Shown here one piece after another: positions 1-64,000 of a DNA stretch of 64,000 nt. The notes below the pieces were generated by a model. The model was given only the letters and a program-made list of their open reading frames with translations. It did not search any database and had not been told where the DNA came from. Within the stretch, counting starts at the first letter, position 1. Each line of letters starts with the position of its first letter. Source of the stretch: Geothrix paludis (GTDB lineage Bacteria; Acidobacteriota; Holophagae; Holophagales; Holophagaceae); NCBI RefSeq assembly GCF_022808815.1, contig NZ_JAKZLC010000002.1, positions 372,001 through 436,000 of the forward strand. Direction: 5' to 3'. A program made the translations under genes and the position numbers.

Positions 1-1088
1 GCCGCAGACAGGCGGCTTTTTCGGAAGTGGTCCCAGACCGTGGCACCACCCGTAATCCCAAGGGCCACCGCCATGGCCAGAGGCGCTAGTTCCAGATGAA
101 GCGCATGGAGCGAGCCTGCGGATAAGGGCAAGGGAGCCAGGATGAAAACCAGCGCCAGAGCCGGAAGGGCCCTTCTGGCTACCGAAGCGAGGAGAGCGCC
201 TAACCAGGCAAGGCTGAAGGCCAGGGCTGCATTGAGAAGCGGAGATGCGGGACGAAGCAGGTCTTTCGAAAGGATGGCTTCCGTCGCCTGGGCCTCCACG
301 AGCACACCAGGTTCAGTGGCCCCCCGACGCGTGACAGGCGTGATGACTCGGTCACCCAGACCCGCAGCACTGACGCCAACGAAGACGATGCGCCCTCGAA
401 GCAGGGGCGAGGGATTCTTGGCCATCAGGGCGCCGGCATAGACTGTAGGAACGGTGCGAGCCTTGAACGCCGGGAACAGGGTGAGGCCCACGGGGACCAG
501 GAGGCCCGGATCGCCGAGTCGGGCGGCGGCTAGGGGGAAGGCGAGAAGGGCATGCCCATCCACCTCTCGGGTGGCTGCGAAGTGCCGGACCACGCCATCC
601 TGGTCCAGGTCGAATCCGACATGGCCCGTCTCCGTCTGCCGAAGAAGCGGGGCTGGCCAGAGTCCGTGCCCCGAATCATCCACCCCCGCAGCGAGCACAG
701 AGGGTCCCTCGGCGAGCGCCTGCGCCAGGGCCTCATCGCCCGCCCGGCCTTCGGGCAGGAGCAGATCCACGGCCACACCCTTGGCACCGGCGGCGTAGAT
801 CCCTGAAACCAATCGAGAGAGCTTCGTCCGGTCCCAGGGCCATGGGCCCTCTGACCTCAGCGCGGTTTCGTCGATAAGAACCAGCGCGACCCCAGAAGCT
901 GGGCGCTCGGGGGAAAGGCGGAGAAGGGTGTCACGAAGCAGCCATTCCCAGGGCGTGAGCAAGCCCGAGAGTTCTAGTGCGAGAGTCAGCACGGCAGCCA
1001 ATGTGGGCCAGAGCAACCTCAGGGGACCCCCTCCTGAAAATCCGCCAAGAACCCAAGTGGGTCGGAGGCAGTCTGGATTCTGGCGCAT
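1..1088 (-). CDS. CHASE2-domain membrane sensor protein (3' part cut by window edge)
   Basis: The minus-strand frame is open from about 1088 to the window edge. It has a short N-terminal hydrophobic segment (LLWPTLAAVLTLALELSG), then an extracytoplasmic CHASE2-like domain (VALVLIDETAL..., GAKGVAVDLLLPE..., LLRGRIVFVGVSAAGLGD), then at least three transmembrane stretches before the edge. This is the standard layout of CHASE2 sensors, whose cytoplasmic output domain (kinase, cyclase or phosphatase) would lie left of the window, so the output is unknown. The start is uncertain: ATG at 1088 has no clear ribosome site, whereas AGGAGG at 1030-1035 lies upstream of TTG at 1016 (and CTG at 1022). It is divergent from the cytochrome gene. 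The domain call rests on reading the pattern by eye. Confidence 0.72.
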   Translation of the reverse strand, partial: MRQNPDCLRPTWVLGGFSGGGPLRLLWPTLAAVLTLALELSGLLTPWEWLLRDTLLRLSPERPASGVALVLIDETALRSEGPWPWDRTKLSRLVSGIYAAGAKGVAVDLLLPEGRAGDEALAQALAEGPSVLAAGVDDSGHGLWPAPLLRQTETGHVGFDLDQDGVVRHFAATREVDGHALLAFPLAAARLGDPGLLVPVGLTLFPAFKARTVPTVYAGALMAKNPSPLLRGRIVFVGVSAAGLGDRVITPVTRRGATEPGVLVEAQATEAILSKDLLRPASPLLNAALAFSLAWLGALLASVARRALPALALVFILAPLPLSAGSLHALHLELAPLAMAVALGITGGATVWDHFRKSRLSA

Positions 1089-1364
1089 CGGACCGACTGG
1101 CCCCAAATCAATCCACGGAACAAAACCCCCTGCCTCCGTGGACAAGAAAAGTTCCGGGGGGTGCGGATGGTGCAACCTGCCGTTCAACAAGGATCTTATC
1201 GGGTCCACTACCTCCAGGATTTCCCCAGTCTCCGGGTGGCTCTTCAGCCCAAGTTTCAGTCCAACTCTAATCTTCCCCTAATCCTTCGGGACGATACTGT
1301 CCTCCAATCAGAATTCTGGAGGCGTCCACGCCTTCGTCGGAGGATCTCGTCCTTGGTTTTCGCG

Positions 1365-2015
1365 ATGAATCGTTTGACCACCTTTCTGCGTCGACACTCA
1401 TTTGCCCTGGGTGCCCTGGTGCTGCTCGTGGCCCTTGGGGCGTGCTGCCTCTCATGGATCGTCGTTCACGGGATCAGTGCTCGCGACCAACCGACCGCGG
1501 CAGAATCGATTTTGGCCAGGGCCCTTCGGCATGCGGCTACGCCAAGAGCGGCCCGTAATCTCGCGAATCCCGTTCCCCTTAGCGCGGTGGCGCTGGAAGA
1601 AGGACGAATGCACTGGGCGGACCACTGTGCCCTATGCCATGGCAATGATGGAAAGGGCATGACCGAGATCGGTCGGAACCTTTACCCCAAGGCCCCGGAC
1701 ATGACCGCCGCGGCCACCCAGGGTTTAAACGACGGGGAACTGTTCTCCATCATCAAGAACGGGGTCCGCCTGACGGGCATGCCCGCCTGGGGCGACAACT
1801 CCAGTGCCGGGGACGAGCAGTCCTGGAAACTTGTCCTCTTCATTCGGCACCTGCCCATGGCCACGCAGGAAGAGCTCGACCAGATGCGGACCATGAATCC
1901 GATCTCACCCATGGAGCGTCAAGAGGCCAAGGCTGAAGACGATTTCCTCAATGGGACGGAGGCTCCCACTGTCGGGGGCACCCCCACACCCACCGCTCGA
2001 AAGGAGCACCGATGA
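1365..2015 (+). CDS. Membrane-anchored monoheme cytochrome c
   Basis: A 216-residue protein with an N-terminal membrane anchor (residues about 15-36), a short linker and one class I cytochrome c domain. The heme site is CALCH (Cys88, Cys91, His92), and LTGMPAWGD further on supplies the likely axial methionine. The order CxxCH, then 'GMTEIGRNLYPKAPDM', then 'DGELFSIIKNGVRLTGMPAWG' is that of small electron-transfer cytochromes found with oxidases and metal or denitrification systems. ATG 1365 is chosen because the upstream in-frame extension to 1161 lacks signal-like character; the nearest GGAGGA is rather far upstream. The C-terminal 40 residues are polar and probably disordered. The stop overlaps the start of the next gene by ATGA, implying co-translation. 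Confidence 0.82.
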   Translation: MNRLTTFLRRHSFALGALVLLVALGACCLSWIVVHGISARDQPTAAESILARALRHAATPRAARNLANPVPLSAVALEEGRMHWADHCALCHGNDGKGMTEIGRNLYPKAPDMTAAATQGLNDGELFSIIKNGVRLTGMPAWGDNSSAGDEQSWKLVLFIRHLPMATQEELDQMRTMNPISPMERQEAKAEDDFLNGTEAPTVGGTPTPTARKEHR

Positions 2016-2305
2016 CGAAGCCATCCCTTCTTCTCTGCACCACCCTGCTCACCATCCCGGCCTTCCTCCAGGCGCATACCCATAAATCGCTCATGGGCAC
2101 CGTGAAGGCCATGGACAACGCCCGGATCGAACTGACCCTCAAGAACGGGAAGACGCAGGCTATTCCCCTAGCCAAAAGCACCATGATCATGCGAGGCAAC
2201 GAGATGGTAGGCGCCGACCAGGTGAAGCCCGGCATGAGGGTCGTGGTCATTCTTGCCGAGGATGATCACACAGCGGAAACCGTTAAGATCCCGACGCTGC
2301 GGTGA
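2012..2305 (+). CDS. Small periplasmic protein, DUF5666/CusF-like beta fold
   Basis: A 97-residue protein with a clear signal peptide (cleavage near LQA-HTH) and a single beta-rich domain: 'LMGTVKAMDNARIELTLKNGKTQAIPLAKSTM...GADQVKPGMRVVVILAEDD'. This alternation of short strands around a GxV..D...I.L....G pattern resembles small OB-like periplasmic proteins (DUF5666, CusF-type). His residues near the mature N-terminus (HTHKS) and Met residues in MIMRGNEM could bind metal, but no defined site is visible. It begins in the ATGA overlap with the cytochrome gene, so the two are very likely made together. Function is not established; a metallochaperone or redox partner role is inference from context. 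Confidence 0.68.
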   Translation: MTKPSLLLCTTLLTIPAFLQAHTHKSLMGTVKAMDNARIELTLKNGKTQAIPLAKSTMIMRGNEMVGADQVKPGMRVVVILAEDDHTAETVKIPTLR

Positions 2306-2626
2306 GGCTACCCGCAGGGGGCTCAAGACCAACCATATCTTGAAATTACAATTAGATAGGGTCCGAATAGGGTCTCAGCGACCAAGATGACTCAGCCACA
2401 TGGGAAGTGCGGCAAAGCGCTTCGGCCTTCGGCCTGCCTAGCAGGCATTTCACCTTCGCTTCAGGTTCGAATCCTTGATGTGACCAATACCACTCAAATT
2501 CCTTAGAGCTTTTCACCAAGCCTTCATCTTCGGATTCCAGGCTTCAAGTCGGTTTGATGACCATCAGGCCACCAATCTCGGGGGCGACCCCGAGGCTTCC
2601 TGGTCCCCCCCTCATTGGAGCCGTAC
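2306..2626. other. Intergenic stretch, no gene seen
   Basis: About 320 bases between the small periplasmic protein and the outer-membrane heme protein. Both strands lack a convincing reading frame. It contains short GC-rich inverted segments (around 2417-2450) and, near 2462-2480, a sequence resembling a tRNA T-arm without the rest of a tRNA. The promoter of the following gene is presumably here but no strong -35/-10 pair is evident. Confidence 0.5.
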
Positions 2627-3811
2627 ATGAAACTGGTTCGAACCCTTCTCCTGCTGCTCGGCAGCGGGCTTCCAATGCTCGCTGTGCCTGCGTGGGCGCG
2701 CCTGACCGGCATGTCCTGCGCGGACTGCCATGCCGTGCCCACGCTTCAACTCACTTCTATGGGGCTGGAATTCCAAAGGAACGGGGCACGCCTTGACCCG
2801 ACCTCATACGATGCGGCCACTCAGCGCCTCGACACCTACGCATCCATCACGGTGGACGCCAGCGCCCAGGCCGTGAAAGGAGCCAAGCCCTCCACTCAGA
2901 CCTCCCAGCCTGATATCCAGATTGTCTCTGGAGGGGCTCTCTCGGAGCGGTTCAGCTACACCCTGATGTACCACTTCAACACGGGCGCCACCCCCTCTGA
3001 CGGCATGGAAGAAGCATTCATCCAGTACAACCTTCCTATCAGCAAATCGGCCTTTCTCCAGATCCGAGGAGGCCAGCTGAATCCTGAGATCCTCCGGGAC
3101 TTCGGCCTCGGAGCGGGCAGTGCTCTCGGGGCGCCGCTCGTGCTTTCGACCCCTATGACGACCACCTCCCCTTTCACCCTGGATGCCTTTGGGCGGGGAG
3201 TGGACGTGAAACTGAACTGGAGCCGTCTTGAGCTCGCGGCCGGTGTCCTGGACACGCTGACGCCCACGACGGACGCGACAGGAGCGACCCTGTCGGGCCC
3301 CAGCCCCACGAACCACAAGGATACCTATGCGTCGGCTCTCTACCGATTTGATGACAACGCTTCGGGCATCGCGCTATTCCGACTGGATGGACAGAATCCT
3401 GTTCTAGATCCGGCCAACCCCGGCACGCCGCTCTTCACCGACAACTTTTACCGGAACGGGGCTCTCTTCCGGTTCATCCGTGACGATTGGCGTTTGATGG
3501 GCGCCTACTTCGAAGGAAGGCATCAAGTGGATGTGAGCGGGACCGATGCCAAGAACGCCGGCTATTTCGCGCTCTGCGACGTGAACCTCGCTCCCACCTT
3601 CGGCATCTTCGGGCGGTACGACTTTGTGCGGCCCGACAAGTCGGACACGACCAAAGACCAGTCCATGAAAACGCTGGGGCTCAACGGCTTCGCTTTCTCG
3701 AGCGCAAAGGCCGGTGGCCGCTGGACGGTACAGGCCTCTCGCACCACCTACAAGGATGGGATCACCCCCAACAACGATCAGCTCATCGCCGATCTGATCA
3801 TTGCCTTCTGA
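2627..3811 (+). CDS. Outer-membrane beta-barrel protein with one N-terminal heme c motif
   Basis: A 394-residue exported protein: signal peptide to about residue 25 (AVPAWA), then immediately a heme-binding CADCH (Cys31, Cys34, His35), then a long region of alternating amphipathic strands ending in a terminal phenylalanine (LIADLIIAF), the usual outer-membrane barrel signature. Strand-like segments such as FSYTLMYHFNTG, ALFRFIRDDWRLMGAYFEG and IFGRYDFVRPDKS support a porin-sized barrel. Proteins with a CxxCH plug followed by a barrel occur in metal-reducing bacteria; here it could pass electrons or bind metal at the cell surface, which is inference. ATG 2627 is preferred over 2615 because it starts a proper signal peptide. 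It is followed by a strong terminator and then a two-component pair. Confidence 0.75.
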   Translation: MKLVRTLLLLLGSGLPMLAVPAWARLTGMSCADCHAVPTLQLTSMGLEFQRNGARLDPTSYDAATQRLDTYASITVDASAQAVKGAKPSTQTSQPDIQIVSGGALSERFSYTLMYHFNTGATPSDGMEEAFIQYNLPISKSAFLQIRGGQLNPEILRDFGLGAGSALGAPLVLSTPMTTTSPFTLDAFGRGVDVKLNWSRLELAAGVLDTLTPTTDATGATLSGPSPTNHKDTYASALYRFDDNASGIALFRLDGQNPVLDPANPGTPLFTDNFYRNGALFRFIRDDWRLMGAYFEGRHQVDVSGTDAKNAGYFALCDVNLAPTFGIFGRYDFVRPDKSDTTKDQSMKTLGLNGFAFSSAKAGGRWTVQASRTTYKDGITPNNDQLIADLIIAF

Positions 3812-3829
3812 TCCTCTACCTCACGTTGC

Positions 3830-3860
3830 GGGGGCCCTGGTTTCCGGGGCCCCCCTCTCT
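3830..3860 (+). terminator. Rho-independent terminator
   Basis: A GC stem GGGGGCCC (3830-3837) pairs with GGGCCCCC (3846-3853) across a short loop and is followed by a pyrimidine-rich TCTCTT. It lies 19 bases after the stop of the outer-membrane heme protein and ahead of the response-regulator gene. Confidence 0.75.
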
Positions 3861-3902
3861 TATGCTCCCCAGTGCGTACCAGGCTCCGAGATGGGAGGCC
3901 TC

Positions 3903-4583
3903 ATGAAAGTCCTGCTGGTGGAAGATGAATTGAAACTGGCTCGAGCCCTGGAGAAGGGGCTTTGTGCCGAGGGTTTCGTCGTGGACAAGGCCGTGGACGG
4001 CCTCCGCGGGCTTGAGATGGCATTGACCTGTCACCACGATGTGATGATTTTGGACGTCATGCTTCCTTACCTGAACGGGTTCGAGGTGCTCTCACGAGTA
4101 CGGCAGCAACGATGCAAGGTCCCTGTGATTCTCCTCACTGCGAGGAACAGCTTAAGCGATCGGGTCAAGGGTCTAGACCTTGGCGCGGACGACTACCTCC
4201 CAAAGCCCTTTGAATTTCCAGAATTGCTCGCCCGGATCAGAGCCGTCACCCGACGCCCTGCATCTGAGCCCCAGCTCATCCTTCGCTTCGCGGACCTTGA
4301 ACTGAATCTGGGAAGCCGCGAGCTCCGGCGCGACGGGCATCTCATCCCGCTGAGGGCAAAGGAATATGCGCTCATGGAACTCTTCATGCGGAGGAAAGGC
4401 CTGGTCCTCTCCAGAAGCATGATCCTCAACCATGTGTGGGCCTCTGACATGGACTATGGGGACGCCTCAAACCTGGTGGACGTCTACGTTGGGCAACTCC
4501 GCAAGAAAATTGATTCCGGGCGGGATCAGAAACTGCTCCACACCTTGCGGGGCGCCGGTTATGTCCTTCGGGAACCATCCTGA
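3903..4583 (+). CDS. OmpR/PhoB-family response regulator
   Basis: A 226-residue regulator. The receiver domain (residues 1-115) has the acidic pair in LLVEDE, the phospho-accepting Asp51 in MILDVMLP, the conserved Thr in LLTAR and the Lys in YLPKPFEF. The C-terminal half is a winged helix (LRAKEYALMELFMRRKGLVLSR...DVYVGQLRKKID...HTLRGAGYVL), the DNA-binding type of OmpR, PhoB and CusR. Start ATG 3903 is set by GGGAGG just upstream; the longer frame from 3801 runs back into the previous gene. The stop overlaps the kinase start in ATGA fashion. Given the metal genes around it, control of metal or envelope genes is likely, but no target boxes were identified. Confidence 0.92.
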   Translation: MKVLLVEDELKLARALEKGLCAEGFVVDKAVDGLRGLEMALTCHHDVMILDVMLPYLNGFEVLSRVRQQRCKVPVILLTARNSLSDRVKGLDLGADDYLPKPFEFPELLARIRAVTRRPASEPQLILRFADLELNLGSRELRRDGHLIPLRAKEYALMELFMRRKGLVLSRSMILNHVWASDMDYGDASNLVDVYVGQLRKKIDSGRDQKLLHTLRGAGYVLREPS

Positions 4584-6010
4584 TGGCCACGTTCCATAAG
4601 ACACTGAGATTCCGCCTGACCGCCTGGTACAGCGCAGCTCTGGCTTCCTTCATGGTGGTCTTCACCCTTCTCACATATGGGCTGGTCCACCGACGCCTAC
4701 TCCAGCATCATGACGGATCCCTCAAGGAGATCGCTGCACAGGCCCTCCAGATCCTCTCCGCGCAGGCCGATTGTGAGCATCTCACGCCGGAACAGCAGGC
4801 CCAATTGGGCCAAGTCGGGCGGCTCCTCCTTATCCACGAAGACCAGGGACAGCGGAGCGCCTTCTTCCTTTCACCCGAGATGCAGGTCAATCCCATGGTT
4901 GCGCTTCTAAGCAAAGCGACATGGCATTCCGCGGACGAACCCTGGTTCGAGACCCTTGAAGACAATGAAAGGCCTTGGCGCGTGTTCTCGGTCCCCTACC
5001 AAACCCGGATGGGACGGAAGGGAGTCATCCGCGTTGTGGAAGATCTGGGGGAGGTCTCACCCATCCTCGCGTCTCTTCGAGATACGCTCCTGCTGTTCTT
5101 TCCTCTCGGACTAGCCATATCCGCTGTCGGGGGGTACATGCTGGCTGGACGCGCCCTGGCGCCCGTGGAAAGAGTCACTGCGATGGCCAGGGAGATTGAA
5201 GCCAAGAATCTCGGGCTTCGGCTCCCACATCCCGGGGCGGACTGCGAAATCGGTCGGCTGGTGGACACTCTCAACCACATGATGAACCGGCTCGAAGGCT
5301 CCTTCGAGGCGATGAAGCGGTTCACGGCTGACGCCTCCCACGAACTCAGGAGTCCACTGGCGAACATCCGAAGCCTTGTGGACGTTGCAAAACGAAGCGA
5401 TCCCTCACGCGAGGAGTGTCAAGAGGATATGGCCAGCATCGGTGAGGAGGTAACCCGCCTCGGTCAGATCGTGGACGACCTCCTTCTGATGGCTCGCGCC
5501 GACACTGACCGTCTTCCCATCCGAATGGAGAGCTTAAGGCTTGATGAACTTGCCCAATACCAAGCCGAGGTTTTTATCTCCCGAGCCGAAGAGGCGGGCA
5601 TCCGCCTGGAGGTCCAAGCGCCATCCCCGGCTATCATTACCGGGGATGAACGATGGATTCATCAGCTGATGGCGAATCTTTTGGACAACGCCCTGAAGTT
5701 CACTCCCCGCGGGGGCCGGGTGGTGTTGGGGGTTTTCCCAGAGGCTGAAAACGTACTATTGATGGTTGAGGATACAGGGCCTGGCATCCCCGAGACCGAC
5801 CTGAGGCGTATCTTCGATCGGTTCTACCGGTGTGACAGTGCGCGCTCGCACGCTACGGCGCCCGGAGCGGGGCTTGGCCTAGCCATTGTCCACTGGATCA
5901 CCCAAGCGCATCAGGCTTCCATTCGAGCCACCAACAGATCCGAGGGAGGGGCCCGATTTGTCGTGCGATTCCCGCCTCTGGGGAAGGCGGTGGCTCATGA
6001 ACCCTTGTGA
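4583..6010 (+). CDS. Sensor histidine kinase (CusS/OmpR-partner type)
   Basis: A 475-residue membrane kinase. TM1 spans about residues 13-34, a periplasmic sensor domain about 35-165, TM2 about 168-190, followed by HAMP, a HisKA domain with phospho-acceptor His253 in FTADASHELRSPLANI, and an HATPase_c domain with N box (NLLDNALKF), G1 (EDTGPGIP), F box (IFDRFYR) and G2 (GAGLGLAI). All catalytic features are intact. It is translationally coupled to the response regulator upstream. The architecture and the short periplasmic domain match heavy-metal sensor kinases, but the ligand cannot be read from sequence. Its 3' end overlaps the convergent CBS-domain gene by 16 bases. Confidence 0.92.
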   Translation: MATFHKTLRFRLTAWYSAALASFMVVFTLLTYGLVHRRLLQHHDGSLKEIAAQALQILSAQADCEHLTPEQQAQLGQVGRLLLIHEDQGQRSAFFLSPEMQVNPMVALLSKATWHSADEPWFETLEDNERPWRVFSVPYQTRMGRKGVIRVVEDLGEVSPILASLRDTLLLFFPLGLAISAVGGYMLAGRALAPVERVTAMAREIEAKNLGLRLPHPGADCEIGRLVDTLNHMMNRLEGSFEAMKRFTADASHELRSPLANIRSLVDVAKRSDPSREECQEDMASIGEEVTRLGQIVDDLLLMARADTDRLPIRMESLRLDELAQYQAEVFISRAEEAGIRLEVQAPSPAIITGDERWIHQLMANLLDNALKFTPRGGRVVLGVFPEAENVLLMVEDTGPGIPETDLRRIFDRFYRCDSARSHATAPGAGLGLAIVHWITQAHQASIRATNRSEGGARFVVRFPPLGKAVAHEPL

Positions 6011-7362
6011 GAAAAGGCGAGGTCGATAGGCGTTACGAAACCGTAGGGTCTGCCTTCATGCAAGATGATGACCATGGGATGCCGGATAGCCAGCTCGTGG
6101 AGCTGCTCCGGATCCGCCCCTGAATCCAGCCAGGGGAGGTCGCTTTGGATCCATGGGCCGACGGGCTGAGCACGGGTCTCCGGATCTGAGATCCAACCGG
6201 CGAGCAGGGCTCGGGCTTCCACCCCGCCAAGCACGCTGGATTTGTCCATGACGGGAATCATGCTCAACCCACCAGCCTCCATGCGCTTCAGCGCGCTGAG
6301 GGCAGGATCCTCCGGACTCACTGAAGGCGCGGAGCCATCCTCGAACCGGCGTGCCACCAGATCCCTCAGATCGCCAAAGCAGGGGGAGGTCTCCCAACCC
6401 CTTCGGCGAGTCCAAGCGGGATTGAAGACCTTGGATAGGTACCGAGCACCCGTGTCGCAAACAAAGGTCACCACCCTCTTGGGTGCCTTCTGTTCGCGGC
6501 AGTACTTCAGGGCCGCCGCCACGAGTGTGCCCGTCGAGGATCCCGCGAGGATGCCTTCTTCCTCCAGGAGCAGGCGCGAGGCCTGGAAACTCTCTCTATC
6601 GCTGATGATGAAGGCACCCCGCACCGCAGAAAAATCGGCTTGAGGAGGGAGGTAGTCTTCACCGATGCCCTCCACCGCCCAGCTCCCTGCCTCACCCATG
6701 GTTCCATCCTGGAGCCACGGTGCGAGGATCGACCCTTCGGGATCAGCGAGGATCATCTCAACAGGGCGTCCCTGCTTTCGGAAGCATCGGGTGAGCCCTG
6801 CGAGGGTCCCTCCAGAACCGACTCCGCACACCACAGCATTCACATCATGCCCCATCTGAGCCAGAATTTCGGGGCCTGTGGTTTCTTCATGGATCTTCGG
6901 ATTCGCGGCATTGGAGAACTGGTCGGTGTAGACGGCCCCAGGGATGCTGGAGGCCAATCGGGCTGCCACGTTCTGATAGTAGTCAGGGTGTTCCTTGCCG
7001 ACATCCGAGCGTGTCAGGTGGATTTCCGCGCCATGGGCCCTGAGTTGAATCAGCTTCTCCTCGGCCATCTTGTCAGGGACCACCAGGAGAACTCGATATC
7101 CCTTGGCTCGACCAACCAGCGCGAGACCAAGACCCGTGTTCCCGGCGGTAGCTTCGACAAGCGTTCCTCCAGGGCCCAATCTCCCCTCTCGCTCGGCCTC
7201 AAGGATCATCGCCAGAGCCACCCGATCCTTGATTGAGCCACCAGGATTTTGGGACTCCAGCTTTAGGAATAGTTCGCAAAGGCCGGTGTCAAGGCGGCCA
7301 ACCTTCACGAGTGGCGTTTGGCCAATGAGATCAAGCACAGAGTTCGATGATGAAGGATACAT
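5995..7362 (-). CDS. Cystathionine beta-synthase-like PLP enzyme with CBS pair
   Basis: A 455-residue protein of the cysteine synthase/cystathionine beta-synthase family. The PLP-binding lysine is Lys45 in NPGGSIKDR; the substrate loop is EATAGNTG; the phosphate-binding loop is GVGSGGT. A C-terminal CBS-domain pair (about residues 330-455, DPALSALKRMEAGGLSMIPV...HPMVIILHEGRPYGFVT) makes it CBS-like rather than CysK-like. Expected reaction: beta-replacement on serine or O-acetylserine with homocysteine or sulfide. ATG 7362 is chosen (GGAG upstream) because longer starts overlap the upstream methyltransferase, whose stop is at 7379. The two genes are probably an operon. Its end overlaps the convergent kinase gene. 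Confidence 0.9.
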   Translation of the reverse strand: MYPSSSNSVLDLIGQTPLVKVGRLDTGLCELFLKLESQNPGGSIKDRVALAMILEAEREGRLGPGGTLVEATAGNTGLGLALVGRAKGYRVLLVVPDKMAEEKLIQLRAHGAEIHLTRSDVGKEHPDYYQNVAARLASSIPGAVYTDQFSNAANPKIHEETTGPEILAQMGHDVNAVVCGVGSGGTLAGLTRCFRKQGRPVEMILADPEGSILAPWLQDGTMGEAGSWAVEGIGEDYLPPQADFSAVRGAFIISDRESFQASRLLLEEEGILAGSSTGTLVAAALKYCREQKAPKRVVTFVCDTGARYLSKVFNPAWTRRRGWETSPCFGDLRDLVARRFEDGSAPSVSPEDPALSALKRMEAGGLSMIPVMDKSSVLGGVEARALLAGWISDPETRAQPVGPWIQSDLPWLDSGADPEQLHELAIRHPMVIILHEGRPYGFVTPIDLAFSHKGS

Positions 7363-7378
7363 AGGCGCTCTCCGAGGG

Positions 7379-7981
7379 TCAGGGAAGGCCGACAATGACG
7401 TAGGCAGGTGGAAGGTTCCGCCAGACAGGTCCGAGTACGTGGACACGTCGGAAGTGATTCTGGAAAAGCGGTATCAGCCTCAGGCCGTACTGGAAGGCAA
7501 TGAATCGACCCCCTGGAGCGAGCCCAGAGCGCGCAGCGGACAGGATGCGATCCCGAGAGCTAACCGGGAGGGCTTGGAATGGGATGCCCGAGACAACCGC
7601 ATCCACGGGACTCCATCCGAGGGCCTGGAGGCAATCCTCAAGCCCTGCAGCGTCCCCCGTTCGGATGACCAGACGTGTATCCCTCACGTGATGTTGAAGG
7701 CGGCGAGCCAGATCCGGATCAAGCTCCAAGGCGAGCAATCGTCCTGTTGGAGGGAGGGAATTCAGCAAATGCCGGGTAATGCTGCCCGACCCCGGCCCCA
7801 GCTCGACGACGGTCTGCCCGTTGACCATCCGGGTCATGACCTTCGCCAGAGGTGCGCCGCTAGGAAGCACCGCGCCAATCCTTCTCGGTCGGGACAGTGC
7901 TTTCCCGGCGAACAGAATAGGATCAATCCACTGAGGGGCGCCGGTCTTCGGGCGGGACAGGCGAGCAATCACGGAATCCAT
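7379..7981 (-). CDS. SAM-dependent methyltransferase, phospholipid N-methyltransferase (PmtA)-like
   Basis: A 200-residue class I methyltransferase. Motif I is VVELGPGSGSITRHLL, with the acidic end of strand 2 in LLALELDPDLA, motif II region VIRTGDAAGLEDCL, and 'VDAVVSGIPFQALP' in the position of the catalytic motif. The opening 'FAGKALSRPRRIGAVLPSGAPLA' is typical of the PmtA/Rv-type phospholipid methyltransferases (and of rRNA dimethylase-like relatives). It would methylate phosphatidylethanolamine at the inner membrane face, an assignment based on family resemblance. It sits 17 bases upstream of the CBS-domain enzyme, which consumes homocysteine, a product of SAM-dependent methylation, so a functional link is plausible. 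Confidence 0.78.
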   Translation of the reverse strand: MDSVIARLSRPKTGAPQWIDPILFAGKALSRPRRIGAVLPSGAPLAKVMTRMVNGQTVVELGPGSGSITRHLLNSLPPTGRLLALELDPDLARRLQHHVRDTRLVIRTGDAAGLEDCLQALGWSPVDAVVSGIPFQALPVSSRDRILSAARSGLAPGGRFIAFQYGLRLIPLFQNHFRRVHVLGPVWRNLPPAYVIVGLP

Positions 7982-8280
7982 ACTTCACTCCAGTCGTAAG
8001 TTGTCGGGTGTTGACAGCCATGGAAGACATGGACCGACAACAACGACAACCGCCTGCTTCCAAACTGGAGGAGGGGCTGGGCTGGAGAAGTATTGAAGGA
8101 TGTCGCATGGAAGTTCCTCTAGACGTGTTCGAGCTGGGCCTGATCGGCGCTACGCTTCAACACATCTGGGACATGCACTCCTCCTAATTGATCAAGAATA
8201 CAGGAATTTCTTTCATCTCGGAGCAACTCCCGCGCAGTTTGATGGACGTCACTACCTCTGCGGCCACGCTTTGGAACGCA

Positions 8281-10392
8281 TCAGTGTCTATTGGGGACGT
8301 ACCGAAGGCGGAGCGCGTTTAGGACCACCGTCACGCTGCTGAGGCCCATGGCCGCACCTGCGAGCATGGCACCGCCGAAGCGTTCCAGGGTTCCGGTCGC
8401 GGCGAGGGGGATGAGCACCAGGTTGTAGGCAAAGGCCCAGGCGAGGTTCTGCCGAACGATGGCTTGAGTCCTTCGGGCGAGACGGAGCCCCAAGCGAAGC
8501 GGTTCCAGGCCCGGACGCAGCAGGTTGATGGGAGCGGCGGCCTGCGCAGCCTCAAGGCCCGCCATGGCGATGCCCGCGTCAGCCTGGGCGAGTGCAGCAG
8601 TGTCATTGACTCCGTCGCCGACGAACCCAACCACCCGGCCAGCGGCCTGGAGGCCTGACACTCTGGCACGCTTCCCTTCAGGCGTGCATCCTCCCACGCT
8701 CTCGGACAGGCCAAGGAATTCCGCCATCCGGCTCGCGGCTTCGGGACGGTCTCCGCTCCAAAGGTGCAGCCTCAAGCCCTGGGCTTTCAATTCGCGGACG
8801 AGGCCCATCGAGGCAGGTCGAACGGCGTCAGACAATCTGAAGATGCCAATGAGGTGCCCCTCTTCCTGAAGCCCTACTAGGGTGCCTTCCGCGTCGGGCC
8901 AAGCAAAGTCCACTCCGAGGAAAGCAGCGTTGCCCAGGCGATAGGCGAGACCTCGAACAGTGCCCGTGACGCCGCCTCCAGGGTGGGCCCGGAAGCCCTC
9001 CACCGCCTCCAGATCCTGTCCTATGGCTGCCTCTCTGATTCCCTGAGCCAACGGATGTTCGGAATCCCGCTCCAAGGAAGCGCTCAGACGCACCAGATCG
9101 TCCGAAGTCCTCACGCCGAAAGTACGCACCTCTTGCAAGGTCGGCCGTCCTTCAGTCAGGGTGCCGGTTTTGTCGAAGGCCAAGTCCGTGAGGTTTGCCA
9201 GGCGCTCGAATGCGTGAGCCTCCCTGATCAGCAGCCCGTGCCGGGCGGCGGTGCCCAAGGCCGTGGTCATAGCCACAGGTGTGGCCAAGCCAAGGGCGCA
9301 TGGGCAGGCGATCACGAGGAGGGTGACAGCCGGACGCCAAGCCTCCGCCACAGAGCCTGTATAGAGGTACCAGCCAAAGAAGGTCAGAGCAGCCAGGATC
9401 AGAATCGCGGGCACGAACCTGCTCGAAATACGGTCCGCCAGAGCTTGGACACTTGCCTTGGAGGTCTGCGCCTCGGCGATCTGGGCGGCCAACCGGGCCA
9501 GCCAGCTCTGGGCACCCACGGCCTGGACTTCAACTTCCAGGGCACCTCCGTGCACCAGGGCGCCGGCGAGGACTCTGTCCCCTGACCGCTTGGGAACGGG
9601 AAGTGGCTCTCCAGTCAGCTGAGCCTCTTCCACATCGGCCTCGCCCGTGAGGACAGACCCGTCGGCTGGGATTTTGGCCCCAGGGCGGACGCGGATGCGG
9701 TCGCCTGGATGGAGATCGGCCACTGGAACCTCCCGCTCCGAACCATCCGCTTCGAGCCGCATGGCCGTGCTCGGGGCCAGCTTCAGCAAGGCCTTCAGAC
9801 TGTCGGCGGACTTGCCCTTGGCCTTGGCTTCCAGCCATTTCCCGAGCAACAGGAAGGCCACCAGCAGCCCCGCTGTCTCGAAGGACAAATCGTGGCGGCC
9901 GGCAAGACCCTCCGAAATACCAAAGGCCCAGGCGGTGCCTGAACCCAGGGCGATCAAGGTGTCCATGCTGGACTCGCCTTGACGAAGCAGTTTCAAGGCG
10001 CGAACGAAGAAGGACTGGCCGGCGCCGAATACCACCGCAGCGGAGATCAGGGCTTGGATCTCCCAGCTCAGGTGAAGGTTCAGCCCAGGTACCATCGTCA
10101 GCAGCAGCGGGATGGATAGGACCCAAGCCAGGGCGGCCTTCACGGCCAAGGTCCGAGCCTCCGCGCCTTCGGGCTGGTTCGTGCGATCCAGGACGAGCGT
10201 GTAGCCCTTCTCGGCCACTGCCTGGGCCAGGGCCTTGGGCGTGGTCGCGGGGGCATAGGCCACGGTGGCCTCGTTAAGGGCGAGGTTTACCATGACGGTT
10301 TCGACACCGGACACGGCCTTCAAGGCCTTTTCGACCCGAAACACGCAAGTAGCGCACGTCATGCCTTCGATGGGGAAGGTCCGAGATTCCAT
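8281..10392 (-). CDS. copA: Copper-translocating P1B-type ATPase CopA
   Basis: A 703-residue heavy-metal P-type ATPase. One N-terminal HMA domain carries GMTCATC (Cys13, Cys16). The membrane metal site is CPC in [15 protein letters not shown], the Cu(I) signature of P1B-1 pumps. The phosphorylation site is DKTGTLTEG, the nucleotide-binding His-Pro is in SEHPLA, and the hinge is [17 protein letters not shown]. All features are intact, and the length is normal for a single-HMA CopA. ATG 10392 follows AGGAGA at good spacing. It lies downstream of copZ and a CorE-like sigma factor on the same strand, forming a cytoplasmic copper export module. Confidence 0.94.
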
Positions 10393-10530
10393 TGGTTCTC
10401 CTTGGGTGACGGGGGTCACGCGTCTAGCTCGGCGAAGAAAGCCCCCCCCCTCATGCTGGCGAGTCGGGGATGTAGCGAGAGGGCGGCCGCGGCCAGTTCG
10501 AGATTCTGGCCACGGCCGGACGTGTCCTGA

Positions 10531-10737
10531 TCAGCGGGAAGAGGCGGGATAACCCTCCGCCGACAGGGCGGCCAGGATGCTGGGTACCGCACTCGCCGAG
10601 GCTTCGATTCGGATCTCCCGGGTCTTCAGGTCGATCTGGGCCTCCGTGAGACCGAGGCCCTGCAGGGCCTTGCGGATGGTCGAAACGCAGTGTCCGCAGG
10701 TCATTGCGGGGACACTCAGGGTGATGGTGCTGGACAT
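10531..10737 (-). CDS. copZ: Copper chaperone CopZ (HMA domain protein)
   Basis: A 68-residue single HMA domain protein with the metal site MTCGHC (Cys14, Cys17) and the usual 'VSTIRKALQGLGLTEAQIDLKTREIRIEA...ILAALSAEGYPA' ferredoxin-like pattern. The His in the CGHC motif is common in Cu(I) chaperones. ATG 10737 has AGGAGAT eight bases upstream; a longer frame to 10776 lacks a site. It would carry Cu(I) to CopA, encoded 139 bases downstream. Confidence 0.92.
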   Translation of the reverse strand: MSSTITLSVPAMTCGHCVSTIRKALQGLGLTEAQIDLKTREIRIEASASAVPSILAALSAEGYPASSR

Positions 10738-10804
10738 GGGATCTCCTGTGGAAGGGGCCGTGACCACGGCCTTCACAGAGAAAGACGGAGATATCCCGAT
10801 CCGC

Positions 10805-11371
10805 TTACAGGTTTTTTGGTTCTAGCAGGGCCGGCCGGCAGCGGCAGTCGAGGCACCCATGGGCGGCGCAGGTGCGGCAGGTCCGCTCCACCTTCTCTCT
10901 GAGGGCTTTCCGGGCCCGATGGAGACGTACCGCCATGGCGTTTGGGGTGATGCCCAGATGAGTCGCGGCTTCAGCAAGGGTCTGTCCGCCCAAGTCGATG
11001 GCTTCCAGGGCATTGGCTTCGGCTGGTTTCAAGGTGGGGAGTAGAGCCTTGATGCACTGACATGCCACCTGTTCGAGTTCAGGCTCTTCCGCTTCATCCA
11101 GCTCCCTGGCATGCCGTTCCGCAGCGCGAAGCTGGGATTGGCGGGCCCGGTGGTGGTCGGCCAAGGCATTCCGGAGCACCCGGTAGAACCAGGCCACCGC
11201 GCTATCGGCCGAATCTGGTTGCGCGGTTGTCTGGATTACCTTCAGGAGTGAGGCCTGGACAAGATCCTCCGCCTCCGCCCGATTCTGCGTTTGCGCGGTC
11301 AAGAAGCGGACGAACTGCTCCCTGGCCTCCAGAAGGGTCGAAAGCACGGGATCTGGATTGGTGCTGCTCAT
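10805..11371 (-). CDS. ECF sigma factor with cysteine-rich tail, CorE/ECF44-like
   Basis: A 188-residue sigma-70 factor with region 2 (AEDLVQASLLKVIQ...AWFYRVLRNALADHHRAR) and region 4 (LKPAEANALEAIDLGGQTLAEAATHLGITPNAMAVRLHRARKAL). Two extra features stand out: a CQC motif (Cys104, Cys106) between the two regions, and a C-terminal tail with five cysteines (165, 168, 173, 176, 178). This is the arrangement of CorE-type (ECF44) sigma factors, in which the tail binds copper directly and no anti-sigma factor is needed. It stands at the head of copZ-copA, its obvious targets. ATG 11371 is used; a TTG four codons earlier is possible. The metal assignment is inference. Confidence 0.85.
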   Translation of the reverse strand: MSSTNPDPVLSTLLEAREQFVRFLTAQTQNRAEAEDLVQASLLKVIQTTAQPDSADSAVAWFYRVLRNALADHHRARQSQLRAAERHARELDEAEEPELEQVACQCIKALLPTLKPAEANALEAIDLGGQTLAEAATHLGITPNAMAVRLHRARKALREKVERTCRTCAAHGCLDCRCRPALLEPKNL

Positions 11372-11670
11372 GCCGTCACACAAAGAGGTCGCAAAGATCG
11401 AAAAACGAGGGCAAGACAGGGTTGATTGGCCCGATGGCCCCCAGGTTAGGTTCTTGCATCAAATCTCATGCTAGGCGCAGACGGCAGGGTTCGACACGCA
11501 GGAGGCCTCGCCGATAGTCCGACGCCGGGAGAAAGCCTTCCATGCAAAAAGGACGCGGTCAATCCAACGGGAGACGTTGGTGTTCCCCGGAGGAGAGGCG
11601 GAATCGCTGAATCCATGGTCCATTCCAGTCCAAAGGGCGTGGGGAGATGGTCCTGCTCGCAGGTAACGAT

Positions 11671-12310
11671 CCTCCGGCAGAGCCGGAGGCCTTATTAGGT
11701 GAGCCGCTCAAAGCGGCTAAGCGGGGTCGCTAACGCGGCCCCGAATTAATTGGGGCCACCTTCCCGGTGGCTTTCAGCGCCAAAGCTCCAGCTTCTCCAA
11801 TCGCTCGTCCTCCTTTTCCTGATTCCGGATATACGTCCGTATCTGGTGCTCGTCACTTCCCACCGTTGATACCAGGTATCCACGCGCCCAAAAATGCTGG
11901 CCCGTGAAATTCCTCTTCGTTTCTCCATACACTCGCGCCAGATGAATTGCGCTCTTGCCTTTCATGTACCCCACCACCTGAGACACTGCATACTTGGGTG
12001 GAATCATCACCAGCATATGCACATGATCTGGCATCAGGTGTCCCTCGAGAATTCGACTCTCCTTATGCCCTGCCAACTCCTTAAACACCTCTCCAAGATG
12101 TTCCCTCAACTTCCCGTACATTACTTTTCTTCTTCGCTTTGGCACGAATATGATGTGGTACTTACACTCCCACTTCGTGTGGCTTAAACTTTCCGTTGGG
12201 TCCATCTCAGTTCTCCTCATATGTGCGCTTGCCGGCTCACCTTTAAGAGTTCTGCGGTGGACTCCTGTAATTGTCAAACTTCTACTGTCACCCCCGCGAA
12301 GCGGGGGGCC
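11671..12310 (-). mobile_element. IS200/IS605-family insertion sequence (single tnpA)
   Basis: A compact element around a Y1 transposase. GC-rich hairpins flank the gene: at the left 11671-11689 (CCTCCGG..CCGGAGG), 11702-11718 (AGCCGCT..AGCGGCT) and overlapping stems at 11723-11757; at the right 12291-12307 (CCCCCGC GAA GCGGGGG). IS200-type elements have no terminal inverted repeats and are recognised at subterminal hairpins, which fits. The exact ends are not determined. It sits between the copper module and the porin gene. Confidence 0.7.
11774..12205 (-). CDS. tnpA: IS200-like transposase TnpA (HUH/Y1 family)
   Basis: A 143-residue Y1 transposase. It opens with 'KWECKYHIIFVPKRRRKVMYG', has the HUH metal motif in MPDHVHMLVMIPP and the catalytic tyrosine in IRTYIRNQEKE, with 'FWARGYLVSTVGSDE' just before. 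These are the standard blocks of IS200/IS605 TnpA, which nicks single-stranded DNA and joins through the tyrosine. Length and motifs are complete, so it may be active. Start ATG 12205 (MDPTESLSHTKW) matches the usual short N-terminus; the frame extends upstream to 12277. Confidence 0.92.
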   Translation of the reverse strand: MDPTESLSHTKWECKYHIIFVPKRRRKVMYGKLREHLGEVFKELAGHKESRILEGHLMPDHVHMLVMIPPKYAVSQVVGYMKGKSAIHLARVYGETKRNFTGQHFWARGYLVSTVGSDEHQIRTYIRNQEKEDERLEKLELWR

Positions 12311-12513
12311 TACTCCACTTGGTTACCAACGACAACACGCGTCCTTCCCACACGGGATATGGCACCGGTCGGAGATCACGATGAGGGGCTTCACAATCAA
12401 TCTTTGGACGTGTGGAAGACGGATCGTCCTGACGTCGCGCGTCAAGACATCTGGAATAGGAGCTTCTCCTGATGTGTCGAGAGTGTCTTCTTGTGGCGCA
12501 AAAATGTACTAAG

Positions 12514-12537
12514 CAGGCCCCGCAATGGTGGGGCCTG
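12514..12537 (-). terminator. Terminator hairpin after the porin gene
   Basis: CAGGCCCC (12514-12521) pairs with GGGGCCTG (12530-12537). On the minus strand it lies 65 bases after the porin stop and is followed by a mixed T-containing tract ending in TTTTTG some bases on, so it may be a weak or factor-assisted terminator. Confidence 0.5.
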
Positions 12538-12601
12538 AGGCAGTTTGCTCGAATCACTTTTTCGGAGCAATCGGTTCCGGGTGATTCCAGATAGTCGCGG
12601 T

Positions 12602-13822
12602 TCAAAAAGTGAAGCGCATGCCAAAGCCAAAGGAAGTTGGGTCGGCCCCTTTCTGAACCGTCTGGCCAGTCGATGCGCCGATGGAGCCTATGTTGAAATT
12701 GTAAGCCGCGTTGGCACTGTTGGTGATCCTGGAGTAGACCCCGTAGATCTGGGTGCTCTTGAGAATGTTGTAGGCGTAACGGGCGCCGAATTGTGTCGCA
12801 CCAGTATCGGTAGTCGCGAGCGCACCACCCGCGGCCGAGGCAAGGTTGGTACCCGTGAAGTCAGGAGCCTTCTGGAAATTCACCAGGAACTCATGCTTAC
12901 CGATCGCCTGCTTGACACCAACATAGAAGGAGTTCTGCTTCACCTCCACATCCACAGGAACAGCCGCAGTGGTCGTGAGCGTGGATTTGCTCGTGTTGTA
13001 CATGGCGCTGAGGGTGGTGCCCGTGGGGAAGTTGATGCCAGCGAAGAGAGCATCAGATTTGTTGGTCTCCTTCCGGTATCCCCCCCAGAGCACATCCTTC
13101 AAATCTGTGTGGACATAGGAAATATGGAAGAGCTCGGTCTCGTAGCGGGCCAGGACATCCCATCCGCCTGGATCGACATTACCTGCCGCATTCGCCTTGG
13201 CAGTATCCACGATGTAGTTGACCGCCGCAGAGAACCCGTTGAACGTCGGAGTTGTGTACATGATCGAAGGCATTCGCTGGAAGTAGGACTTCCCCGGACC
13301 CGCAAACCCAAACACGGTGTAGGAGGAGTCGATGCCGGTCGCACCCGGAACCAGATCAACCTTGGCAGTCGCCCCGCGGAATCCTGAGGTGAGGTAGCCA
13401 GCCTTCAAGGTTCCCCAGTCACCCGTCACTCCCAGGAAAGTATCCCGCCTGGCACCAAACACCGATGTTCCAGACCCACCAAGGCCAGAAACAGGCACGG
13501 TTGTATCGTTATTGATCACGGGAGTATTCATGGAACTGACTTGGTTATTTCCAAGATCGATGTAGGTCTCGAACTGATAGATGAGGGCGTTGTTGCCGAC
13601 CAAGGACACCTTGCCCTTGACCCCGAGCAAGGAGCTATTGGCGTTAAGCCTGGTGCGACTGGGGATGTCGTTTGTCCCTGGGGCAGTGGTCGATCCCTCT
13701 GCCTTCGTGGATTCAACGGTCAGATCGGCTACACCGTAGATCGTCGGGCCAGTCTGTGCGAAAGCACTACCACACACGATGCTGGTGGTGACCAGAGTGA
13801 AAACATGCGAAATCTTTTTCAT
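12602..13822 (-). CDS. Gram-negative porin (general bacterial porin family, betaproteobacterial type)
   Basis: A 406-residue outer-membrane porin. The signal peptide MKKISHVFTLVTTSIVCGSAFA is followed directly by 'QTGPTIYGVADLTVES', then a trimeric-porin pattern of strands, with 'RRDTFLGVTGDWGTLKAGYL' (the conserved R..FVGL.G.fG.l..Gr block) and the C-terminal 'GFGMRFTF' ending in Phe. This layout is typical of Burkholderia/Bordetella-type Porin_4 proteins and unlike the barrels elsewhere in the window. The Asn- and Thr-rich composition and a strikingly AT-rich upstream region point to acquisition from another lineage, which is inference. Its role is diffusion of small solutes, possibly anions. 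Confidence 0.88.
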   Translation of the reverse strand: MKKISHVFTLVTTSIVCGSAFAQTGPTIYGVADLTVESTKAEGSTTAPGTNDIPSRTRLNANSSLLGVKGKVSLVGNNALIYQFETYIDLGNNQVSSMNTPVINNDTTVPVSGLGGSGTSVFGARRDTFLGVTGDWGTLKAGYLTSGFRGATAKVDLVPGATGIDSSYTVFGFAGPGKSYFQRMPSIMYTTPTFNGFSAAVNYIVDTAKANAAGNVDPGGWDVLARYETELFHISYVHTDLKDVLWGGYRKETNKSDALFAGINFPTGTTLSAMYNTSKSTLTTTAAVPVDVEVKQNSFYVGVKQAIGKHEFLVNFQKAPDFTGTNLASAAGGALATTDTGATQFGARYAYNILKSTQIYGVYSRITNSANAAYNFNIGSIGASTGQTVQKGADPTSFGFGMRFTF

Positions 13823-14048
13823 GTTGCTCTCCGATTGTGATGCTTATTGTTATGGTTAATTCTCGACAAAATGCAAATGGCATAATAATAACTTTATAAA
13901 TACTTATTTCTTTATTAATTATTAATTTAAAATATTTTAATTCAAAAATAGAAATTTAAATAAACAACGCTAGTCGCAATTAATTGCAGCTGAATGATGA
14001 CTACAATTAATTACATTTCGGGAGGGCCTCTATCCAATCCTGCGCGCA
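13823..14048 (-). promoter_or_regulatory. AT-rich promoter region of the porin with palindromic boxes
   Basis: About 130 bases here (13850-14020) are almost entirely A and T, in sharp contrast to the GC-rich surroundings. Near the distal end are GCAATTAATTGC (perfect palindrome, about 13975-13986) and a second related box, ACAATTAATTACA (about 14002-14014). They look like paired operator half-sites for a regulator, with TATAAT-like stretches nearer the porin start. The boxes and contrast are seen directly; the regulator is unknown. Confidence 0.5.
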
Positions 14049-14774
14049 TCAACATTCAATACTTTTTGGCATTAAAAGATTGAAATCGTGTTGGTTTGCC
14101 TTTTCATCGACGGATTTGCCATCTCGCAGAATCAACGTTCGATCAAAGAACGGCTGATTCTCCACGTTGTGGGTCACCATGACGATGGTTTGGCCCTGAT
14201 CATTGAGTTCCTTGAGAAGAGCCATGATTTCTGCCGAGGTGGTGGTGTCCAGGCTGCCTGTGGGCTCATCCGCCAACAACAGAGGCGGTTGGTTGACCAA
14301 GGCGCGGGCGATGGCAACCCGCTCCTGCTCGCCTCCTGAAAGCTGGTTGGGCAGGTGTCCGCCGCGATCTTCCAGACCGACGCGCGCCAGCATCCTGGCC
14401 GCCTGGGCGCGCTTCTCGGTCTTCGGTATGGTCTTGACCGCCAGGGGCAGCATCACGTTTTCCAGGGCCGAAAGATAGGGGACCAGGTTGAAACTCTGGA
14501 ACACGAATCCGAGATACTCCCGCCGGAAATCCGCGAGCTTCTCGCTTCCCAAGGCGTAGAGATCGATGCCGTCCACATGGATCGCCCCTGCGGTGGGATG
14601 GCAAAGTCCCCCAAGCATCGAGAGAAGGGTGCTCTTACCTGAGCCGGACTGCCCCATGATGCCCAGGAAGGCGCCTTCTTCCACCTCCAGGTTGAGTCCT
14701 TTCAGAGCTGTAACCTGGTGGTTTAAGCTGCCGTTGTAGACTTTTCTCAAATTTTTGATATCGATGAATGCCAT
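14049..14774 (-). CDS. ABC transporter ATP-binding protein (MacB/LolD type)
   Basis: A 241-residue ATPase with Walker [10 protein letters not shown] (residues 41-49), Q loop in [18 protein letters not shown], signature [15 protein letters not shown], Walker [13 protein letters not shown] and H loop VTHNVE. The spacing and the '[11 protein letters not shown]' block are typical of the MacB/LolD/FtsE group that works with FtsX-like permeases. ATG 14774 follows AAGGACAG; the frame extends upstream into the permease gene. It is encoded 14 bases after the permease and belongs to the trio DUF2318-permease-ATPase. In Campylobacter a similar set accompanies the Ftr1/P19 iron system, so a metal or reductant role is plausible. 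Confidence 0.9.
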
Positions 14775-14788
14775 GGATCTGTCCTTGT

Positions 14789-15946
14789 TCAGATAGCCCG
14801 CAAAGCTTCGGTGGGGTCGAGTTTGCTCGCATGCAACGCCGGGTAGAACGAGGCTGAAGTGCCTACCAGAACGGCTAGGAGAGTGGAGCCGCCGGCCAGA
14901 GACGAGCTCCATGCGAGATGGGGATGGCCCTGCGCCAGCCAAGGGAGGAGAAGACGCGTGACGCCCATGCCCACCAGGTAGCCAAGGACTCCGGCCAGCA
15001 GACTGACGCCGATGGCCTCCATCAGGATCAGAGAGACCACATGGCTCCGGCGAAACCCGAGGGCCCGGAAGATCCCGATTTCCCGGGTCCGCTCATTGAC
15101 GGATCCCATCATGGTAACGAAAACCACCAGCGCGCCGATCAGGAGGACCACCACGGCGACCCCGAATGAGAAGGACTTGAACTGGTCCAGGGCATGTAGG
15201 CGGGTCTTCACCACCTGCTGGATGGCACTCACCTTCGCTCCGGGAAGCGCCTCAGAGATTTGGGAGACCATGTCCTCCACGGGACAATCGCTGCAGAGAG
15301 CGGCCACCTCGACCAGGGACACTTCCCCGTCTTTCTTCAGAATCCGTTGGGCGGTCGGGAGTGGCGCGATCAACAGATCGTCGTCCTGGGACCCGGTTTG
15401 GCGAAGGACCCCGGTAAGCGTGAAGGTCTCGCCCCCAAGTGTCACCGGCGAGCCGATGCTCAGGCCGAGTTTCTGGGCTGCACGTCGTCCGGCCACCAAC
15501 TCATGGTCCGAAGCCAAACGCCTGCCATCGAGAGTCCACCAACCCTTCACCCGGAATTCCGTCCGGGGGTCAACTCCCATCAGCATCAGACGGGAGGAGC
15601 CGATGGTCACCGCTCCCAGCACCTTCGGAGCCACTGCGGCGATGTTCTGGTGGTTGGGGATGGATTTCAGACGGACGAGATCTTGCTCCCTGATTTCCTG
15701 GGCATCGAGCGACAAGCCTCCCAGGGTGATCCCTCCATAGGACAGGGCGAGTTCATCGCTCTTGGGGGTGATCACGATATTGGCGCCGAAGCTCTCCAGC
15801 TTGTGCTCGGCTTCCATGGTCAATGACTGGGTCAGCGAGAGCAGGGTGACGACGGTGGCGACCCCGATGAGCAGACCAGCCACCAGAAAAGCCATGCGGG
15901 ACTTCCGTCGCCAGAGGTTATTCCATGCAATGGTGCGGAGGTTCAT
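14789..15946 (-). CDS. ABC transporter permease, MacB/FtsX type
   Basis: A 385-residue permease with one N-terminal transmembrane helix (residues about 18-40), a large periplasmic MacB_PCD-like domain (about 45-255, including 'SYGGITLGGLSLDAQEI' and the Cys pair in AALCSDCPVEDMV), and three helices at the C-terminal end framed by 'NERTREIGIFRALGFRRSHVV', the hallmark coupling region of FtsX-like permeases. Such permeases usually act mechanically on lipids or proteins rather than forming a simple channel. The periplasmic CxxC is an uncommon feature and might bind metal. The gene follows the DUF2318 gene by eight bases, so the three genes are one operon. Confidence 0.88.
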   Translation of the reverse strand: MNLRTIAWNNLWRRKSRMAFLVAGLLIGVATVVTLLSLTQSLTMEAEHKLESFGANIVITPKSDELALSYGGITLGGLSLDAQEIREQDLVRLKSIPNHQNIAAVAPKVLGAVTIGSSRLMLMGVDPRTEFRVKGWWTLDGRRLASDHELVAGRRAAQKLGLSIGSPVTLGGETFTLTGVLRQTGSQDDDLLIAPLPTAQRILKKDGEVSLVEVAALCSDCPVEDMVSQISEALPGAKVSAIQQVVKTRLHALDQFKSFSFGVAVVVLLIGALVVFVTMMGSVNERTREIGIFRALGFRRSHVVSLILMEAIGVSLLAGVLGYLVGMGVTRLLLPWLAQGHPHLAWSSSLAGGSTLLAVLVGTSASFYPALHASKLDPTEALRAI

Positions 15947-15954
15947 GCCTGCTC

Positions 15955-16473
15955 CTAGTTAAGGCGGAAGTACGCCGCGCCCTGGATCAGTTCCGATTCG
16001 GGAATGAGAAGGCGGTCCCCCACGAGAGTCCGAGCCAACGGAACCGGGTTGCATCCGCCCTTGACCTCGTTGATCAGGTTGGTGTGGAAGCGCTGGTTGC
16101 ACTTGTTGCAGACCATGTAGTCCCCCTCCTGCCGGTAGCCCATGCGGCCGCGGAAGCAGACCACGCAGGAATCGATGGCCGCCCGGATCTGCCCATCAAC
16201 ACTTTTCACCACGAGGAAATTCACGTCCGTGTCCCCACTCCGGTAGGTGAAGAAATGCGCCCTGCCATCGGCGATTCCCGAAGCCTGGAGGCTTACCTGG
16301 CCTTGGGAGGCCTTGACCGTGGGGTACTTCCCGCTGCCGTTCCCACTCCCCAGGATGTTCCAGCCCAGCATGGCCACGACGACCAGCCCGAAGGCGGCTC
16401 CAAGGATGATCGGCAGGTTTTTCTTCTTCTGCGGTTGGACGAACTGGGCCTGTTTGGCTTTGTGCTGAGACAT
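15955..16473 (-). CDS. DUF2318 (FtrD-like) membrane-anchored metal-binding protein
   Basis: A 172-residue protein with one N-terminal transmembrane helix (about 20-41) and a periplasmic domain. The domain has CVVC in AAIDSCVVCFRGRMGYRQEG, a second CNKC in YMVCNKCNQRF, and a later GGCNPVPL, the cysteine layout of DUF2318 proteins (annotated elsewhere as membrane Fe-S or FtrD-like proteins). Such proteins are linked to Ftr1-type iron permeases and P19. Here neither partner is encoded, only the ABC permease and ATPase directly downstream. Likely role: handling a metal or electrons in the periplasm for that transporter; the metal is not known. ATG 16473 has AGGAGT upstream. Confidence 0.85.
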   Translation of the reverse strand: MSQHKAKQAQFVQPQKKKNLPIILGAAFGLVVVAMLGWNILGSGNGSGKYPTVKASQGQVSLQASGIADGRAHFFTYRSGDTDVNFLVVKSVDGQIRAAIDSCVVCFRGRMGYRQEGDYMVCNKCNQRFHTNLINEVKGGCNPVPLARTLVGDRLLIPESELIQGAAYFRLN

Positions 16474-16654
16474 GGAAAGGACTCCTGTGGTGGGTCATGC
16501 GCCCAGAGGCGCCTAGGGACGGGGTGGGGGGGAGAACATGGTGGAGGTTCGGTGGCCGGATCAGGAATGTCGGCCCGTCGGAATCAGGGGGTGATCACTG
16601 AGAGAGCGGGATGCCCCCGAACAGGTGCCCAGAAATGAGCCGCGATGAAGGTTT

Positions 16655-17374
16655 TCATCCGGCGAACCTTTCCGGGGAGGAATGGTCCTCGGCTCTTAGG
16701 CTTCCCAAGAGGTCTAGAAAGGCGGGCCGGGCCCGTAGAACAGCCCTTCGAGTTCCCGTCACTTTGAGAAACCAGGTGTGGGTCCCGCCTTCGACCATGC
16801 CCACTGTCATGCGGCCCTTGGGTGAATCAGGATTGTCGATGTCGAAGACGGCGATTTGGCCCGCTTTGGACTTCATCCAGGCACGATGGGATTCAACTTC
16901 AGATTCGGAAATGGGCTGGAGGCCGACCTGTCCTCGCCAGCGATTCAGATTGGCCCATGCACCGCCTGCACCCCCAGGCAGGAACGAGACGGAAACCTCG
17001 ACATCTCCAACGACGGTGGGCTTCAAGGTTGCATATCTCAGCCCCCCATCCTCGAGAGAGGCGGTCCAGCCTCGGGGCAAGGTCCAGCTCAATCGTGTTT
17101 GAGGTCCGGAGGCGACGAGATCCGTTCCCGGCTCGGACATGTTGCAACCCCCAGAGGCATTGACACCGTGGGGACAGGCAGAAGGACCATTGGGCCCTGG
17201 TGTGTGATCGCATCCGCCCTGGGCGGTGGTGCCGGAGGTTGGGGTTCGCACGGGCTGGATCCCATAGAGGGTCAGGGCTGCGGCAATCGAAGCGGCGAGC
17301 AACAAGGCAAACCAGAGCCGGCCCCGCGCTGGGGCCATCCAAGCCTTGTTGGTGGATGATTCGTTTCCCGTCAC
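16655..17374 (-). CDS. Membrane-anchored periplasmic protein of unknown function
   Basis: A 239-residue protein with a transmembrane helix near the N-terminus (about 19-38) and a periplasmic part. After a short Cys/His-rich linker (GGCDHTPGPNGPSACPHG, then GGCNM) comes a single domain 'LSWTLPRGWTASLEDGGLRYATLKPTVVGDVEVSVSFLPGGAGG...NLNRWRGQVGL', a pattern seen in PsbP/Mog1-like lipid- or metal-binding folds. The Cys/His linker could hold metal. GTG 17374 is used because GGAGG lies directly upstream. It is in the same minus-strand run as the DUF2318 trio and the phosphatase-like gene. I do not recognise the family with confidence. Confidence 0.72.
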   Translation of the reverse strand: MTGNESSTNKAWMAPARGRLWFALLLAASIAAALTLYGIQPVRTPTSGTTAQGGCDHTPGPNGPSACPHGVNASGGCNMSEPGTDLVASGPQTRLSWTLPRGWTASLEDGGLRYATLKPTVVGDVEVSVSFLPGGAGGAWANLNRWRGQVGLQPISESEVESHRAWMKSKAGQIAVFDIDNPDSPKGRMTVGMVEGGTHTWFLKVTGTRRAVLRARPAFLDLLGSLRAEDHSSPERFAG

Positions 17375-17464
17375 GGCATCCTCCTCAAAGCGGGCAGCCA
17401 GGGAGCAGCCTTGGGCGAGCCGTAATCCGTCCGGGTGGACCCTGCAAACCGGTGAGTCCTTGGT

Positions 17465-18022
17465 TCATTCCGAGTCCTCCGTGCTGAATCGGGGGTGTCC
17501 AACACGGAGATGCCGTGCACTGATGTAGGCCTTCACCGCCGCTTCCGTTTCCGGGTGACTTAGCCCGGCCTTCCGCGCGAGCCGCAGGGCATCCTCGACG
17601 GATAGCCCTCCATCCAGAACCCAGTAAGCGAAAAGGGCTCCTCCCGCGCGGCTTCCGGAAGCGCAATGAACGAGCACCTTGGCCCCGGGGGATAGAGAAG
17701 ACAGGCGAGCCCTGAATGAATCCAGCTGGGCGGGGGTTGGATTTCGGTCCATTGGAAGGTTGAAATAGCCACCCCAACTGTTGCCAATGGCCTCAGATTC
17801 GAGCGTGAGATCACCCTCAGATGGGCGCCTCAAGTCGATCACATGGATGAATGAGACTAAACCCAGGGAATGAATCACCTCCTCTTCGGGAATACCCCGT
17901 ATAACAAACAAACCGGGCTGGATTTCTTCAGGGTGGGGAGAGCCCATTGCATGAATCGCGGCAGGAATAAGTAGCGCTGGGATCATGACGACCTTTTTAG
18001 ATTTACCCGTAGGGTTGCGCAT
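17465..18022 (-). CDS. Exported phosphatase-like protein (DUF442/dual-specificity type)
   Basis: A 185-residue protein with a signal peptide (positively charged MRNPTGKSKK, then VVMIPALLIPAAIHAMG) and a cysteine phosphatase-like domain: 'QPGLFVIRGIPEEEVIHSLGL...VIDLRRPSEGD' and the phosphate loop 'VLVHCASGSRAGGALFAY' with Cys120 and Arg125. The HCxSGxR spacing matches the DUF442/beta-lactamase-hydrolase-like phosphatases. An exported member is unusual, since most act in the cytoplasm. ATG 18022 lies three bases after the stop of the preceding gene, so translation is coupled; ATG 17986 is an alternative with a better ribosome site. It could act on periplasmic phosphate compounds or serve as a sulfide/redox enzyme; neither is proven. 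Confidence 0.75.
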   Translation of the reverse strand: MRNPTGKSKKVVMIPALLIPAAIHAMGSPHPEEIQPGLFVIRGIPEEEVIHSLGLVSFIHVIDLRRPSEGDLTLESEAIGNSWGGYFNLPMDRNPTPAQLDSFRARLSSLSPGAKVLVHCASGSRAGGALFAYWVLDGGLSVEDALRLARKAGLSHPETEAAVKAYISARHLRVGHPRFSTEDSE

Positions 18023-18024
18023 CG

Positions 18025-18453
18025 TTAGGGGCCGGTGACGGATGAGGGGGTGCCTTGAGTTCGGCTGCTGGAGGAACCCGATCCTGGAGAGGACGCTCGA
18101 TCGGAACGGCAGGCGGACCGCGATACTGCCGCGAGTGGACATGCCACACCCCCGGCACAGGATTGGCCGCTACGCCCTTGCTCACAGCCGCAGCATCCCG
18201 TTGCTTGCAGCGACCGCCTCTTCATGGCCTTCCGGATTTGGGAGAAGGCGATCCACGACCCGAACACGAGAATTGCCGTGACCCAGCAGATCACGGCGAA
18301 GCGGACACTTCGCGAGTCTGATTTTGGCTGAAGTCCTTCAGGAACGGCGCCCGCCGGGTGAGGCACGGCCGGCATGATCAGGTCCTTGAAGAACTTCTTG
18401 GGAGCCCGCGGCCGAGACGGCCGAATTGGCCCTCCAGGGTGTGAACCGCTCAT
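18025..18453 (-). CDS. Small single-span membrane protein, Cys-rich tail
   Basis: A 142-residue protein: a basic, proline-rich N-terminus (RPSRPRAPKKFFKDLIMP), one transmembrane helix (about residues 50-70, FAVICWVTAILVFGSWIAF), a basic stretch (RKAMKRR) and a tail with CCGCEQG and further Cys residues. ATG 18453 has AGGAG at ideal spacing, which argues it is a real gene. It lies between another small membrane protein and the phosphatase-like gene and its stop almost touches the next start. No family recognised; the CCGC cluster suggests metal or heme handling. Confidence 0.6.
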   Translation of the reverse strand: MSGSHPGGPIRPSRPRAPKKFFKDLIMPAVPHPAGAVPEGLQPKSDSRSVRFAVICWVTAILVFGSWIAFSQIRKAMKRRSLQATGCCGCEQGRSGQSCAGGVACPLAAVSRSACRSDRASSPGSGSSSSRTQGTPSSVTGP

Positions 18454-18473
18454 GGAAACTCCTGTAAGCGTGG

Positions 18474-18725
18474 TCAGCGGCAGGAAGGAGAGCAGATTGA
18501 GGGCTGTGCCCGAGGATCCTTGGGCGTATCTGGGGGACGCAAGATCATCAGCGCGGCGAGGGCCAATCCGATGACAGCCGAAAAATAGACGATGCCTCGC
18601 GCCCACCGGTTCTGGGGATCTGGGTTGATCGGATCCGGTGAGTCGAAGGGCGGTAATTCTGACTCGCCCCGCCTCGCGGAGATTCCCGTTGGGTCCTTCG
18701 GGCTGTCGGGCAGGTGTCTGGTCAT
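18474..18725 (-). CDS. Small single-span membrane protein
   Basis: An 83-residue protein with a long polar N-terminus rich in Asp and Pro (residues 1-45) and one transmembrane helix (about 45-65, ARGIVYFSAVIGLALAALMIL), ending in a short tail with two Cys (ICSPSC). Its ATG overlaps the stop of the degenerate kinase gene (ATGA), so it is co-translated with it. No family recognised. It may be an accessory subunit of the kinase-like protein. Confidence 0.6.
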   Translation of the reverse strand: MTRHLPDSPKDPTGISARRGESELPPFDSPDPINPDPQNRWARGIVYFSAVIGLALAALMILRPPDTPKDPRAQPSICSPSCR

Positions 18726-20425
18726 GACGTCAGTTCCAGCGGGAATCTGAGCGTGATTTCGGTCCACCCGTGGCTCGTTCGAGCGATGCCAATATCTCCA
18801 CCCATGGAATGGACCGTTTCAGAGACGTTATAGGTTCCGAATCCATCGACTGGGGGGATCCCCGGGAGACAGAACAGGGGGTCGAACAACCTTGCAAGTT
18901 CCGCATCCGTTTCGTTGCGACCAGGGTCCTGAATTTGCACCGCCACCCATCCTGCCGCCTGCTGACTGGATATCAGAACCGAACCCCTTCCACTCGCCAG
19001 ATCCATCGCTCGCTGGATCAGGAGTTCTAGGCTTCGGCGAACCAAGCTCTCCGGTCCGCGAACCGGGCTCGGGTCAGAATCGAGATCGACATCGATTCCC
19101 GCCATGGTGCCTCGGTTTATGTGAAAGGACTCGATGACCTCCCTCAGACAGACCTGGAGGTCGAACACGCGAACATCCGGTGATTCTTCAGAGGTTGCAG
19201 CCGTGTGGCTGAACTGACGCAGGAGCAAGGCGGCCTGTTCTGAGGCCCGATGGAGGGTCCTCCAGGCTTCGGCCTGAGCGGGTGGGGCGTCGCCTCCAGG
19301 CTTGAGAAGCTCCTGCGCGAAGAGCACCGGGTGCATCGCATATTCAAGATCTTTCGCGATCGCACTTGCACGTCGGCCAACGTCAGCTTGCCACTGGGAT
19401 TCCACCATTCTCCGCTCGCGTTCCACATCATTTGACACATCGCGCATGAGCGCGATGAACGAGGGGCCACCCATATGATCAATGCGTCCGATGCTTGCAT
19501 CCACGGCCCGTAAGGCCCCGCTGGCGTGGACCAGATTCAACCTCACTGGTCGCTCGGAAGATGCAGCCTCCATTCGGCTCACGGTTTCCTCGGGCAGGAA
19601 GGTATGGATGCGCGGCCTCATGGCGTGCCGCAGAGAAGGAATGCCCACCAAGGCTGCGAATCCGGGATTGAGCCGAATCACGTCTCCTTGGGAATCCCAG
19701 GCGATTACGCCATCTGGAATGGTGTCGACCAGGGTCTGGAGAAAGTCCGCGAGAACCTGGCTTCGATGCTGTTGGTAGAAGGCCAGCCCGCCGGCCAGGC
19801 AAAACCCCATGGCAAGAAGGACGGATGCACCCGCGAATAATGCGAGTTGTCGTGCATTCTGTCGGCTGGACCGGATGGCGAGTTCCAACATGTCTTTGTG
19901 GTAACGAGCCAAGGCCTGTAGGGCGCCCAGGACAGTCTGATGTTGGTGGTCCAGATGGGCATAAGCTTCCATGGCTTTCTGCCATCGAAGCTCTCTCTCG
20001 GGCCCGGCCGGAAGGGCCTTGAGGTTCTGGGCGTGCTGTCTGGCTAAGGCAACTTGGTCGAGATACCCTGAGATGGATCGATCGACCGCTGTGAGGTAGG
20101 CGTCTGGTTCTTGGCCGGTCCGCCGGCCAAGCTCCTGTCGGGAGGCTCTCAGGCGATCGATGCTGGCTTCTAGGGCCGCGGATTCGACTTCGGGGCGTTC
20201 GGCGTGTAGTAACCCAAGGGCCTTCTCATGGACTTCCTCCAGCACTCCCATATGCCTGGACGTCTCCAAGGTCCATGTGCTGCAATGCGCGAATCCGAGG
20301 GAGGCTGCCTGAGTCGACTGAATCAATAAGACAGACCAGAGCAGAAGCCCGAGAAACGGCAGTGCCACGGCTCCAAGAATCCAGAGCTTTCGACGATGCG
20401 AGACAGAAGGATATTTTGGAGCCAT
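18722..20425 (-). CDS. Membrane sensor kinase homologue lacking the phospho-acceptor His
   Basis: A 567-residue protein: TM1 (about 13-36), a helical periplasmic domain (about 40-190), TM2 (about 195-217), a PAS domain (about 228-335, 'LVDTIPDGVIAWDSQGDVIRLNPGFAALVG'), then a kinase-like module. In the helix where the phospho-acceptor should be, the sequence is 'RRASAIAKDLEYAMHPVLFAQELL': Lys358-Asp359 occupy the usual His-Glu. The ATPase domain is also altered: the N box reads 'SLELLIQRAMDLASG' without the key Asn, and the G2 region is GFGTYNVSETVHSMGGDIGI. It is therefore probably a signalling pseudokinase or a very divergent kinase. It heads a set of coupled small membrane genes and follows the TRASH-like genes. 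Confidence 0.8.
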   Translation of the reverse strand: MAPKYPSVSHRRKLWILGAVALPFLGLLLWSVLLIQSTQAASLGFAHCSTWTLETSRHMGVLEEVHEKALGLLHAERPEVESAALEASIDRLRASRQELGRRTGQEPDAYLTAVDRSISGYLDQVALARQHAQNLKALPAGPERELRWQKAMEAYAHLDHQHQTVLGALQALARYHKDMLELAIRSSRQNARQLALFAGASVLLAMGFCLAGGLAFYQQHRSQVLADFLQTLVDTIPDGVIAWDSQGDVIRLNPGFAALVGIPSLRHAMRPRIHTFLPEETVSRMEAASSERPVRLNLVHASGALRAVDASIGRIDHMGGPSFIALMRDVSNDVERERRMVESQWQADVGRRASAIAKDLEYAMHPVLFAQELLKPGGDAPPAQAEAWRTLHRASEQAALLLRQFSHTAATSEESPDVRVFDLQVCLREVIESFHINRGTMAGIDVDLDSDPSPVRGPESLVRRSLELLIQRAMDLASGRGSVLISSQQAAGWVAVQIQDPGRNETDAELARLFDPLFCLPGIPPVDGFGTYNVSETVHSMGGDIGIARTSHGWTEITLRFPLELTS

Positions 20426-20446
20426 GGCCCACCTCAGGTCTCACAG

Positions 20447-20737
20447 CTACGGCATGTCCGGCATGTAGGTACCAGACGCCCATACGTCCTTCTCGGGGGC
20501 CATCTTCATGCATTTGGGCGAATTCTTGGGAGTCCCGTCCGCCTTCAAATAGTCATTTGGTGCCGCGGTGAGCGGTTCTTCGCAAGGCGTGCAGCAGAGG
20601 GCGTACTGCTGACCACGGATGTCAGCCGTCGGGCTTTCCTTGTCCACCTCACCCGAGCAGACCGGGCAGATCACATTGACGGCGGGTTTGGACGGCGCGT
20701 TGGCAGTCATAGCGAGGGTCAATAGAAGAGAGAGCAT
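20447..20737 (-). CDS. Secreted TRASH/YHS-like small metal-binding protein (paralogue 1)
   Basis: A 96-residue protein with a signal peptide (to about ANA) and one small Cys-rich domain: 'NVICPVCSGEVDK' then 'IRGQQYALCCTPCEEPL' and 'DYLKADGTPKN'. The order ICPV.G..V - Y..CC..C - YL..DG.P.N is shared with three other genes in this window (20867, 21709 and 22845). It resembles TRASH/YHS-type metal-binding treble-clef domains. This copy has an extra Cys in CPVC and a Met/Lys-rich tail (KCMKMAPEKD...YMPDMP) in place of His repeats. Start ATG 20737 has TAGGAG upstream. It likely binds Cu or another soft metal in the periplasm. Confidence 0.75.
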   Translation of the reverse strand: MLSLLLTLAMTANAPSKPAVNVICPVCSGEVDKESPTADIRGQQYALCCTPCEEPLTAAPNDYLKADGTPKNSPKCMKMAPEKDVWASGTYMPDMP

Positions 20738-20866
20738 ATTTTTTCTCCTAGGGGATCACGGCGGGGGAATGAAGGTGGGCCTTGGCCGTGACAAGGCCCA
20801 CCATTGGCGGCTTCAATCGCCTTTTCAGGACCATGAGGACCCTTCCCATGAGGGGGAGTCCGAACA

Positions 20867-21145
20867 TCAATGCATGTGTCCGCCGTGGCCCGCATGGCCA
20901 GAGGTAGGCATCGCCGGGGCTTGGCCGGCATTCTTCGGGGTACCGTCCTCGTTCAGATACTTGCCAGGATCGTTCTTGAGTTTGCTGTCGCAGTCGGCGC
21001 AGCAGATCCTGTATTCCTGCCCACGAACGGTCACGGTCTTGCTCTTTTCGGTCACCTTTTGTCCGAGGACGGGGCAGATGAGGTTGGTCGCCGGTTTGGT
21101 TTCGGGGTTGGCAGCGAGTGCCAGGGCGAACAGCAGGTTGATCAT
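20867..21145 (-). CDS. Secreted TRASH/YHS-like small metal-binding protein (paralogue 2)
   Basis: A 92-residue protein with a short signal peptide (MINLLFALALAANP), the shared domain 'NLICPVLGQKV...VRGQEYRICCADCDSKLKNDPGKYLNEDGTPKN', and a His/Gly-rich tail (SGHAGHGGHMH). The Cys residues in ICPV and ICCADC are the likely ligands, and the His tail probably adds metal capacity. ATG 21145 follows AAAGGACA; the longer frame to 21256 is not signal-like. Among the four paralogues this is the most typical. Confidence 0.78.
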   Translation of the reverse strand: MINLLFALALAANPETKPATNLICPVLGQKVTEKSKTVTVRGQEYRICCADCDSKLKNDPGKYLNEDGTPKNAGQAPAMPTSGHAGHGGHMH

Positions 21146-21608
21146 GGATGTCCTTTCAGTGGGTGACGGCCTGGAGAAAGGGAGGGACAGCCCGGGCCGC
21201 CGTTCGGGGCTGATCCATGCAATAGGGCTCACCTGGGAAGCGCTCAACCGTTCCAAGACCCGGCGCCGGGGGTGTTCCGAACCCTCCAGAACAGAACATC
21301 CCCGGCGCCGGCGGCACCCCGAAGGGTGCCCTCCCCTGGTCCTGGGTCCTGCGGCGGAGGCGTGTCGCAGGTTCCGTCACGGTCCACTTTTTCGTGACGG
21401 CCCCCTCCAGGAACACAGAGGAGATCCGCAGGCAGCAGCCGACCGTCAAGCTTCGCCCTTGCGTCGCCTGACCTGTCGAACCAACATCCTGCTTGCGGAA
21501 TGGGTGCACAAAACCTCTCTTACCCCGTTTGAAGGGCATGCGTCTGGGAATCCCAGGGAACATTTCGAGCGATCGGATTGGGATCGCTGAGTGTGTTGGC
21601 CAAACTCC
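21146..21608. other. Non-coding stretch with three strong hairpins
   Basis: No convincing gene. An 18-base inverted repeat with one G-U type mismatch lies at 21260-21277/21294-21311, GGCACCC..GGGTGCC at about 21313-21330, and CCGTCACG..CGTGACGG at about 21377-21402. On the minus strand these follow the paralogue-3 gene and precede paralogue 2, so they may terminate or attenuate transcription within the operon or stabilise its mRNA. They could also be remnants of a small repeat element. Confidence 0.5.
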
Positions 21609-21708
21609 TTAGTGGAGGTGGATGGTGTCGGTGATCAGTGCCTCGCCGGCCCGTTCGAAGTAGATGGCGAGTTCCAATCCGCCGGAATGGGCGAATTCAT
21701 CTCTCGAC
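21609..21708 (-). pseudogene. Frame-displaced coding-like tail after paralogue 3
   Basis: Immediately after the stop at 21709, another minus-strand frame reads protein-like sequence: ESRDEFAHSGGLELAIYFER, then AGEALITDTIHLH and a stop. It has no credible start of its own (ATG at about 21759 lacks a ribosome site). It may be the lost C-terminal part of the upstream TRASH-like protein, cut off by a one-base frameshift, or the remnant of a separate gene. Confidence is low. Confidence 0.3.
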
Positions 21709-22122
21709 TCAGTGCTGATGGCCCTCGTGAGCTTGGTGGGAGGAGTCGGGTTTGCCTTCATCCTTCTTTGGGCCCTCTTTCGAATCGCGCGTCGGGTCGT
21801 TGAGAGGCCTTCCCTCCTTGTCGAGGTACTTGTCGTAATCCTCCGACATGGCAGGCCCACATCCATCACAGCAGACCAAGTAGTAGTTGCCCCGGATCAC
21901 CACCTCTCGGTCTCGACCTGGCTTGACGGGTTGCCCCATGACGGGGCAGATCGTGTTGGTGGCCTTCACTTTTGGCCCGCTGTCCTGATGCCCGGAATGA
22001 TCCTGGGTGGTGCTGTGTCCTCCGTGGCCGGAGTGTCCGCCATGGCTGGGGCCACACTGCGCCATGGCGGGGGATGCAGCCAACGACAGCAGGACGGGCA
22101 GGAGCAGGGTGTATGGGTTCAT
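21709..22122 (-). CDS. Secreted His-rich TRASH/YHS-like metal-binding protein (paralogue 3)
   Basis: A 137-residue protein: signal peptide ending AMA, then a His-rich mature N-terminus (CGPSHGGHSGHGGHSTTQDH), the shared Cys domain 'NTICPVMGQPVK...IRGNYYLVCCDGCGPAMSEDYDKYLDKEGRPLN', and a polar tail ending in SSHQAHEGHQH. With His clusters on both sides it is the most metal-rich of the four paralogues. ATG 22122 has AAGGAGG at good spacing. A different frame beyond the stop continues with protein-like sequence, so the C-terminus may have been longer. Confidence 0.78.
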   Translation of the reverse strand: MNPYTLLLPVLLSLAASPAMAQCGPSHGGHSGHGGHSTTQDHSGHQDSGPKVKATNTICPVMGQPVKPGRDREVVIRGNYYLVCCDGCGPAMSEDYDKYLDKEGRPLNDPTRDSKEGPKKDEGKPDSSHQAHEGHQH

Positions 22123-22163
22123 TTCAACCTCCTTGGGGTGAAGTGTTCGAAAGCCGGCGGAGT

Positions 22164-22397
22164 TCACGGCTGATCAGGTTTCGACGGGACCGGATCCGGG
22201 TCAGGACCGCGGTCGTTTTTGGGATGCCCCGGGAGGCCCGATTCCCCCGGATTTCGCTGAGATTCGGCTGGTCCAGAACGGGGAGCCTCGCGCTCTGCCG
22301 TTCGGGGTTGGGGCTCTCGGGAGGGGCCATGGTGGCCCTTACCGTGGAAGATCATCCAGCCCAGCGCCATCATGATGCCCATGGCGAGAATGTTCAT
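22164..22397 (-). CDS. Small single-span membrane protein
   Basis: A 77-residue protein with an N-terminal transmembrane helix (MNILAMGIMMALGWMIFHG), a His pair (GKGHHG) at its end, and a disordered Pro/Arg-rich tail. ATG 22397 has AGGAGG directly upstream, which supports it as a gene despite its simplicity. The Met-rich helix followed by HGKGHH is similar to small accessory proteins seen beside copper exporters. No family recognised. Confidence 0.58.
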   Translation of the reverse strand: MNILAMGIMMALGWMIFHGKGHHGPSREPQPRTAEREAPRSGPAESQRNPGESGLPGHPKNDRGPDPDPVPSKPDQP

Positions 22398-22844
22398 GAA
22401 TGCCTCCTGTCTGAGTGGCAGTACCGCGTGAGGGGTTCGATCAGGCATGAACGATCTGCCCGTCCGCGGCGCTGACCTCGCCACAGCGGATGCTCCGCCA
22501 GCCCCGCCCCGGGGCCGGAACCGGAGAGACCTGCGCCCTTGTAAGCAGGTCCTCCGGGTCCGGGGGCGCCCATCCGGACACCCTTCCCGTCCTTCCCGGT
22601 GAGTGCCGCCATGACCCGCCCCCGCGGAATCAAGGAAGCACCCGCGCTGAATGAGGCGCGCGGATTCGGGCCGGGACTGGCGGGTACCACGAGGCAGGCG
22701 TGGATCATGGTTGACGGTGGCTCATGGAAGAAGGTTTCATGGGTGACTCCTTATGAAGGGCTAGGCCCCCTTAGGTGGACGCAGAAGCCAGGGCCTGGGG
22801 TGGCTGGCACATCCATCCACCTGGATGAACAGACGGCTGTTTGC
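22398..22844. other. Intergenic stretch, no gene seen
   Basis: About 450 bases of GC-rich sequence between the small membrane protein and paralogue 4. Frames open on both strands look like shadows (Gly/Pro/Arg-rich, no ribosome sites). Nothing else was recognised. Confidence 0.45.
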
Positions 22845-23120
22845 TCAGTAGTGATCGCGTACCTTGCCCCCTGTCTGAGTGCTGCTGGCGTTCCTCGGTC
22901 GCCCCTCCTGATCCAGGAACTGGTCAGGTTTCTGGGTCAGTTGCTGGCCGCAGTCTGAACAGCAGACGTAATAGTTCCGTTCCCGGACAGTCACGACCTG
23001 ATTCCGATCGGCCACGGGGTTGCCCAGAACAGGGCAGCGGCCATTCGTGGCAGGCTTGGCCGCTTCCAGGTTCGTGGCCGCGGCGATGATGGTGAAGGTA
23101 AGGAGAACTGCATTGCGCAT
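22845..23120 (-). CDS. Secreted TRASH/YHS-like small metal-binding protein (paralogue 4)
   Basis: A 91-residue protein with a signal peptide (to about LEA) and the same domain: 'NGRCPVLGNPV...VRERNYYVCCSDCGQQLTQKPDQFLDQEGRPRN', ending in a short polar tail without His repeats. AAGGAG precedes ATG 23120. It is the first gene after cusA, 34 bases downstream, and therefore ties the TRASH-like family to the Cus efflux operon. Confidence 0.77.
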   Translation of the reverse strand: MRNAVLLTFTIIAAATNLEAAKPATNGRCPVLGNPVADRNQVVTVRERNYYVCCSDCGQQLTQKPDQFLDQEGRPRNASSTQTGGKVRDHY

Positions 23121-23154
23121 CTGGTGCTCCTTGGTAAGGCCTGATCCACCGGAA

Positions 23155-26100
23155 TCAGGCTGGTTCAGGGGATGAAGTCATGGGTCCCTCCACCACCTCC
23201 TTGCGCTTCCAGAGGTAGTAGATGGAGGGGTAGACCAGCAGCTCCAGCAGGAAGCTGGTGGCCAGGCCGCCCACCATGGGCGCGGCGATGCGCTTCATGA
23301 CATCGGCGCCCGTGCCCGTGCTCCACATGATGGGCAGCAGGCCCATGAAGGCCGCGAAGACGGTCATGGCCTTGGGCCGCACCCGCTTCACGGCCCCGTG
23401 GATGATGGCCTCCACCAGGTCGCCGGTAGTGTTCAGGCGGCCCTCCCGCTTCGCCTCGTCGTGGCTGAGGTCGAGGAAGAGCAGCATGAACACGCCGGTC
23501 TCGGCGTCCAGGCCCATGAGGGCGATGAGGCCCACCCAGACGGCGATGCTCATGTTGTAGCCCAGGGCCCACAGGAGCCAGAAGGCGCCGATGGCGCTGA
23601 AGGGCACGGCCAGCATCACCACGGAGGCCTTGAAGGCGCTCTTGGTGTTGGCGTAGAGCAGGCCGAAGATCAGCACCAGCGTGATGGGCAGGATGACCTT
23701 CAGCCGCTCCTTCACGCGGATCATGTTCTCGTACTGCCCGGACCAGGTGAGGCTGTAGCCCGCGGGCAGCTTGAGGTCCTTCTCCACCGCGGCCTTGGCG
23801 TGTTGGACGTAGGTGCCCACGTCGAACTTCGACGTGTCGAAATCCACCAGCACGTAGCCGTTCATCTGGCCGTTCTCGTCGCGGATCATGGCGGGGCCAT
23901 TCGTCCACTTCAGTTCGGCAATTTCCTCCATGGGGATCATGGCGCCATTGGGTGCGGGAACCAGAACACGCTTCAGCGCTTCAGGACTCTCGCGGTAATC
24001 CCGGGCGTAGCGCACGTTCACGGGGTAGCGGGCCCGGCCGTCATAGACCGTGCTCTGGTTGTCTCCGCCGATGGCGGTCATCACCAGCATGTTGGCCTGC
24101 TCCACGCTGAGCCCGTAGCGGGCCAGCTGGTCGCGCTTGAGCACGAAGTCCAGGAAGTAGCCCTGGGCCGTGCGCTCCGCGAAGGCGCTGCGGGTGCCCG
24201 GAACGCCCGACAGGATTCGCTCCGCGTCGACCGACACCTTCTGGATCGTCTCCAGGTCGGCGCCGTTGATCTTGAGGCCGACGGGGGTGCGGATGCCTGT
24301 ACTGAGCATGTCGAGGCGGGCCTTGATGGGCATGGTCCAGGCGTTGGGGATGGCCGGGAGTTTCACCACGCGGTCCAGCTCCGCGACAATATCCTCCTGG
24401 GTGATGCGATCCCGCCAGATGGGCCGGAGCAACGCTTTCAGGAAGTCCGGAGCCCAGGAGCTGAACCACCTAGGCTTCTCGCGCCACTGGTCTTCGGGCT
24501 TGAGGACGATGACCGTCTCCATCATGGAGAAGGGGGCGGGATCCGTGGCGGTGTCCGCCCGGCCCGCCTTGCCGAAGACGCGGTCCACCTCGGGCACGGT
24601 GCGGATGAGGCGGTCCTGCACCTGGAGGATGCGCTGGGCCTCGGTCTGGCTGAGACCTGGCAGCGTGGAGGGCATGTAGAGGAGCGTGCCTTCGTTGAGG
24701 GGCGGCATGAACTCGCTGCCCAGGCTCATGAACGCGGGAATGGTGGCCGCCACCAGCAGCACGGCCACGGCGATGGTGGCCTTGGCGTGCCTCACCACGA
24801 AGCGGCAGGGCCCCTCGTAGATGCGGTGGAGGAAGACGCTGATGGGATGCTTCTCCTCGGCGTAGTACTTGCCCACGGCGATCTGGGTGAAGGTCCAGGC
24901 CAGCCACCGGGGCTTGAACATGAAGGGCTCCACCCGCGCGAAGAGCATGCGCATGGCGGGATCGAGCGTCAGGGCCAGGATGGCCGCGATGGCCATGGCT
25001 AGGTTCTTGGAGTAGGCCAGGGGCTTGAAGAGGCGACCCTCCTGGTCCAGCAGGGTGAAGATGGGCATGAAGCTCACCGCCACCACCAGCAGGGAGAAGA
25101 ACACCGATGGCCCCACCTCCATCAGGGCCTCCAGCCTCACGTGGTGGAAGTCCCCCGGTTTCCCCGCCTCGATCCACTTCTCGATCTTCTTGTAGGCGTT
25201 CTCCACCTCCACGATGGCGCCATCCACCAGCACGCCGATGGAGATGGCGATGCCCGCCAGGCTCATGAGGTTGGCGTTCTGCCCGATGCCGTACATCGGG
25301 ATGAAGGCCAGCGCCACGCTCACGGGGATGGTGATGATGGGCACCAGGGCCGAGGGCACGTGCCACAGGAAGATGAGGATGATGATGGAGACGACGATCA
25401 TCTCCTCGATGAGCTTGTGCTTCACGGTGCTGATGGCGTGGTTGATCAGCTCGGAGCGGTCGTAGACTGAGACGATCTCCACACCCTCCGGGAGTCCCTT
25501 CTTCAGTTCAGCCAGCTTGGCCTTCACGCGCTCAATGACGTTCAGAGCATTCTCACCTTGGCGCATGACCACAATGCCACCCACCACGTCGCCGTGACCG
25601 TCCAGGTCAGCAATACCCCTGCGCATCTCAGGGCCGAGGCTCACGGTGGCTACTTCACTTAGGCGAACGGGCGTACCGTTCTCTGCTTTGAGCACAGCTT
25701 GCTCGAGATCCTTGGTGGATTTGACGTAGCCACGTCCCCGAACCATGTACTCGCGGCCACTGTATTCCACGAGCCTGCCACCGACTTCGGCATTGGCTCC
25801 CTTCACCGCTCCGATGACAGACTCGATGGGGATTTTGTAGGCTGCGAGTTTGTTGGGGTCCACCTGGACCTGGAACTGCCGGGCCTGGCCACCGACGGTG
25901 GCCACCTCGGCCACGCCCGGTGTGCTCTGGACGGAGTAGCGCAGGAACCAGTCCTGGAGCGAGCGCAGCTCATCCGTGCTGTGCTTCCCGCTGTGATCCA
26001 CCAGGGCGTACTGGTAGATCCAGCCCACGGAGGTGGCGTCGGGGCCGATGGAGGTCTGCACCCCGGGTGGCAGGCTCGAGGTGATCTTGGAGAGGTACTC

Positions 26101-26469
26101 CAGCGTGCGGCTGCGGGCCCAGTAGATGTCCGTGCCGTCCTCGAAGATCACGTAGACGTAGGAGAACCCGAAATCTGACAGGGCTCGGACCGCCTTCACC
26201 TTCGGGGCGCCCAGGAGGCTAGTGACGATGGGGTAGGTGACCTGGTCCTCGACGATGTCGGGGCTCCGGTCCCACTTGCTGTAGACGATAACCTGGGTGT
26301 CGCTCAGGTCCGGCAGCGCGTCCAGTGGGATGTTCCGCATGGTCCAGAAGGACATGGCAAGCAGAACCGCCGAGGCGGCCATCACCAGCCAGCGGTTCTC
26401 CGCCGAGAAGCGGATGATCCGCTGCAGGAAGGTCGGGTGTTCAGGGTCGTAGGCGACGTTTCCGCTCAT
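23155..26469 (-). CDS. cusA: Heavy-metal RND efflux pump, CusA/CzcA family
   Basis: An 1104-residue inner-membrane RND transporter of the heavy-metal (HME) group. It opens with '[44 protein letters not shown]', contains '[21 protein letters not shown]' in TM4 (proton-relay acidic residue), '[24 protein letters not shown]' and the C-terminal TM block '[22 protein letters not shown]'. These match CusA-type Cu(I)/Ag(I) pumps more closely than CzcA; the CusB partner upstream with heavy-metal-binding domains supports that. It uses proton influx to push periplasmic metal through CusB/CusC. Met-triad residues were not verified. It is 10 bases downstream of cusB. Confidence 0.92.
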   Translation of the reverse strand: [1104 protein letters not shown]

Positions 26470-26479
26470 CTCTTCCCCT

Positions 26480-27940
26480 TCAGTGTTGGTGGCCGCCCGC
26501 CGGGGCGGCGGCCGGGGAAGCGGGTTTCTGGCTCAGGTGTGCCAGGGCGGCCTTGAGGCGGGACTCGGAATCCACCAGGAAGTTCGCGCGGACGACCACC
26601 TCGTCACCGGCCTTCAGGCCCGAACGGATCTCGACCTTCTCGCCCACGGTGGTACCAGTGGTCACTTCCCTGGGTTCAAACTTGCCGTCACCCAGGGCAA
26701 TGAAGGCCACCTTGGTGGTGCCGGCATCCAGCACAGCGTCCAGGGGAACCAGCAGACCCTTTCGCCCCGGGCCCTTGAGTAGGACCTCTCCGAACATCTC
26801 GGGCTTCAGGTCACCCTTGGGGTTGGCGAATTCCAGGCGGGCTTTGGCCGTGCGGGTCTTGGGATCCATGACAGGGTCCACGAAGGCCACCCGACCCTTG
26901 AAGGTGTGGCCCGGCTGGCTCTCGAGGCTTAGGTCCGCAGACGCACCCACCTTCACACGGCCGAGCTCGGCCTCGTAGATGTCCGTGAGAACCCACACAC
27001 GACTTAGGTCCGTGATTTCGAAGGGGATGTCCGCAGGGGTAATCCGGGCGCCTTCCACCACGTTCTTCGCCGTCACGATGCCCGAGATGGGGCTGCGCAA
27101 GGTGAGGGACTTCTGGACCTCGCCTGTCTTCTCCAGGCGGTCCACGGCCTCCGCAGGCACATCCCAGAGCAGCAGGCGCCGCTTCGCAGATTCCAGCAGC
27201 TCGCCACCGGACTGCTGGAGCGATCCACTGCTCAGGGCCTTCTGGGTCTTCAGGGCCAGCAGGTATTCCCGCTGGGCGCTGACGAACTCAGGGCTGTAGA
27301 GGCTGAACAAGGGCTGGCCCTTGGCCACGGGCTTGCCCACGTAGTCCACGAAGAGCTTCTCCACGAAACCCTCCACCTTCACGTTCACCTTGCGAACGCG
27401 TGTCTCGTCCACCGCCACGCGGCCGACGGTGCGGAGCTCCCCGCCGACGAGGCCTTCAGTCACTTTGTCCGTTCTCAGGCCGATCAACTGCTGGCGCTCG
27501 TGATCGATTTTCACCGTGGCATGGGACTCGATCCCCGTTCCTTCACCCTTCAGGTCGCCCTCGTAGACAGGGACATAGTCCATGCCCATTTCGTCCTTCA
27601 TGGGGACCTGGGACGTCATGCTGGGATTCATCGGGGAGCGATAGTAGACGATCTTCCCCTTGTCCTTGGGAGCCTCCCCATCCATGGGCACCAGGTCCAT
27701 GCCGCAGATGGGGCAGGTTCCCGCATGGTCCTGGATGATCTGAGGATGCATGGGGCACTGGAACATCTGCTTCTTGGGCGTTGAAGCCGTGGTGGCGGAT
27801 TCGGCCCCATGGTCATGCTTGGGCGTGGGGCGCAGGAGCAGGGTGCCTCCCACACCGGCCACCAGCCCCAAGGCCACCAGGCCTAGTGTGCGGAGGCGGG
27901 AGGGGCGGGCGGGGGTTGTCTCAATGGATTCATCAATCAT
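26480..27940 (-). CDS. cusB: Periplasmic adaptor CusB with heavy-metal-binding domains
   Basis: A 486-residue membrane-fusion protein. An N-terminal anchor (about 16-36) is followed by a heavy-metal-binding domain 'QMFQCPMHPQIIQDHAGTCPICGMDLVPM' and a second degenerate one ('YYRSPMNPSMTSQVPMKDEMGMDYVPVY'), then the lipoyl/barrel/alpha-hairpin body ('VNVKVEGFVEKLFVDYVGKPVAKGQPLFSLYSPEFVSAQREYL') and a C-terminal His-rich end (AGGHQH). This is the standard CusB arrangement of Cu/Ag efflux. It links CusA to the CusC channel and delivers metal to the pump. It lies between cusC and cusA. Confidence 0.93.
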   Translation of the reverse strand: MIDESIETTPARPSRLRTLGLVALGLVAGVGGTLLLRPTPKHDHGAESATTASTPKKQMFQCPMHPQIIQDHAGTCPICGMDLVPMDGEAPKDKGKIVYYRSPMNPSMTSQVPMKDEMGMDYVPVYEGDLKGEGTGIESHATVKIDHERQQLIGLRTDKVTEGLVGGELRTVGRVAVDETRVRKVNVKVEGFVEKLFVDYVGKPVAKGQPLFSLYSPEFVSAQREYLLALKTQKALSSGSLQQSGGELLESAKRRLLLWDVPAEAVDRLEKTGEVQKSLTLRSPISGIVTAKNVVEGARITPADIPFEITDLSRVWVLTDIYEAELGRVKVGASADLSLESQPGHTFKGRVAFVDPVMDPKTRTAKARLEFANPKGDLKPEMFGEVLLKGPGRKGLLVPLDAVLDAGTTKVAFIALGDGKFEPREVTTGTTVGEKVEIRSGLKAGDEVVVRANFLVDSESRLKAALAHLSQKPASPAAAPAGGHQH

Positions 27941-27954
27941 GGTCTACTCCGGGC

Positions 27955-29391
27955 TCACATCGATTTCATGGCAGGACCGCCTTCGCCCTTGGCGGAGGTC
28001 GTTCCGGATTTGGCAGGGGACGAGGGCATGGCGGATCCGCCAGGGCTCCCACCCATCCCCATGGACCCACTGCTCAAGCTTTGAGCGGTGATGGCAGGTG
28101 TCCCCGCCAGGTTGAATTCCTCTTGGGCGATTTGCAGAGCCTGCGCTTGCGCCAGGGTCTGGAGGAACCCACCTCGATCGGAAATCCAGCCGTTGAGAGC
28201 CTCTAACGCGCTCAGGAAAGGTGCGCGACCGGTTTCATACTGAGCCAAATTGGCCTGGAAACTGGACTCGCTCTGGACCAACAGCCCTTCTCGGTAGAGC
28301 CGCAACGTGTCGAGTGCCGCTTCTAGCTGGGCCGAACGCTCGTGGATTCTTTGGTTGAGAAGAATACGGATGCTTTCTGCGTCGGAGCCCTGAGCGCGCC
28401 GACGGAGTTCCTGCTCAGAGACAGCCCGCTGTTGTTTCTGCTTGGACCAGACAGGAAGGGAGACGGAGAATCCGACCTGCCACATGGGATCAAGTCCACC
28501 GCGGGGCATGATGCCGGCGCTGACCGCAAAATCCGGGTAACGATCCCGCTTGGCCAGATCCAGGCTGCGTTCTGCCTGCTTGATGCCGAGGCGGGCGGCC
28601 TGAAGTTCAGGGCTCTCCTTTTCGGCCCGGCTCGTCCAGATCTCTACCGGGCTTGCCTCGGGGAGAACATCCTCAAGACGGGCTGTTGTTGGAATCGGCT
28701 CCTCGGATGAGAGCCCGCGAAGCCGGTTCAACGTGGCCTGGAGGACCTGCTCCTCGGAGCGGAGCGAGATGCGTGCCTGACGGATGCGGTTCTGTTCAAG
28801 CTGGGCCCGGAGAAGATCCGCCTGCGACCCTTGGCCCACCTCATACCTCAGCTTGGTGATGTCGCTGGCCTTCTGCCAGAAGAGGGCCTGCTGATCGAGC
28901 AGTTCCATTTGTCCGCGCACGAGCAGCAGTCCGAAATAAGCCCGTTTCACGTCGGCGATGAGGGTGAGACGAGTACGGTCTTCCGTCAGCTTCGATGCCT
29001 CGGCTCCAAGGCTAGAGATTTCGCCTCGGAGACTCCGCTTCCCGGGCCAGTACAGCGGCTGGGTGAGCATTACCTGGTAGTAGCTCGTCTCCATCTTTCC
29101 GACCTGGATCCCTTTGAATCCATCGTTCTGAAGGCCCAGCGTCAGGCTGGGGTCGGGTAAGGCCTTGGATTGAGGGACGCGCTCTTTCTCGGCCTCCACC
29201 AAGGATTTGGCCTTAGCGAGATCCGGGTTGCGATCCAGGGTCTCCTGGATCAGCGATTTCAAAAGAGGGTCTTCCGTCTGCGCCGCCTGTAGGTTGGCAG
29301 GCAAGGAAGCTGAAGCGGTTGGGGATGCCTGGGTCTGGGCCCACCCGACGACCGGGATGAGGCCCAATGCCAGGCGCGCGAATCTGCGCAT
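27955..29391 (-). CDS. cusC: Outer-membrane efflux channel, TolC/CusC family
   Basis: A 478-residue outer-membrane factor with a signal peptide ending VGWAQ and two OEP repeats. The first covers 'LIQETLDRNPDLAKAKSLVEAEKERVPQSKALPDPSLTLGLQND'; the second starts near 'EIWTSRAEKESPELQAARLGIKQAERSLDLAKRDRYPDFAVSAGIMPRG'. The long helices of the periplasmic tunnel follow each. The C-terminal 50 residues are Gly/Ser/Met-rich (SSGSMGMGGSPGGSAMP), an unusual extension that may bind Cu(I) through Met. It starts the Cus efflux unit with cusB and cusA. Confidence 0.9.
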   Translation of the reverse strand: MRRFARLALGLIPVVGWAQTQASPTASASLPANLQAAQTEDPLLKSLIQETLDRNPDLAKAKSLVEAEKERVPQSKALPDPSLTLGLQNDGFKGIQVGKMETSYYQVMLTQPLYWPGKRSLRGEISSLGAEASKLTEDRTRLTLIADVKRAYFGLLLVRGQMELLDQQALFWQKASDITKLRYEVGQGSQADLLRAQLEQNRIRQARISLRSEEQVLQATLNRLRGLSSEEPIPTTARLEDVLPEASPVEIWTSRAEKESPELQAARLGIKQAERSLDLAKRDRYPDFAVSAGIMPRGGLDPMWQVGFSVSLPVWSKQKQQRAVSEQELRRRAQGSDAESIRILLNQRIHERSAQLEAALDTLRLYREGLLVQSESSFQANLAQYETGRAPFLSALEALNGWISDRGGFLQTLAQAQALQIAQEEFNLAGTPAITAQSLSSGSMGMGGSPGGSAMPSSPAKSGTTSAKGEGGPAMKSM

Positions 29392-29460
29392 GGACGAACT
29401 CCGAGAAATGAGGGTGGGTGCAGCTCCAATCAGCTTTTTCAGCTGGACAAGCCGATCCCC

Positions 29461-29922
29461 TCAAATCCGAAATACCGCCAAGATTGCGAGTGTGTCCAGG
29501 GGCCGACCGCGTGGAATATCCGTAGCCCGAACCGTCCAATTAAGGGCATGCCCTTCCCGGATGGCAAAGGACATCTCACGGACTAGCACACCGGCCCAAG
29601 GCCTGGGCTCGGGCTTCCGTTCTGGGTTCAGATCTCTTTCAGCAAGGTTCTCTTCGGCCATGCTCGAGGATGTGGAGGATACCCCTCCTGGACAAGGCGT
29701 GCTCGGAGAAGAGCAGTTGGATCCGGCGCCACCTTGCGTCGCAGGCGAAGTCGGCCGATTCGGGGCCATCGGCTTCGTCGCGCACGCACAGTCTGCATCG
29801 GAAACGGCCCCACATCCACAAAGGCAGGCCAAAGCTGCTGGCCCTGCCACCATGCGCGCCATTTCCACCGGCCCGACCAAGGTCAGGATCGCAATCGCGA
29901 TGTAGTGGAACAGACGACGCAA
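29461..29922 (-). CDS. Cys-rich membrane-anchored or secreted protein, unknown function
   Basis: A 153-residue protein with a hydrophobic N-terminus (FHYIAIAILTLVGPVEM) and a cluster of cysteines (ACLCGCGAVSDADCACATKP), then a disordered Ser/Pro linker and a short C-terminal segment. TTG 29922 is used because AGAGGTGG precedes it. Being the first gene of the minus-strand Cus run, it may be the first to meet incoming metal. No family recognised; the CxCxC cluster suggests metal binding. Confidence 0.55.
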   Translation of the reverse strand: MRRLFHYIAIAILTLVGPVEMARMVAGPAALACLCGCGAVSDADCACATKPMAPNRPTSPATQGGAGSNCSSPSTPCPGGVSSTSSSMAEENLAERDLNPERKPEPRPWAGVLVREMSFAIREGHALNWTVRATDIPRGRPLDTLAILAVFRI

Positions 29923-30464
29923 GGGACACCACCTCTTGGGGGGAAGTCTAGACCGGGGGTCATCTCATGCAACGCACTTTCACATTCCGAACCTTCCTCC
30001 AGGTCGATTCCCGGAGAATTTCGTCTCGCAGGACTTTGATCTATTAATTCGAATAAAGCGATTTACGTGTAAATCGACGATGCGAAGCCGCTTGAGCCCA
30101 GTCGTGACTCGAGTCACTGAAATGGAGCTCTCTCTTTAATCTGTTCTTAATCTTTCGAATCGTGAGGCCCGCCGCCTAAACGTCCCGTCACCATGGCGCG
30201 GCTTGGCCTTCGCCAGAGAGCCCTGACCGGCACCCTTACGGCCTGTGCACGACACCGGCATGGGCAGAGAGGTAAGGCGGCTTCGCATTCTCTACCGGCA
30301 GTGGCACGCCTCTTCTCACCCTAGGCACTCAAATCCCGCCGTTTCGGAGCGGGCGTAAGCCATCCATGTTCCGGGAGAAGTGCCGGATACCGGGTGGTGG
30401 AAGGTAATGAATCACTGCGGTGTATGGTAGGAGGGCAATCCACTATTACACGACTCCGTGTATC
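29923..30464. promoter_or_regulatory. Divergent promoter region of the Cus and Czc operons
   Basis: The 540-base gap between the minus-strand Cus run and the plus-strand ArsR/Czc run. It contains a perfect dyad CGATTTAC-GT-GTAAATCG at 30059-30076, in a locally AT-rich patch, and a second dyad at 30447-30462 listed separately. No gene is evident. The first dyad is well placed for a metal-responsive repressor or activator of the Cus side. Confidence 0.55.
30447..30462 (+). promoter_or_regulatory. Probable ArsR-type operator upstream of the Czc operon
   Basis: TACACG-ACTC-CGTGTA, a perfect six-base dyad with a four-base spacer, ends just before the ATG of the arsR-type gene. A repressor bound here would block its own operon, the classic ArsR/SmtB arrangement. 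The dyad is seen; the binding is inferred. Confidence 0.6.
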
Positions 30465-30854
30465 ATGACTCCGATGGCTAAGCCCACCCTGAAGGTCTCT
30501 CCTTGTCCCCCTAAGACGCCTCTCACGAAGCGACCTCTGTTGGGTCCCGGCGAATCTTCTGAACTGGCGCGGATCTTCGATGTGCTCGCCTCCGACACCA
30601 GGCTCCGTCTTCTCCATGCCCTTGTGCTCCTAGGCGACCCCTGCATGAGCGACCTGGCCGAAGCCGTGGGAATGAAGCCCCAGGCGGTCTCCAACCAGCT
30701 CCGCCGTCTGGTTGACTTGAGCATCCTCAGCACGCGCCGTCATGGGACCCACATCCACTACCGCATCGTGGATCCATGCGTGACCAAGCTCATGTATCAC
30801 GGGCTCTGCCTCATCGAGGAGACCCACACCCACGCTCAAGTGACCGCGTCATGA
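30465..30854 (+). CDS. ArsR/SmtB-family metal-sensing repressor
   Basis: A 129-residue winged-helix repressor: 'ELARIFDVLASDTRLRLLHALVLLGDPCMSDLAEAVGMKPQAVSNQLRRLVDLSILSTRRHGTHIHYRI'. The alpha3 position carries Cys in DPCMSDL, and the C-terminal helix has DPCVTKLMYHG and a His-rich end (ETHTHAQ). These could form Cys/His sites for Zn, Cd or a related ion, as in CmtR/SmtB relatives. ATG 30465 (or 30474) follows the operator-like dyad. Its stop overlaps the start of the next gene, so it is the first gene of the czc-type operon and likely its repressor. Confidence 0.9.
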   Translation: MTPMAKPTLKVSPCPPKTPLTKRPLLGPGESSELARIFDVLASDTRLRLLHALVLLGDPCMSDLAEAVGMKPQAVSNQLRRLVDLSILSTRRHGTHIHYRIVDPCVTKLMYHGLCLIEETHTHAQVTAS

Positions 30855-31120
30855 AGCGCTGGGTCGCGATCCTGCTCCTCTGCCTGGTTTCCTTCTACCT
30901 GGGCGCAACGAGTCTGGATCAGTGCACCGAAGGCGTGAACGACGACTGTGCCCCCATCTGCCACATCCTCTGTGCGGATGGCTGTGCCACCGTCCCAGTC
31001 CCGGAGTCTCCGGTTCCCCCGGCCCCCGATCCGTTGCCTCGCCCTCGTTACGAGGCCGAGCGGGCCGAGCACCTCGTCAGCATGGTCATCGAACCCGAGA
31101 AGGGTCCCCCCCGGGCCTGA
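30851..31120 (+). CDS. Small secreted Cys-rich protein
   Basis: An 89-residue protein with a signal or anchor peptide (MKRWVAILLLCLVSFYLGATS) and a compact Cys cluster 'DQCTEGVNDDCAPICHILCADGCATV' followed by a Pro-rich linker and an acidic end. Five cysteines and a His in about 25 residues suggest a metal-binding or disulfide-stapled domain. The start overlaps the ArsR stop. It precedes czcC, so it belongs to the operon; function not recognised. Confidence 0.65.
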   Translation: MKRWVAILLLCLVSFYLGATSLDQCTEGVNDDCAPICHILCADGCATVPVPESPVPPAPDPLPRPRYEAERAEHLVSMVIEPEKGPPRA

Positions 31121-31192
31121 GCGATTCCAGCTTCGAAGCCACGGCTGGGCCTCGCCTTGCCGCGCCATCCACTCGAACCGATTGAGGCTCCC

Positions 31193-32368
31193 ATGCGATC
31201 TCTCCTTCTTGGGGCGATGCCCTGCCTGCTCTTCGCGCAGGCGCCGCCCCTCTCCTACGACGACATCATCCAGCGGGCCCGGACCAGCCCCGAGCAATTC
31301 CGGACCGAGGCCCTGCTCGCTGAACGGCATCGAGCCCTGGCCAGCACACGTGGATTCCTGCGCGAGGGACCAGCCCTTGGCATCGCCGCCGGGCCTCGCA
31401 CGAACCCTATCGCTCCGACGACAACGGACCAGACCATAGATCTGGACTTGCCGTTGTTTTTGTCGCAAGGCACCCGGAGTCGCCTGGAGGCATCCCTCGG
31501 CAAGGCCGACCCGGCGCTTCGTGACGCCGCCAAGATTGAGGCACGTTTCCGTCTCCGCCAAGCCTATCTGGACGCCTGGCTGGCCGAGGAGGTCCTGCAC
31601 CTTCGGGAGACGGATCTCGCGACGGTGCAAGCGTGGTTCAAAGCCGCCCAGGTGCGGCTGGAGACCGGAGCGGACCCCGCGTTCCAGGTGACCCTGGTCG
31701 AAGGCGAGCGGCTCCGCGCCCAGGCTGATCTGGACGAGGCCCGCCGCCAGCGACTGAACGCCTGGGCCGTGCTGCGATCCCTGGCTGATGTGCCCTCGGC
31801 ACCTACCGTTTTGGCGGCCCCGGGGGAGGCTTCCCTGCCACCCTCCGACGACCTCCAACCCAGGTTCGAGGCCAGCACCCTGCGCCGGGCCATCCAGGAG
31901 CGTCTGGATCTGGAAGAGCAGGCCCTTCGGCACCAGGAAGCCATCGCCACCAGCCGGTGGAGTCTCCGAGGCAGCTACGGCAAGGAAGGGGAAGACCGCA
32001 TCGGCAAGGTTGTCTTTGCGTATCGCTTTCCCCGCCCGGGTGAAGGTCAGGCCGTCCGGCGGGAGACGGAGGCCACTATCCAGGCCACCAAGCGTGAGCT
32101 GGAGACCGCCCTACTGGAACTGGATGCCCGCTTCCAATCCGCGCTGGCAAGGCTTCAGACCGCCACGCCGCCCTTGCCCTTCACGGGCTTCGAGCAGTCC
32201 CTCAAGGCCATCAGCTTGCGCCTCAGCGAGGGCAAGGAACGCCCTTCCGAGGCCCTGCCCATCCGCCGCCAGCTCCTGGAGGCGAAGGCCGCTTCCTTCC
32301 GCCGCCTCTACGCCGCCCACCTTCTGTCCGCCGAAGTCCAGGCCCTCACCAACGGGGTGAACCCATGA
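31193..32368 (+). CDS. czcC: Outer-membrane efflux channel, TolC/CzcC family
   Basis: A 391-residue outer-membrane factor with a short signal peptide (MRSLLLGAMPCLLFAQ) and the two-repeat TolC layout ('YDDIIQRARTSPEQFRTEALLAERHRALAST', then 'FEASTLRRAIQERLDLEEQALRHQEAIATSRWSLRGSYGKEG'). It is shorter than the CusC channel in this window. ATG 31193 is chosen because it opens the signal peptide. It overlaps czcB by four bases; the three efflux genes form one operon under the ArsR-type gene. Confidence 0.85.
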   Translation: MRSLLLGAMPCLLFAQAPPLSYDDIIQRARTSPEQFRTEALLAERHRALASTRGFLREGPALGIAAGPRTNPIAPTTTDQTIDLDLPLFLSQGTRSRLEASLGKADPALRDAAKIEARFRLRQAYLDAWLAEEVLHLRETDLATVQAWFKAAQVRLETGADPAFQVTLVEGERLRAQADLDEARRQRLNAWAVLRSLADVPSAPTVLAAPGEASLPPSDDLQPRFEASTLRRAIQERLDLEEQALRHQEAIATSRWSLRGSYGKEGEDRIGKVVFAYRFPRPGEGQAVRRETEATIQATKRELETALLELDARFQSALARLQTATPPLPFTGFEQSLKAISLRLSEGKERPSEALPIRRQLLEAKAASFRRLYAAHLLSAEVQALTNGVNP

Positions 32369-33495
32369 ACCATGTCCTTCGACTGTCCCTCTTATCCCTT
32401 GTGCTGATCGCCACCACGGCATGCGACCGCAAGGCCGCGCCCCCTGAAACCAAGGAGGCCCACAAGGATGAGGCCACCCGGGGCGACGAGCCCATGCACC
32501 TCCCGCTGAAGGAGATCCGGGGGCTCCGGTTCCTGGTCGTCCCTGAACCGACGGCCGAGGGGGCCTGGTATCCCGCCGAGGCCATCGGGGACGAATCCGC
32601 CCAGGCGATCCTCAGCAGCCCTGTGAAAGGCATCGTCTCGGCCATCCAGGTTTCCCCGGGCCGGCGCGTCGGGACCGGGGCCGGGCTGATCACCCTCCAG
32701 AGTCCGGAGCTGGCCCGTCTCAAAGCCGACTGGCTGTCCACCAGGGCGAAGCGCGAACGCGCGGAAGCCGAACTGGCCCGGGAGCAGCGTCTCTACGAAG
32801 CCCAGGCCGGTTCGAGGCGGGACCAGGAAGCCGCCCGAAGCGACGCGGCCACGGCCCGGGCGGAGGAGGAGGCCGCCCGGCTCGCCCTGGAGGCCCGGGG
32901 CCTGAAGCCGGAAGCTGCCGGCGCCGTCCTGACCGTGAAGGCCCCGAAGGCGGGGGTGGTCACGACCTACAAGATCCAGCTCGGGCAGGGGGTCGAGGCC
33001 GGGCAGGACCTGGGCAGCTTCCAGGCCGCTTCCGCCGCCATCGTCCGGCTGGAGCTGCCGCTCCCGGCCCCCGAGAACTGGCGGCCTGGCGCGGTCACGG
33101 AGGTCCGGAAGGGCGACGGCCAGCGCTGGAAGGCCCGGCTGGAGGGCACGCCCATGACCCTCACCACGGACACCCGGCGCCTGAGCTACCGCCTGCGGCT
33201 GCTCGGGGGTCCACTGCCGATTCCCGGCACGCCGCTGGAAGTCCATGTGCCCCTGGCCAGGACAGTCGTTCTTCCCCAGAGCGCCCTTCAGCAGGTGGAA
33301 GGCATCTGGGGTGTCTTCGTGAAGGATGGCGAAGAGGCCGAGTTCCGGCCCGTGCGCCGGGGCCCTGAGCTGGGCACCGACGTGATGGTGCTCGACGGTG
33401 TGAAGCCCGGCGAGACCGTGGTGGGCGAAGGGGCCTATCTGCTGAAGTCCCTCCAGATCAAGCGTAAGAGCGGCGGGGAAGACCATGACCACTGA
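32365..33495 (+). CDS. czcB: Periplasmic adaptor lipoprotein, CzcB family
   Basis: A 376-residue membrane-fusion protein with a lipoprotein signal (LLSLVLIATTAC, lipobox ending at Cys20), a barrel-lipoyl-hairpin body ('AILSSPVKGIVSAIQVSPGRRVGTGAGLITLQSPELARLKADWL' and 'LTVKAPKAGVVTTYKIQLGQGVEAG'), and a His-rich end (EDHDH). It lacks the CPMHP-type metal-binding domain of CusB, fitting a Zn/Cd/Co-type Czc system rather than Cu/Ag. It overlaps czcA by 11 bases. Confidence 0.88.
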   Translation: MNHVLRLSLLSLVLIATTACDRKAAPPETKEAHKDEATRGDEPMHLPLKEIRGLRFLVVPEPTAEGAWYPAEAIGDESAQAILSSPVKGIVSAIQVSPGRRVGTGAGLITLQSPELARLKADWLSTRAKRERAEAELAREQRLYEAQAGSRRDQEAARSDAATARAEEEAARLALEARGLKPEAAGAVLTVKAPKAGVVTTYKIQLGQGVEAGQDLGSFQAASAAIVRLELPLPAPENWRPGAVTEVRKGDGQRWKARLEGTPMTLTTDTRRLSYRLRLLGGPLPIPGTPLEVHVPLARTVVLPQSALQQVEGIWGVFVKDGEEAEFRPVRRGPELGTDVMVLDGVKPGETVVGEGAYLLKSLQIKRKSGGEDHDH

Positions 33496-36400
33496 GCCGA
33501 CCACTCCCCACCACCGCTCCCTGATCCGCCGCTGGTTCGACTGGATGCTCCCGCGCAAGGGGTGGGTGTTCGCGCTGGCCCTCGTGTGGGGCGTCGCCGG
33601 GCTCGCCAGCTTCGCGACGTTGAAGCGCGACCTCTTCCCGGATCTCACCCTCCCCAGCCTCAACCTCCTCATCCAGAGCCCGGGACGGGCCGCCACGGAG
33701 CTGGAGCTGACCGTGGCCCAGCCGGTGGAGCAGGCCATCGGGGGGCTTCCGGGCGTCAAGCGCGTCGTGAGCACCGTGCAGGCCGAAGTCGTCCAGGTCG
33801 TGGTCTCCTTCGAAGGGGACACCGACCCCTGGAGGGCCCGGCAGCTCGTGGCCGAACGCCTCGCGGGCATCATCGGCAACTTCCCGGAGGGAACCCGGGC
33901 CCCGCTCGTCTCCAGTGCCGCCGGGCGCCTCCAGGAGATCATGGAGATCGTGCTGGAAGGCCCCGCCACGGACCCCATGAAGCTGCGGGACCACACGGAG
34001 AAGGTGATCATCCCCCGGCTTCAGGCCGTCCCCGGCGTCGCCCGCGTCGAGCGCCTGGGCGGCGAGGAGCGCCAGCTCCAGGTCATCGTCCAACCCGAAC
34101 GGATGCGTCTCCAGGGCGTGAGCCTCACCCAGATCCTCGAAGCCATGGACGGCACCCACCAGGACAGCGCCGCCGGCGTGATGGAGATCCAGGACAAGGG
34201 TTGGTTCATCACCGTGGGCAGCCTCGCGGCCCAGCCCGAGGCTGTGAAGAAGCTCCGCTTGAAAACACCCCGGGGGACGATCCTTCTGGGCGATGTCGCT
34301 GAAGTCCGTGAAGGCGCTGGCTTCCGGCGCGGGCTCGCTCGTCACCAGGGCCACGAGGACGTGAGCCTTCGGGTGGTTCGCCAGCCCACGGCGGAAACCC
34401 TGGCGGTCTCGCGTGAGACACGGAAGGCCCTGGATGAACTGCGCCAGAGCCTTCCCGAAGGCATGGACCTGACCTTGATGTACGACCAGGGAAGGCTCGT
34501 CACCCACGCCCTGAACGGCGTGACGCTGGCGCTCCTGCTCGGTGGGCTCTTCGTGGCCCTGGTGCTCGTGCTCCTCCTGGGGAACTTCCGGGCGGCCCTC
34601 ATCGTCATCGCCGTGCTACCCCTGGCCACCCTTGGAGCGGCGATCCCCCTGAACGCCGCAGGCATGGGCCTCAACGCCATGACCCTGGGTGGCCTCGCCA
34701 TCGCCGTGGGCCTGCTGGTGGATGCCGCCGTGATCATGGTGGAGAACCTCGCGCATCGCCTCCATGAGCATCGGGATCACATCGAACCTCGCAGGGTGGC
34801 CCTTACCCGGGCTGCCGCTGAAGTGGGGATTCCCGTCCTCACGGCGGTGCTGGTCATCCTCGCCGTCTTCATCCCGTTGCTGGCCATCGGGGGACTCGCG
34901 GGCAGGCTCTATGCGCCGCTGGCCATCGCTATCGCCGCAGCTATGACCCTCAGTCTGGTCTTGAGCTTCACCCTGGTGCCCGCCCTCGTGGAGCGGTTCC
35001 TTCCGCCCGGCGCTCAGCTTGAGGAGCCCCGTCTGGTGGTGACCCTGAAGCGCGTCTACCGCCCGGGCCTCGCATGGGCCATGGGCCATGGCCCCATCGT
35101 GCGGGTGCTGGCCCTGGGGCTGACCATCCCGAGCCTCTGGCTGGCCCTGCACCTGGGAAGCAACTTCCTGCCCAACCTGGATGAAGGGGCCCTCCTCCTC
35201 AACAGCATCCTGCCGGCGGAAACGAGCCTCGCTGCCGTCGACGAAGCCAACTTCCAGCTCGAACAGAAGCTGGTGAAGCTCCCCGGTGTGTCGTCCGTCT
35301 ATCGCCGGACCGGGCGCTCCGAGCTGACTGAGGACCCCATGCCCCACACGATCTCCGACGTGCTGGTGGTGCTGGATGGCACCAAGCGAACTCCCGAAGT
35401 GCAGAAGGAGGTCGCTGAAATCTCCGAGGAACTGCCCTACCCGGTGGAGCTGACCACGCCCATGCAGATGCGCATCGCCGAAGGTATCGGCGGCACGCCA
35501 GCAGACATCCAGGTGAAGCTCTTCCACCCGGACCTAGGGGTTCTTCAGACCCAGCTCTCCAGCATCCAGGAAGCCTTGGCCAAGGTACCGGGCGTGGCAT
35601 CCGTTACACCCGAGGGCGCCGGATCCCTGCCGAAGTGGACCGTGGTGCCGGACGAAGACGCCCTCCGGCGTCTCGATGTCCCACGGCCCCTGATCGTGAA
35701 GACCTTGAAGACCGCCCTGCAGGGCCTCGACACCACGCCCCGCTTCGACGGCCCCCAGCGGATCGAACGGATCGTCCGTTTCCCAGACGATGGCCGCACC
35801 AGCCCCGAGACCCTCAAGCGCCTGCCCCTGGTCCTCGAGGATGGCCGTGTGGTGGAGCTGGGCCAGGTCGCCCGCTTCGAGGAGGCCAGCACGCCCAGCC
35901 TGATCCGCCGCGAGGCGGCCCAGCGGCGCCTGGCCCTGAACGTCCGTACCTCGGGCGACCTCGGTGGCACGGCGGATCGCCTGGAGAAGGCCCTGAAGAG
36001 CATCACGTTGCCCAAAGGTACCGTCGTGAAGCTGGGTGGCAAAATCGAGGAGGCCCGCGAGACCCAGAAGCGGCTGCTGGTGGCCATCGGGGCCGCCCTG
36101 GCCCTCGCGGTGGGTCTGCTCTACCTGGCTCTGGGGCGCTGGCGCGAGGTCATGGTCGTCGTGCTGACCCTGCCAGACGCCTTCGCCGGGGGGCTCTTCG
36201 CGCTCTGGCTCGCGGGGGAGACCTGGAACATCAGTTCCATCGTGGGGATGATTGGGCTCTTCGGTGTGGCCGTGCAGAACAGCCTCGTCCTAATCTCCCA
36301 GGCCAAGCATTTGATGGCCGCCGGGATGCCCTTCCACGAGGCACTGAAGGAAGCCAGCCTGGGTCGCGTGCGCCCCAAGCTCATGACTGCTGGGAGCGCC

Positions 36401-36574
36401 ATCCTCGGCCTCATGCCGATGCTGCTCGGCATCGGCGGCAGCGAACTGGAGCGCCCCCTGGCCATCGTCATGGTGGGCGGCCTCATCACCAGCACCCTGT
36501 TCACCCTTTTGGCCCTCCCAAGCTTCTATGCCTGGGTGGGAAAACCGAAGGAGATGGAGCATGAGCACATCTAA
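33485..36574 (+). CDS. czcA: Heavy-metal RND efflux pump, CzcA-like
   Basis: A 1029-residue RND transporter. The N-terminus 'VFALALVWGVAGLASFATLKRDLFPDLTLPSLNLLIQSPG', the TM4 block 'GLAIAVGLLVDAAVIMVENLAHRLHEH', 'LGSNFLPNLDEGALLLNSILP' and the C-terminal 'GMIGLFGVAVQNSLVLISQAKHLM' are those of the heavy-metal RND class. The TM4 motif (VDAAVIMVEN) differs from that of the CusA copy, in keeping with a divalent cation substrate; the assignment to Zn/Cd/Co comes mainly from context (ArsR, CzcB type, adjacent cadA remnant). Its stop overlaps the start of the ATPase remnant by 14 bases. Confidence 0.88.
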   Translation: MTTEPTTPHHRSLIRRWFDWMLPRKGWVFALALVWGVAGLASFATLKRDLFPDLTLPSLNLLIQSPGRAATELELTVAQPVEQAIGGLPGVKRVVSTVQAEVVQVVVSFEGDTDPWRARQLVAERLAGIIGNFPEGTRAPLVSSAAGRLQEIMEIVLEGPATDPMKLRDHTEKVIIPRLQAVPGVARVERLGGEERQLQVIVQPERMRLQGVSLTQILEAMDGTHQDSAAGVMEIQDKGWFITVGSLAAQPEAVKKLRLKTPRGTILLGDVAEVREGAGFRRGLARHQGHEDVSLRVVRQPTAETLAVSRETRKALDELRQSLPEGMDLTLMYDQGRLVTHALNGVTLALLLGGLFVALVLVLLLGNFRAALIVIAVLPLATLGAAIPLNAAGMGLNAMTLGGLAIAVGLLVDAAVIMVENLAHRLHEHRDHIEPRRVALTRAAAEVGIPVLTAVLVILAVFIPLLAIGGLAGRLYAPLAIAIAAAMTLSLVLSFTLVPALVERFLPPGAQLEEPRLVVTLKRVYRPGLAWAMGHGPIVRVLALGLTIPSLWLALHLGSNFLPNLDEGALLLNSILPAETSLAAVDEANFQLEQKLVKLPGVSSVYRRTGRSELTEDPMPHTISDVLVVLDGTKRTPEVQKEVAEISEELPYPVELTTPMQMRIAEGIGGTPADIQVKLFHPDLGVLQTQLSSIQEALAKVPGVASVTPEGAGSLPKWTVVPDEDALRRLDVPRPLIVKTLKTALQGLDTTPRFDGPQRIERIVRFPDDGRTSPETLKRLPLVLEDGRVVELGQVARFEEASTPSLIRREAAQRRLALNVRTSGDLGGTADRLEKALKSITLPKGTVVKLGGKIEEARETQKRLLVAIGAALALAVGLLYLALGRWREVMVVVLTLPDAFAGGLFALWLAGETWNISSIVGMIGLFGVAVQNSLVLISQAKHLMAAGMPFHEALKEASLGRVRPKLMTAGSAILGLMPMLLGIGGSELERPLAIVMVGGLITSTLFTLLALPSFYAWVGKPKEMEHEHI

Positions 36575-37076
36575 ACGAGCCTTCAAGATCCACGGCATGG
36601 ACTGCGCCGAGGAGATCGCCCTTCTCAAGCGTGAGGTGGGCCCGGCGGTTGGAGGAGAGGGCCGCCTCTCCCTTGACCTTCTAAACGGAATAATGATTGT
36701 CGAGGAGGGGGCTTCGGCCTCCTCCGAGGCAATCATCCAAGCTATTCCCCGTACAGGCATGAAGGCTGAATCCTGGACCGACGGGAGGCCCCCCGAAGGG
36801 AAATCGCGCCGTCAATGGGTTCAATTAGCCCTCATGGTGGCGAGTGGTGCCCTCACTGCCCTGGCCTTCGGTCTACACGCCTGGTAGGCAGGTGGGTTCA
36901 TTGGGGCCCTTGGTTCTGAAGGATTCGGCCAAGCCCATGCCGTGCCCTGGCTATCGAAGATCATTTACTTATTCGGCATTACCTCGGCTTGTTGGTTCAT
37001 CGCCCCCAAGGCGTGGCTTTCAGCCAGACGCTTCCGTCTGGATATGAATCTTCTGGAGATCGTAGCCGTCGCCGGG
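36561..37076 (+). pseudogene. Decayed CadA/ZntA-type P-type ATPase (N-terminal remnant)
   Basis: The frame from ATG 36561 gives an HMA domain with GMDCAEEIALLKREVGP, exactly the form seen in Zn/Cd ATPases, then the first membrane region. It hits TAG at 36885-36887 but continues in the same frame with more homologous membrane sequence (WLSKIIYLFG..., APKAWLSARRFRLDMNLLEIVAVAG). After about 37076 the similarity stops, well before the CPC, DKTG and hinge motifs. So both a nonsense codon and loss of some 500 residues have destroyed the gene. It had been the last gene of the czc-type operon. The abrupt junction may mark a deletion or insertion boundary of the adjacent mobile element. Confidence 0.82.
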
Positions 37077-37258
37077 AAGGTCTCTGCCGATTCTCCCGGC
37101 TCGATTTCGGGTCGGGATCGGCTTCGTTCCCCTGGTCACGCGAACCCAACTGTTGGGCTGGATCACGTCGAATGTCGTAGCAATTGAGCCGCTGGTAAAT
37201 CCCTACCCGGGTCAATGACGCCTGCCTATTCCCTCCCTTAGTCAACCAAGCGACCCCG

Positions 37259-38017
37259 CTAAATGGAAATCAAAGTGAGCACCGTCCCATCTGGGAGTTT
37301 GACCGACTGGGTTTCAACTTCCAGTCGGGAAACACCTCGACTTGAAATCCAATAATTTGCCGGTTCAACCTTTACTTCCGATAACCCTGATGCTCCGCCG
37401 AAAGCCATCCGGAAGCCATCGGTTTCAGGGTGGAGTCCAGAAGCCAGAAAGTACTCCGAAGGGAATCGGATACTTCGTTGGAACCAAACCAACCTCGTCT
37501 GGTTATGGCAGACGAGGCATGCGCTTTCATTGGTCCTCCTGATCAACCTGATCGCGGCAGCCGTCAGGCTTGTACTGAAATCAGCGCCAAGCAGGGAGGC
37601 CGTGCCCAAGGTCACTGTCCGACCTTTCATCCAAGGATCGACCAGATAATTTGGCAATAGCAACTGGCTTCCAAACTCATTGGCTTTCTTCTCTACAAGC
37701 TTGGCCTCGAAGTCCTGAGGTCCGATGTCCTCTTTTGCACACAGGAATGCTCCCGTCTCCCGATCGTTGATCCAGTGGGCCAGCTCGTGGGCGAGTGAGA
37801 ACCGCTGGCGTCCATCGTTGCTATCGGAGTTGATGCTGATGACGGCGTGATTTCCCCGGGCGACCAGTCGGGCTTCACTTCCCCCTAGGCGCCGGTAAAT
37901 AACCTTTGCTCCTTTGTCGAAGGCAATTGCCTCCAAATCAATGTGTGCCGGTCGCCTGACCCCGTAGTCCCATAGCAGCCGTTCTGCTGGCGACAACCGC
38001 TTCAGATCAACGCTCAT
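37259..38017 (-). CDS. ImmA/IrrE-family metallo-endopeptidase
   Basis: A 252-residue protein with the gluzincin motif HELAHW (His77, Glu78, His81) in 'QRFSLAHELAHWINDRETGAFLC' and a third ligand Glu114 in EKKANEFGSQLLLP, the recognised set of ImmA/IrrE proteases. These enzymes usually cleave a transcription factor to switch on a defence or mobile-element response. The C-terminal 90 residues form a separate, unrecognised domain. ATG 38017 overlaps the previous gene by 11 bases. It is the last gene of a three-gene operon with a sigma-like protein, facing the ubiquitin-like operon; cleavage of that sigma-like protein or the 138-residue protein is a reasonable hypothesis. Confidence 0.88.
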   Translation of the reverse strand: MSVDLKRLSPAERLLWDYGVRRPAHIDLEAIAFDKGAKVIYRRLGGSEARLVARGNHAVISINSDSNDGRQRFSLAHELAHWINDRETGAFLCAKEDIGPQDFEAKLVEKKANEFGSQLLLPNYLVDPWMKGRTVTLGTASLLGADFSTSLTAAAIRLIRRTNESACLVCHNQTRLVWFQRSIRFPSEYFLASGLHPETDGFRMAFGGASGLSEVKVEPANYWISSRGVSRLEVETQSVKLPDGTVLTLISI

Positions 38018-38423
38018 GGTCGCCAGTTTTGATCTCGCCAAGGGCAACCAGGTCGTCATAGAGGCTCAACCAGTCGTCATCGGGCTGATTTTTGCCCTCC
38101 CGATAGGCCAAGCCGAGGGCCGGGTTGCGGGCGAATGCAGTCTGAATGATCTGCTTGATCTGGCCCAAGGTAGGTCGGGCGACCGGGGCGACATGGGCGC
38201 GAGCCTGTGCTTCCATCTGTTCTCTGGCCTGAACCAGCCGCTGCCGGTGGACCGAGGCGGCGGCACCTCTCATGACAGCCCTCATGTGTGCCGCAATCGC
38301 ACCAAGGTCCTCACCAGCCTCAAGGGCTTCCTGCCGCAACTGTAAATCCGTGGTCTTCGCCAGATCCTCCAGGGCGGCATCCCGAAGGGCTGCAATCTCC
38401 TTGCGAGCCTTCGATTGGTTCAT
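38007..38423 (-). CDS. Hypothetical helical protein between sigma-like and ImmA/IrrE genes
   Basis: A 138-residue, mostly helical, charged protein: 'KARKEIAALRDAALEDLAKTTDLQLRQEALEAGEDLGAIAAHMRAVMRGAA' then 'PTLGQIKQIIQTAFARNPALGLAYREGKNQPDDDWLSLYDDLVALG'. It has no signal or membrane helix. Its ATG overlaps the stop of the sigma-like gene (ATGA), so it is co-translated. Its position between a sigma-like protein and a protease suggests an anti-sigma or adaptor role, a hypothesis only. No family recognised. Confidence 0.68.
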   Translation of the reverse strand: MNQSKARKEIAALRDAALEDLAKTTDLQLRQEALEAGEDLGAIAAHMRAVMRGAAASVHRQRLVQAREQMEAQARAHVAPVARPTLGQIKQIIQTAFARNPALGLAYREGKNQPDDDWLSLYDDLVALGEIKTGDHER

Positions 38424-39034
38424 GATGGCCTCTTCTCAGAGAAGATTTTTGCCACTCCACGGCGGAATCGCCGTCTGGCCGTGTCGTACTGAGTTTGGGA
38501 TATGCCGCCCATGTCCATGATGTCAGCGGGAGGCAGTTCATCTTTAATCCCCAGGATGACCCAGGTCACTTGGAGGTCTTCAGCGAAAAAAGCCTCAATC
38601 TTGTCGGCATCGACCTTGGCGCGAGTCTGCCATTCCGAGCTGGCCTCTACTTCGATCATATTGGCGAGGGCGTCTGGGTGGCGTTGGTCCAACCTTCCCA
38701 GAACTTCGTCGACACTCATGCCATCGGGTACGAGGGCTTCCAACTGCTTGGTCCGAGACTGCTGAAGCGAGTTGCGAGAGTCACTCCCTAGTCCTTTCAT
38801 GGTCTGAATCATGTAGGCGATGAAGGGCACGGACTTTGGCCAATGGCGATCCCCACCCAGGGTGCGGCAGATCGCCTCGTTAACGATTTCATCGGGGTCA
38901 CTGTAATCACTTCCCAGTAGGCAGAACGAAGCCGCTTTCCTGAGCCGATACATATCCTCGGCCGAAAGGGCCTCGATGGCTTGGTCGACCTCTTCCCGTG
39001 ACGCCAGGCGGTCCAGTGATTCACCACCCTTCAA
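38420..39034 (-). CDS. Sigma-70-like regulator divergent to the ubiquitin-like operon
   Basis: A 204-residue protein with a sigma region-2-like segment ('MYRLRKAASFCLLGSDYSDPDEIVNEAICRTLGGDRHWPKSVPFIAYMIQTMKGLGSDSRNS') and a C-terminal region-4-like helix-turn-helix ('PPADIMDMGGISQTQYDTARRRFRRGVAKIFSEK'). TTG 39034 is taken as the start because GGAGGAGG lies six bases upstream; the frame also runs further up, antisense to the ubiquitin-like gene, which is not credible coding. It faces the Ubl-E1-DUF6527 operon across a shared promoter region, and its own upstream copy of the promoter-like box is identical to theirs. It is therefore a candidate dedicated activator. Confidence 0.75.
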   Translation of the reverse strand: MKGGESLDRLASREEVDQAIEALSAEDMYRLRKAASFCLLGSDYSDPDEIVNEAICRTLGGDRHWPKSVPFIAYMIQTMKGLGSDSRNSLQQSRTKQLEALVPDGMSVDEVLGRLDQRHPDALANMIEVEASSEWQTRAKVDADKIEAFFAEDLQVTWVILGIKDELPPADIMDMGGISQTQYDTARRRFRRGVAKIFSEKRPS

Positions 39035-39051
39035 TACGTTCCTCCTCCCAC

Positions 39052-39127
39052 CTATGTATGCGGAGATTATCCCTGAACCGGACAGGTTAGGGGCCGTCCG
39101 GATTTCTCGGCAGCTCCGCATACATAG
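39052..39127. promoter_or_regulatory. Twin divergent promoter-like elements with shared centre
   Basis: Two perfect inverted repeats share one centre (39089.5): the outer arms CTATGTATGCGGAG (39052-39065) and its complement CTCCGCATACATAG (39114-39127), and the inner arms CCGGAC (39078-39083) and GTCCGG (39096-39101). Read outward, both directions give GTCCGG, 12 bases, then CTCCGCATACATAG, right before the sigma-like gene on one side and the ubiquitin-like gene on the other. The spacing suits a -35/-10 pair. The 12-base spacers themselves are not symmetrical, so the match is limited to the boxes, as expected for selected promoter elements. Confidence 0.75.
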
Positions 39128-39178
39128 TTGATGGCAGTCACATTGGCTCCCACTCCACCCTTTTTCATGGAGAATTCC

Positions 39179-39448
39179 GTGTCCGACGAGCATTCCGACC
39201 AGATTTCTGGTCACAGCAATACCTTCAAGATCATCGTCAATGGCCGTCCCCGCGAGGTGACCGACCATAAACTGACCTACCAGCAGGTCGTCGACCTGGC
39301 ATTTCCGGGCGACCAGCCCGATCCGAACATGGTCTATACCGTGGCCTACGCGAACCCTCACGGGAAGGATGGGACGTTGGTCGATGGCCAGGACGTGCCG
39401 GTGAAGGATGGGATGATTTTCAATGTCACCAAAACCAACCGTTCTTAA
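39179..39448 (+). CDS. Ubiquitin-like protein, single multiubiquitin-family domain
   Basis: An 89-residue protein with one beta-grasp domain of the prokaryotic multiubiquitin family: 'NTFKIIVNGRPREVTDHKLTYQQVVDLAFPGDQPDPNMVYTVAYANPHGKDGTLVDGQDVPVKDGMIFNVTKTNRS'. It carries a single domain, not a tandem. The C-terminus has no glycine pair (it ends TKTNRS), so if it is conjugated it needs an unusual route or processing. GTG 39179 is preferred (GGAG at the right distance), with ATG 39167 and 39131 as alternatives. The gene overlaps the E1-like gene by 26 bases. Known members of this family sit in predicted bacterial ubiquitin-like conjugation operons. Confidence 0.88.
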   Translation: MSDEHSDQISGHSNTFKIIVNGRPREVTDHKLTYQQVVDLAFPGDQPDPNMVYTVAYANPHGKDGTLVDGQDVPVKDGMIFNVTKTNRS

Positions 39449-40625
39449 TCCCGACCTCAAGCGCCTGCTCGATGACGGCTACGAGATTGACCTCCCCGGG
39501 AACGGGTACTTGGTCGTCCATTCCGTCCCCTACGTCACGGCTCAGCGCACAGTGGCTTATGGGAAAGTCATTACCGACCTCACCGAGAATCTCGGGGAGC
39601 TGCTCCCTCCCCGAGATCATCAGGTGTGGTTCTGCGGAGAATTCCCCTGCCGACAGGATGGAACTCCCATAGAGGGGATTCGACATTCTTCTGCTGCACA
39701 GGCCCTATGGGAGGGATTCCAAGTCCAGCACAGATTCTCCAATAAGCCCCCCACTGGCAACTTCCCGGATTACTACTCGAAGATGGTTAGCTACATCACG
39801 ATCATCTCGAACGAAGCCCGCGCGATTGACCCCAATATCAAACCATGCACCTTCAAAGTAGTTCCGCCGGTTCAAGAGGACTCGGTGTTCAGGTACCACG
39901 ATTCTGCCTCCAGCCGCGCTGACATCCTCGCAGTCTCGGCCAAGCTGGCCATGAAGAAAATCGCAATTGTCGGCCTGGGCGGTACTGGATCCTACCTGTT
40001 GGACTTCACTGCCAAGACTCCGGTCCAGGAAATCCACCTGTTCGATGGCGATGCCTTTCTTCAGCACAACGCCTTCCGGGCTCCTGGGGCGGCCTCAGAG
40101 GCGATCCTCGGGCAGAAGCTGCCAAAAGTTGATTACTACGCCCAGGTCTACGATGCGATGCGCCGGGGGATAGTGCCGCACGCCGATTACCTGACGGACG
40201 ACAACATCGAGGCCATAGTCGGTTTCGACTTCGTCTTCATCTGTGTGGATAAGGGGCCAGTGCGAAGACTGATCAGCGACTTCCTGCACGAGCACGAAAT
40301 TCCGTTCATTGATGTTGGCATGGATCTACAGATGGTCCCAGAAGAGACAGCCCTTTTCGGCACATGCCGGGTCACCCTGAGCACCACGACTAAGCACGAT
40401 CATTTCGCAAAGAACGTGGACATGCATGACGACAGGGCGGACGACCTCTACCGGAAGAATATCCAGGTCGCGGATATGAATGCCCTCAACGCGGCCTTGG
40501 CAGTCATTAGGTGGAAGCAAATCTGCGGTTTCTACCAGGACCCACTCCAGGTGCATCACATGACCTACTCGATCAACTCGCAGTCCCTGACGAGGGCCGA
40601 AATGACTGGAGCGCCGGAGGAATGA
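39423..40625 (+). CDS. E1-like activating enzyme: DUF6791 domain plus ThiF domain
   Basis: A 400-residue protein. Residues about 8-165 match the DUF6791 pattern ('YLVVHSVPYVTAQRTVAYGKVI', 'HQVWFCGEFPCRQDGTPI', 'FPDYYSKMVSYITIIS', 'VFRYHDSASSRADI'). Residues about 175-380 are a ThiF/E1-type adenylation domain: the nucleotide loop IAIVGLGGTGSYLLD (184-190), acidic Asp208/Asp210 in HLFDGDAF, and Arg219 in HNAFRAPGA. Candidate catalytic cysteines are Cys274, Cys315 and Cys368; none sits in a proven position. It would activate the ubiquitin-like protein encoded upstream with ATP. No separate E2 gene is present, so the N-terminal domain or the DUF6527 protein may take over transfer. Its stop overlaps the next start. 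Confidence 0.9.
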   Translation: MSPKPTVLNPDLKRLLDDGYEIDLPGNGYLVVHSVPYVTAQRTVAYGKVITDLTENLGELLPPRDHQVWFCGEFPCRQDGTPIEGIRHSSAAQALWEGFQVQHRFSNKPPTGNFPDYYSKMVSYITIISNEARAIDPNIKPCTFKVVPPVQEDSVFRYHDSASSRADILAVSAKLAMKKIAIVGLGGTGSYLLDFTAKTPVQEIHLFDGDAFLQHNAFRAPGAASEAILGQKLPKVDYYAQVYDAMRRGIVPHADYLTDDNIEAIVGFDFVFICVDKGPVRRLISDFLHEHEIPFIDVGMDLQMVPEETALFGTCRVTLSTTTKHDHFAKNVDMHDDRADDLYRKNIQVADMNALNAALAVIRWKQICGFYQDPLQVHHMTYSINSQSLTRAEMTGAPEE

Positions 40626-41074
40626 AGCAACAGGCGGTCAGGCCGGAATTCGTTAAGGTCATCCCAGAGCGGCTGGAAGATGGCGTTCTATACATCTGCG
40701 AACAGTACCGCACCGTCGCCCACAACTGCTGCTGCGGTTGTGGCCAGGAGGTCATCACTCCGCTCGGTCCCGCCGACTGGTCCTTGCGACGGGAGGGTGA
40801 CAATGTGACCCTCCACCCCTCAATCGGAAACTGGGGGTTCCCATGCCGATCCCATTACTTCATTCGGCGAAACCAGGTTGTTTGGTTAAAATCCATGACC
40901 AGATCAGAGGTGGAACGAGTTCGGCGGAGGGACCGGAGGGACAAGGCCGCCTACATAAAGGAGGTCAATCGTATGAAGGAGGAGGCCCCCCCTGGCTCGA
41001 AGGCCCGGGGGGAGATGGAAAGAAAGCCCTCTGCCTTCATGCGCCTCCTGCGAGCATTCTTCTTGGGGCAATGA
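40622..41074 (+). CDS. DUF6527-family Cys/His-rich protein of the ubiquitin-like operon
   Basis: A 150-residue protein of the DUF6527 type: 'VIPERLEDGVLYICEQYRTVAHNCCCGCGQEVITPLGPADWSLRREGDNVTLHPSIGNWGFPCRSHYFIRRNQVVWL'. His34, Cys36-38, Cys40, Cys75 and His78 form a likely zinc site of treble-clef character; the C-terminal part is a basic helix (SEVERVRRRDRRDKAAYIKEVNRMK). The family often accompanies DUF6791/ThiF and multiubiquitin genes. By its zinc site it could act as a ligase-like or substrate-selecting factor, an inference. ATG 40622 overlaps the E1 stop by four bases. Confidence 0.85.
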   Translation: MKQQAVRPEFVKVIPERLEDGVLYICEQYRTVAHNCCCGCGQEVITPLGPADWSLRREGDNVTLHPSIGNWGFPCRSHYFIRRNQVVWLKSMTRSEVERVRRRDRRDKAAYIKEVNRMKEEAPPGSKARGEMERKPSAFMRLLRAFFLGQ

Positions 41075-41097
41075 CGCTACGCTCTAAAGACATCAGT

Positions 41098-41125
41098 CTA
41101 CGGCCCCAGCATGCTGGGGCCGTAG
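41098..41125. terminator. Perfect 28-base palindrome, probable bidirectional terminator
   Basis: CTACGGCCCCAGCA is followed directly by its exact complement. It lies between the DUF6527 gene (plus) and a convergent minus-strand gene, the usual place for a shared terminator, although no long T run follows on either side. Confidence 0.6.
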
Positions 41126-41168
41126 AATTCCTGAACATGGCGCATCACCAATCGTCCAGAGCCACCAC

Positions 41169-41603
41169 TCACGAGTTTCGAATAGATTTCAGATAGGTTT
41201 CGCAACGATCTCGAAGGTCTTTGATCATCTCGATCTCAGCCCGGATCGACTTCTGCTGATCCAAGGGAGTGGACCCAAGCTTCGCCCATAGGGCCTCCAG
41301 TTCGTCCTCCAAGTGCACCAGGATGGCCAGTGCCTCGACCTCCTTCGCCAAGCGCGAGGCCAAGCGCCTCAGGCGGCCGAGCAGGAAGGTTTCCTCCTCC
41401 TTAGCCTCCAGGCGCCGGATCTCGGCGTCGAGGTCGGCTAGCCATTCTTCGGGGCCATCTACCGCCGGAGATGGGGCCGCTGCCCGAAGCTCGGAGGAGC
41501 TGCGAGACGTGTGGGCACGCTCACGAAGGTCAGGTCCGGGAATGGGCTGGCGTTTCGGTGGTTCGGGATCCGGGGTATGTCTCGGGAAGCCGGGTTTCTT
41601 CAT
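41169..41603 (-). CDS. Hypothetical coiled-coil protein
   Basis: A 144-residue protein: a disordered Pro-rich N-terminus (residues 1-50) and a long coiled coil ('EEWLADLDAEIRRLEAKEEETFLLGRLRRLASRLAKEVEALAILVHLEDELEALWAKLG', then 'SIRAEIEMIKDLRDRCETYLKSIRN'). ATG 41603 follows GGAG; the frame to 41639 is less likely. It lies downstream of the relaxase gene on the same strand and may be a mobilization accessory. No family recognised. Confidence 0.65.
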   Translation of the reverse strand: MKKPGFPRHTPDPEPPKRQPIPGPDLRERAHTSRSSSELRAAAPSPAVDGPEEWLADLDAEIRRLEAKEEETFLLGRLRRLASRLAKEVEALAILVHLEDELEALWAKLGSTPLDQQKSIRAEIEMIKDLRDRCETYLKSIRNS

Positions 41604-41677
41604 GGGGTCTCCAGGAGGCGGCATGCGCCTGAAAATCAATATTTATCGAATGCTTGATCAACCTGAAAGAAGGGGAA

Positions 41678-41890
41678 ATGAACAGTTTCATTGTAGGTCG
41701 TCAGATTATGCGTAAGGCCAAGGAGGGGGAAACCATACCGACCCAAATGGATGGCTCAACTGATGTGGGCTATGCGCATGCAGCATGTTGCCCTGCCAAT
41801 CGCAGAGGACTGTCTCATCATTCTACGGAGCGTAAGTGCAGTTCTTTGGTGATCGCCTTGGATAGCCTCCAGTCACCCGTGCTCATTTGA
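41678..41890 (+). CDS. Possible small ORF of unknown nature
   Basis: A 70-residue frame starting at ATG 41678 with GAAGGGGAA just upstream (MNSFIVGRQIMRKAKEGETIPT...). The later part loses protein-like character and overlaps the end of the relaxase ORF on the other strand. It may be a small gene, a leader, or chance. Confidence 0.25.
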   Translation: MNSFIVGRQIMRKAKEGETIPTQMDGSTDVGYAHAACCPANRRGLSHHSTERKCSSLVIALDSLQSPVLI

Positions 41891-44300
41891 AGCCCGGTTT
41901 TCTTGTGCTTGGATAGATGGGCTGGGGTGTGAGACCACTCGGATCTGAGTTGGGTGGCTTCCGCCAGGTCGCCTCTCGAATGGGTGGCTCGAACTCCTCC
42001 AAGGACTCCACGGCAGGGACCAGACCGGGAAGGAAATCCATCAGCTCATCCCCGATGGAAATGAGCAGGGAGTCGGAACCGGCGATTGATATGGGTCCGG
42101 TTTCATCTGGAGCCAGTTGTTTTTGTACTGCCCCAGGTTTGGTCATGCCCTTTTGAATCGTTCTCTTCTTCAGGCTGGTCACTGCAGCCTGTGAGGCCTC
42201 CTGGAATGGCAGCCACAGTCCATTACTCGGGGCATAACAGAGATCTCCCACGGCCGGATGATCCGGATCTGTTCCTTTCAACTCCAAATGCGCCAATCGG
42301 CGCATTTTCGGCCAGATCCGAAGTGAAAGCCCGCTCTCCGAAGCGACTAACCAAGAAATGAGTCGGACCATCCCCCGGGACTTTACATCGCCCAAAGAGT
42401 CCAGCTCACCATACCTATTCAGATACTCATGAAGCACCAGGGAAAGCCCCATTGCGTACGGGCTCTTCACGGCGGCCTCAAGCATGCTAGGTGTCCACTT
42501 CCTTCGCGAGGCATTTTCGGGGAGCACCTCGGCATCGAGGCGAATGTAGTCCAAGAACCTGGCCTGTTGGGCCGGGTCATCCAGCCAATCATGCAATTTC
42601 AGTCCAGCCAGGACTCCAAATGGGGTGGTTTTGAGATTCTCCCGACTGAGGCAGCCCCTTCCGCCCAGGCTCCTGGAACCAGGGCCATTGCCTGGCTTGG
42701 GCTCAACATGACCGTCGCTCCAAGCACTGCCACTGTCCCAAGGATTCTGCCCTCCTGGGGATCGATGCACGTGATCCGCATGCCGTCCACGACTTCCAGG
42801 TTCGCATCGCAAGCCAGAAGGACCGGGCGGGCGGAGTGATTCGGATTGTCGGGGGTTGATGCCGGAACCACCCAGACTGACTGGGAGTTCAATGGGCATT
42901 GAAGGCCCGATTTCAGCAGTTCCGTTGTTCGTTCCTCCCAGCGCCTCAGGTCCTCCTCGTATGGAAGAATCCAAGCCGGGAGGCCCAGGTAATTTGCCTG
43001 ACCAGCCAACAACTCTCCCTGCCATGGGCTTTTCGAGTTTCCCGATGGCTGGGACAAATGCCTCGCGATCCCCTCCCGAGTGATCGGGTCGTTCGAGGTC
43101 GGGCTGGGTTGGCTCAGGGATAGACCGGAGTCGCCCGGTTCGGGCCAAGGTGCGCGCCCGTTCTCGGTGTAGTCGTCGCTCATGTAAACCCTCCTTCATA
43201 AGGAAACGCATGTGATCGCTCAAGTGGCCGACCCCGATCAGTGGTGAAACGCTATGTCCTGAAGAGATTTGGAACTCAAGATTTCGAAGGGCCCAGGCGA
43301 TCTTCTTCTTGGTGGATTTGATGAGCGAAGGTGACTTTGGCCGATGTCGATCGGCCTCGATCTGGCGTCTTCGTGGCGAGGCTTCGAGCACCATCTCCTG
43401 CGTTGGTCGCCGCCCATCAGGAGTGATGATTTCCCATCCCACTAACCCGACGCCTGGACACAATCCAACTGCTGGGGGTCGAAGGATCCATCCATGCTCT
43501 CGGAGATGGTCAATCACGGTTTGGGCGAACAGCGCCTCGAGACGCGGCGCATCTTCTCGATTCGCAAACGCCCTACGAGCGTCGAATCGCCCATGGCTCA
43601 CGGTCTTGGTCCTTCGTTCCCGTTCAGGGTGGCGCTTACTTTTTCGCCCTACAACGTGAGTCTGAGGGGATTCAAGCGGCGCCACCGAATAGATCGGACC
43701 GTGGATGTGCGCGTGGGGCACACCAGCTAGTCCACGGTCTGGACGGGCTCCATCTGCTCCACGTCCCACCGGATGAAACCGCCACTCCCCAGCAAGTCCT
43801 GCTACCCGGACGGGGTTCCGATGCCCAGCGGCGAGGGCCCGACTCTCTATATCCCCGAACACACGCTTCATTCCGATCTCGATCCCCTCGACAAGCTCTG
43901 GCCTTCCAACGAAGAGGCTCAGTTCTTTAGGGAGGGTGAAGTCCAATTCATGGACGAGGGTGTAATCGGCCTTGCCCCGACTTCGTCGAACCACCTTTTC
44001 ACCCGTCACCGGATGATTTCCATCCGCCAGGCGTTGACGATGCTCATCCGTGACCACATCGATTCCCCAAACTTCCCAGGCATGCCCGACGCGACCTCCA
44101 ATGGGAAGGTCCACCCATGCATCCACCACCCTTGGAGCACTCAAGTAGGGTTCGGAACGGCCTTGAAAGAGATTTGGATCATCTAGAATCCTTTCTCTCA
44201 GTAGATATCCGCCATTCCCGAGGTAGCCGACAATCCCGCCATGCTGCTGTGCCTTCGCAGTGGTGATAGGTTGATGTTTGATCGTGAACCTTGGGGGCAT
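41883..44300 (-). CDS. MobF/TrwC-type relaxase ORF (contains a nested gene)
   Basis: An 805-residue open frame. The N-terminal 300 residues are a TrwC-like relaxase: tyrosines in 'GGIVGYLGNGGYLL', the fold marker 'DYTLVHELDFTLPKELSLF', and the metal-binding His triad in VPHAHIHGPIY (His196, His198, His200). There is no helicase domain, unlike TrwC/TraI, as in small mobilizable elements. Residues about 372-567 are Gly/Pro/Ser/Arg-rich and lie opposite a convincing gene in another frame (42599-43183), so this middle part may not be translated as such. The last 240 residues (AGLKLHDWLDDPAQQARFLDYIRLDAEVLPENASRR...) again look genuine, suggesting two genes fused by a chance-open frame or lost stop. 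ATG 44300 is the start. Confidence 0.78.
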   Translation of the reverse strand: MPPRFTIKHQPITTAKAQQHGGIVGYLGNGGYLLRERILDDPNLFQGRSEPYLSAPRVVDAWVDLPIGGRVGHAWEVWGIDVVTDEHRQRLADGNHPVTGEKVVRRSRGKADYTLVHELDFTLPKELSLFVGRPELVEGIEIGMKRVFGDIESRALAAGHRNPVRVAGLAGEWRFHPVGRGADGARPDRGLAGVPHAHIHGPIYSVAPLESPQTHVVGRKSKRHPERERRTKTVSHGRFDARRAFANREDAPRLEALFAQTVIDHLREHGWILRPPAVGLCPGVGLVGWEIITPDGRRPTQEMVLEASPRRRQIEADRHRPKSPSLIKSTKKKIAWALRNLEFQISSGHSVSPLIGVGHLSDHMRFLMKEGLHERRLHRERARTLARTGRLRSIPEPTQPDLERPDHSGGDREAFVPAIGKLEKPMAGRVVGWSGKLPGPPGLDSSIRGGPEALGGTNNGTAEIGPSMPIELPVSLGGSGINPRQSESLRPPGPSGLRCEPGSRGRHADHVHRSPGGQNPWDSGSAWSDGHVEPKPGNGPGSRSLGGRGCLSRENLKTTPFGVLAGLKLHDWLDDPAQQARFLDYIRLDAEVLPENASRRKWTPSMLEAAVKSPYAMGLSLVLHEYLNRYGELDSLGDVKSRGMVRLISWLVASESGLSLRIWPKMRRLAHLELKGTDPDHPAVGDLCYAPSNGLWLPFQEASQAAVTSLKKRTIQKGMTKPGAVQKQLAPDETGPISIAGSDSLLISIGDELMDFLPGLVPAVESLEEFEPPIREATWRKPPNSDPSGLTPQPIYPSTRKPGFK
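42599..43183 (-). CDS. Protein gene nested inside the relaxase ORF in another frame
   Basis: A 194-residue protein with a strong ribosome site (AAGGAGGG, seven bases from ATG 43183). Its sequence looks genuine: 'LGLPAWILPYEEDLRRWEERTTELLKSGLQCPLNSQSVWVVPASTP' and 'ARPVLLACDANLEVVDGMRITCIDPQEGRILGTVAVLGATVMLSPSQAMALV'. The same stretch in the relaxase frame has a typical shadow composition. It most likely follows the true end of the relaxase. No family was recognised; no signal peptide or membrane helix. Confidence 0.7.
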   Translation of the reverse strand: MSDDYTENGRAPWPEPGDSGLSLSQPSPTSNDPITREGIARHLSQPSGNSKSPWQGELLAGQANYLGLPAWILPYEEDLRRWEERTTELLKSGLQCPLNSQSVWVVPASTPDNPNHSARPVLLACDANLEVVDGMRITCIDPQEGRILGTVAVLGATVMLSPSQAMALVPGAWAEGAASVGRISKPPHLESWLD

Positions 44301-44763
44301 ACCGATCTCGGTAGCATGTGGCTCAATCACCGTGATGGACCACTTTCCGGGGAGCCGAAGCGGAGCGGAGGTGGGCCCCGGAATGTGGGCAGCAGTGCTT
44401 CGCCGCCTTTGTGCTGAAGAACCTAATGCCCTAAAGGTCGCTCTTCAAGATGGGTGTTTTATGAGGTGGTATTTACGCGATGCCGCGGTGTCAGTTTTGC
44501 GAGCGACATGACGGCATGTGCCGTTGGCACGCCGTGGCAGGAGGAGATGACACCAGCTACGTCGTTCTTGGCATCTTCAGAAGATGGACCCCATCTCAGC
44601 GCCCTTCCTTGCGTGGGCCATAACAGACCAACCATCGACGACATCCTCTCCATGCCATCGGTGCAGCAGACATTCGGCCCGAGAGGCGAGATACCACCTC
44701 AGAAGCGCCAGATCTTGATCCGAACACCGGCACACGCATGCTGATAGGCCAGGAGGTCACACC
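44301..44763. other. Probable transfer-origin region between relaxase and RHH gene
   Basis: The 460 bases between the divergent relaxase and RHH genes, the usual site of oriT in MobF systems. An eight-base perfect dyad TTCCGGGG/CCCCGGAA lies at 44345-44352/44376-44383. A small frame at 44480-44623 would encode MPRCQFCERHDGMCRWHAV..., 47 residues with CxxC-CxxxH-like spacing, but it has no clear ribosome site. Confidence 0.5.
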
Positions 44764-45069
44764 ATGTTCATCGTCGAATCCCGCGAGCGGGAAGCAACCA
44801 CCACCATTCGAGTCGTCGTCCCGGATTCACTGCACAAGCGCCTGGGAGAAGCGGCCCAGAGGGCGAACGTCGACATCCAGGAAGTTGTCCGGCAAGCGAT
44901 CGTGTATGCCTTCAGGCAGTCTGAGGGCGCATCTCCATCTGCGTCTGGTCGCAAGCGTAAGAACGGATTGAAGGAGTCACGCGCTTGTGGCTCCGTCCAG
45001 AAGCACCACCCCGAACCGCTCGATAATACGGATGCTGCACCGGTCAGCCGCGCGCCTGAAGACTACTGA
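44764..45069 (+). CDS. Ribbon-helix-helix protein, probable relaxosome accessory
   Basis: A 101-residue protein with an N-terminal ribbon-helix-helix fold: strand 'TTTIRVVVPDSLHKRLGEAAQRANVDIQEVVRQAIVYAFRQ', followed by a basic, disordered tail (SGRKRKNG...). ATG 44764 has AGGAGG at ideal spacing. Position and orientation next to the relaxase correspond to TrwA, which binds oriT and helps nicking in MobF systems. Confidence 0.75.
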   Translation: MFIVESREREATTTIRVVVPDSLHKRLGEAAQRANVDIQEVVRQAIVYAFRQSEGASPSASGRKRKNGLKESRACGSVQKHHPEPLDNTDAAPVSRAPEDY

Positions 45070-45090
45070 ACCCGCCAAGGGTCAACATCC

Positions 45091-45723
45091 ATGCGCCATT
45101 TATCGAACTCGCTCCAGCAGATCCAAATTGCCCTTGCGAACCAGAGGGGGGTCTGTGCAGTAACTGGACGGGCACTTCTTCCCCAGGATGGAGTGCTCGT
45201 CAACGGCCTCCATGGCCCAGACGCGATATCCCCTTCGGCCCCCGGGCTTCGTGGCCATGCGCGGCGCCTACCAGATCCTCACGTGATCGGTTGGTGGCTG
45301 ATGCCACTCCTGAATCCCGATTGGCTCAACACAGTGTGCCGATCCGGATGTTGGCGGCGCGCGGCATGGCCATCACAAGAAGCACTCAGCATGCTCGATC
45401 GTCCGACTCTCCCTATGGAAGCCCTGAAGGCACCGTTTGCTGCCCGAGTATGGCTCGGGCTTCTCTTTGCCGAGGAAATCCGAAAGTGGCGCTATGCCTT
45501 TGACCCATCACAAGTCTTTCTCGGTCGATCTACTCCAGCAGGAAGCCGAATACTTGAAGCCAACCCTATGCACGATGGGTGGGTGCTCATTCCCAGGACA
45601 CCTCTCGACTGCACCTGGCTAAAGCACCCAACCTGGCCACCAGACACATCGAGGTGGGATCACTGGCTTCAAAAGCAGCCGGATCCCTGCCATTACTGGA
45701 GGCTGAGCAAGGGTGGCGCCTGA
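45091..45723 (+). CDS. Hypothetical protein of the mobile element
   Basis: A 210-residue protein, Trp- and Pro-rich. The start 'QRGVCAVTGRALLPQDGVLVNGLHGPDAI' recalls zinc-binding HNH-like CxxTG openings, but the second half of such a motif is not seen. Later segments 'PFAARVWLGLLFAEEIRKWRYAFDPSQVFLG' and 'HDGWVLIPRTPLDCTWLKHPTWPPDTSRWDHWLQ' look like folded protein. No signal peptide. It follows the RHH gene by 21 bases and is probably co-transcribed. Function not recognised. Confidence 0.6.
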   Translation: MRHLSNSLQQIQIALANQRGVCAVTGRALLPQDGVLVNGLHGPDAISPSAPGLRGHARRLPDPHVIGWWLMPLLNPDWLNTVCRSGCWRRAAWPSQEALSMLDRPTLPMEALKAPFAARVWLGLLFAEEIRKWRYAFDPSQVFLGRSTPAGSRILEANPMHDGWVLIPRTPLDCTWLKHPTWPPDTSRWDHWLQKQPDPCHYWRLSKGGA

Positions 45724-45759
45724 TTTCACGGTTTGCATCCACCCATGCTCTGGAGCCTC

Positions 45760-47058
45760 CTAGGGGCGCTTAATGTATCCAAGTGGCGCAGGCTTGGTTG
45801 TGACCATCTGCCCCGTAGTTTCTGGGACCGTCATCGATCCCCCCACCGACTCGATGGCGGCCTTCCATGCCTCGATGCGCTCGGCGTAGACCTGCTTGGT
45901 TTGCTGATCGTGCTGGATACCCGGAGTGCTGTCTGACACGAACCATAGGGCAGGCACAGGCGCCACCATCTGACACCCCGCATAGGCCTTCAGGAGCAGC
46001 TTCTCCAAGGACCATGGCCCCGCCCCGACCACCCAGCCGTTCTGCTTGGCACGATCGAGGTATTCCTTGGTGTCGGCTTCGCCGATCGCCACGGGGACCA
46101 GCTGGCCGGAAATGGTGACAACGGAACTCTGCTCGCCATTGCCGGTGCCATTTCCCGTGGTCTTCAATTCGAATTCGGTGCCTCGAAGGGCGGACAGCAC
46201 GAACTGACCGAGGTAGCTCTGCCCGCCAGAGAAGAAGGTCAACCCCCGACCGAAGATGCCGAGGGCCTCCTCATTGCTTCGCTTGGCCCACTTCGAATCG
46301 ACAAGGTAGAGCGAGGCACCCATGACCCGCTTGCCGTCCACCACGGCGTAAGGCGTGATCGCCAGGGTCTGACCTCCGAAGAATTTCAGTACCCTCTTTC
46401 CGACCAGGCCATCGGAGACATCCACGCCACTGGCAGCCATCCAGGCCGGGACAAATTGGGTGGGCCACATGCCCGTGCCATGAGGCTTGCCGGGAAGCGG
46501 CTGCCGTTCGGGGGTGAAATCAGTCCCTTCGAGACGATAGGCCTTGATGACATTCGGCTCCCAGCCAGCGTCAGGAGCCTTGCCCTTGAAAATGACCAGA
46601 TACTTGTCCCCTTCCAGGGTGAAGACCCCATCCTTCTCAGTGAGGGTTCCTTCGTCCTCCTGGGGAGAAGGGAGAACCGTGAACCCCTCTTCCGGCCAGA
46701 GGAACACCCGGAACACTCCCTTCCCCTGCTTCATGCCTGCATTGATGCTCAGCCGGAACACGGTCTGCTCGTCGTCTGACATGAAGTTCACGAATTGGGT
46801 GGCGAACTGAGAGTAGGTGGCCGAACCGCTACCTGTAACCTGAGGCGCCTTCGTCCACCTCCCCCGAAACCCGAACAGAAATTGATTCGTCTTCTTGGAA
46901 ACCACGGCGCCGACGAGAGACTTCGGCAGACCCAACTTGTCGTTCACATCGACTTTCGCGGCCGAGGCGGCTTTCGCAGGCGAAGGCTTCTTCTGCGCAC
47001 CTGCCCACAGTTGAATGCCCGAGAGGGCTAGGAAAAGAACCAGCGTCATTCGATTCAT
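45760..47058 (-). CDS. Secreted protein of unknown function
   Basis: A 432-residue protein with a signal peptide (MNRMTLVLFLALSGIQLWAGAQ), a Lys/Ala linker, then a globular region including 'NQFLFGFRGRWTKAPQVTGSGSATYSQFATQFVNFM', 'YLVIFKGKAPDAGWEPNVIKAYRLEG', 'RVLKFFGGQTLAITPYAVVDGKRVMGASLYLVD' and 'WFVSDSTPGIQHDQQTKQVYAERIEAWKAAIESVGG'. No membrane helix beyond the signal and no catalytic motif recognised. It is the only clearly exported protein of the mobile element. Its codon and composition style match the neighbours. Divergent from the XRE-type gene. Confidence 0.72.
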   Translation of the reverse strand: MNRMTLVLFLALSGIQLWAGAQKKPSPAKAASAAKVDVNDKLGLPKSLVGAVVSKKTNQFLFGFRGRWTKAPQVTGSGSATYSQFATQFVNFMSDDEQTVFRLSINAGMKQGKGVFRVFLWPEEGFTVLPSPQEDEGTLTEKDGVFTLEGDKYLVIFKGKAPDAGWEPNVIKAYRLEGTDFTPERQPLPGKPHGTGMWPTQFVPAWMAASGVDVSDGLVGKRVLKFFGGQTLAITPYAVVDGKRVMGASLYLVDSKWAKRSNEEALGIFGRGLTFFSGGQSYLGQFVLSALRGTEFELKTTGNGTGNGEQSSVVTISGQLVPVAIGEADTKEYLDRAKQNGWVVGAGPWSLEKLLLKAYAGCQMVAPVPALWFVSDSTPGIQHDQQTKQVYAERIEAWKAAIESVGGSMTVPETTGQMVTTKPAPLGYIKRP

Positions 47059-47271
47059 GGATGCTCCTGATCTGAAGATGCAAGGTCATGGCGGGGTCTG
47101 GATGGACTTGTCCGACATTACTTGAAACGGGTTATTGTTGAAAATCTTGAGCCCGCCACCACTTCTCCGCCTGGGATAAGCTGAGGCCATGGCTTTCAGC
47201 CACCTTTCTCGCCCTGGATCCGTGGGCGTAGGGGGTGGGTGTTTGCAATTAACTGATTCGGGTATTTTCGC

Positions 47272-47748
47272 ATGAGCCCGGTCGGTGCCTACGGAAAAAC
47301 GCGCATCCCAGCGGTTCCTCGAACGCTCGGCGAGCGGCTTCGGAAGATTCGACTGGCCTGGAATTGGTCCCAAACTGACATGGCAACCACTCTTGGGACC
47401 AACCAGCGAACCTATTCGGCCTGGGAGAGAGACCTCCAGCTCCCGAGCCAGGCCAGCATGATGGCCCTGTGCAGGTTCCTCCGTATGCCAACCTCCGCCT
47501 TGCTGGAAGGAAAGGCTTTCGGTGTCCCGGAAGTCCCGCTCCGCTTCTCTCCGGGCCCAGGGGGCACAGATCGACCTGGAACCCCGGTTCTGGTGCCAGA
47601 CCTTGATCCGGACATTCCCGCCATGTTGCTCCCCATGGATTCTGCTGAGTCCGCTGGTCCCCTGAGTTCTCGCCAAGCGTTGGGGGCTCTGAAACAGGCA
47701 CTCGCGGAAGGACGATCCATCTGGATTGTGGTCGGCCCCCGAAACTGA
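47272..47748 (+). CDS. XRE-family helix-turn-helix regulator
   Basis: A 158-residue protein with an N-terminal Cro/CI-type helix-turn-helix ('TLGERLRKIRLAWNWSQTDMATTLGTNQRTYSAWERDLQLPSQASMMALCRFLRM', residues about 18-75) and a long Pro-rich C-terminal part ending in a short helical segment. Such proteins repress mobile-element genes; its target may be the divergent secreted-protein gene or the element's own promoter. No protease-sensitive linker was identified. Confidence 0.82.
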   Translation: MSPVGAYGKTRIPAVPRTLGERLRKIRLAWNWSQTDMATTLGTNQRTYSAWERDLQLPSQASMMALCRFLRMPTSALLEGKAFGVPEVPLRFSPGPGGTDRPGTPVLVPDLDPDIPAMLLPMDSAESAGPLSSRQALGALKQALAEGRSIWIVVGPRN

Positions 47749-47754
47749 TGCGGA

Positions 47755-47949
47755 TCATGCATCCCGCGCGTTGGTCGGATGAGAGGGCGGCTGATCGGGG
47801 GGGCCCTTCATGAGGCTCAAGGCACTCTGGCCGAGAGTTTCATCCTGAAGGAGCCGGACAAGACAAGCCCGCTTCACCAACACACCGCCATAGCCTGTGG
47901 TGAGAAGCTGAGCGATCAGCTCGTGGACAGATAACTGCTCAACCTTCAT
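47755..47949 (-). CDS. Small hypothetical protein
   Basis: A 64-residue protein (MKVEQLSVHELIAQLLTTGYGGVLVKRACLVRLLQDETLGQSALSLMKG...) with a helical N-terminal half and a polar tail. ATG 47949 overlaps the 3' end of the phosphoesterase gene, and it is probably co-translated with it. No family recognised. Confidence 0.5.
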   Translation of the reverse strand: MKVEQLSVHELIAQLLTTGYGGVLVKRACLVRLLQDETLGQSALSLMKGPPDQPPSHPTNARDA

Positions 47950-48871
47950 CTTCAATCACCTTGAATGGGATGCTTCGGTTCCTGGATTTGCCTTCTACCC
48001 GGGAATACTTGGCCACATCGGCATGGAGCCCGCGCAAGGCATAGTGCTCAAGCAGGGCTTCCAAGGTCATGCCCCGATGCTTCGCCATTTCGCTCAAAGC
48101 CTGAACGTGGACCTCAGAAAGCTGTACTTCCATGGTTTGCTTGAGCCCCTCTCCAGTTGCCTCCGCCAGGCCTCTCAGGTTCTCCAGCCACTCCTTTCTT
48201 GGGTTCGCCTCGACTCCCTGCACCGCGACCTGGCCTTCATTGAAGTCGAAGACGATGGGACGGTTCAGGGCTTGGTATTGCTCGGTGCAGGTGCAGGCAT
48301 TGATGTAGGTGGTGGCTTCTGATTGGGCCACGCCGTACCCGTCATGGATGTGGCCGAAGATGTGAACCTTCGGCCGCACGACCCCGAGGCGGAGCTTTAG
48401 CTGCTCACAACCGAGGTGTTCCCCTCCGTGAACCTGGTCCAGAACTCCGTGAGGTGGCCCGTGAGTGATGAGGACATCGGTCCCTTCCGGGATCAGCCCC
48501 CAGGTTTCCATGAGTTTTTCGCCATTCCGAGGCAGGTTAAAGGCCCAATCCATGAACCACGGCTGCCAGGGGGATCCCCAGAACCTCACCCCATCGATCG
48601 TCACCCCAGAGTCCTGGAGGTAGGTGATCTCGGGGTACTTCGCCAGGAGGCCGGTTGCCCTCTCCGGATCCTTCTGGTAGATCCAGTCGTGGTTCCCGGC
48701 GATGAGGATCTTGTGCGGATGGGCCTGGGCTGCAAACCAGCGCAGGAACCGGTCGACTTCATCCGGTGTGCCCGTGCTCGTGGCATCCCCGGCATGGATC
48801 AACACGTCTCCATGCGGCAGGCTGAAACCCCGGTGAGACATGTGCGTATCAGAAATGCAGATGAACCTCAT
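47939..48871 (-). CDS. Calcineurin-type metallophosphoesterase
   Basis: A 310-residue protein with the full metallophosphoesterase set: ISDTH (Asp8, His10), IHAGDAT, IAGNHDW, ITHGPPHG and FGHIHDGYG. The N-terminal 200 residues form the catalytic domain; the C-terminal 110 ('EWLENLRGLAEATGEGLKQTMEVQLSEVHVQALSEMAKHRGMTLEALLEHYAL') include an RHH-like segment, a fusion that may place the enzyme on DNA. ATG 48871 is chosen over 48958 since the upstream part is not conserved-looking. Substrate unknown; nucleic acid or cyclic nucleotide are possible. Confidence 0.85.
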   Translation of the reverse strand: MRFICISDTHMSHRGFSLPHGDVLIHAGDATSTGTPDEVDRFLRWFAAQAHPHKILIAGNHDWIYQKDPERATGLLAKYPEITYLQDSGVTIDGVRFWGSPWQPWFMDWAFNLPRNGEKLMETWGLIPEGTDVLITHGPPHGVLDQVHGGEHLGCEQLKLRLGVVRPKVHIFGHIHDGYGVAQSEATTYINACTCTEQYQALNRPIVFDFNEGQVAVQGVEANPRKEWLENLRGLAEATGEGLKQTMEVQLSEVHVQALSEMAKHRGMTLEALLEHYALRGLHADVAKYSRVEGKSRNRSIPFKVIEDEG

Positions 48872-49040
48872 GAATGCCTCATGGAATCGAAGGAGTGGTG
48901 GTTTGGCCGCCGACGGATCTGGTGCTGCTTCGCCGCCAAGATGGGCCCCCTGCCCCATGATCCAGCGGCGAAGTTGCCATGGGGTATCCAGTCATGGGTC
49001 TTGCCCGGACTGCGAGGATCTATGTAGCTCGGTGGAATGC

Positions 49041-49352
49041 CTAACGAGTTTTCGTCTCGTGAGTCTTGAGCCAGAGATCCAAGGCCTCCGAGAGAATCTG
49101 GCTTTCCGTGAGCATCATCTCCGCTCGCGCGGCCTTGAGGGCCAGGAACTGACGCTTCGGCAATCGAATCTGAACCCGCTCGGTATCCCCTTCGAAGATC
49201 CGTGGCCTTCCCTCGGGCCCGCTGCTCTTCTGGGTCCGTGAGGGTCTCACGGATGTCCGAGGCGTCTGCTGGCTGACCACCTCGGCGGCACCCTGCTCCA
49301 GGGCCCCGAAGATCTGCTTCGAATCCGGCCGAGTCGGCTTGCGCTTGGTCAC
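49041..49352 (-). CDS. RHH-type partition-like DNA-binding protein
   Basis: A 103-residue protein: a basic disordered N-terminus (residues 1-55) and a C-terminal ribbon-helix-helix ('ERVQIRLPKRQFLALKAARAEMMLTESQILSEALDLWLKTH'). It follows parA by 19 bases, the usual place of the centromere-binding protein of type Ib partition systems. GTG 49352 is the start. It would bind a centromere near the parA promoter. Confidence 0.75.
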   Translation of the reverse strand: MTKRKPTRPDSKQIFGALEQGAAEVVSQQTPRTSVRPSRTQKSSGPEGRPRIFEGDTERVQIRLPKRQFLALKAARAEMMLTESQILSEALDLWLKTHETKTR

Positions 49353-49371
49353 TGTGAGGTCCGTGGGTTAT

Positions 49372-50004
49372 TCACTGCTGAACTTCTGAACTTAGAATAT
49401 CCCGAATGGCCCCCACCACGCCCCGCATTTCGTGAGCCCCGGCCCCACCTGTCGCGATGGCCGAGACGCCTAGGCCGAAGGACTGGCGAATGGAAACCCG
49501 ATTCCCCACCGCACCGAGAAATCGGTAACCCTTCTCGCCGGCGGCCCTCCGCAACCCTTCGACAGCCTGTCGCCCAAGGATGGTGTGGGGGTTCACCTTG
49601 TTCAAAGCCACGGCCACGGCGAGGCCCGGATTCCCGGCTCCCTTCAGGCGCTTGAGGTATTCCAGTCCTCTGCCGAGAGCCACCAGGTCCGAGTCCCCAT
49701 CCCCGGCCACGAGGACAGCCAATCTGGCCAAGGCCGCACCCGAAAGACTGCGCGGATCGTGCCCAGGGGGGCAGTCCACCACCACATCCGCCGCTTCGGT
49801 CGCCAAGCGACTGAGGATGTCCTTGACCGTTTCCCAGGACTCATTGGAGAGGGTGGTGCAGGCGTGTCCTGCCCGCTTGCACCACCGTGCGGCATCGCCC
49901 TGAGGATCCAGGTCCACGATCGGAAGGCCGAGGGCCTTCGCCGTGGTCGTGGCCAATGTGGATTTGCCGGTGCCACCCTTGTCGGACCAGAACGCGAGGA
50001 TCAT
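49372..50004 (-). CDS. parA: ParA-family partition ATPase
   Basis: A 210-residue deviant Walker ATPase: 'FWSDKGGTGKSTLATTTAKAL' (KGGTGKST, residues 9-16), 'PIVDLDPQGDAARWC' and 'DVVVDCPPGHDP'. Its small size and lack of an N-terminal HTH fit type Ib plasmid partition ATPases. ATG 50004 has GGAGG upstream. With the RHH gene downstream it would stabilise the element, which may exist as a circle at times. The AT-rich region upstream is a good centromere candidate. Confidence 0.9.
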   Translation of the reverse strand: MILAFWSDKGGTGKSTLATTTAKALGLPIVDLDPQGDAARWCKRAGHACTTLSNESWETVKDILSRLATEAADVVVDCPPGHDPRSLSGAALARLAVLVAGDGDSDLVALGRGLEYLKRLKGAGNPGLAVAVALNKVNPHTILGRQAVEGLRRAAGEKGYRFLGAVGNRVSIRQSFGLGVSAIATGGAGAHEMRGVVGAIRDILSSEVQQ

Positions 50005-50720
50005 CTGAAGGCCTCCAAATTATAAAGTTAAAAAGTTAAAATTTTCAAACCCAACTCAAAAAGGGAGAGAACAGCATCCCGAAGCCCCACCTCTTCTTTC
50101 GAGTCAGTCAGGCCGCTCCGGTGGACAGCCTGAGCTCAATTGATCGGATGATCTGCCAGCAATGCTCCTGAATTCGCAGGAGGTTCGTCCTTGGAAGCTG
50201 AATTGGACCTGACCAGTTCATTGAGGGCCACCAAGAGAGATGCGAGCTAAACCGTGACTCGCTGGAGGAGCCGAAGAGTGGGTTTCAACTTTCCATGATT
50301 CAGTATAAGTTTTTAACTTCAAAAGTCAAGAAGCTCGAAATTATTTTCTCGATCCCTTCTCCCCCCTCACCCGGAATGCTTCCCGGGGCCTTTTCAGTTC
50401 TCTGCGGGGCGGAGCCCCGTCCCCAGCTGCTCCAAGATCCAGAATTCAGAGCCCTCTGTCGTTTCATTGAGAGGAAGCCAGGACCACCAGTCCACGCCAT
50501 CCCCCCTTCCAACTGCTCCTGAGTCCGTCATCCGTCGCCCCCTCACCCAAAGCGGGGGGCGATGGATGACGGACTCAGGGGCCTCAAAGGCCCACCACGC
50601 CTAAGTTCCGAAGAAGTAGCGTGCAATCCAATTACCACCTCAGAAGGCCGCACCCTACCGCAGCCTCAGGCAGGTCCTTATGTTCAGGAGGTCTAGAACG
50701 GCAACCAGAAGGGCCTGAAC
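50005..50720. other. AT-rich region upstream of parA, candidate centromere/origin
   Basis: A 700-base stretch without a convincing gene. Next to the parA start it has tandem AAAGTTAA units (about 50021-50040), and at about 50304-50325 the complementary-looking TTTTTAACTT with AAAAGTC. These AT-rich repeats contrast with the surroundings. A long hairpin at 50518-50579 is listed separately. The promoter of parA, a partition site or a replication origin may be here. Confidence 0.45.
50518..50579. repeat. Long hairpin: 25-base inverted repeat
   Basis: Arms 50518-50542 and 50555-50579 pair with a single G-T type mismatch around a 12-base loop. It could be a strong terminator, though no T run follows, or a structure recognised by the element's recombination or replication machinery. 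It lies upstream of the excisionase gene. Confidence 0.7.
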
Positions 50721-50966
50721 ATGCATCCCAAGAAGCTGAAAATGATCCCCCAGCAGGTCCTGGTCCAATCGACCTCCGTCGACAGTCATGACCCCTCCGT
50801 TCTGGCGGTCGACATCGAAGAGGCGGGACGGCGGATTTCAGTGGGTCGGTCCGCCATCTATGAATTGATCAAGGCAGGTAAGATTCGAACCGTCCCAGCC
50901 GGGCGGAAAAAACGCGTGGTGCCGATCTTCGAGCTGGAACGGTATTTGAAGGACAATGTGGCCTGA
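50721..50966 (+). CDS. Excisionase-like helix-turn-helix protein
   Basis: An 81-residue protein with an excisionase-family winged HTH: 'LAVDIEEAGRRISVGRSAIYELIKAGKIRTVPAGRKKRVVPIFELERYLKDNV'. Such MerR-like small proteins direct excision or act as regulators beside integrases. It lies 26 bases from the convergent end of the integrase gene. ATG 50721 is the natural start; a second ATG eight codons in (MIPQQ) is possible. Confidence 0.85.
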   Translation: MHPKKLKMIPQQVLVQSTSVDSHDPSVLAVDIEEAGRRISVGRSAIYELIKAGKIRTVPAGRKKRVVPIFELERYLKDNVA

Positions 50967-50992
50967 CCAATGACGGACCAATTACAGAGCAT

Positions 50993-52351
50993 TCATTTCA
51001 CTCGGGAAGACTTCTTCGCAACACGCACCTTTTCATCGAGAGGATTCTCCTTACTTCCTTCAAAGATGCCCAGCTTAGGCCCGTGTTTCTTCACTGCCAT
51101 CGCAACGGCAGAAGGAACCAAGTGCCCGTAGTACTTCTCGACCATTCGGGTGTCGGAGTGCCCGAGTTGGGCCGCCACATAGAGGAGTTGCATCCCCTGA
51201 AGGATGAGATTGGATGCGTAGGTATGGCGCAGCTCGTGAAATGTCACCTTGGTGATGCCTGCCTTCTTCCAGGCCTTCTTCATCAGATGAACCTGGTCAT
51301 ATGGCATCCAGTCATCCGAGACCTTTCGCTTCACCCGATCCACGCCCGTATGTCGAAACAGGGTCTCTTCAGAATCACGCCCCTTTGTGAAGGAGGCGAA
51401 CCAGGCAACAGCCTCATCATCCAGGTGGATGTACCGGCTCTTCCCGTTTTTTCCGAACTCGATAAAGAGCGTCTTGGGCTTGGCCGAGAAGTCCTTGACT
51501 CGGCATCGGCCCAACTCCCCGTAACGAGCACCTGAAGCCAACCCACCAATCACCAAGGATTTGAAATCGCCTTCGCAGGCCTCCACCAGCAGACGAGGCT
51601 CTTCCCCCTGCAAGAACCTGACCCGAGAGTTGCCCACATTCTTGAAGGGCTTCACGTCTCGCCAAGGTGCCGCGCCCTGTACCTTCCCATCCTGGTGCGC
51701 CAAGTTGAGCGCCGCCTTCAGGTTCGTCAGGATCCGATTGGACGTATCCCTGCGCTTCCTCATCTCCTCTGGTGTCGTCGGCGCAGGTAGGTGCTCAGGC
51801 TCTTCCCGAACCCTGCCAGTTTTCCGACGCCCAGTTTCGGCCAGTCCAACTCTCCATTCATCTATTCGCTTCTTGGTCAGTCCTTCGACCGGAGTGGCCC
51901 CCAAAACAGGAAGAATGTGGGCATTGATCGTCGTCTCGATGATGGAGAGGCTTCGCGACCCCTTCTTTCGCAGGTAAACCAAGTAGTCTCGCATCGCATC
52001 GACGACCGTGTAGGGGCCGTCGTGAGGGATATCCCCGCCTTCGGCAAGAAGCGCCCTCCGCTCCCGCTCCTTGAACCAAAATCCGGCCTTAGTACAGGCC
52101 TGCTTGTAATCCAAAACCTTGATCCCATCTGATTCCAGGAAGTCGTCGGCATGCCCCAAGGGTTCCCGGCTCATCTTCCGAGTCTTCGGATCATAGAGCC
52201 GGGCGACCCAGGATCCGTTCGCCCCATTCCCTGGCCGACGGTAGATCAAATACCTACCGGCGCTGAGGGTTTCCGTGTGATCGCGCTGCATCTCCAGGGC
52301 AAGCCGGCTGTTTCTGGTTCCCAGCGCAGCAGACCGCTTGGTCCTGGCCAT
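50993..52351 (-). CDS. int: Tyrosine recombinase (site-specific integrase)
   Basis: A 452-residue integrase. An N-terminal arm-binding region and a core-binding SAM-like domain ('YTVVDAMRDYLVYLRKKGSRSLSIIETTINAHILPVLG') precede the catalytic domain with the first Arg in ASGARYGELGRCRVKDF, HELRHTYASNL (His-x-x-Arg), LGHSDTRMVEKYYGH (final His and nucleophile Tyr). All key residues are present. It starts 140 bases from a tRNA-Val 3' fragment, the expected att site, as in elements that integrate at tRNA genes. Confidence 0.94.
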   Translation of the reverse strand: MARTKRSAALGTRNSRLALEMQRDHTETLSAGRYLIYRRPGNGANGSWVARLYDPKTRKMSREPLGHADDFLESDGIKVLDYKQACTKAGFWFKERERRALLAEGGDIPHDGPYTVVDAMRDYLVYLRKKGSRSLSIIETTINAHILPVLGATPVEGLTKKRIDEWRVGLAETGRRKTGRVREEPEHLPAPTTPEEMRKRRDTSNRILTNLKAALNLAHQDGKVQGAAPWRDVKPFKNVGNSRVRFLQGEEPRLLVEACEGDFKSLVIGGLASGARYGELGRCRVKDFSAKPKTLFIEFGKNGKSRYIHLDDEAVAWFASFTKGRDSEETLFRHTGVDRVKRKVSDDWMPYDQVHLMKKAWKKAGITKVTFHELRHTYASNLILQGMQLLYVAAQLGHSDTRMVEKYYGHLVPSAVAMAVKKHGPKLGIFEGSKENPLDEKVRVAKKSSRVK

Positions 52352-52490
52352 CGATCCTCCGTCAGCAAACGGTCAGCAAAACTCCCTGCAAGACAAGATA
52401 CCAGCCAGGCGGACCAAGACGGATACAAAATTGATTTCAATAGCCTTAGAATCACTCAAATCATCCGTCCTGGTCCGGAATTGCCATGTA

Positions 52491-52542
<52 letters not shown>

Positions 52543-52545
52543 GTG

Positions 52546-52569
52546 AAGGCCGCTGACAAGCGGCCTTTT
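52546..52569 (+). terminator. Terminator after the tRNA-Val fragment
   Basis: AAGGCCGCT (52546-52554) pairs with AGCGGCCTT (52559-52567) around a four-base loop, with TTTT following. It is the original terminator of the tRNA gene. Confidence 0.85.
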
Positions 52570-52576
52570 CTGTATC

Positions 52577-52997
52577 TCCAATCGGGCGGTCTCGGACCGC
52601 CGAGAAAGTCCGGCGGGCAGGCTGATTCGGGCCTCCGGCCCTCACCCCTCCGGGGCCGCCATCGCCTATGGCGATGCGGTCCTATCCTCCCTCCGCTCCG
52701 CTGCGGTCGGATGGTGGGGCCCGGTGGAGACGCGCCAGTGGCGCGCCGGAGCCGCTTGGCCGCGGGGCCAGCCGCGCGCCGGTTCGAGACCACCCCCGCC
52801 AACTAGCCAAAGACCGCATTTCCAGCCTTTTTTTGCATTACCAATCAGGCGATCCCGGACCGCCGAGAACCTCCGGCGTGCCGGCTGACTCGGGGCTCCA
52901 CCCCTCGCCCTTCGGGCGGCAATCCGCTCCGCGGATTCCGTCCTATCCTCCCTCCGCTCCGCTTCGGTCGGATGGTCGAGACCGCCCGCGCCAACCA
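52577..52997. repeat. Two direct repeats and two extra tRNA-Val end copies
   Basis: Two related segments of about 137 bases (52577-52715 and 52841-52976) share 'CGGACCGCCGAGAA' near the start and 'CCTATCCTCCCTCCGCTCCG' near the end. Each is followed by a partial copy of the tRNA-Val 3' end: at about 52778-52805 (GGTTCGAGACCACC..., imperfect) and 52974-52997 (GGTCGAGACCGCCCGCGCCA...). No gene is evident in the 52543-53216 interval apart from these. Confidence 0.72.
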
Positions 52998-53216
52998 GCC
53001 CAGACAAGCCCGGACCTCCCAGGTCGGGCTGTTGCTTCCCGGAAACCACCCGCACCTGTAACCCTTCGGCGCCCGGATGCGTGTCGTCTGTTGAAGGGGC
53101 AAGCCGAACGGGGTCCCGATCCCAAGGACGGGGCGAAGCCCTGAACGGCCTGCCAAACCCACAACACGCATCCTTCACGGCTTTTTGCCATGGATGCCAG
53201 CAAGCAAGGAGAAGCA

Positions 53217-53696
53217 ATGCAACCTCGACTGGATTACACCAAGGCTTCATCGGGCGCCTTCAAGGCGATGCTGGGCCTGGAAAAGCACGTGAGCAAATCG
53301 GGGCTGGAGCCTTCGCTGGTCGAGCTCGTCAAACTCAGGGTCTCCCAGATCAACGGCTGCGCCTTCTGCCTCGACATGCACACCAAGGAGCTGAGGGCTT
53401 CGGGCGAGACCGAACAGCGGCTCTACCTTCTGAGCGGCTGGCGGGAGGCAGACCTGTATTCCGAACGGGAAAGGGCGGGGCTGGCCTGGGCGGAAGTCCT
53501 CACGCGCCTCCCGGAAGGGGGGGTGCCAGATGAGGCTTTCGAGCGGGTCCGGAGCCACTTCAGCGAGACCCAACTGGTCGACCTGACCCTGGCCATCATC
53601 TCCATCAATGGCTGGAACCGGCTGAACATCGGTTTCCGGACTCCGGCCGGAGGCTATGTCGCCCGGTCGGCGGCGACGCTGCTTGCGGGCGACTAG
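53217..53696 (+). CDS. AhpD-like carboxymuconolactone decarboxylase-family protein
   Basis: A 159-residue protein with the alkylhydroperoxidase core: 'GLEPSLVELVKLRVSQINGCAFCLDMHTKELRASGE' with CAFCLDMH (CxxCxxxH), then 'QRLYLLSGWREADLYSERERAGLAWAEVLTRL'. These proteins act in thiol-based peroxide reduction. ATG 53217 is set by AAGGAG. It is encoded just upstream of an ECF41-type sigma factor; such pairing is a known conserved context of ECF41 factors, whose activity is tied to these enzymes. Confidence 0.9.
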   Translation: MQPRLDYTKASSGAFKAMLGLEKHVSKSGLEPSLVELVKLRVSQINGCAFCLDMHTKELRASGETEQRLYLLSGWREADLYSERERAGLAWAEVLTRLPEGGVPDEAFERVRSHFSETQLVDLTLAIISINGWNRLNIGFRTPAGGYVARSAATLLAGD

Positions 53697-53913
53697 GCCG
53701 GGTTCCCCTGGCTGATCGTAGGCTCATCTGCGATGCGACAGCCGGATGGCCTGGTCCGTTGATCTTGGGGATGCCCCCTCCTGAGCCCGTGGCCCAGGAG
53801 GGGGCAAAGAGCGGGAAACCATGATGCAAGACAGATCGCAGACCCAAGCCCATGGGACAGAGTGGCTCCGGCGTCGGCGCGTGCGATCCTTTCCCTTCCA
53901 TGCCGAGGGGACC

Positions 53914-54828
53914 ATGGATTCAACCGCCCTGGCCGAAGCCTTCGAAGCCCACCGGAAACTGCTGTGGGGGCTCAGCTACCGCATGACGGGATCTCCCGCC
54001 GATGCCGATGATGTCCTCCAGGAGACCTTCCTTCGTGCGCTCAAGCGTCCCCCCGCGGACCAGGAATCTTCGCTCCGCCCCTGGCTGGTGACCATTGCCG
54101 TCAATCTGTCCAAGGATCTGCTCCGGCGACGGAAATCGCGACCCTACCCGGGGGTGTGGCTCCCGGGGCCCGTCGAATGGGACGCCTCGGACTGCGTGAT
54201 CGAGGCGCCTCAGGAGCGCTTCGACCTGCTGGAGACCGGATCCTATTCCTTCCTGGTGGCCCTGGAGGACCTCAGTCCCCAGCAGCGGGCGGTGTTTCTC
54301 CTCCGGGAGGTGTTCGATCATTCCGTCGATGAAACCGCCCGGCTCCTGGGCATCTCAGAGTCCAACGTGAAGGTGACCCTGCACCGGGCCCGGAAAGTGC
54401 TCAAGCGGCCGAGCTACCCGACGCCCCGGAAACGGGAGCTCACGGGTCGGGCCCTCCGGCGGTTCCAGGAGGCCCTGGCCGCTCAGGATCTGGAGACCCT
54501 GGAATCTCTGTTCACCCCGGATGCCAAGGCCTGCGGGGATGGGGGTGGAGTCTATGCCTCGGCCGAAGTCCCCATTCTGGGAGCGCGCGCCATTGCCCAG
54601 TTCTTCCTGCGCATCGCACAGCAGGATCCCTCCATTCGGCTGGATCTCCGCGAGATCAACGGATGGCCCGCCCAGGTGGGAGAGAGGGACGTCCCGGAAA
54701 CGGGACTGCGAGCCCCCCGCTGGGTCCTGCTGGTCGAGGTGGACGAAGAAGGGCGCATCTCCTGGGTCCGATCCGTCCTTGCTCCCCAGAAGCTCACACG
54801 GATCTCCTGGGAGGCCCCCGAATCCTGA
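53914..54828 (+). CDS. ECF41-type sigma factor with SnoaL-like C-terminal domain
   Basis: A 304-residue sigma factor. Region 2 ('LLWGLSYRMTGSPADADDVLQETFLRALKR'), region 4 ('LEDLSPQQRAVFLLREVFDHSVDETARLLGISESNVKVTLHRARKVL'), then a 100-residue C-terminal domain ('RALRRFQEALAAQDLETLESLFTPDAKACGDGGGVYASAEVPILGARAIAQFFLRI') of the SnoaL/NTF2 type. This fusion defines ECF41 factors, where the extra domain controls activity without a separate anti-sigma factor. ATG 53914 follows GAGGGG; the frame to 53821 lacks region-like sequence. It is downstream of the AhpD-like gene, its likely target. Confidence 0.9.
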   Translation: MDSTALAEAFEAHRKLLWGLSYRMTGSPADADDVLQETFLRALKRPPADQESSLRPWLVTIAVNLSKDLLRRRKSRPYPGVWLPGPVEWDASDCVIEAPQERFDLLETGSYSFLVALEDLSPQQRAVFLLREVFDHSVDETARLLGISESNVKVTLHRARKVLKRPSYPTPRKRELTGRALRRFQEALAAQDLETLESLFTPDAKACGDGGGVYASAEVPILGARAIAQFFLRIAQQDPSIRLDLREINGWPAQVGERDVPETGLRAPRWVLLVEVDEEGRISWVRSVLAPQKLTRISWEAPES

Positions 54829-54882
54829 AGCCGATTCCAGGCAGAGCTGCTTCCTTCATGCCATCTCCCGTTGGAGCCCTCC

Positions 54883-55227
54883 ATGCACCCGGTCTCGATC
54901 CAGAATGCTGATCACTACGTGTGGGGCGACCACTGCGATGGTTGGCACCTTCTCCAGGGCGACGATCTCCACGTCATCCAGGAGAGGGTCCCGCCGGGAA
55001 AGGCCGAGAAGCGGCATCTCCATTCCACCGCAAAGCAGTTCTTCTTCATCCTCGCTGGCCGAGCGGTCATGGAATTGAACGGGGTGGACCACCCGCTCTC
55101 GACGGGCGAGGGCATCCACATCCCGCGTGGCATGCCCCATCAGTTCAAGAATCCCTTCGGCGATCCCGTCGAGTTCCTCGTCATCTCCCATCCGACGACC
55201 CGCGGGGATCGCACCGATTTGGCCTGA
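54883..55227 (+). CDS. Cupin-domain protein
   Basis: A 114-residue single cupin: 'LHVIQERVPPGKAEKRHLHSTAKQFFFILAGRAVMELNGVDHPLSTGEGIHIPRGMPHQFKNPFGDPVEFLVISHP'. The first motif has His-x-His and a following Gln rather than Glu, the second PRGMPHQF; together they suggest a metal site. ATG 54883 has GGAG upstream. It follows the ECF41 gene by about 55 bases and may belong to its regulon. The reaction is not known. Confidence 0.82.
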   Translation: MHPVSIQNADHYVWGDHCDGWHLLQGDDLHVIQERVPPGKAEKRHLHSTAKQFFFILAGRAVMELNGVDHPLSTGEGIHIPRGMPHQFKNPFGDPVEFLVISHPTTRGDRTDLA

Positions 55228-55265
55228 GTTCCCTCGGTCTGCATGGATCTCCGATCGCACCCATC

Positions 55266-55296
55266 TTCACTGGGCGGCCACAGGCCGCCCAGTGAA
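55266..55296. terminator. Bidirectional terminator hairpin
   Basis: TTCACTGGGCGGCC (55266-55279) pairs perfectly with GGCCGCCCAGTGAA (55283-55296) around a three-base loop. It lies between the convergent cupin gene and the small minus-strand gene at 55319. Confidence 0.78.
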
Positions 55297-55318
55297 GCGC
55301 CGCGGCCACTTGGAGAGA

Positions 55319-55543
55319 TCAGGCCCGGGTCATGGCCTGGCCGTTCTTCGCGATGACCTTGTCGGCGGCGGCCTGGATCTGGCCGCGGGACTCCGCGTCA
55401 TGGAGGCCGGTGGCCAGGTCGCGGAGCGCCAGCGCGATGAGGATCTGGGTGGTGGGGCGCTTCCCCCACTCGGGATCCTCCCAGTGGCCATGGAACCAGT
55501 CCGTCAGGCGGAGCAGGAAATCCAGGGCGGCTTTGGACAACAT
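55319..55543 (-). CDS. Small helical protein of unknown function
   Basis: A 74-residue protein, all-helical in appearance: 'MLSKAALDFLLRLTDWFHGHWEDPEWGKRPTTQILIALALRDLATGLHDAESRGQIQAAADKVIAK'. ATG 55543 has GGAGGA directly upstream, which decides the start over the longer frame to 55774. No family recognised. It is alone between a shared terminator and the BamA-type gene. Confidence 0.65.
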   Translation of the reverse strand: MLSKAALDFLLRLTDWFHGHWEDPEWGKRPTTQILIALALRDLATGLHDAESRGQIQAAADKVIAKNGQAMTRA

Positions 55544-55824
55544 GGGGTCCTCCGGAAACCGGGTTGCCTGTGGGGACGCCGCCATGGCCGCATCCCATTC
55601 GCGACAGCGGTGATTGGAGACGGGGCTCATCCAGGTCCAAGCGAATGACCCTGGAGGCACCGGGAACGAAGATCGCCAATATGGGCCCCGACTAGGGTCC
55701 AAGAAGAAAAAACAGGCGAACGGTCGTTTTCGGGTGCCCAGCGGTAGACGCCCGCCCCTTCCGATCGGAACCACGCCGTGGAACTGTCCGCCCTCGCTTC
55801 AGGTGGCGGGGGGTCGAGAACCGC

Positions 55825-58800
55825 TCAGAACTGGAATCCAGCCGAGATCAGCAGGCTCTTGAGCTGGGTGTCGCGTTCGTCCTGGGTACGCGGACGGCCC
55901 ATGATGCGCTTCCAGTCGGCGGCGTATTCGAGCTTGAGGGGGATGCCCAGCTTCAGGATCAGGCCCACCCCGAGGGTGGTGCGGAGAGGCGGGAAGGAGG
56001 GTGGAACCCGCTGGAGGGTGACGGGATCGGTCTCGGCGGTGAGGCTCCGGTAGACCTGGCCGCTGTCGAGGAAGATCTCGGCCCAGACGCTCTGCATGCC
56101 GAGCAGCGGGAAGCGGTACTCGAGGTTCACGACCGCCAGCCCCTGACCGCCGAGCGGAATGGGCTGGGGCAGCAGGTTGCCCAGGGAATCCGTGCGCCGG
56201 ACGTCGCCCAGCATGTCCGGCTCCACACCCCGCACCGTGAAGGATCCCCCGCCGAAGAACCGCTCGGACAGCGGCAGATCCTTGGCCGATTGCGCGGTGG
56301 GGCGGGCCAGGCCCAGCCGGACGCTGGCCATGACCACGCCGTTCTCCGCATGGAAGCCCATGGGCCAGTTCCATTGCTGACGCAGGTCCAGCTTCACGAA
56401 GCTGCTGTTGATCGAAGTGCCGAAAACCTGGTTCGCCAGCTCCAGCCGGCCGAAGAAGAAGGTCCCCTGAGTGGGATCGAAGGGCTTGTCCCGGCGGTCC
56501 ACGATCACCTGCAGGTAGGGGGCCGAGATGATGCTCCGGGCCGGCGTGCGCGCGAGGAGGAAGAGATCCTGGTCCGCGAGCAGGGGGACGCCGTTGCTGT
56601 CGGTGTTGGAGGCCACCTCCACGCGCTCGAAGCGGTAGCCGAGCTGCACGGATTGCACGGGGCTGATCTTCCACTCCAAGCTGGGCGTGAAGCGCCGCCG
56701 GCGGGCGAAGAAGGCGGCCTGGGCCTCCTCGATGTAGGCGCCCTCCACCCGGAAGCGCGTGCGGGGCGCCAGCAGCGTGTCCAGCGAGCCGGGGAGGAAC
56801 CAGGGGTCGGTGTAGCCGATGCTGTAGCTGTCGACGGAGCGCTTGATCTCGCCCGTCGGGAAGGCCTTCCGCAGGAAGGGGCTGTCCAGGGTCTGATCCC
56901 CGGCCCGCAGGCCGAAGTCCAGGGTCCGGCCCATGCCGCCCACGTTGAGGCGCTGGGCATTCAGGCCGAAGTGGTAGCCCTGGGTCTTGTCGTAGCCGAA
57001 GGACTCGGTGAACACCCAGGGGCTACGCTCCTGGAGGCGCAGGGCCAGGTCCCCGCGCTCCCAGGGCTGGTTTTCCTGGCCCGGAAGGTCCTTCAGGGTG
57101 AGCAGGTCCACCCGCTGGAAGGCCCCGAGGCCGCCGAGCTGGACCTGGCCCTCGTCCAGCTTGGCCGGATTCAGGGGAATGCCCGGGGCAAGGCCCGATT
57201 CGCGCAGCACCGCCTCGGCGCGGGTCCGGTCGCTGCCCTGCACGACCAGGCGGCGCGTATGATCGAGCGGCTGGGCGGGCACCTGGATGCGCACCACGGG
57301 ATGGATCTCATCGTCCTCGAAGGAGATCTTGACCTGCGGATTGGCCGATCCCACCGAGGAGAGCCGCTGGCGGAGGTCGGAGACCACCAGGGCCAAGTCG
57401 TTGCGCACCAGGGGCAGCGAGGGCTTGAAGATCAGGCGCGCGCCCTCGGGCGTGGTCTCGAGGGTGCCCTCGAATCCCTGGAGGTGTCTCCGGTCCGACC
57501 GGTAGCGTGAGGTGCCCCGTACGGACACCGGATGGTCCGCCAGCGCGAGCAGCAGGCTCCGGGCCAGGCGCTCCCTGGGAAAGGCGGGATCGGACGGGAG
57601 CTCCAGCACGAGGGCGTCGAGGAACCGCCGCGACCCTTCACGGATGACGAGGCGCACATCCACCGCGCCCCCCTTCCCGACTTCGACGCGGCGGCGGACC
57701 TGCACCTCGGGGAATCCGCGCTGGAGGTAGTGGGCCGTGAGGCGGTCCTCCAGGGCCTTCATGGCCTCGGATTTCGCGTGTGGTGGCAGGAGGAGGAACC
57801 GCTTGGGCAGGCTCACGGCCCGCGACAGTTCCGCGTCGGACAGCTCCCGGTTCCCCTCGAAGCGCACGGTGCCCAGGACGCGCCGGGGACCGGTCTCGAC
57901 GGTGTAGGTGATGTTCACGGCCTCGGGCCGCTCGGCGGTGCCCGCCGTCACGACGCGCTCGTGGGACACCTTGACCTCGGGATAGCCCTGGTCCCGGTAG
58001 TAGGCGGCGATCCGCCCGTCGCCCTCGTCCAGCACGCTCGGCGAGTAGCGCTCGGCCCGGGCCAGGGGCACGAACTCCAGCAGCCGGGGGCGCCCCCAGA
58101 GCACCGGGCCGAGCAGGTCCATGCCCTTGGCCTTCAGGGTGACCTTCGGCCCCGGCTTGACCTCGAGCACGAGGACGCCGCCCTCTCCGTCAGCAGGGGC
58201 GAGGCGGATGGAGCCCTCCATGCGGCGGTCCTTCACCAGCCGCTGGCGCAGGCGTCGTTGGGCCTCCCGCTGGACGATCGGGGTCCAGTGCGTGCGGCCG
58301 GGCGTGATGCCCGCGACTTTCAGCAGGTATTCCCGGGTATACGGCGCTGGATCGCCCTCCAGGCGCACCTCCTGGATGAGCCGCGGGGCCCCGAGGCTGA
58401 GGATCAGGTGAAGCTGCCGGCCCCCCTCGTCCACCACGGCCTTCACATCGGCCTGGCGGTACCCGGCCTCCCTCAGGCGCTGCTCGGCGCTGCGTTCCAG
58501 CAGCGCCAGGCGCTGGGGCCCCAGCCGCTGACCCTTCCGCACTTCCGGCAGGAGGGTCTTGCGCAGATCGGCGGGCAGAGGATCCCCCTCCCAGCGCCAG
58601 GTCTCCATGGGCAGCAACGGGTCCAGACGCAGGAGGATCTCGCCGCTCCCACCGAAGGTCCCTTCCACCGTGCGATAGCGGTCCACCAGGCGCACGGCGG
58701 CCAGGGCCTGCTGGAAGGCTGCCGCATCCACGGCTTGCCCCACCTTCAGGCCGAGGGCGGCCAAGGCGAAGCGCTGGTCATCCCCATCGCCCCCCACCAC

Positions 58801-58896
58801 CCGGATCGCCGTCACCGGGTGGGACGACGCAGCCTCCTGGCCCGCGGCGGAAACCAGGGCCAGGAGGCTACAGCCGAGGGCGGCGCGGAGGCGCAC
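55825..58896 (-). CDS. BamA/TamA-family outer-membrane assembly protein
   Basis: A 1023-residue Omp85 protein. A signal peptide (to about AAG) is followed by a long series of POTRA-like repeats ('RLIQEVRLEGDPAPYTREYLLKVAGITPGRTHWTPIVQREAQRRLRQRLVKDRR', 'RRVLGTVRFEGNRELSDAELSRAVSLPKRF', 'AEAVLRESGLAPGIPLNPAKLDEGQVQLGGLGAFQRVDLLTL') and a C-terminal barrel (from about residue 640) with 'GGGSFTVRGVEPDMLGDVR' in the conserved (V/I)RG(F/Y) loop and the final strand ending SLLISAGFQF. The extended POTRA section is longer than in E. coli BamA (810) and more like translocation-type TamA relatives. It is probably needed for insertion of barrels or export of lipids. Next gene upstream is a STAS protein 4 bases away. 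Confidence 0.88.
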   Translation of the reverse strand: MRLRAALGCSLLALVSAAGQEAASSHPVTAIRVVGGDGDDQRFALAALGLKVGQAVDAAAFQQALAAVRLVDRYRTVEGTFGGSGEILLRLDPLLPMETWRWEGDPLPADLRKTLLPEVRKGQRLGPQRLALLERSAEQRLREAGYRQADVKAVVDEGGRQLHLILSLGAPRLIQEVRLEGDPAPYTREYLLKVAGITPGRTHWTPIVQREAQRRLRQRLVKDRRMEGSIRLAPADGEGGVLVLEVKPGPKVTLKAKGMDLLGPVLWGRPRLLEFVPLARAERYSPSVLDEGDGRIAAYYRDQGYPEVKVSHERVVTAGTAERPEAVNITYTVETGPRRVLGTVRFEGNRELSDAELSRAVSLPKRFLLLPPHAKSEAMKALEDRLTAHYLQRGFPEVQVRRRVEVGKGGAVDVRLVIREGSRRFLDALVLELPSDPAFPRERLARSLLLALADHPVSVRGTSRYRSDRRHLQGFEGTLETTPEGARLIFKPSLPLVRNDLALVVSDLRQRLSSVGSANPQVKISFEDDEIHPVVRIQVPAQPLDHTRRLVVQGSDRTRAEAVLRESGLAPGIPLNPAKLDEGQVQLGGLGAFQRVDLLTLKDLPGQENQPWERGDLALRLQERSPWVFTESFGYDKTQGYHFGLNAQRLNVGGMGRTLDFGLRAGDQTLDSPFLRKAFPTGEIKRSVDSYSIGYTDPWFLPGSLDTLLAPRTRFRVEGAYIEEAQAAFFARRRRFTPSLEWKISPVQSVQLGYRFERVEVASNTDSNGVPLLADQDLFLLARTPARSIISAPYLQVIVDRRDKPFDPTQGTFFFGRLELANQVFGTSINSSFVKLDLRQQWNWPMGFHAENGVVMASVRLGLARPTAQSAKDLPLSERFFGGGSFTVRGVEPDMLGDVRRTDSLGNLLPQPIPLGGQGLAVVNLEYRFPLLGMQSVWAEIFLDSGQVYRSLTAETDPVTLQRVPPSFPPLRTTLGVGLILKLGIPLKLEYAADWKRIMGRPRTQDERDTQLKSLLISAGFQF

Positions 58897-58900
58897 CGCC

Positions 58901-59230
58901 TCAGAAGCCCGCGAGGGCCTCTTCCTCGGTGTCCTTCACTTCGAAGACCGAGTGCAGGCTGGTCATCTTGATGAGGCTGAAGATCTTGCCACTCATGCCG
59001 CAGATGCGCAGCTCGCCGCCCTTGCCCTTGATGGAGGTGTAGCAGCCCACCAGCTCGCCCACGCCTGAGGAATCCAGGTAGCTCACCTTGCTGAAGTTGA
59101 TCACGATCTTGCGAGAGCCATTGGTAAGCGAGGTGCGGACCGCTTCGCCCAGCTCCTGATCGCCATCACCCAGGGTGATCTTGCCCTCGGGGTATAGGAT
59201 CAGCACGTCGTTGTGATTGCGTGAGTTCAT
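58901..59230 (-). CDS. STAS-domain anti-sigma factor antagonist
   Basis: A 109-residue STAS protein: 'VLILYPEGKITLGDGDQELGEAVRTSLTNGSRKIVINFSKVSYLDSSGVGELVGCYTSIKGKGGELRICGMSGKIFSLIKMTSLHSVF'. The phospho-acceptor Ser is in LDSSGVGELV. It belongs to the SpoIIAA/RsbV-type switch proteins that release sigma factors or control other partners when unphosphorylated. ATG 59230 is preferred (GAGGTG at nine bases); ATG 59236 and GTG 59242 are alternatives. No kinase or phosphatase partner is encoded next to it. Confidence 0.88.
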   Translation of the reverse strand: MNSRNHNDVLILYPEGKITLGDGDQELGEAVRTSLTNGSRKIVINFSKVSYLDSSGVGELVGCYTSIKGKGGELRICGMSGKIFSLIKMTSLHSVFEVKDTEEEALAGF

Positions 59231-59421
59231 GATCATGGGCACCTCGGGGTGAGGGGCCAGTGTAGCAAGGCTTCCAAGGCTCAGCGCAAGCCCGTGGCCG
59301 CATGGAATCCTCCGGCATGGGGGCGGCCCCGGGCCTCCAGGGCCGGCCCGGGCTGAGGCCCAGCGGGCGGCCCGATGGATGGCATAGGTGGGTACACTGG
59401 AATCTTTGATGTCGAGGTCCC

Positions 59422-60528
59422 ATGTCTGACCAGGAACTCCAGCCCCTCGCCCCCCGCCGGAAGACCCGCCAGATCCTGGTGGGCAAGGTGCCGGTGGGCG
59501 GGGACGCCCCCATCACCGTCCAGAGCATGACCAAGACGGACACCCGGGATGTGGAGGCCACGGTCCAGCAGATCTACAACTACGCCAACGCCGGCTGCGA
59601 GATCGTCCGGGTGAGCGTGCCCACCAAGAAGGCCGGCGAGGTTTTCCACGAGATCTGCGACCGCAGCCCCATTCCCGTGGTGGCCGACATCCACTTTGAC
59701 TACCGGCTGGCCCTGGTGGCCGCGGACGGCGGCGCCGCCTGCCTGCGCATCAACCCCGGCAACATCGGCGGCCAGGACCGCGTGAAGGCCGTGGTGGACA
59801 AGGCCGGATCCAAGGGGATTCCCATCCGCATCGGCGTCAACGGCGGCAGCCTGGAGAAGGACCTGCTGGAGAAGTTCGGCACCGCCACGCCCGAGGCCAT
59901 GGTGGAGAGCGCCCTGCGCCACATCGAGGTGCTGGAGCGCGAGGGATTCCATGACATCAAGATCAGCCTCAAGGCCAGCGACGTCATCCGCACTGTGCAG
60001 GCCTACCGTCTGCTGGCGAAACAGGTGGACTACCCCTTCCACCTGGGCATCACCGAGGCCGGCACGCCCTTCGGCGGCACCATCCGCTCCAGCGCGGGCA
60101 TGGGCATCCTCCTGGCGGAAGGCCTGGGCGACACCATCCGCGTCTCCCTCACCGGCGACGGCGAGGACGAGTGCCGCGTGGGCCACGAACTGCTGCGGTC
60201 GCTCGCCCTGCGCAGCGGCGGCTTCCGCATGGTGAGCTGCCCCAGCTGCGGGCGCGTCCAGATCGACCTGAACCGCGTGGCGAACGAGATCGAGGAGGGC
60301 CTCAAGGCCATCAACCACGAGAACATCACCTACGCCGTCATGGGCTGCGTGGTGAACGGCCCCGGCGAAGCCAAGGACGCGGACCTGGGCGTGGCCGGCG
60401 GCGCCGGCGAGGGCCTCATCTACCGCAAGGGCGAGCTCATCCGGAAGGTGAAGGAGGAGGACCTCGTCCCCGCCTTCCTGGAAGAGGCCCGCAAGGTCAA
60501 GGCCGAAGCGGATGCGGCGAAGGCCTAA
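59422..60528 (+). CDS. ispG: 4-hydroxy-3-methylbut-2-enyl diphosphate synthase IspG
   Basis: A 368-residue enzyme of the MEP isoprenoid pathway: it reduces MEcPP to HMBPP using a [4Fe-4S] cluster. Seen: the N-terminal TIM-barrel part 'VPVGGDAPITVQSMTKTDTRDVEATVQQIYNYANAGCEIVRVSVP', 'PVVADIHFDYRLAL', 'INPGNIG', and the C-terminal cluster domain with 'SCPSCGRVQID' (two Cys) and 'VMGCVVNGPGEAKDADLGVAGG' (third Cys, Glu). All conserved residues are present and the length is normal for the short bacterial form. The 3' end overlaps the yidD start by 17 bases. Confidence 0.96.
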   Translation: MSDQELQPLAPRRKTRQILVGKVPVGGDAPITVQSMTKTDTRDVEATVQQIYNYANAGCEIVRVSVPTKKAGEVFHEICDRSPIPVVADIHFDYRLALVAADGGAACLRINPGNIGGQDRVKAVVDKAGSKGIPIRIGVNGGSLEKDLLEKFGTATPEAMVESALRHIEVLEREGFHDIKISLKASDVIRTVQAYRLLAKQVDYPFHLGITEAGTPFGGTIRSSAGMGILLAEGLGDTIRVSLTGDGEDECRVGHELLRSLALRSGGFRMVSCPSCGRVQIDLNRVANEIEEGLKAINHENITYAVMGCVVNGPGEAKDADLGVAGGAGEGLIYRKGELIRKVKEEDLVPAFLEEARKVKAEADAAKA

Positions 60529-60826
60529 GGCGTTGGACTGGCTGGCGGCCCACCCCCTGGCAGCCTTCGGCCTCTACCTGGTGGTGGAGGCTTTCCTGCC
60601 GGTGCGCTTCCAGCCTTCCGCCTGGGTCTGCCGCGGCGCCATCCGCACCTACCAGGCGACGCTCAGCAGCCACCTGCCCACCCAGTGCAAGTACACCCCC
60701 ACCTGCAGCTACTATGGCCTGGGCTGCATCCAGCGGTACGGCACCCTGCGCGGCGGCCTGCTCACCACCTGGCGCCTCATCCGCTGCTCGCCGTTGACGG
60801 ACGGCGGGATCGATCCCGTTCCCTGA
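60512..60826 (+). CDS. yidD: Membrane protein insertion efficiency factor YidD
   Basis: A 104-residue protein of the YidD family (haemolysin-type domain): 'GAIRTYQATLSSHLPTQCKYTPTCSYYGLGCIQRYGTLRGGLLTTWRLIRCSPLTDGGIDPVP'. The Cys pair in CKYTPTCS and the terminal RCSP..DGG.DPVP are diagnostic. It is slightly longer than usual at the N-terminus. It helps YidC-dependent membrane insertion. In most genomes yidD lies beside rnpA/yidC; here it follows ispG. Confidence 0.93.
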   Translation: MRRRPKALDWLAAHPLAAFGLYLVVEAFLPVRFQPSAWVCRGAIRTYQATLSSHLPTQCKYTPTCSYYGLGCIQRYGTLRGGLLTTWRLIRCSPLTDGGIDPVP

Positions 60827-60830
60827 AAAC

Positions 60831-60900
60831 TCACCACCAAGGCACCAAGACACCAAGAACTGCCTTTGCTTTTCTTGGTGTCTTGGTGCCTTGGTGGTGA
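60831..60900. repeat. Perfect 29-base inverted repeat (hairpin)
   Basis: Arms 60831-60859 and 60872-60900 are exact complements, built from CACCAAGG/CACCAAGA-type units, around a 12-base loop. A T-rich tract follows (TCTTTTG). It could end yidD transcription, but its length and modular makeup point to a dispersed repeat element. Confidence 0.8.
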
Positions 60901-60981
60901 TCTTTTGCCTTCCTTCTGATTTGAAGGTCACGCCGAAACCCACCAAGATGGTCGGTTGGACTGGATCTCTGGAGTCGCCCC

Positions 60982-63438
60982 ATGTGTGGAATCGTTTCGC
61001 TCTGCTATGCGTCTGAAGTCGCGGCCATGGGCCACGAGGCCGGGGAGCTGCTGAAGCGGCTGGAATACCGCGGCTACGACTCCACGGGCGCCTCCTTCAT
61101 CGGGGATGACGGCGCCATCACGCTTCTCAAGAAGGTGGGCGCCCCCAGCCGCGTGGTGCCGGAGCTGGGCATCGATCGGCAGCGGGGCCAGCGCTTCATC
61201 GGCCAGGTGCGCTGGGCCACCTACGGCGCCGTGACCGATGTGAACAGCCAGCCCCACCACGTGCGCTGCAAGGTGGAGCTGGTGGGCGCCCATAACGGCA
61301 ACATCTCCAACACGGACGCGCTGAAGCCCGCCCTCACGGCTCAGGGCCATGCCGTGAAGTCCGACAACGACGGCGAGATGATCACGCACCTCACCGAGGA
61401 CGCCTACGCCGCCAACCTCGCGGATCCGGGCCCGGCCCTGGCCGCCTGCCGGGCCGCCCACGCCGCCGCGGGGCTGGCGGAATCCGTCCCCGACGGCGCC
61501 TTCCTGCTCATCGACGCCGCCCGCAAGGCCGACGCCCGGGCCGAGGGCTCGTACGCCGCCGCCTTCGCCGATCCCAAGGTGCCCGGCGTGGTGGCGGTGA
61601 AGTCCGGCTCGTCGCTCTACGCGGGCATCGGCAGCGACGCCCACGGCGAGTTCGTGGTGGTCTCCAGCGACCTCACCTCCGTGCTCTCCAAGACCCGCAT
61701 GCTCATCCCCCTCTCCGAGGGCGAGGGCATCTGGTTCACGGAGCGGGAGTACCTGGTCTTCACCCTGGGGAAGGAGCTCAGCTTCTCCGTGCCGCGGCCC
61801 AAGCGCTCGAAGCTGAACGTGCGCGACACGGGCCTCCGTGCCCCGTACCGCTACTTCATGGAGCAGGAGATCGCCTCGGCCCCGGACAACCTGGACGAGG
61901 TGCTGCGCTACTACTTCCGCGACGCGGGGACCGAGGGCCTCTTCGCGGCCTTCGAGGACCGCCAGGACCTCTGCAAGGCCCTGGTGGCCAAGGTGCTCTC
62001 CCTCTACGAGGCGCCGGAGGAGGCGGCCCTGCGGAAGGCCTTCGAGGCCCTGCTGGCGGATCCCGTCCACCGGGAGCTGGCCGCGCGGGTGGAACCTCAC
62101 GCCGACGTGCTGCGCGCCCATGGCCAGCCAGTCTCGGACGAGCGCCAGCTGCTGGCGGACCTGGGCCGCCTGGCGCCCTCGGCTGCCTCGGCCCTGGCCC
62201 TCTACGACCTGCTCTTCGTGTGGAAGAAGCGCCGCCGGGTCACCCGCCACCTCCAGGAGCTGGTGCAGGCCATCCGCGAGTCCCAGAAGGAGGGCGGGCG
62301 CGTCTTCCTGGTGGCCTCGGGCACCTCGTACCACGCGGCCCTGGTGGCGGCCACCTTCTTCAACAACCTGGCGGGCGTGGCCGTCTTCCCCTGCAACCCG
62401 GGCCAGTTCCGGTCCATGTACCTGAACGCGGTCCAGCCGCACGACCTGCTCATCGGCATCACCCAGTCCGGCGAGACCAAGGACCTGGTGGACATCTTCC
62501 AGGACGTGCGCGCCCGCGTGCCGGCCCTGCGCCGCATCGCGCTGGTGAACAACGAGAACAGCCGCATCCCCCAGGAGCTCTCCGAGTTCTACCTGCCCAT
62601 CCTCTGCGGCCCCGAGATCGCCGTGGCCGCCACCAAGAGCTTCCTCAACCAGGTGGCCATCCTCTACGTGCTGGCCGCCTCCTTCTCGCTCACGGAGCGC
62701 AAGATCGCCGCGAACCTGGAGCGCGCGAAGGACCTCATTGCCGAGACCCTGCGCTCCTGCGAGGCCGATGTGGAAGAGGCCGCGAAGCGCCTCTACCTGG
62801 AGCCCTCGCTCCACATCCTGGGCACGGGCCTCATCGGCCTGGCCCGGGAGGGCGCCCTCAAGATCCGCGAGGTGGTGCTCAACCACGCCGAGGGCTACGA
62901 CGCCGCCGAGTTCAAGCACGGCCCCAACACCATCCTGGGGAAGAACACGCTGTTCTCCATCCAGGACCTCGCGGGCCTGCTGGAGGTCTACGAGCAGCAC
63001 CGCGACGGCCGCCCCTTCGCCGGCGGCATCGAGGCCCTCCAGGCCTGGCCCGAGCTGGTGGAGACGCGCTTCTCCAACTACCCGCTGCTCTTCGTGTGCC
63101 CCGCCGAAGAGCGGGACGTGCGCATCACCATCAGCCAGATCCACACCCACAAGATCCGCGGCGCGGACATCCTCCTCATCGCCGAGAAGAACCCCGAGCT
63201 GGCCCTGGCCGTCTCCGGGAAGCCCATGGGCCAAGACCGCTACTGGTCCAAGTACATCGAGGTGCCCCCCAACGGCGATGCCAACCTCTTCGTCTTCGCG
63301 GCCTCCGTGGCCCTCCAGCGCCTGGCCTTCCGGATGTCGGTGCTGAAGATGGAGTACCTGGACCGCCTGGCGGTGGCGGACCACGGGGTCCACCCCGACG
63401 CCCCCAAGAACGTGTCCAAGTCCATCACGGTGGACTAA
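60982..63438 (+). CDS. Long GlmS-like amidotransferase with SIS domains
   Basis: An 818-residue relative of glutamine-fructose-6-phosphate transaminase. The N-terminal glutaminase is intact: Cys2 nucleophile (MCGIVSLCY), 'RLEYRGYDSTGA', 'IGQVRWATYGAVTDVNSQPH', 'AHNGNISN', 'SDNDGEMITHL'. The first SIS domain starts with 'GRVFLVASGTSYHAALVAATFFNNLAGVAVFPCNP' and 'IGITQSGETKD'; the second contains 'LHILGTGLIGLAREGALKIREVVLNHAEGYDAAEFKHGPNTI'. It is about 200 residues longer than ordinary GlmS (around 609): extra sequence lies between the glutaminase and the first SIS domain. It may be the cell's GlmS or a specialised sugar aminotransferase. Start ATG 60982 is fixed by Cys2. Confidence 0.85.
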   Translation: MCGIVSLCYASEVAAMGHEAGELLKRLEYRGYDSTGASFIGDDGAITLLKKVGAPSRVVPELGIDRQRGQRFIGQVRWATYGAVTDVNSQPHHVRCKVELVGAHNGNISNTDALKPALTAQGHAVKSDNDGEMITHLTEDAYAANLADPGPALAACRAAHAAAGLAESVPDGAFLLIDAARKADARAEGSYAAAFADPKVPGVVAVKSGSSLYAGIGSDAHGEFVVVSSDLTSVLSKTRMLIPLSEGEGIWFTEREYLVFTLGKELSFSVPRPKRSKLNVRDTGLRAPYRYFMEQEIASAPDNLDEVLRYYFRDAGTEGLFAAFEDRQDLCKALVAKVLSLYEAPEEAALRKAFEALLADPVHRELAARVEPHADVLRAHGQPVSDERQLLADLGRLAPSAASALALYDLLFVWKKRRRVTRHLQELVQAIRESQKEGGRVFLVASGTSYHAALVAATFFNNLAGVAVFPCNPGQFRSMYLNAVQPHDLLIGITQSGETKDLVDIFQDVRARVPALRRIALVNNENSRIPQELSEFYLPILCGPEIAVAATKSFLNQVAILYVLAASFSLTERKIAANLERAKDLIAETLRSCEADVEEAAKRLYLEPSLHILGTGLIGLAREGALKIREVVLNHAEGYDAAEFKHGPNTILGKNTLFSIQDLAGLLEVYEQHRDGRPFAGGIEALQAWPELVETRFSNYPLLFVCPAEERDVRITISQIHTHKIRGADILLIAEKNPELALAVSGKPMGQDRYWSKYIEVPPNGDANLFVFAASVALQRLAFRMSVLKMEYLDRLAVADHGVHPDAPKNVSKSITVD

Positions 63439-63489
63439 AAACAACGCATTCAACAGTTTGAATATGACATTCGAGTTATTTAAGAAAAT

Positions 63490-63506
63490 TTGACCTTTTT
63501 AGTCAA
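63490..63506 (+). promoter_or_regulatory. Dyad upstream of the scdA-like gene
   Basis: TTGAC-CTTTTTA-GTCAA, a perfect five-base dyad with a seven-base spacer, lies in an AT-rich patch about 75 bases before the ScdA-like start. Fnr/Dnr boxes are similar (TTGAT-4-ATCAA) but with a shorter spacer, so this is only a possible regulator site. Confidence 0.35.
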
Positions 63507-63578
63507 GATGTGACTTCCCTCACGGCCCGAAGGCCCCATCTTGGGTGCCAGGGGGTGGTCCCCATCGATGGAGCCGTC

Positions 63579-64000
63579 ATGAACGTGGAACTGGACACCA
63601 AGGTGGGCGAGCTGGTGATGGCGCGGCCCGAGACCATGCGCTACTTCGAGCGCCTGGGCATCGACTACTGCTGCGGGGGCCACCGGAGCCTCGGCGAGGC
63701 CTGCGGCCTGGCGAAGCAGGACGCGGGCAAGGTCCTGGCGGACCTGGCCACCCTGGAGCCGCCCGTGGCGGGCGTGCCCTCCCTGAAGGACTGGGCCACG
63801 GCCTCTCTGGCGGACCTCATCCAGCACATCGTGCCCACGCACCACGACTACCTCCGCGAGGAAATGCCCCGCCTGGAGTTTCTGCTCGCGAAGGTGCTCC
63901 GAGCCCACGGCGAGCGGCATCCCGAGCTGGCCCGCGTGGGCGAGCTCTACCGGGCCATGGTGGCCGACCTCATGCCGCACATGATGAAGGAAGAGCAGAT
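63579..64000 (+). CDS. scdA: Iron-sulfur cluster repair di-iron protein ScdA/RIC (3' end beyond window)
   Basis: The first 140 residues are visible. The N-terminal ScdA_N domain is 'VGELVMARPETMRYFERLGIDYCCGGHRSLGEACG' with its CCGG motif, and the hemerythrin-like domain starts with 'LIQHIVPTHHDYLREEMPRLEFLLAKVLRAHGERHPEL...MKEEQ', providing the first His/Glu ligands. RIC/ScdA/YtfE proteins repair iron-sulfur clusters after nitric oxide or oxidative damage. ATG 63579 follows GGAG. The gene continues past base 64000. Confidence 0.92.
   Translation, partial: MNVELDTKVGELVMARPETMRYFERLGIDYCCGGHRSLGEACGLAKQDAGKVLADLATLEPPVAGVPSLKDWATASLADLIQHIVPTHHDYLREEMPRLEFLLAKVLRAHGERHPELARVGELYRAMVADLMPHMMKEEQ

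Follow-up and report, generated by a model that had tools for sequence, protein, structure and literature searches.

The TRASH domains described to date are mostly cytoplasmic, occurring in regulators, at the N-termini of ATPases and in L24e. The chaperone CusF, an established partner of the CusCBA efflux system of Escherichia coli, binds its metal through Met, His and Trp ligands. Two solved TRASH/YHS folds are named in PMC4626032, L24e and the YHS domain found in toluene monooxygenase, and the metal positions of L24e and YHS domains are given there as C/D1, C4, C48 and C52; these four positions are also those by which L24e binds Cd, and a YHS domain from an adenylyl cyclase of Mycobacterium phlei shows a response specific to Cu2+ (PMC4626032). 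No report of proteins of the type considered below, or of TRASH/YHS proteins encoded together with cusA, was found in the open-access literature.

The four small genes concerned, designated A to D, are located within a 64,000-nucleotide stretch of Geothrix paludis DNA analysed as a whole (the window), where they are flanked by cusA and a histidine kinase gene. The order on the minus strand is cusC (27955-29391), an outer-membrane channel assigned from context, with homologues in synteny at nearly all of the cus loci compared; cusB (26480-27940), a membrane-fusion protein whose N-terminus carries an HMBD heavy-metal-binding domain (Pfam HlyD_D23 and HMBD; NCBIfam CusB/RND_mfp); cusA (23155-26469), a heavy-metal RND pump; D (22845-23120, 91 aa); a small ORF for a putative membrane protein (22164-22400); C (21709-22122, 137 aa); B (20867-21145, 92 aa); A (20447-20737, 96 aa); and a divergent sensor histidine kinase (18722-20425; Pfam PAS and HATPase_c). 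A gap of 35 bp separates cusA from D, the first of the TRASH genes, and each of the four ORFs has a plausible start with a purine-rich, ribosome-binding-site-like sequence upstream, AAAGGA for B (ATG at 21145) and AAGGAGG for C (ATG at 22122). An initial reading of the DNA made without database searches (the sequence-only reading) had taken the neighbouring pump to be Cus-type, and this was confirmed by a TIGR00914 score of 1059 bits against a cut-off of 701, placing it in the CusA/CzcA family, and by alignment to E. coli CusA (3k07), in which M573, M623 and M672, the Cu(I)/Ag(I) ligands, all coincided with Met residues of the window CusA.

The small ORF between D and C gave no Pfam match and has a weak homologue (36%) directly after cusA in another cus locus, L048. 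Just past gene C, 30 minus-strand codons (21612-21701) match the C-terminus of a 152-aa protein encoded in that same locus (L048 8579-9037; 12/18 identical), apparently what is left of a deleted gene. The DNA repeats of the region were mostly short or due to the shared coding motif; there was also one GC-rich inverted repeat in the gap between C and B (21260-21311; 18-nt arms, 94% complementary, 16 nt apart). Also present in the window are a Cu-type P-ATPase (8281-10419), an IS200-like transposase (11774-12277), an ArsR-type regulator (30420-30854), a second heavy-metal RND system (31157-36574) and a phage-type integrase (50993-52351), so that the stretch from 8281 to 52351, cus locus included, looks like a metal-resistance island.

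That the four genes constitute one family was upheld, in that query B retrieved A, D and C from the genome with E values well beyond chance (3e-20, 6e-17 and 2e-10, respectively), and the alignment of all four contained 16 invariant columns, including C24, C48, C49 and C52 in the numbering of A. In the position scheme used hereafter, positions 1 and 4 are the first Cys of the CPV motif (C24 of A) and the residue following its V, while the CC pair occupies positions 48 and 49 and the last Cys position 52, as in protein A. Two of the motifs previously ascribed to the family, CPV and YxxCCxxC (C-x3-C, positions 48 and 52), were present in 4/4 proteins; two details required correction, namely the glycine of the first motif, which is shifted in A (CPVCSGEV, with the second knuckle cysteine present), and the closing motif, which is the looser [YF]L-x-x-[DE]G-x-P-x-N, with E in C and both F and E in D. 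The individual proteins comprise A, with five domain cysteines (CPVC...CCxxC) and a Met/Cys tail (CMKM...YMPDMP); B, with CPVL...CCxxC and a His/Met tail (GHAGHGGHMH); C, with CPVM...CCxxC and His-rich sequence on both sides; and D, with RCPVL...CCxxC and a short RDxY tail.

When compared with Pfam, A exceeded the cut-off of PF24273 (TRASH_HVO_1752_C; 28.0 bits, cut-off 27), B scored 22.3 bits against a TRASH model (cut-off 27) and 14.9 bits against YHS (PF04945, cut-off 30.3), and D fell just below the cut-off of Arc_trans_TRASH (PF08394; 25.8 bits, cut-off 27); C alone had no TRASH match in Pfam, and is tied in by its homology to A, B and D. An NCBIfam search gave no relevant family match for any of the four, and a PDB sequence search gave nothing relevant. 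AlphaFold2 models of B and C, with a pLDDT of about 90 for the domain and low-confidence tails, came nearest, among solved folds, to the YHS domain at the C-terminus of toluene monooxygenase hydroxylase (Z 4.5 and 5.1, respectively), with L24e further down the list (Z 2.8 and 3.3). These fold matches are weak (Z 2-5), and with Foldseek alone no match with an E value below 1e-3 was obtained for the models, low scores being expected of a domain of only some 45 residues. As judged by sequence and predicted fold, A to D are divergent members of the TRASH/YHS group of metal-binding domains, a kinship that had been correctly anticipated. Their N-termini are hydrophobic with A-x-A-like sites (judged by eye), typical in C (SPAMA-Q) and in homologues from loci L141, L142 and L153; those of A and B are missing the positive charges usual at the start of a signal sequence. 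All four proteins are probably exported.

The secreted, single-domain, repeated form had been thought unusual, an opinion that could not be sustained. Searches detected the family in 74 of the 100 related genomes searched, and in nearly all Geothrix genomes a tandem pair is located downstream of a core cusCBA. The usual layout in the regions fetched was cusC-cusB-cusA followed by a CPV...CC gene and a DPVC YHS gene, both tail-less; the order cusC-cusB-cusA-TRASH was seen in about 40 genomes and recurs in other families (L141, L142 and L147), and in the regions fetched from Holophagaceae a cusA is found no more than 4 kb from 101 of the 120 family domains. The genome that harbours the window also has a core locus, on another contig (L008 8024-8543). 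The window locus is representative of a second, accessory kind of cus locus, which as a rule has at least three TRASH domains plus a kinase homologue, the latter being found in L047, L048, L050, L051, L054, L060 and the window. In other Acidobacteriota (L141, L142, L144 and L147), cusA is adjoined by exported-type TRASH/YHS proteins having from one to three domains, and elsewhere in the phylum many family matches fall in long frames, P-type ATPases among them; a search of plasmids returned mainly distant P-type ATPase/SilP domains. The chromosomes sampled for homologues were those of Acidobacteriota, and restriction to that phylum is not claimed. One ORF in L048 (10684-11238, plus strand) contains two tandem TRASH domains, and may represent an intermediate stage of gene fusion, linking separate genes with the multi-domain proteins seen in other Acidobacteriota.

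Inspection of the putative metal positions indicated that C1, C48, C49 and C52 are present in B, C and D, which have L or M rather than Cys at position 4, that A has all five of C1, C4, C48, C49 and C52, and that the YHS partner from Geothrix core loci has D1, C4, C48 and C52 without C49. Of the 151 sequences aligned for the phylum set, 82 combined C1 and C49 with no C4, 50 combined D1 and C4 with no C49, and 7 had both C4 and C49. Although a Fisher test of C4 against C49 gave p of about 3e-20, the sequences are related by descent, and independent pairs with support on the tree numbered only 3, too few for significance to be attainable, almost all of them agreeing with the expected direction. 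The association mostly reflects a few ancient changes; the alternation is accordingly described here as a pattern and is not claimed as proven coevolution. We hypothesise that a four-thiolate site was rebuilt by trading C4 for C49, and the alternation raises directly the question of how TRASH sites bind metal. A divergent relative with the signature CPVSG...WxCHxxH, in which His replaces Cys at the last ligand position, is encoded directly after cusA in three loci (L061 8326-8700, minus strand; L051 772-1410, plus strand; L060 10737-11105, minus strand).

A maximum-likelihood tree of 114 domains (56 columns), in which many forks are open, contained clades for C (9 rows, support 100/100), D (4 rows, 99/88) and YHS (99/77), and grouped A and B with the CPV-type copies, A as a long branch beside B. 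Both C and D have orthologues, with tails kept, in at least three other genomes each, and the corresponding dN/dS values (about 0.02 for C, 0.1-0.2 for D) indicate strong purifying selection; B is 64% identical to the core-locus copy of its own genome, from which it differs by a dS of about 0.77. Because C and D cluster with orthologues elsewhere and B has diverged to this extent from the core copy, a recent local tandem duplication was ruled out. The same observations, taken with the dN/dS of C, indicate paralogues that are old, and A to D constitute a maintained set rather than a fresh duplication. The earlier suggestion of duplication followed by tail diversification holds for the differing, conserved tails, with the modification that the duplications are old: C and D have orthologues throughout the family, and the nearest relatives of B are core-locus copies.

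The tails themselves followed locus type. Core copies stop at the domain, with no more than three residues beyond it in 40/43 CPV and 36/37 YHS copies; by way of contrast, the C class is His-rich on one or both sides, A/B-like accessory copies have His- or Met-rich tails, and the RDxY tail occurs in 4/4 D copies (D and the orthologues found). The tail differences are real, each class keeping its own tail and the core pair having none, and of the four tail types first described, those with His at both ends, His and Met stood, while the supposedly tail-less copy proved to be D with its short conserved tail. The resultant natural series on one shared domain (tail-less pair, His, Met, double His and RDxY) renders the role of the tails testable.

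With respect to the function of the set, the distribution of CusF was informative. No match to CusF (PF11604) was detected in A to D, nor at E <= 0.001 in the whole genome, and none of the 27 sampled Holophagaceae had a match over the cut-off, as against 99 of the 270 other sampled Acidobacteriota (Fisher p = 4e-4), an absence that may represent a single ancestral loss unrelated to the TRASH proteins. Given that the CusA Met ligands are kept and that CusF is not over the cut-off in the sampled Holophagaceae, a CusF-like role is the best reading, and it is proposed, with a probability of roughly 0.6, that A to D are exported single-domain TRASH/YHS proteins acting for the accessory CusCBA as thiolate buffers or chaperones of Cu(I)/Ag(I). 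Each protein would bind Cu(I) (and Ag(I)) via the cysteine cluster C1, C48, C49 and C52, with C4 also contributing in A; the set would serve as a periplasmic buffer of the metal and pass it on to CusB/CusA, the task performed by CusF in E. coli; additional sites, weaker or faster in exchange, or else docking surfaces would be provided by the His- and Met-rich tails, such variety enabling the set to cover a range of affinities or partners; and the adjacent kinase might monitor the same metal pool. Geothrix species grow anaerobically, for which reason free periplasmic thiols would be tenable, although these thiols could form disulfides rather than bind metal. In proposing this we infer export, metal binding, the identity of the metal, its transfer to the pump and the roles of the tails, counting in favour the homology, predicted fold, conserved cysteines, tail classes, purifying selection, cusA synteny, CusA Met ligands and CusF absence, together with the Cu2+ response and Cd binding described for a YHS domain and L24e, and against it the weak fold matches and the missing n-region charges of A and B. 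Where CusCBA lacks CusF, a conserved, probably exported TRASH family fixed to cusA offers a concrete candidate for the carrier that delivers Cu(I) to the pump.

The kinase homologue that adjoins the TRASH genes in seven accessory loci could be read differently, the TRASH proteins then being Cu(I)-loaded signalling partners that present metal to its periplasmic domain, a sensor set rather than a buffer. The predicted periplasmic part does contain potential ligands, H47-C48 and H176 being invariant and H157 and H160 nearly so, and H365 is conserved in the seven homologues. However, the N-box Asn is replaced by QR[AG] in 7/7 homologues, no response regulator gene is adjacent, and core loci possess the TRASH pair without this kinase, so that this role is considered unlikely; the kinase may be degenerate or altered, possibly a pseudokinase metal sensor. 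Slightly less likely again is a function as thiol-redox or structural zinc proteins which repair or scaffold envelope proteins under metal stress: a vicinal CC-x-x-C is chemically plausible as a redox pair, and structural zinc is common in TRASH and treble-clef sites, but the His/Met-rich tails and the fixed link to a Cu/Ag pump favour metal handling.

Downstream of the accessory cus locus, the window also encodes an FtrD-like (DUF2318) protein, a MacB/FtsX-like permease and an ABC ATPase (14049-16473, minus strand), neighbours that could point to iron rather than copper. FtrD and MacB homologues are likewise located downstream on the same strand in L048 (14251-15940), L047 has FtrD, and Campylobacter FetA combines DUF2318 and YHS domains in one protein (PMC10783030), from which it might be supposed that the TRASH proteins handle iron together with this FtrD-like protein and ABC transporter. 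Such neighbours were nevertheless confined to accessory loci, the core pair and most cus-TRASH loci having no nearby FtrD, and the constant partner is cusA; an iron function is accordingly judged highly improbable. The proposed buffer or chaperone role can be extended to a bolder and rather doubtful scenario, in which Holophagaceae (and relatives) swapped CusF for thiolate Cu(I) carriers with C4 traded for C49, and in which the accessory loci specify a relay, affinity-tiered by His, Met or RDxY tails, for loading the pump and for signalling to a membrane kinase. If true, such a relay would handle copper through periplasmic cysteines, in a way suited to anaerobes.

Comparison with known systems places A to D closest to the TRASH domains (PF24273, PF08394 and L24e), which they resemble in the C1...C48-x3-C52 spacing, domain length and predicted fold, A alone being over the PF24273 cut-off; B, C and D differ in the missing second knuckle C4 and the extra C49, and all four, being probably exported, differ from the mostly cytoplasmic known domains. 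YHS domains (PF04945), such as those of the toluene monooxygenase hydroxylase C-terminus and the M. phlei adenylyl cyclase, provide the nearest solved fold of the models, and the core-locus partner in Geothrix is of the DPVC YHS form with a length and gene position like those of the window proteins, which however have C1 for D1 and the CC pair throughout, B, C and D being without C4 and B under the PF04945 cut-off. Like the CusF/SilF chaperones, A to D are small, probably exported and encoded with cusCBA, and the same job is proposed for them, although the domain is unrelated and their ligands would be cysteines. The tails are reminiscent of the His/Met-rich periplasmic sponges of the SilE/PcoE type, but are joined to a folded cysteine-rich domain. 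Finally, the FtrD/MacB/ABC ATPase set after the accessory cus locus parallels Campylobacter fetABCD, both of them associating YHS with an FtrD-like domain and with an ABC transporter of the FtsX type; in FetA, DUF2318 and YHS are fused, whereas here they are coded for by separate genes and tied to an RND copper pump.
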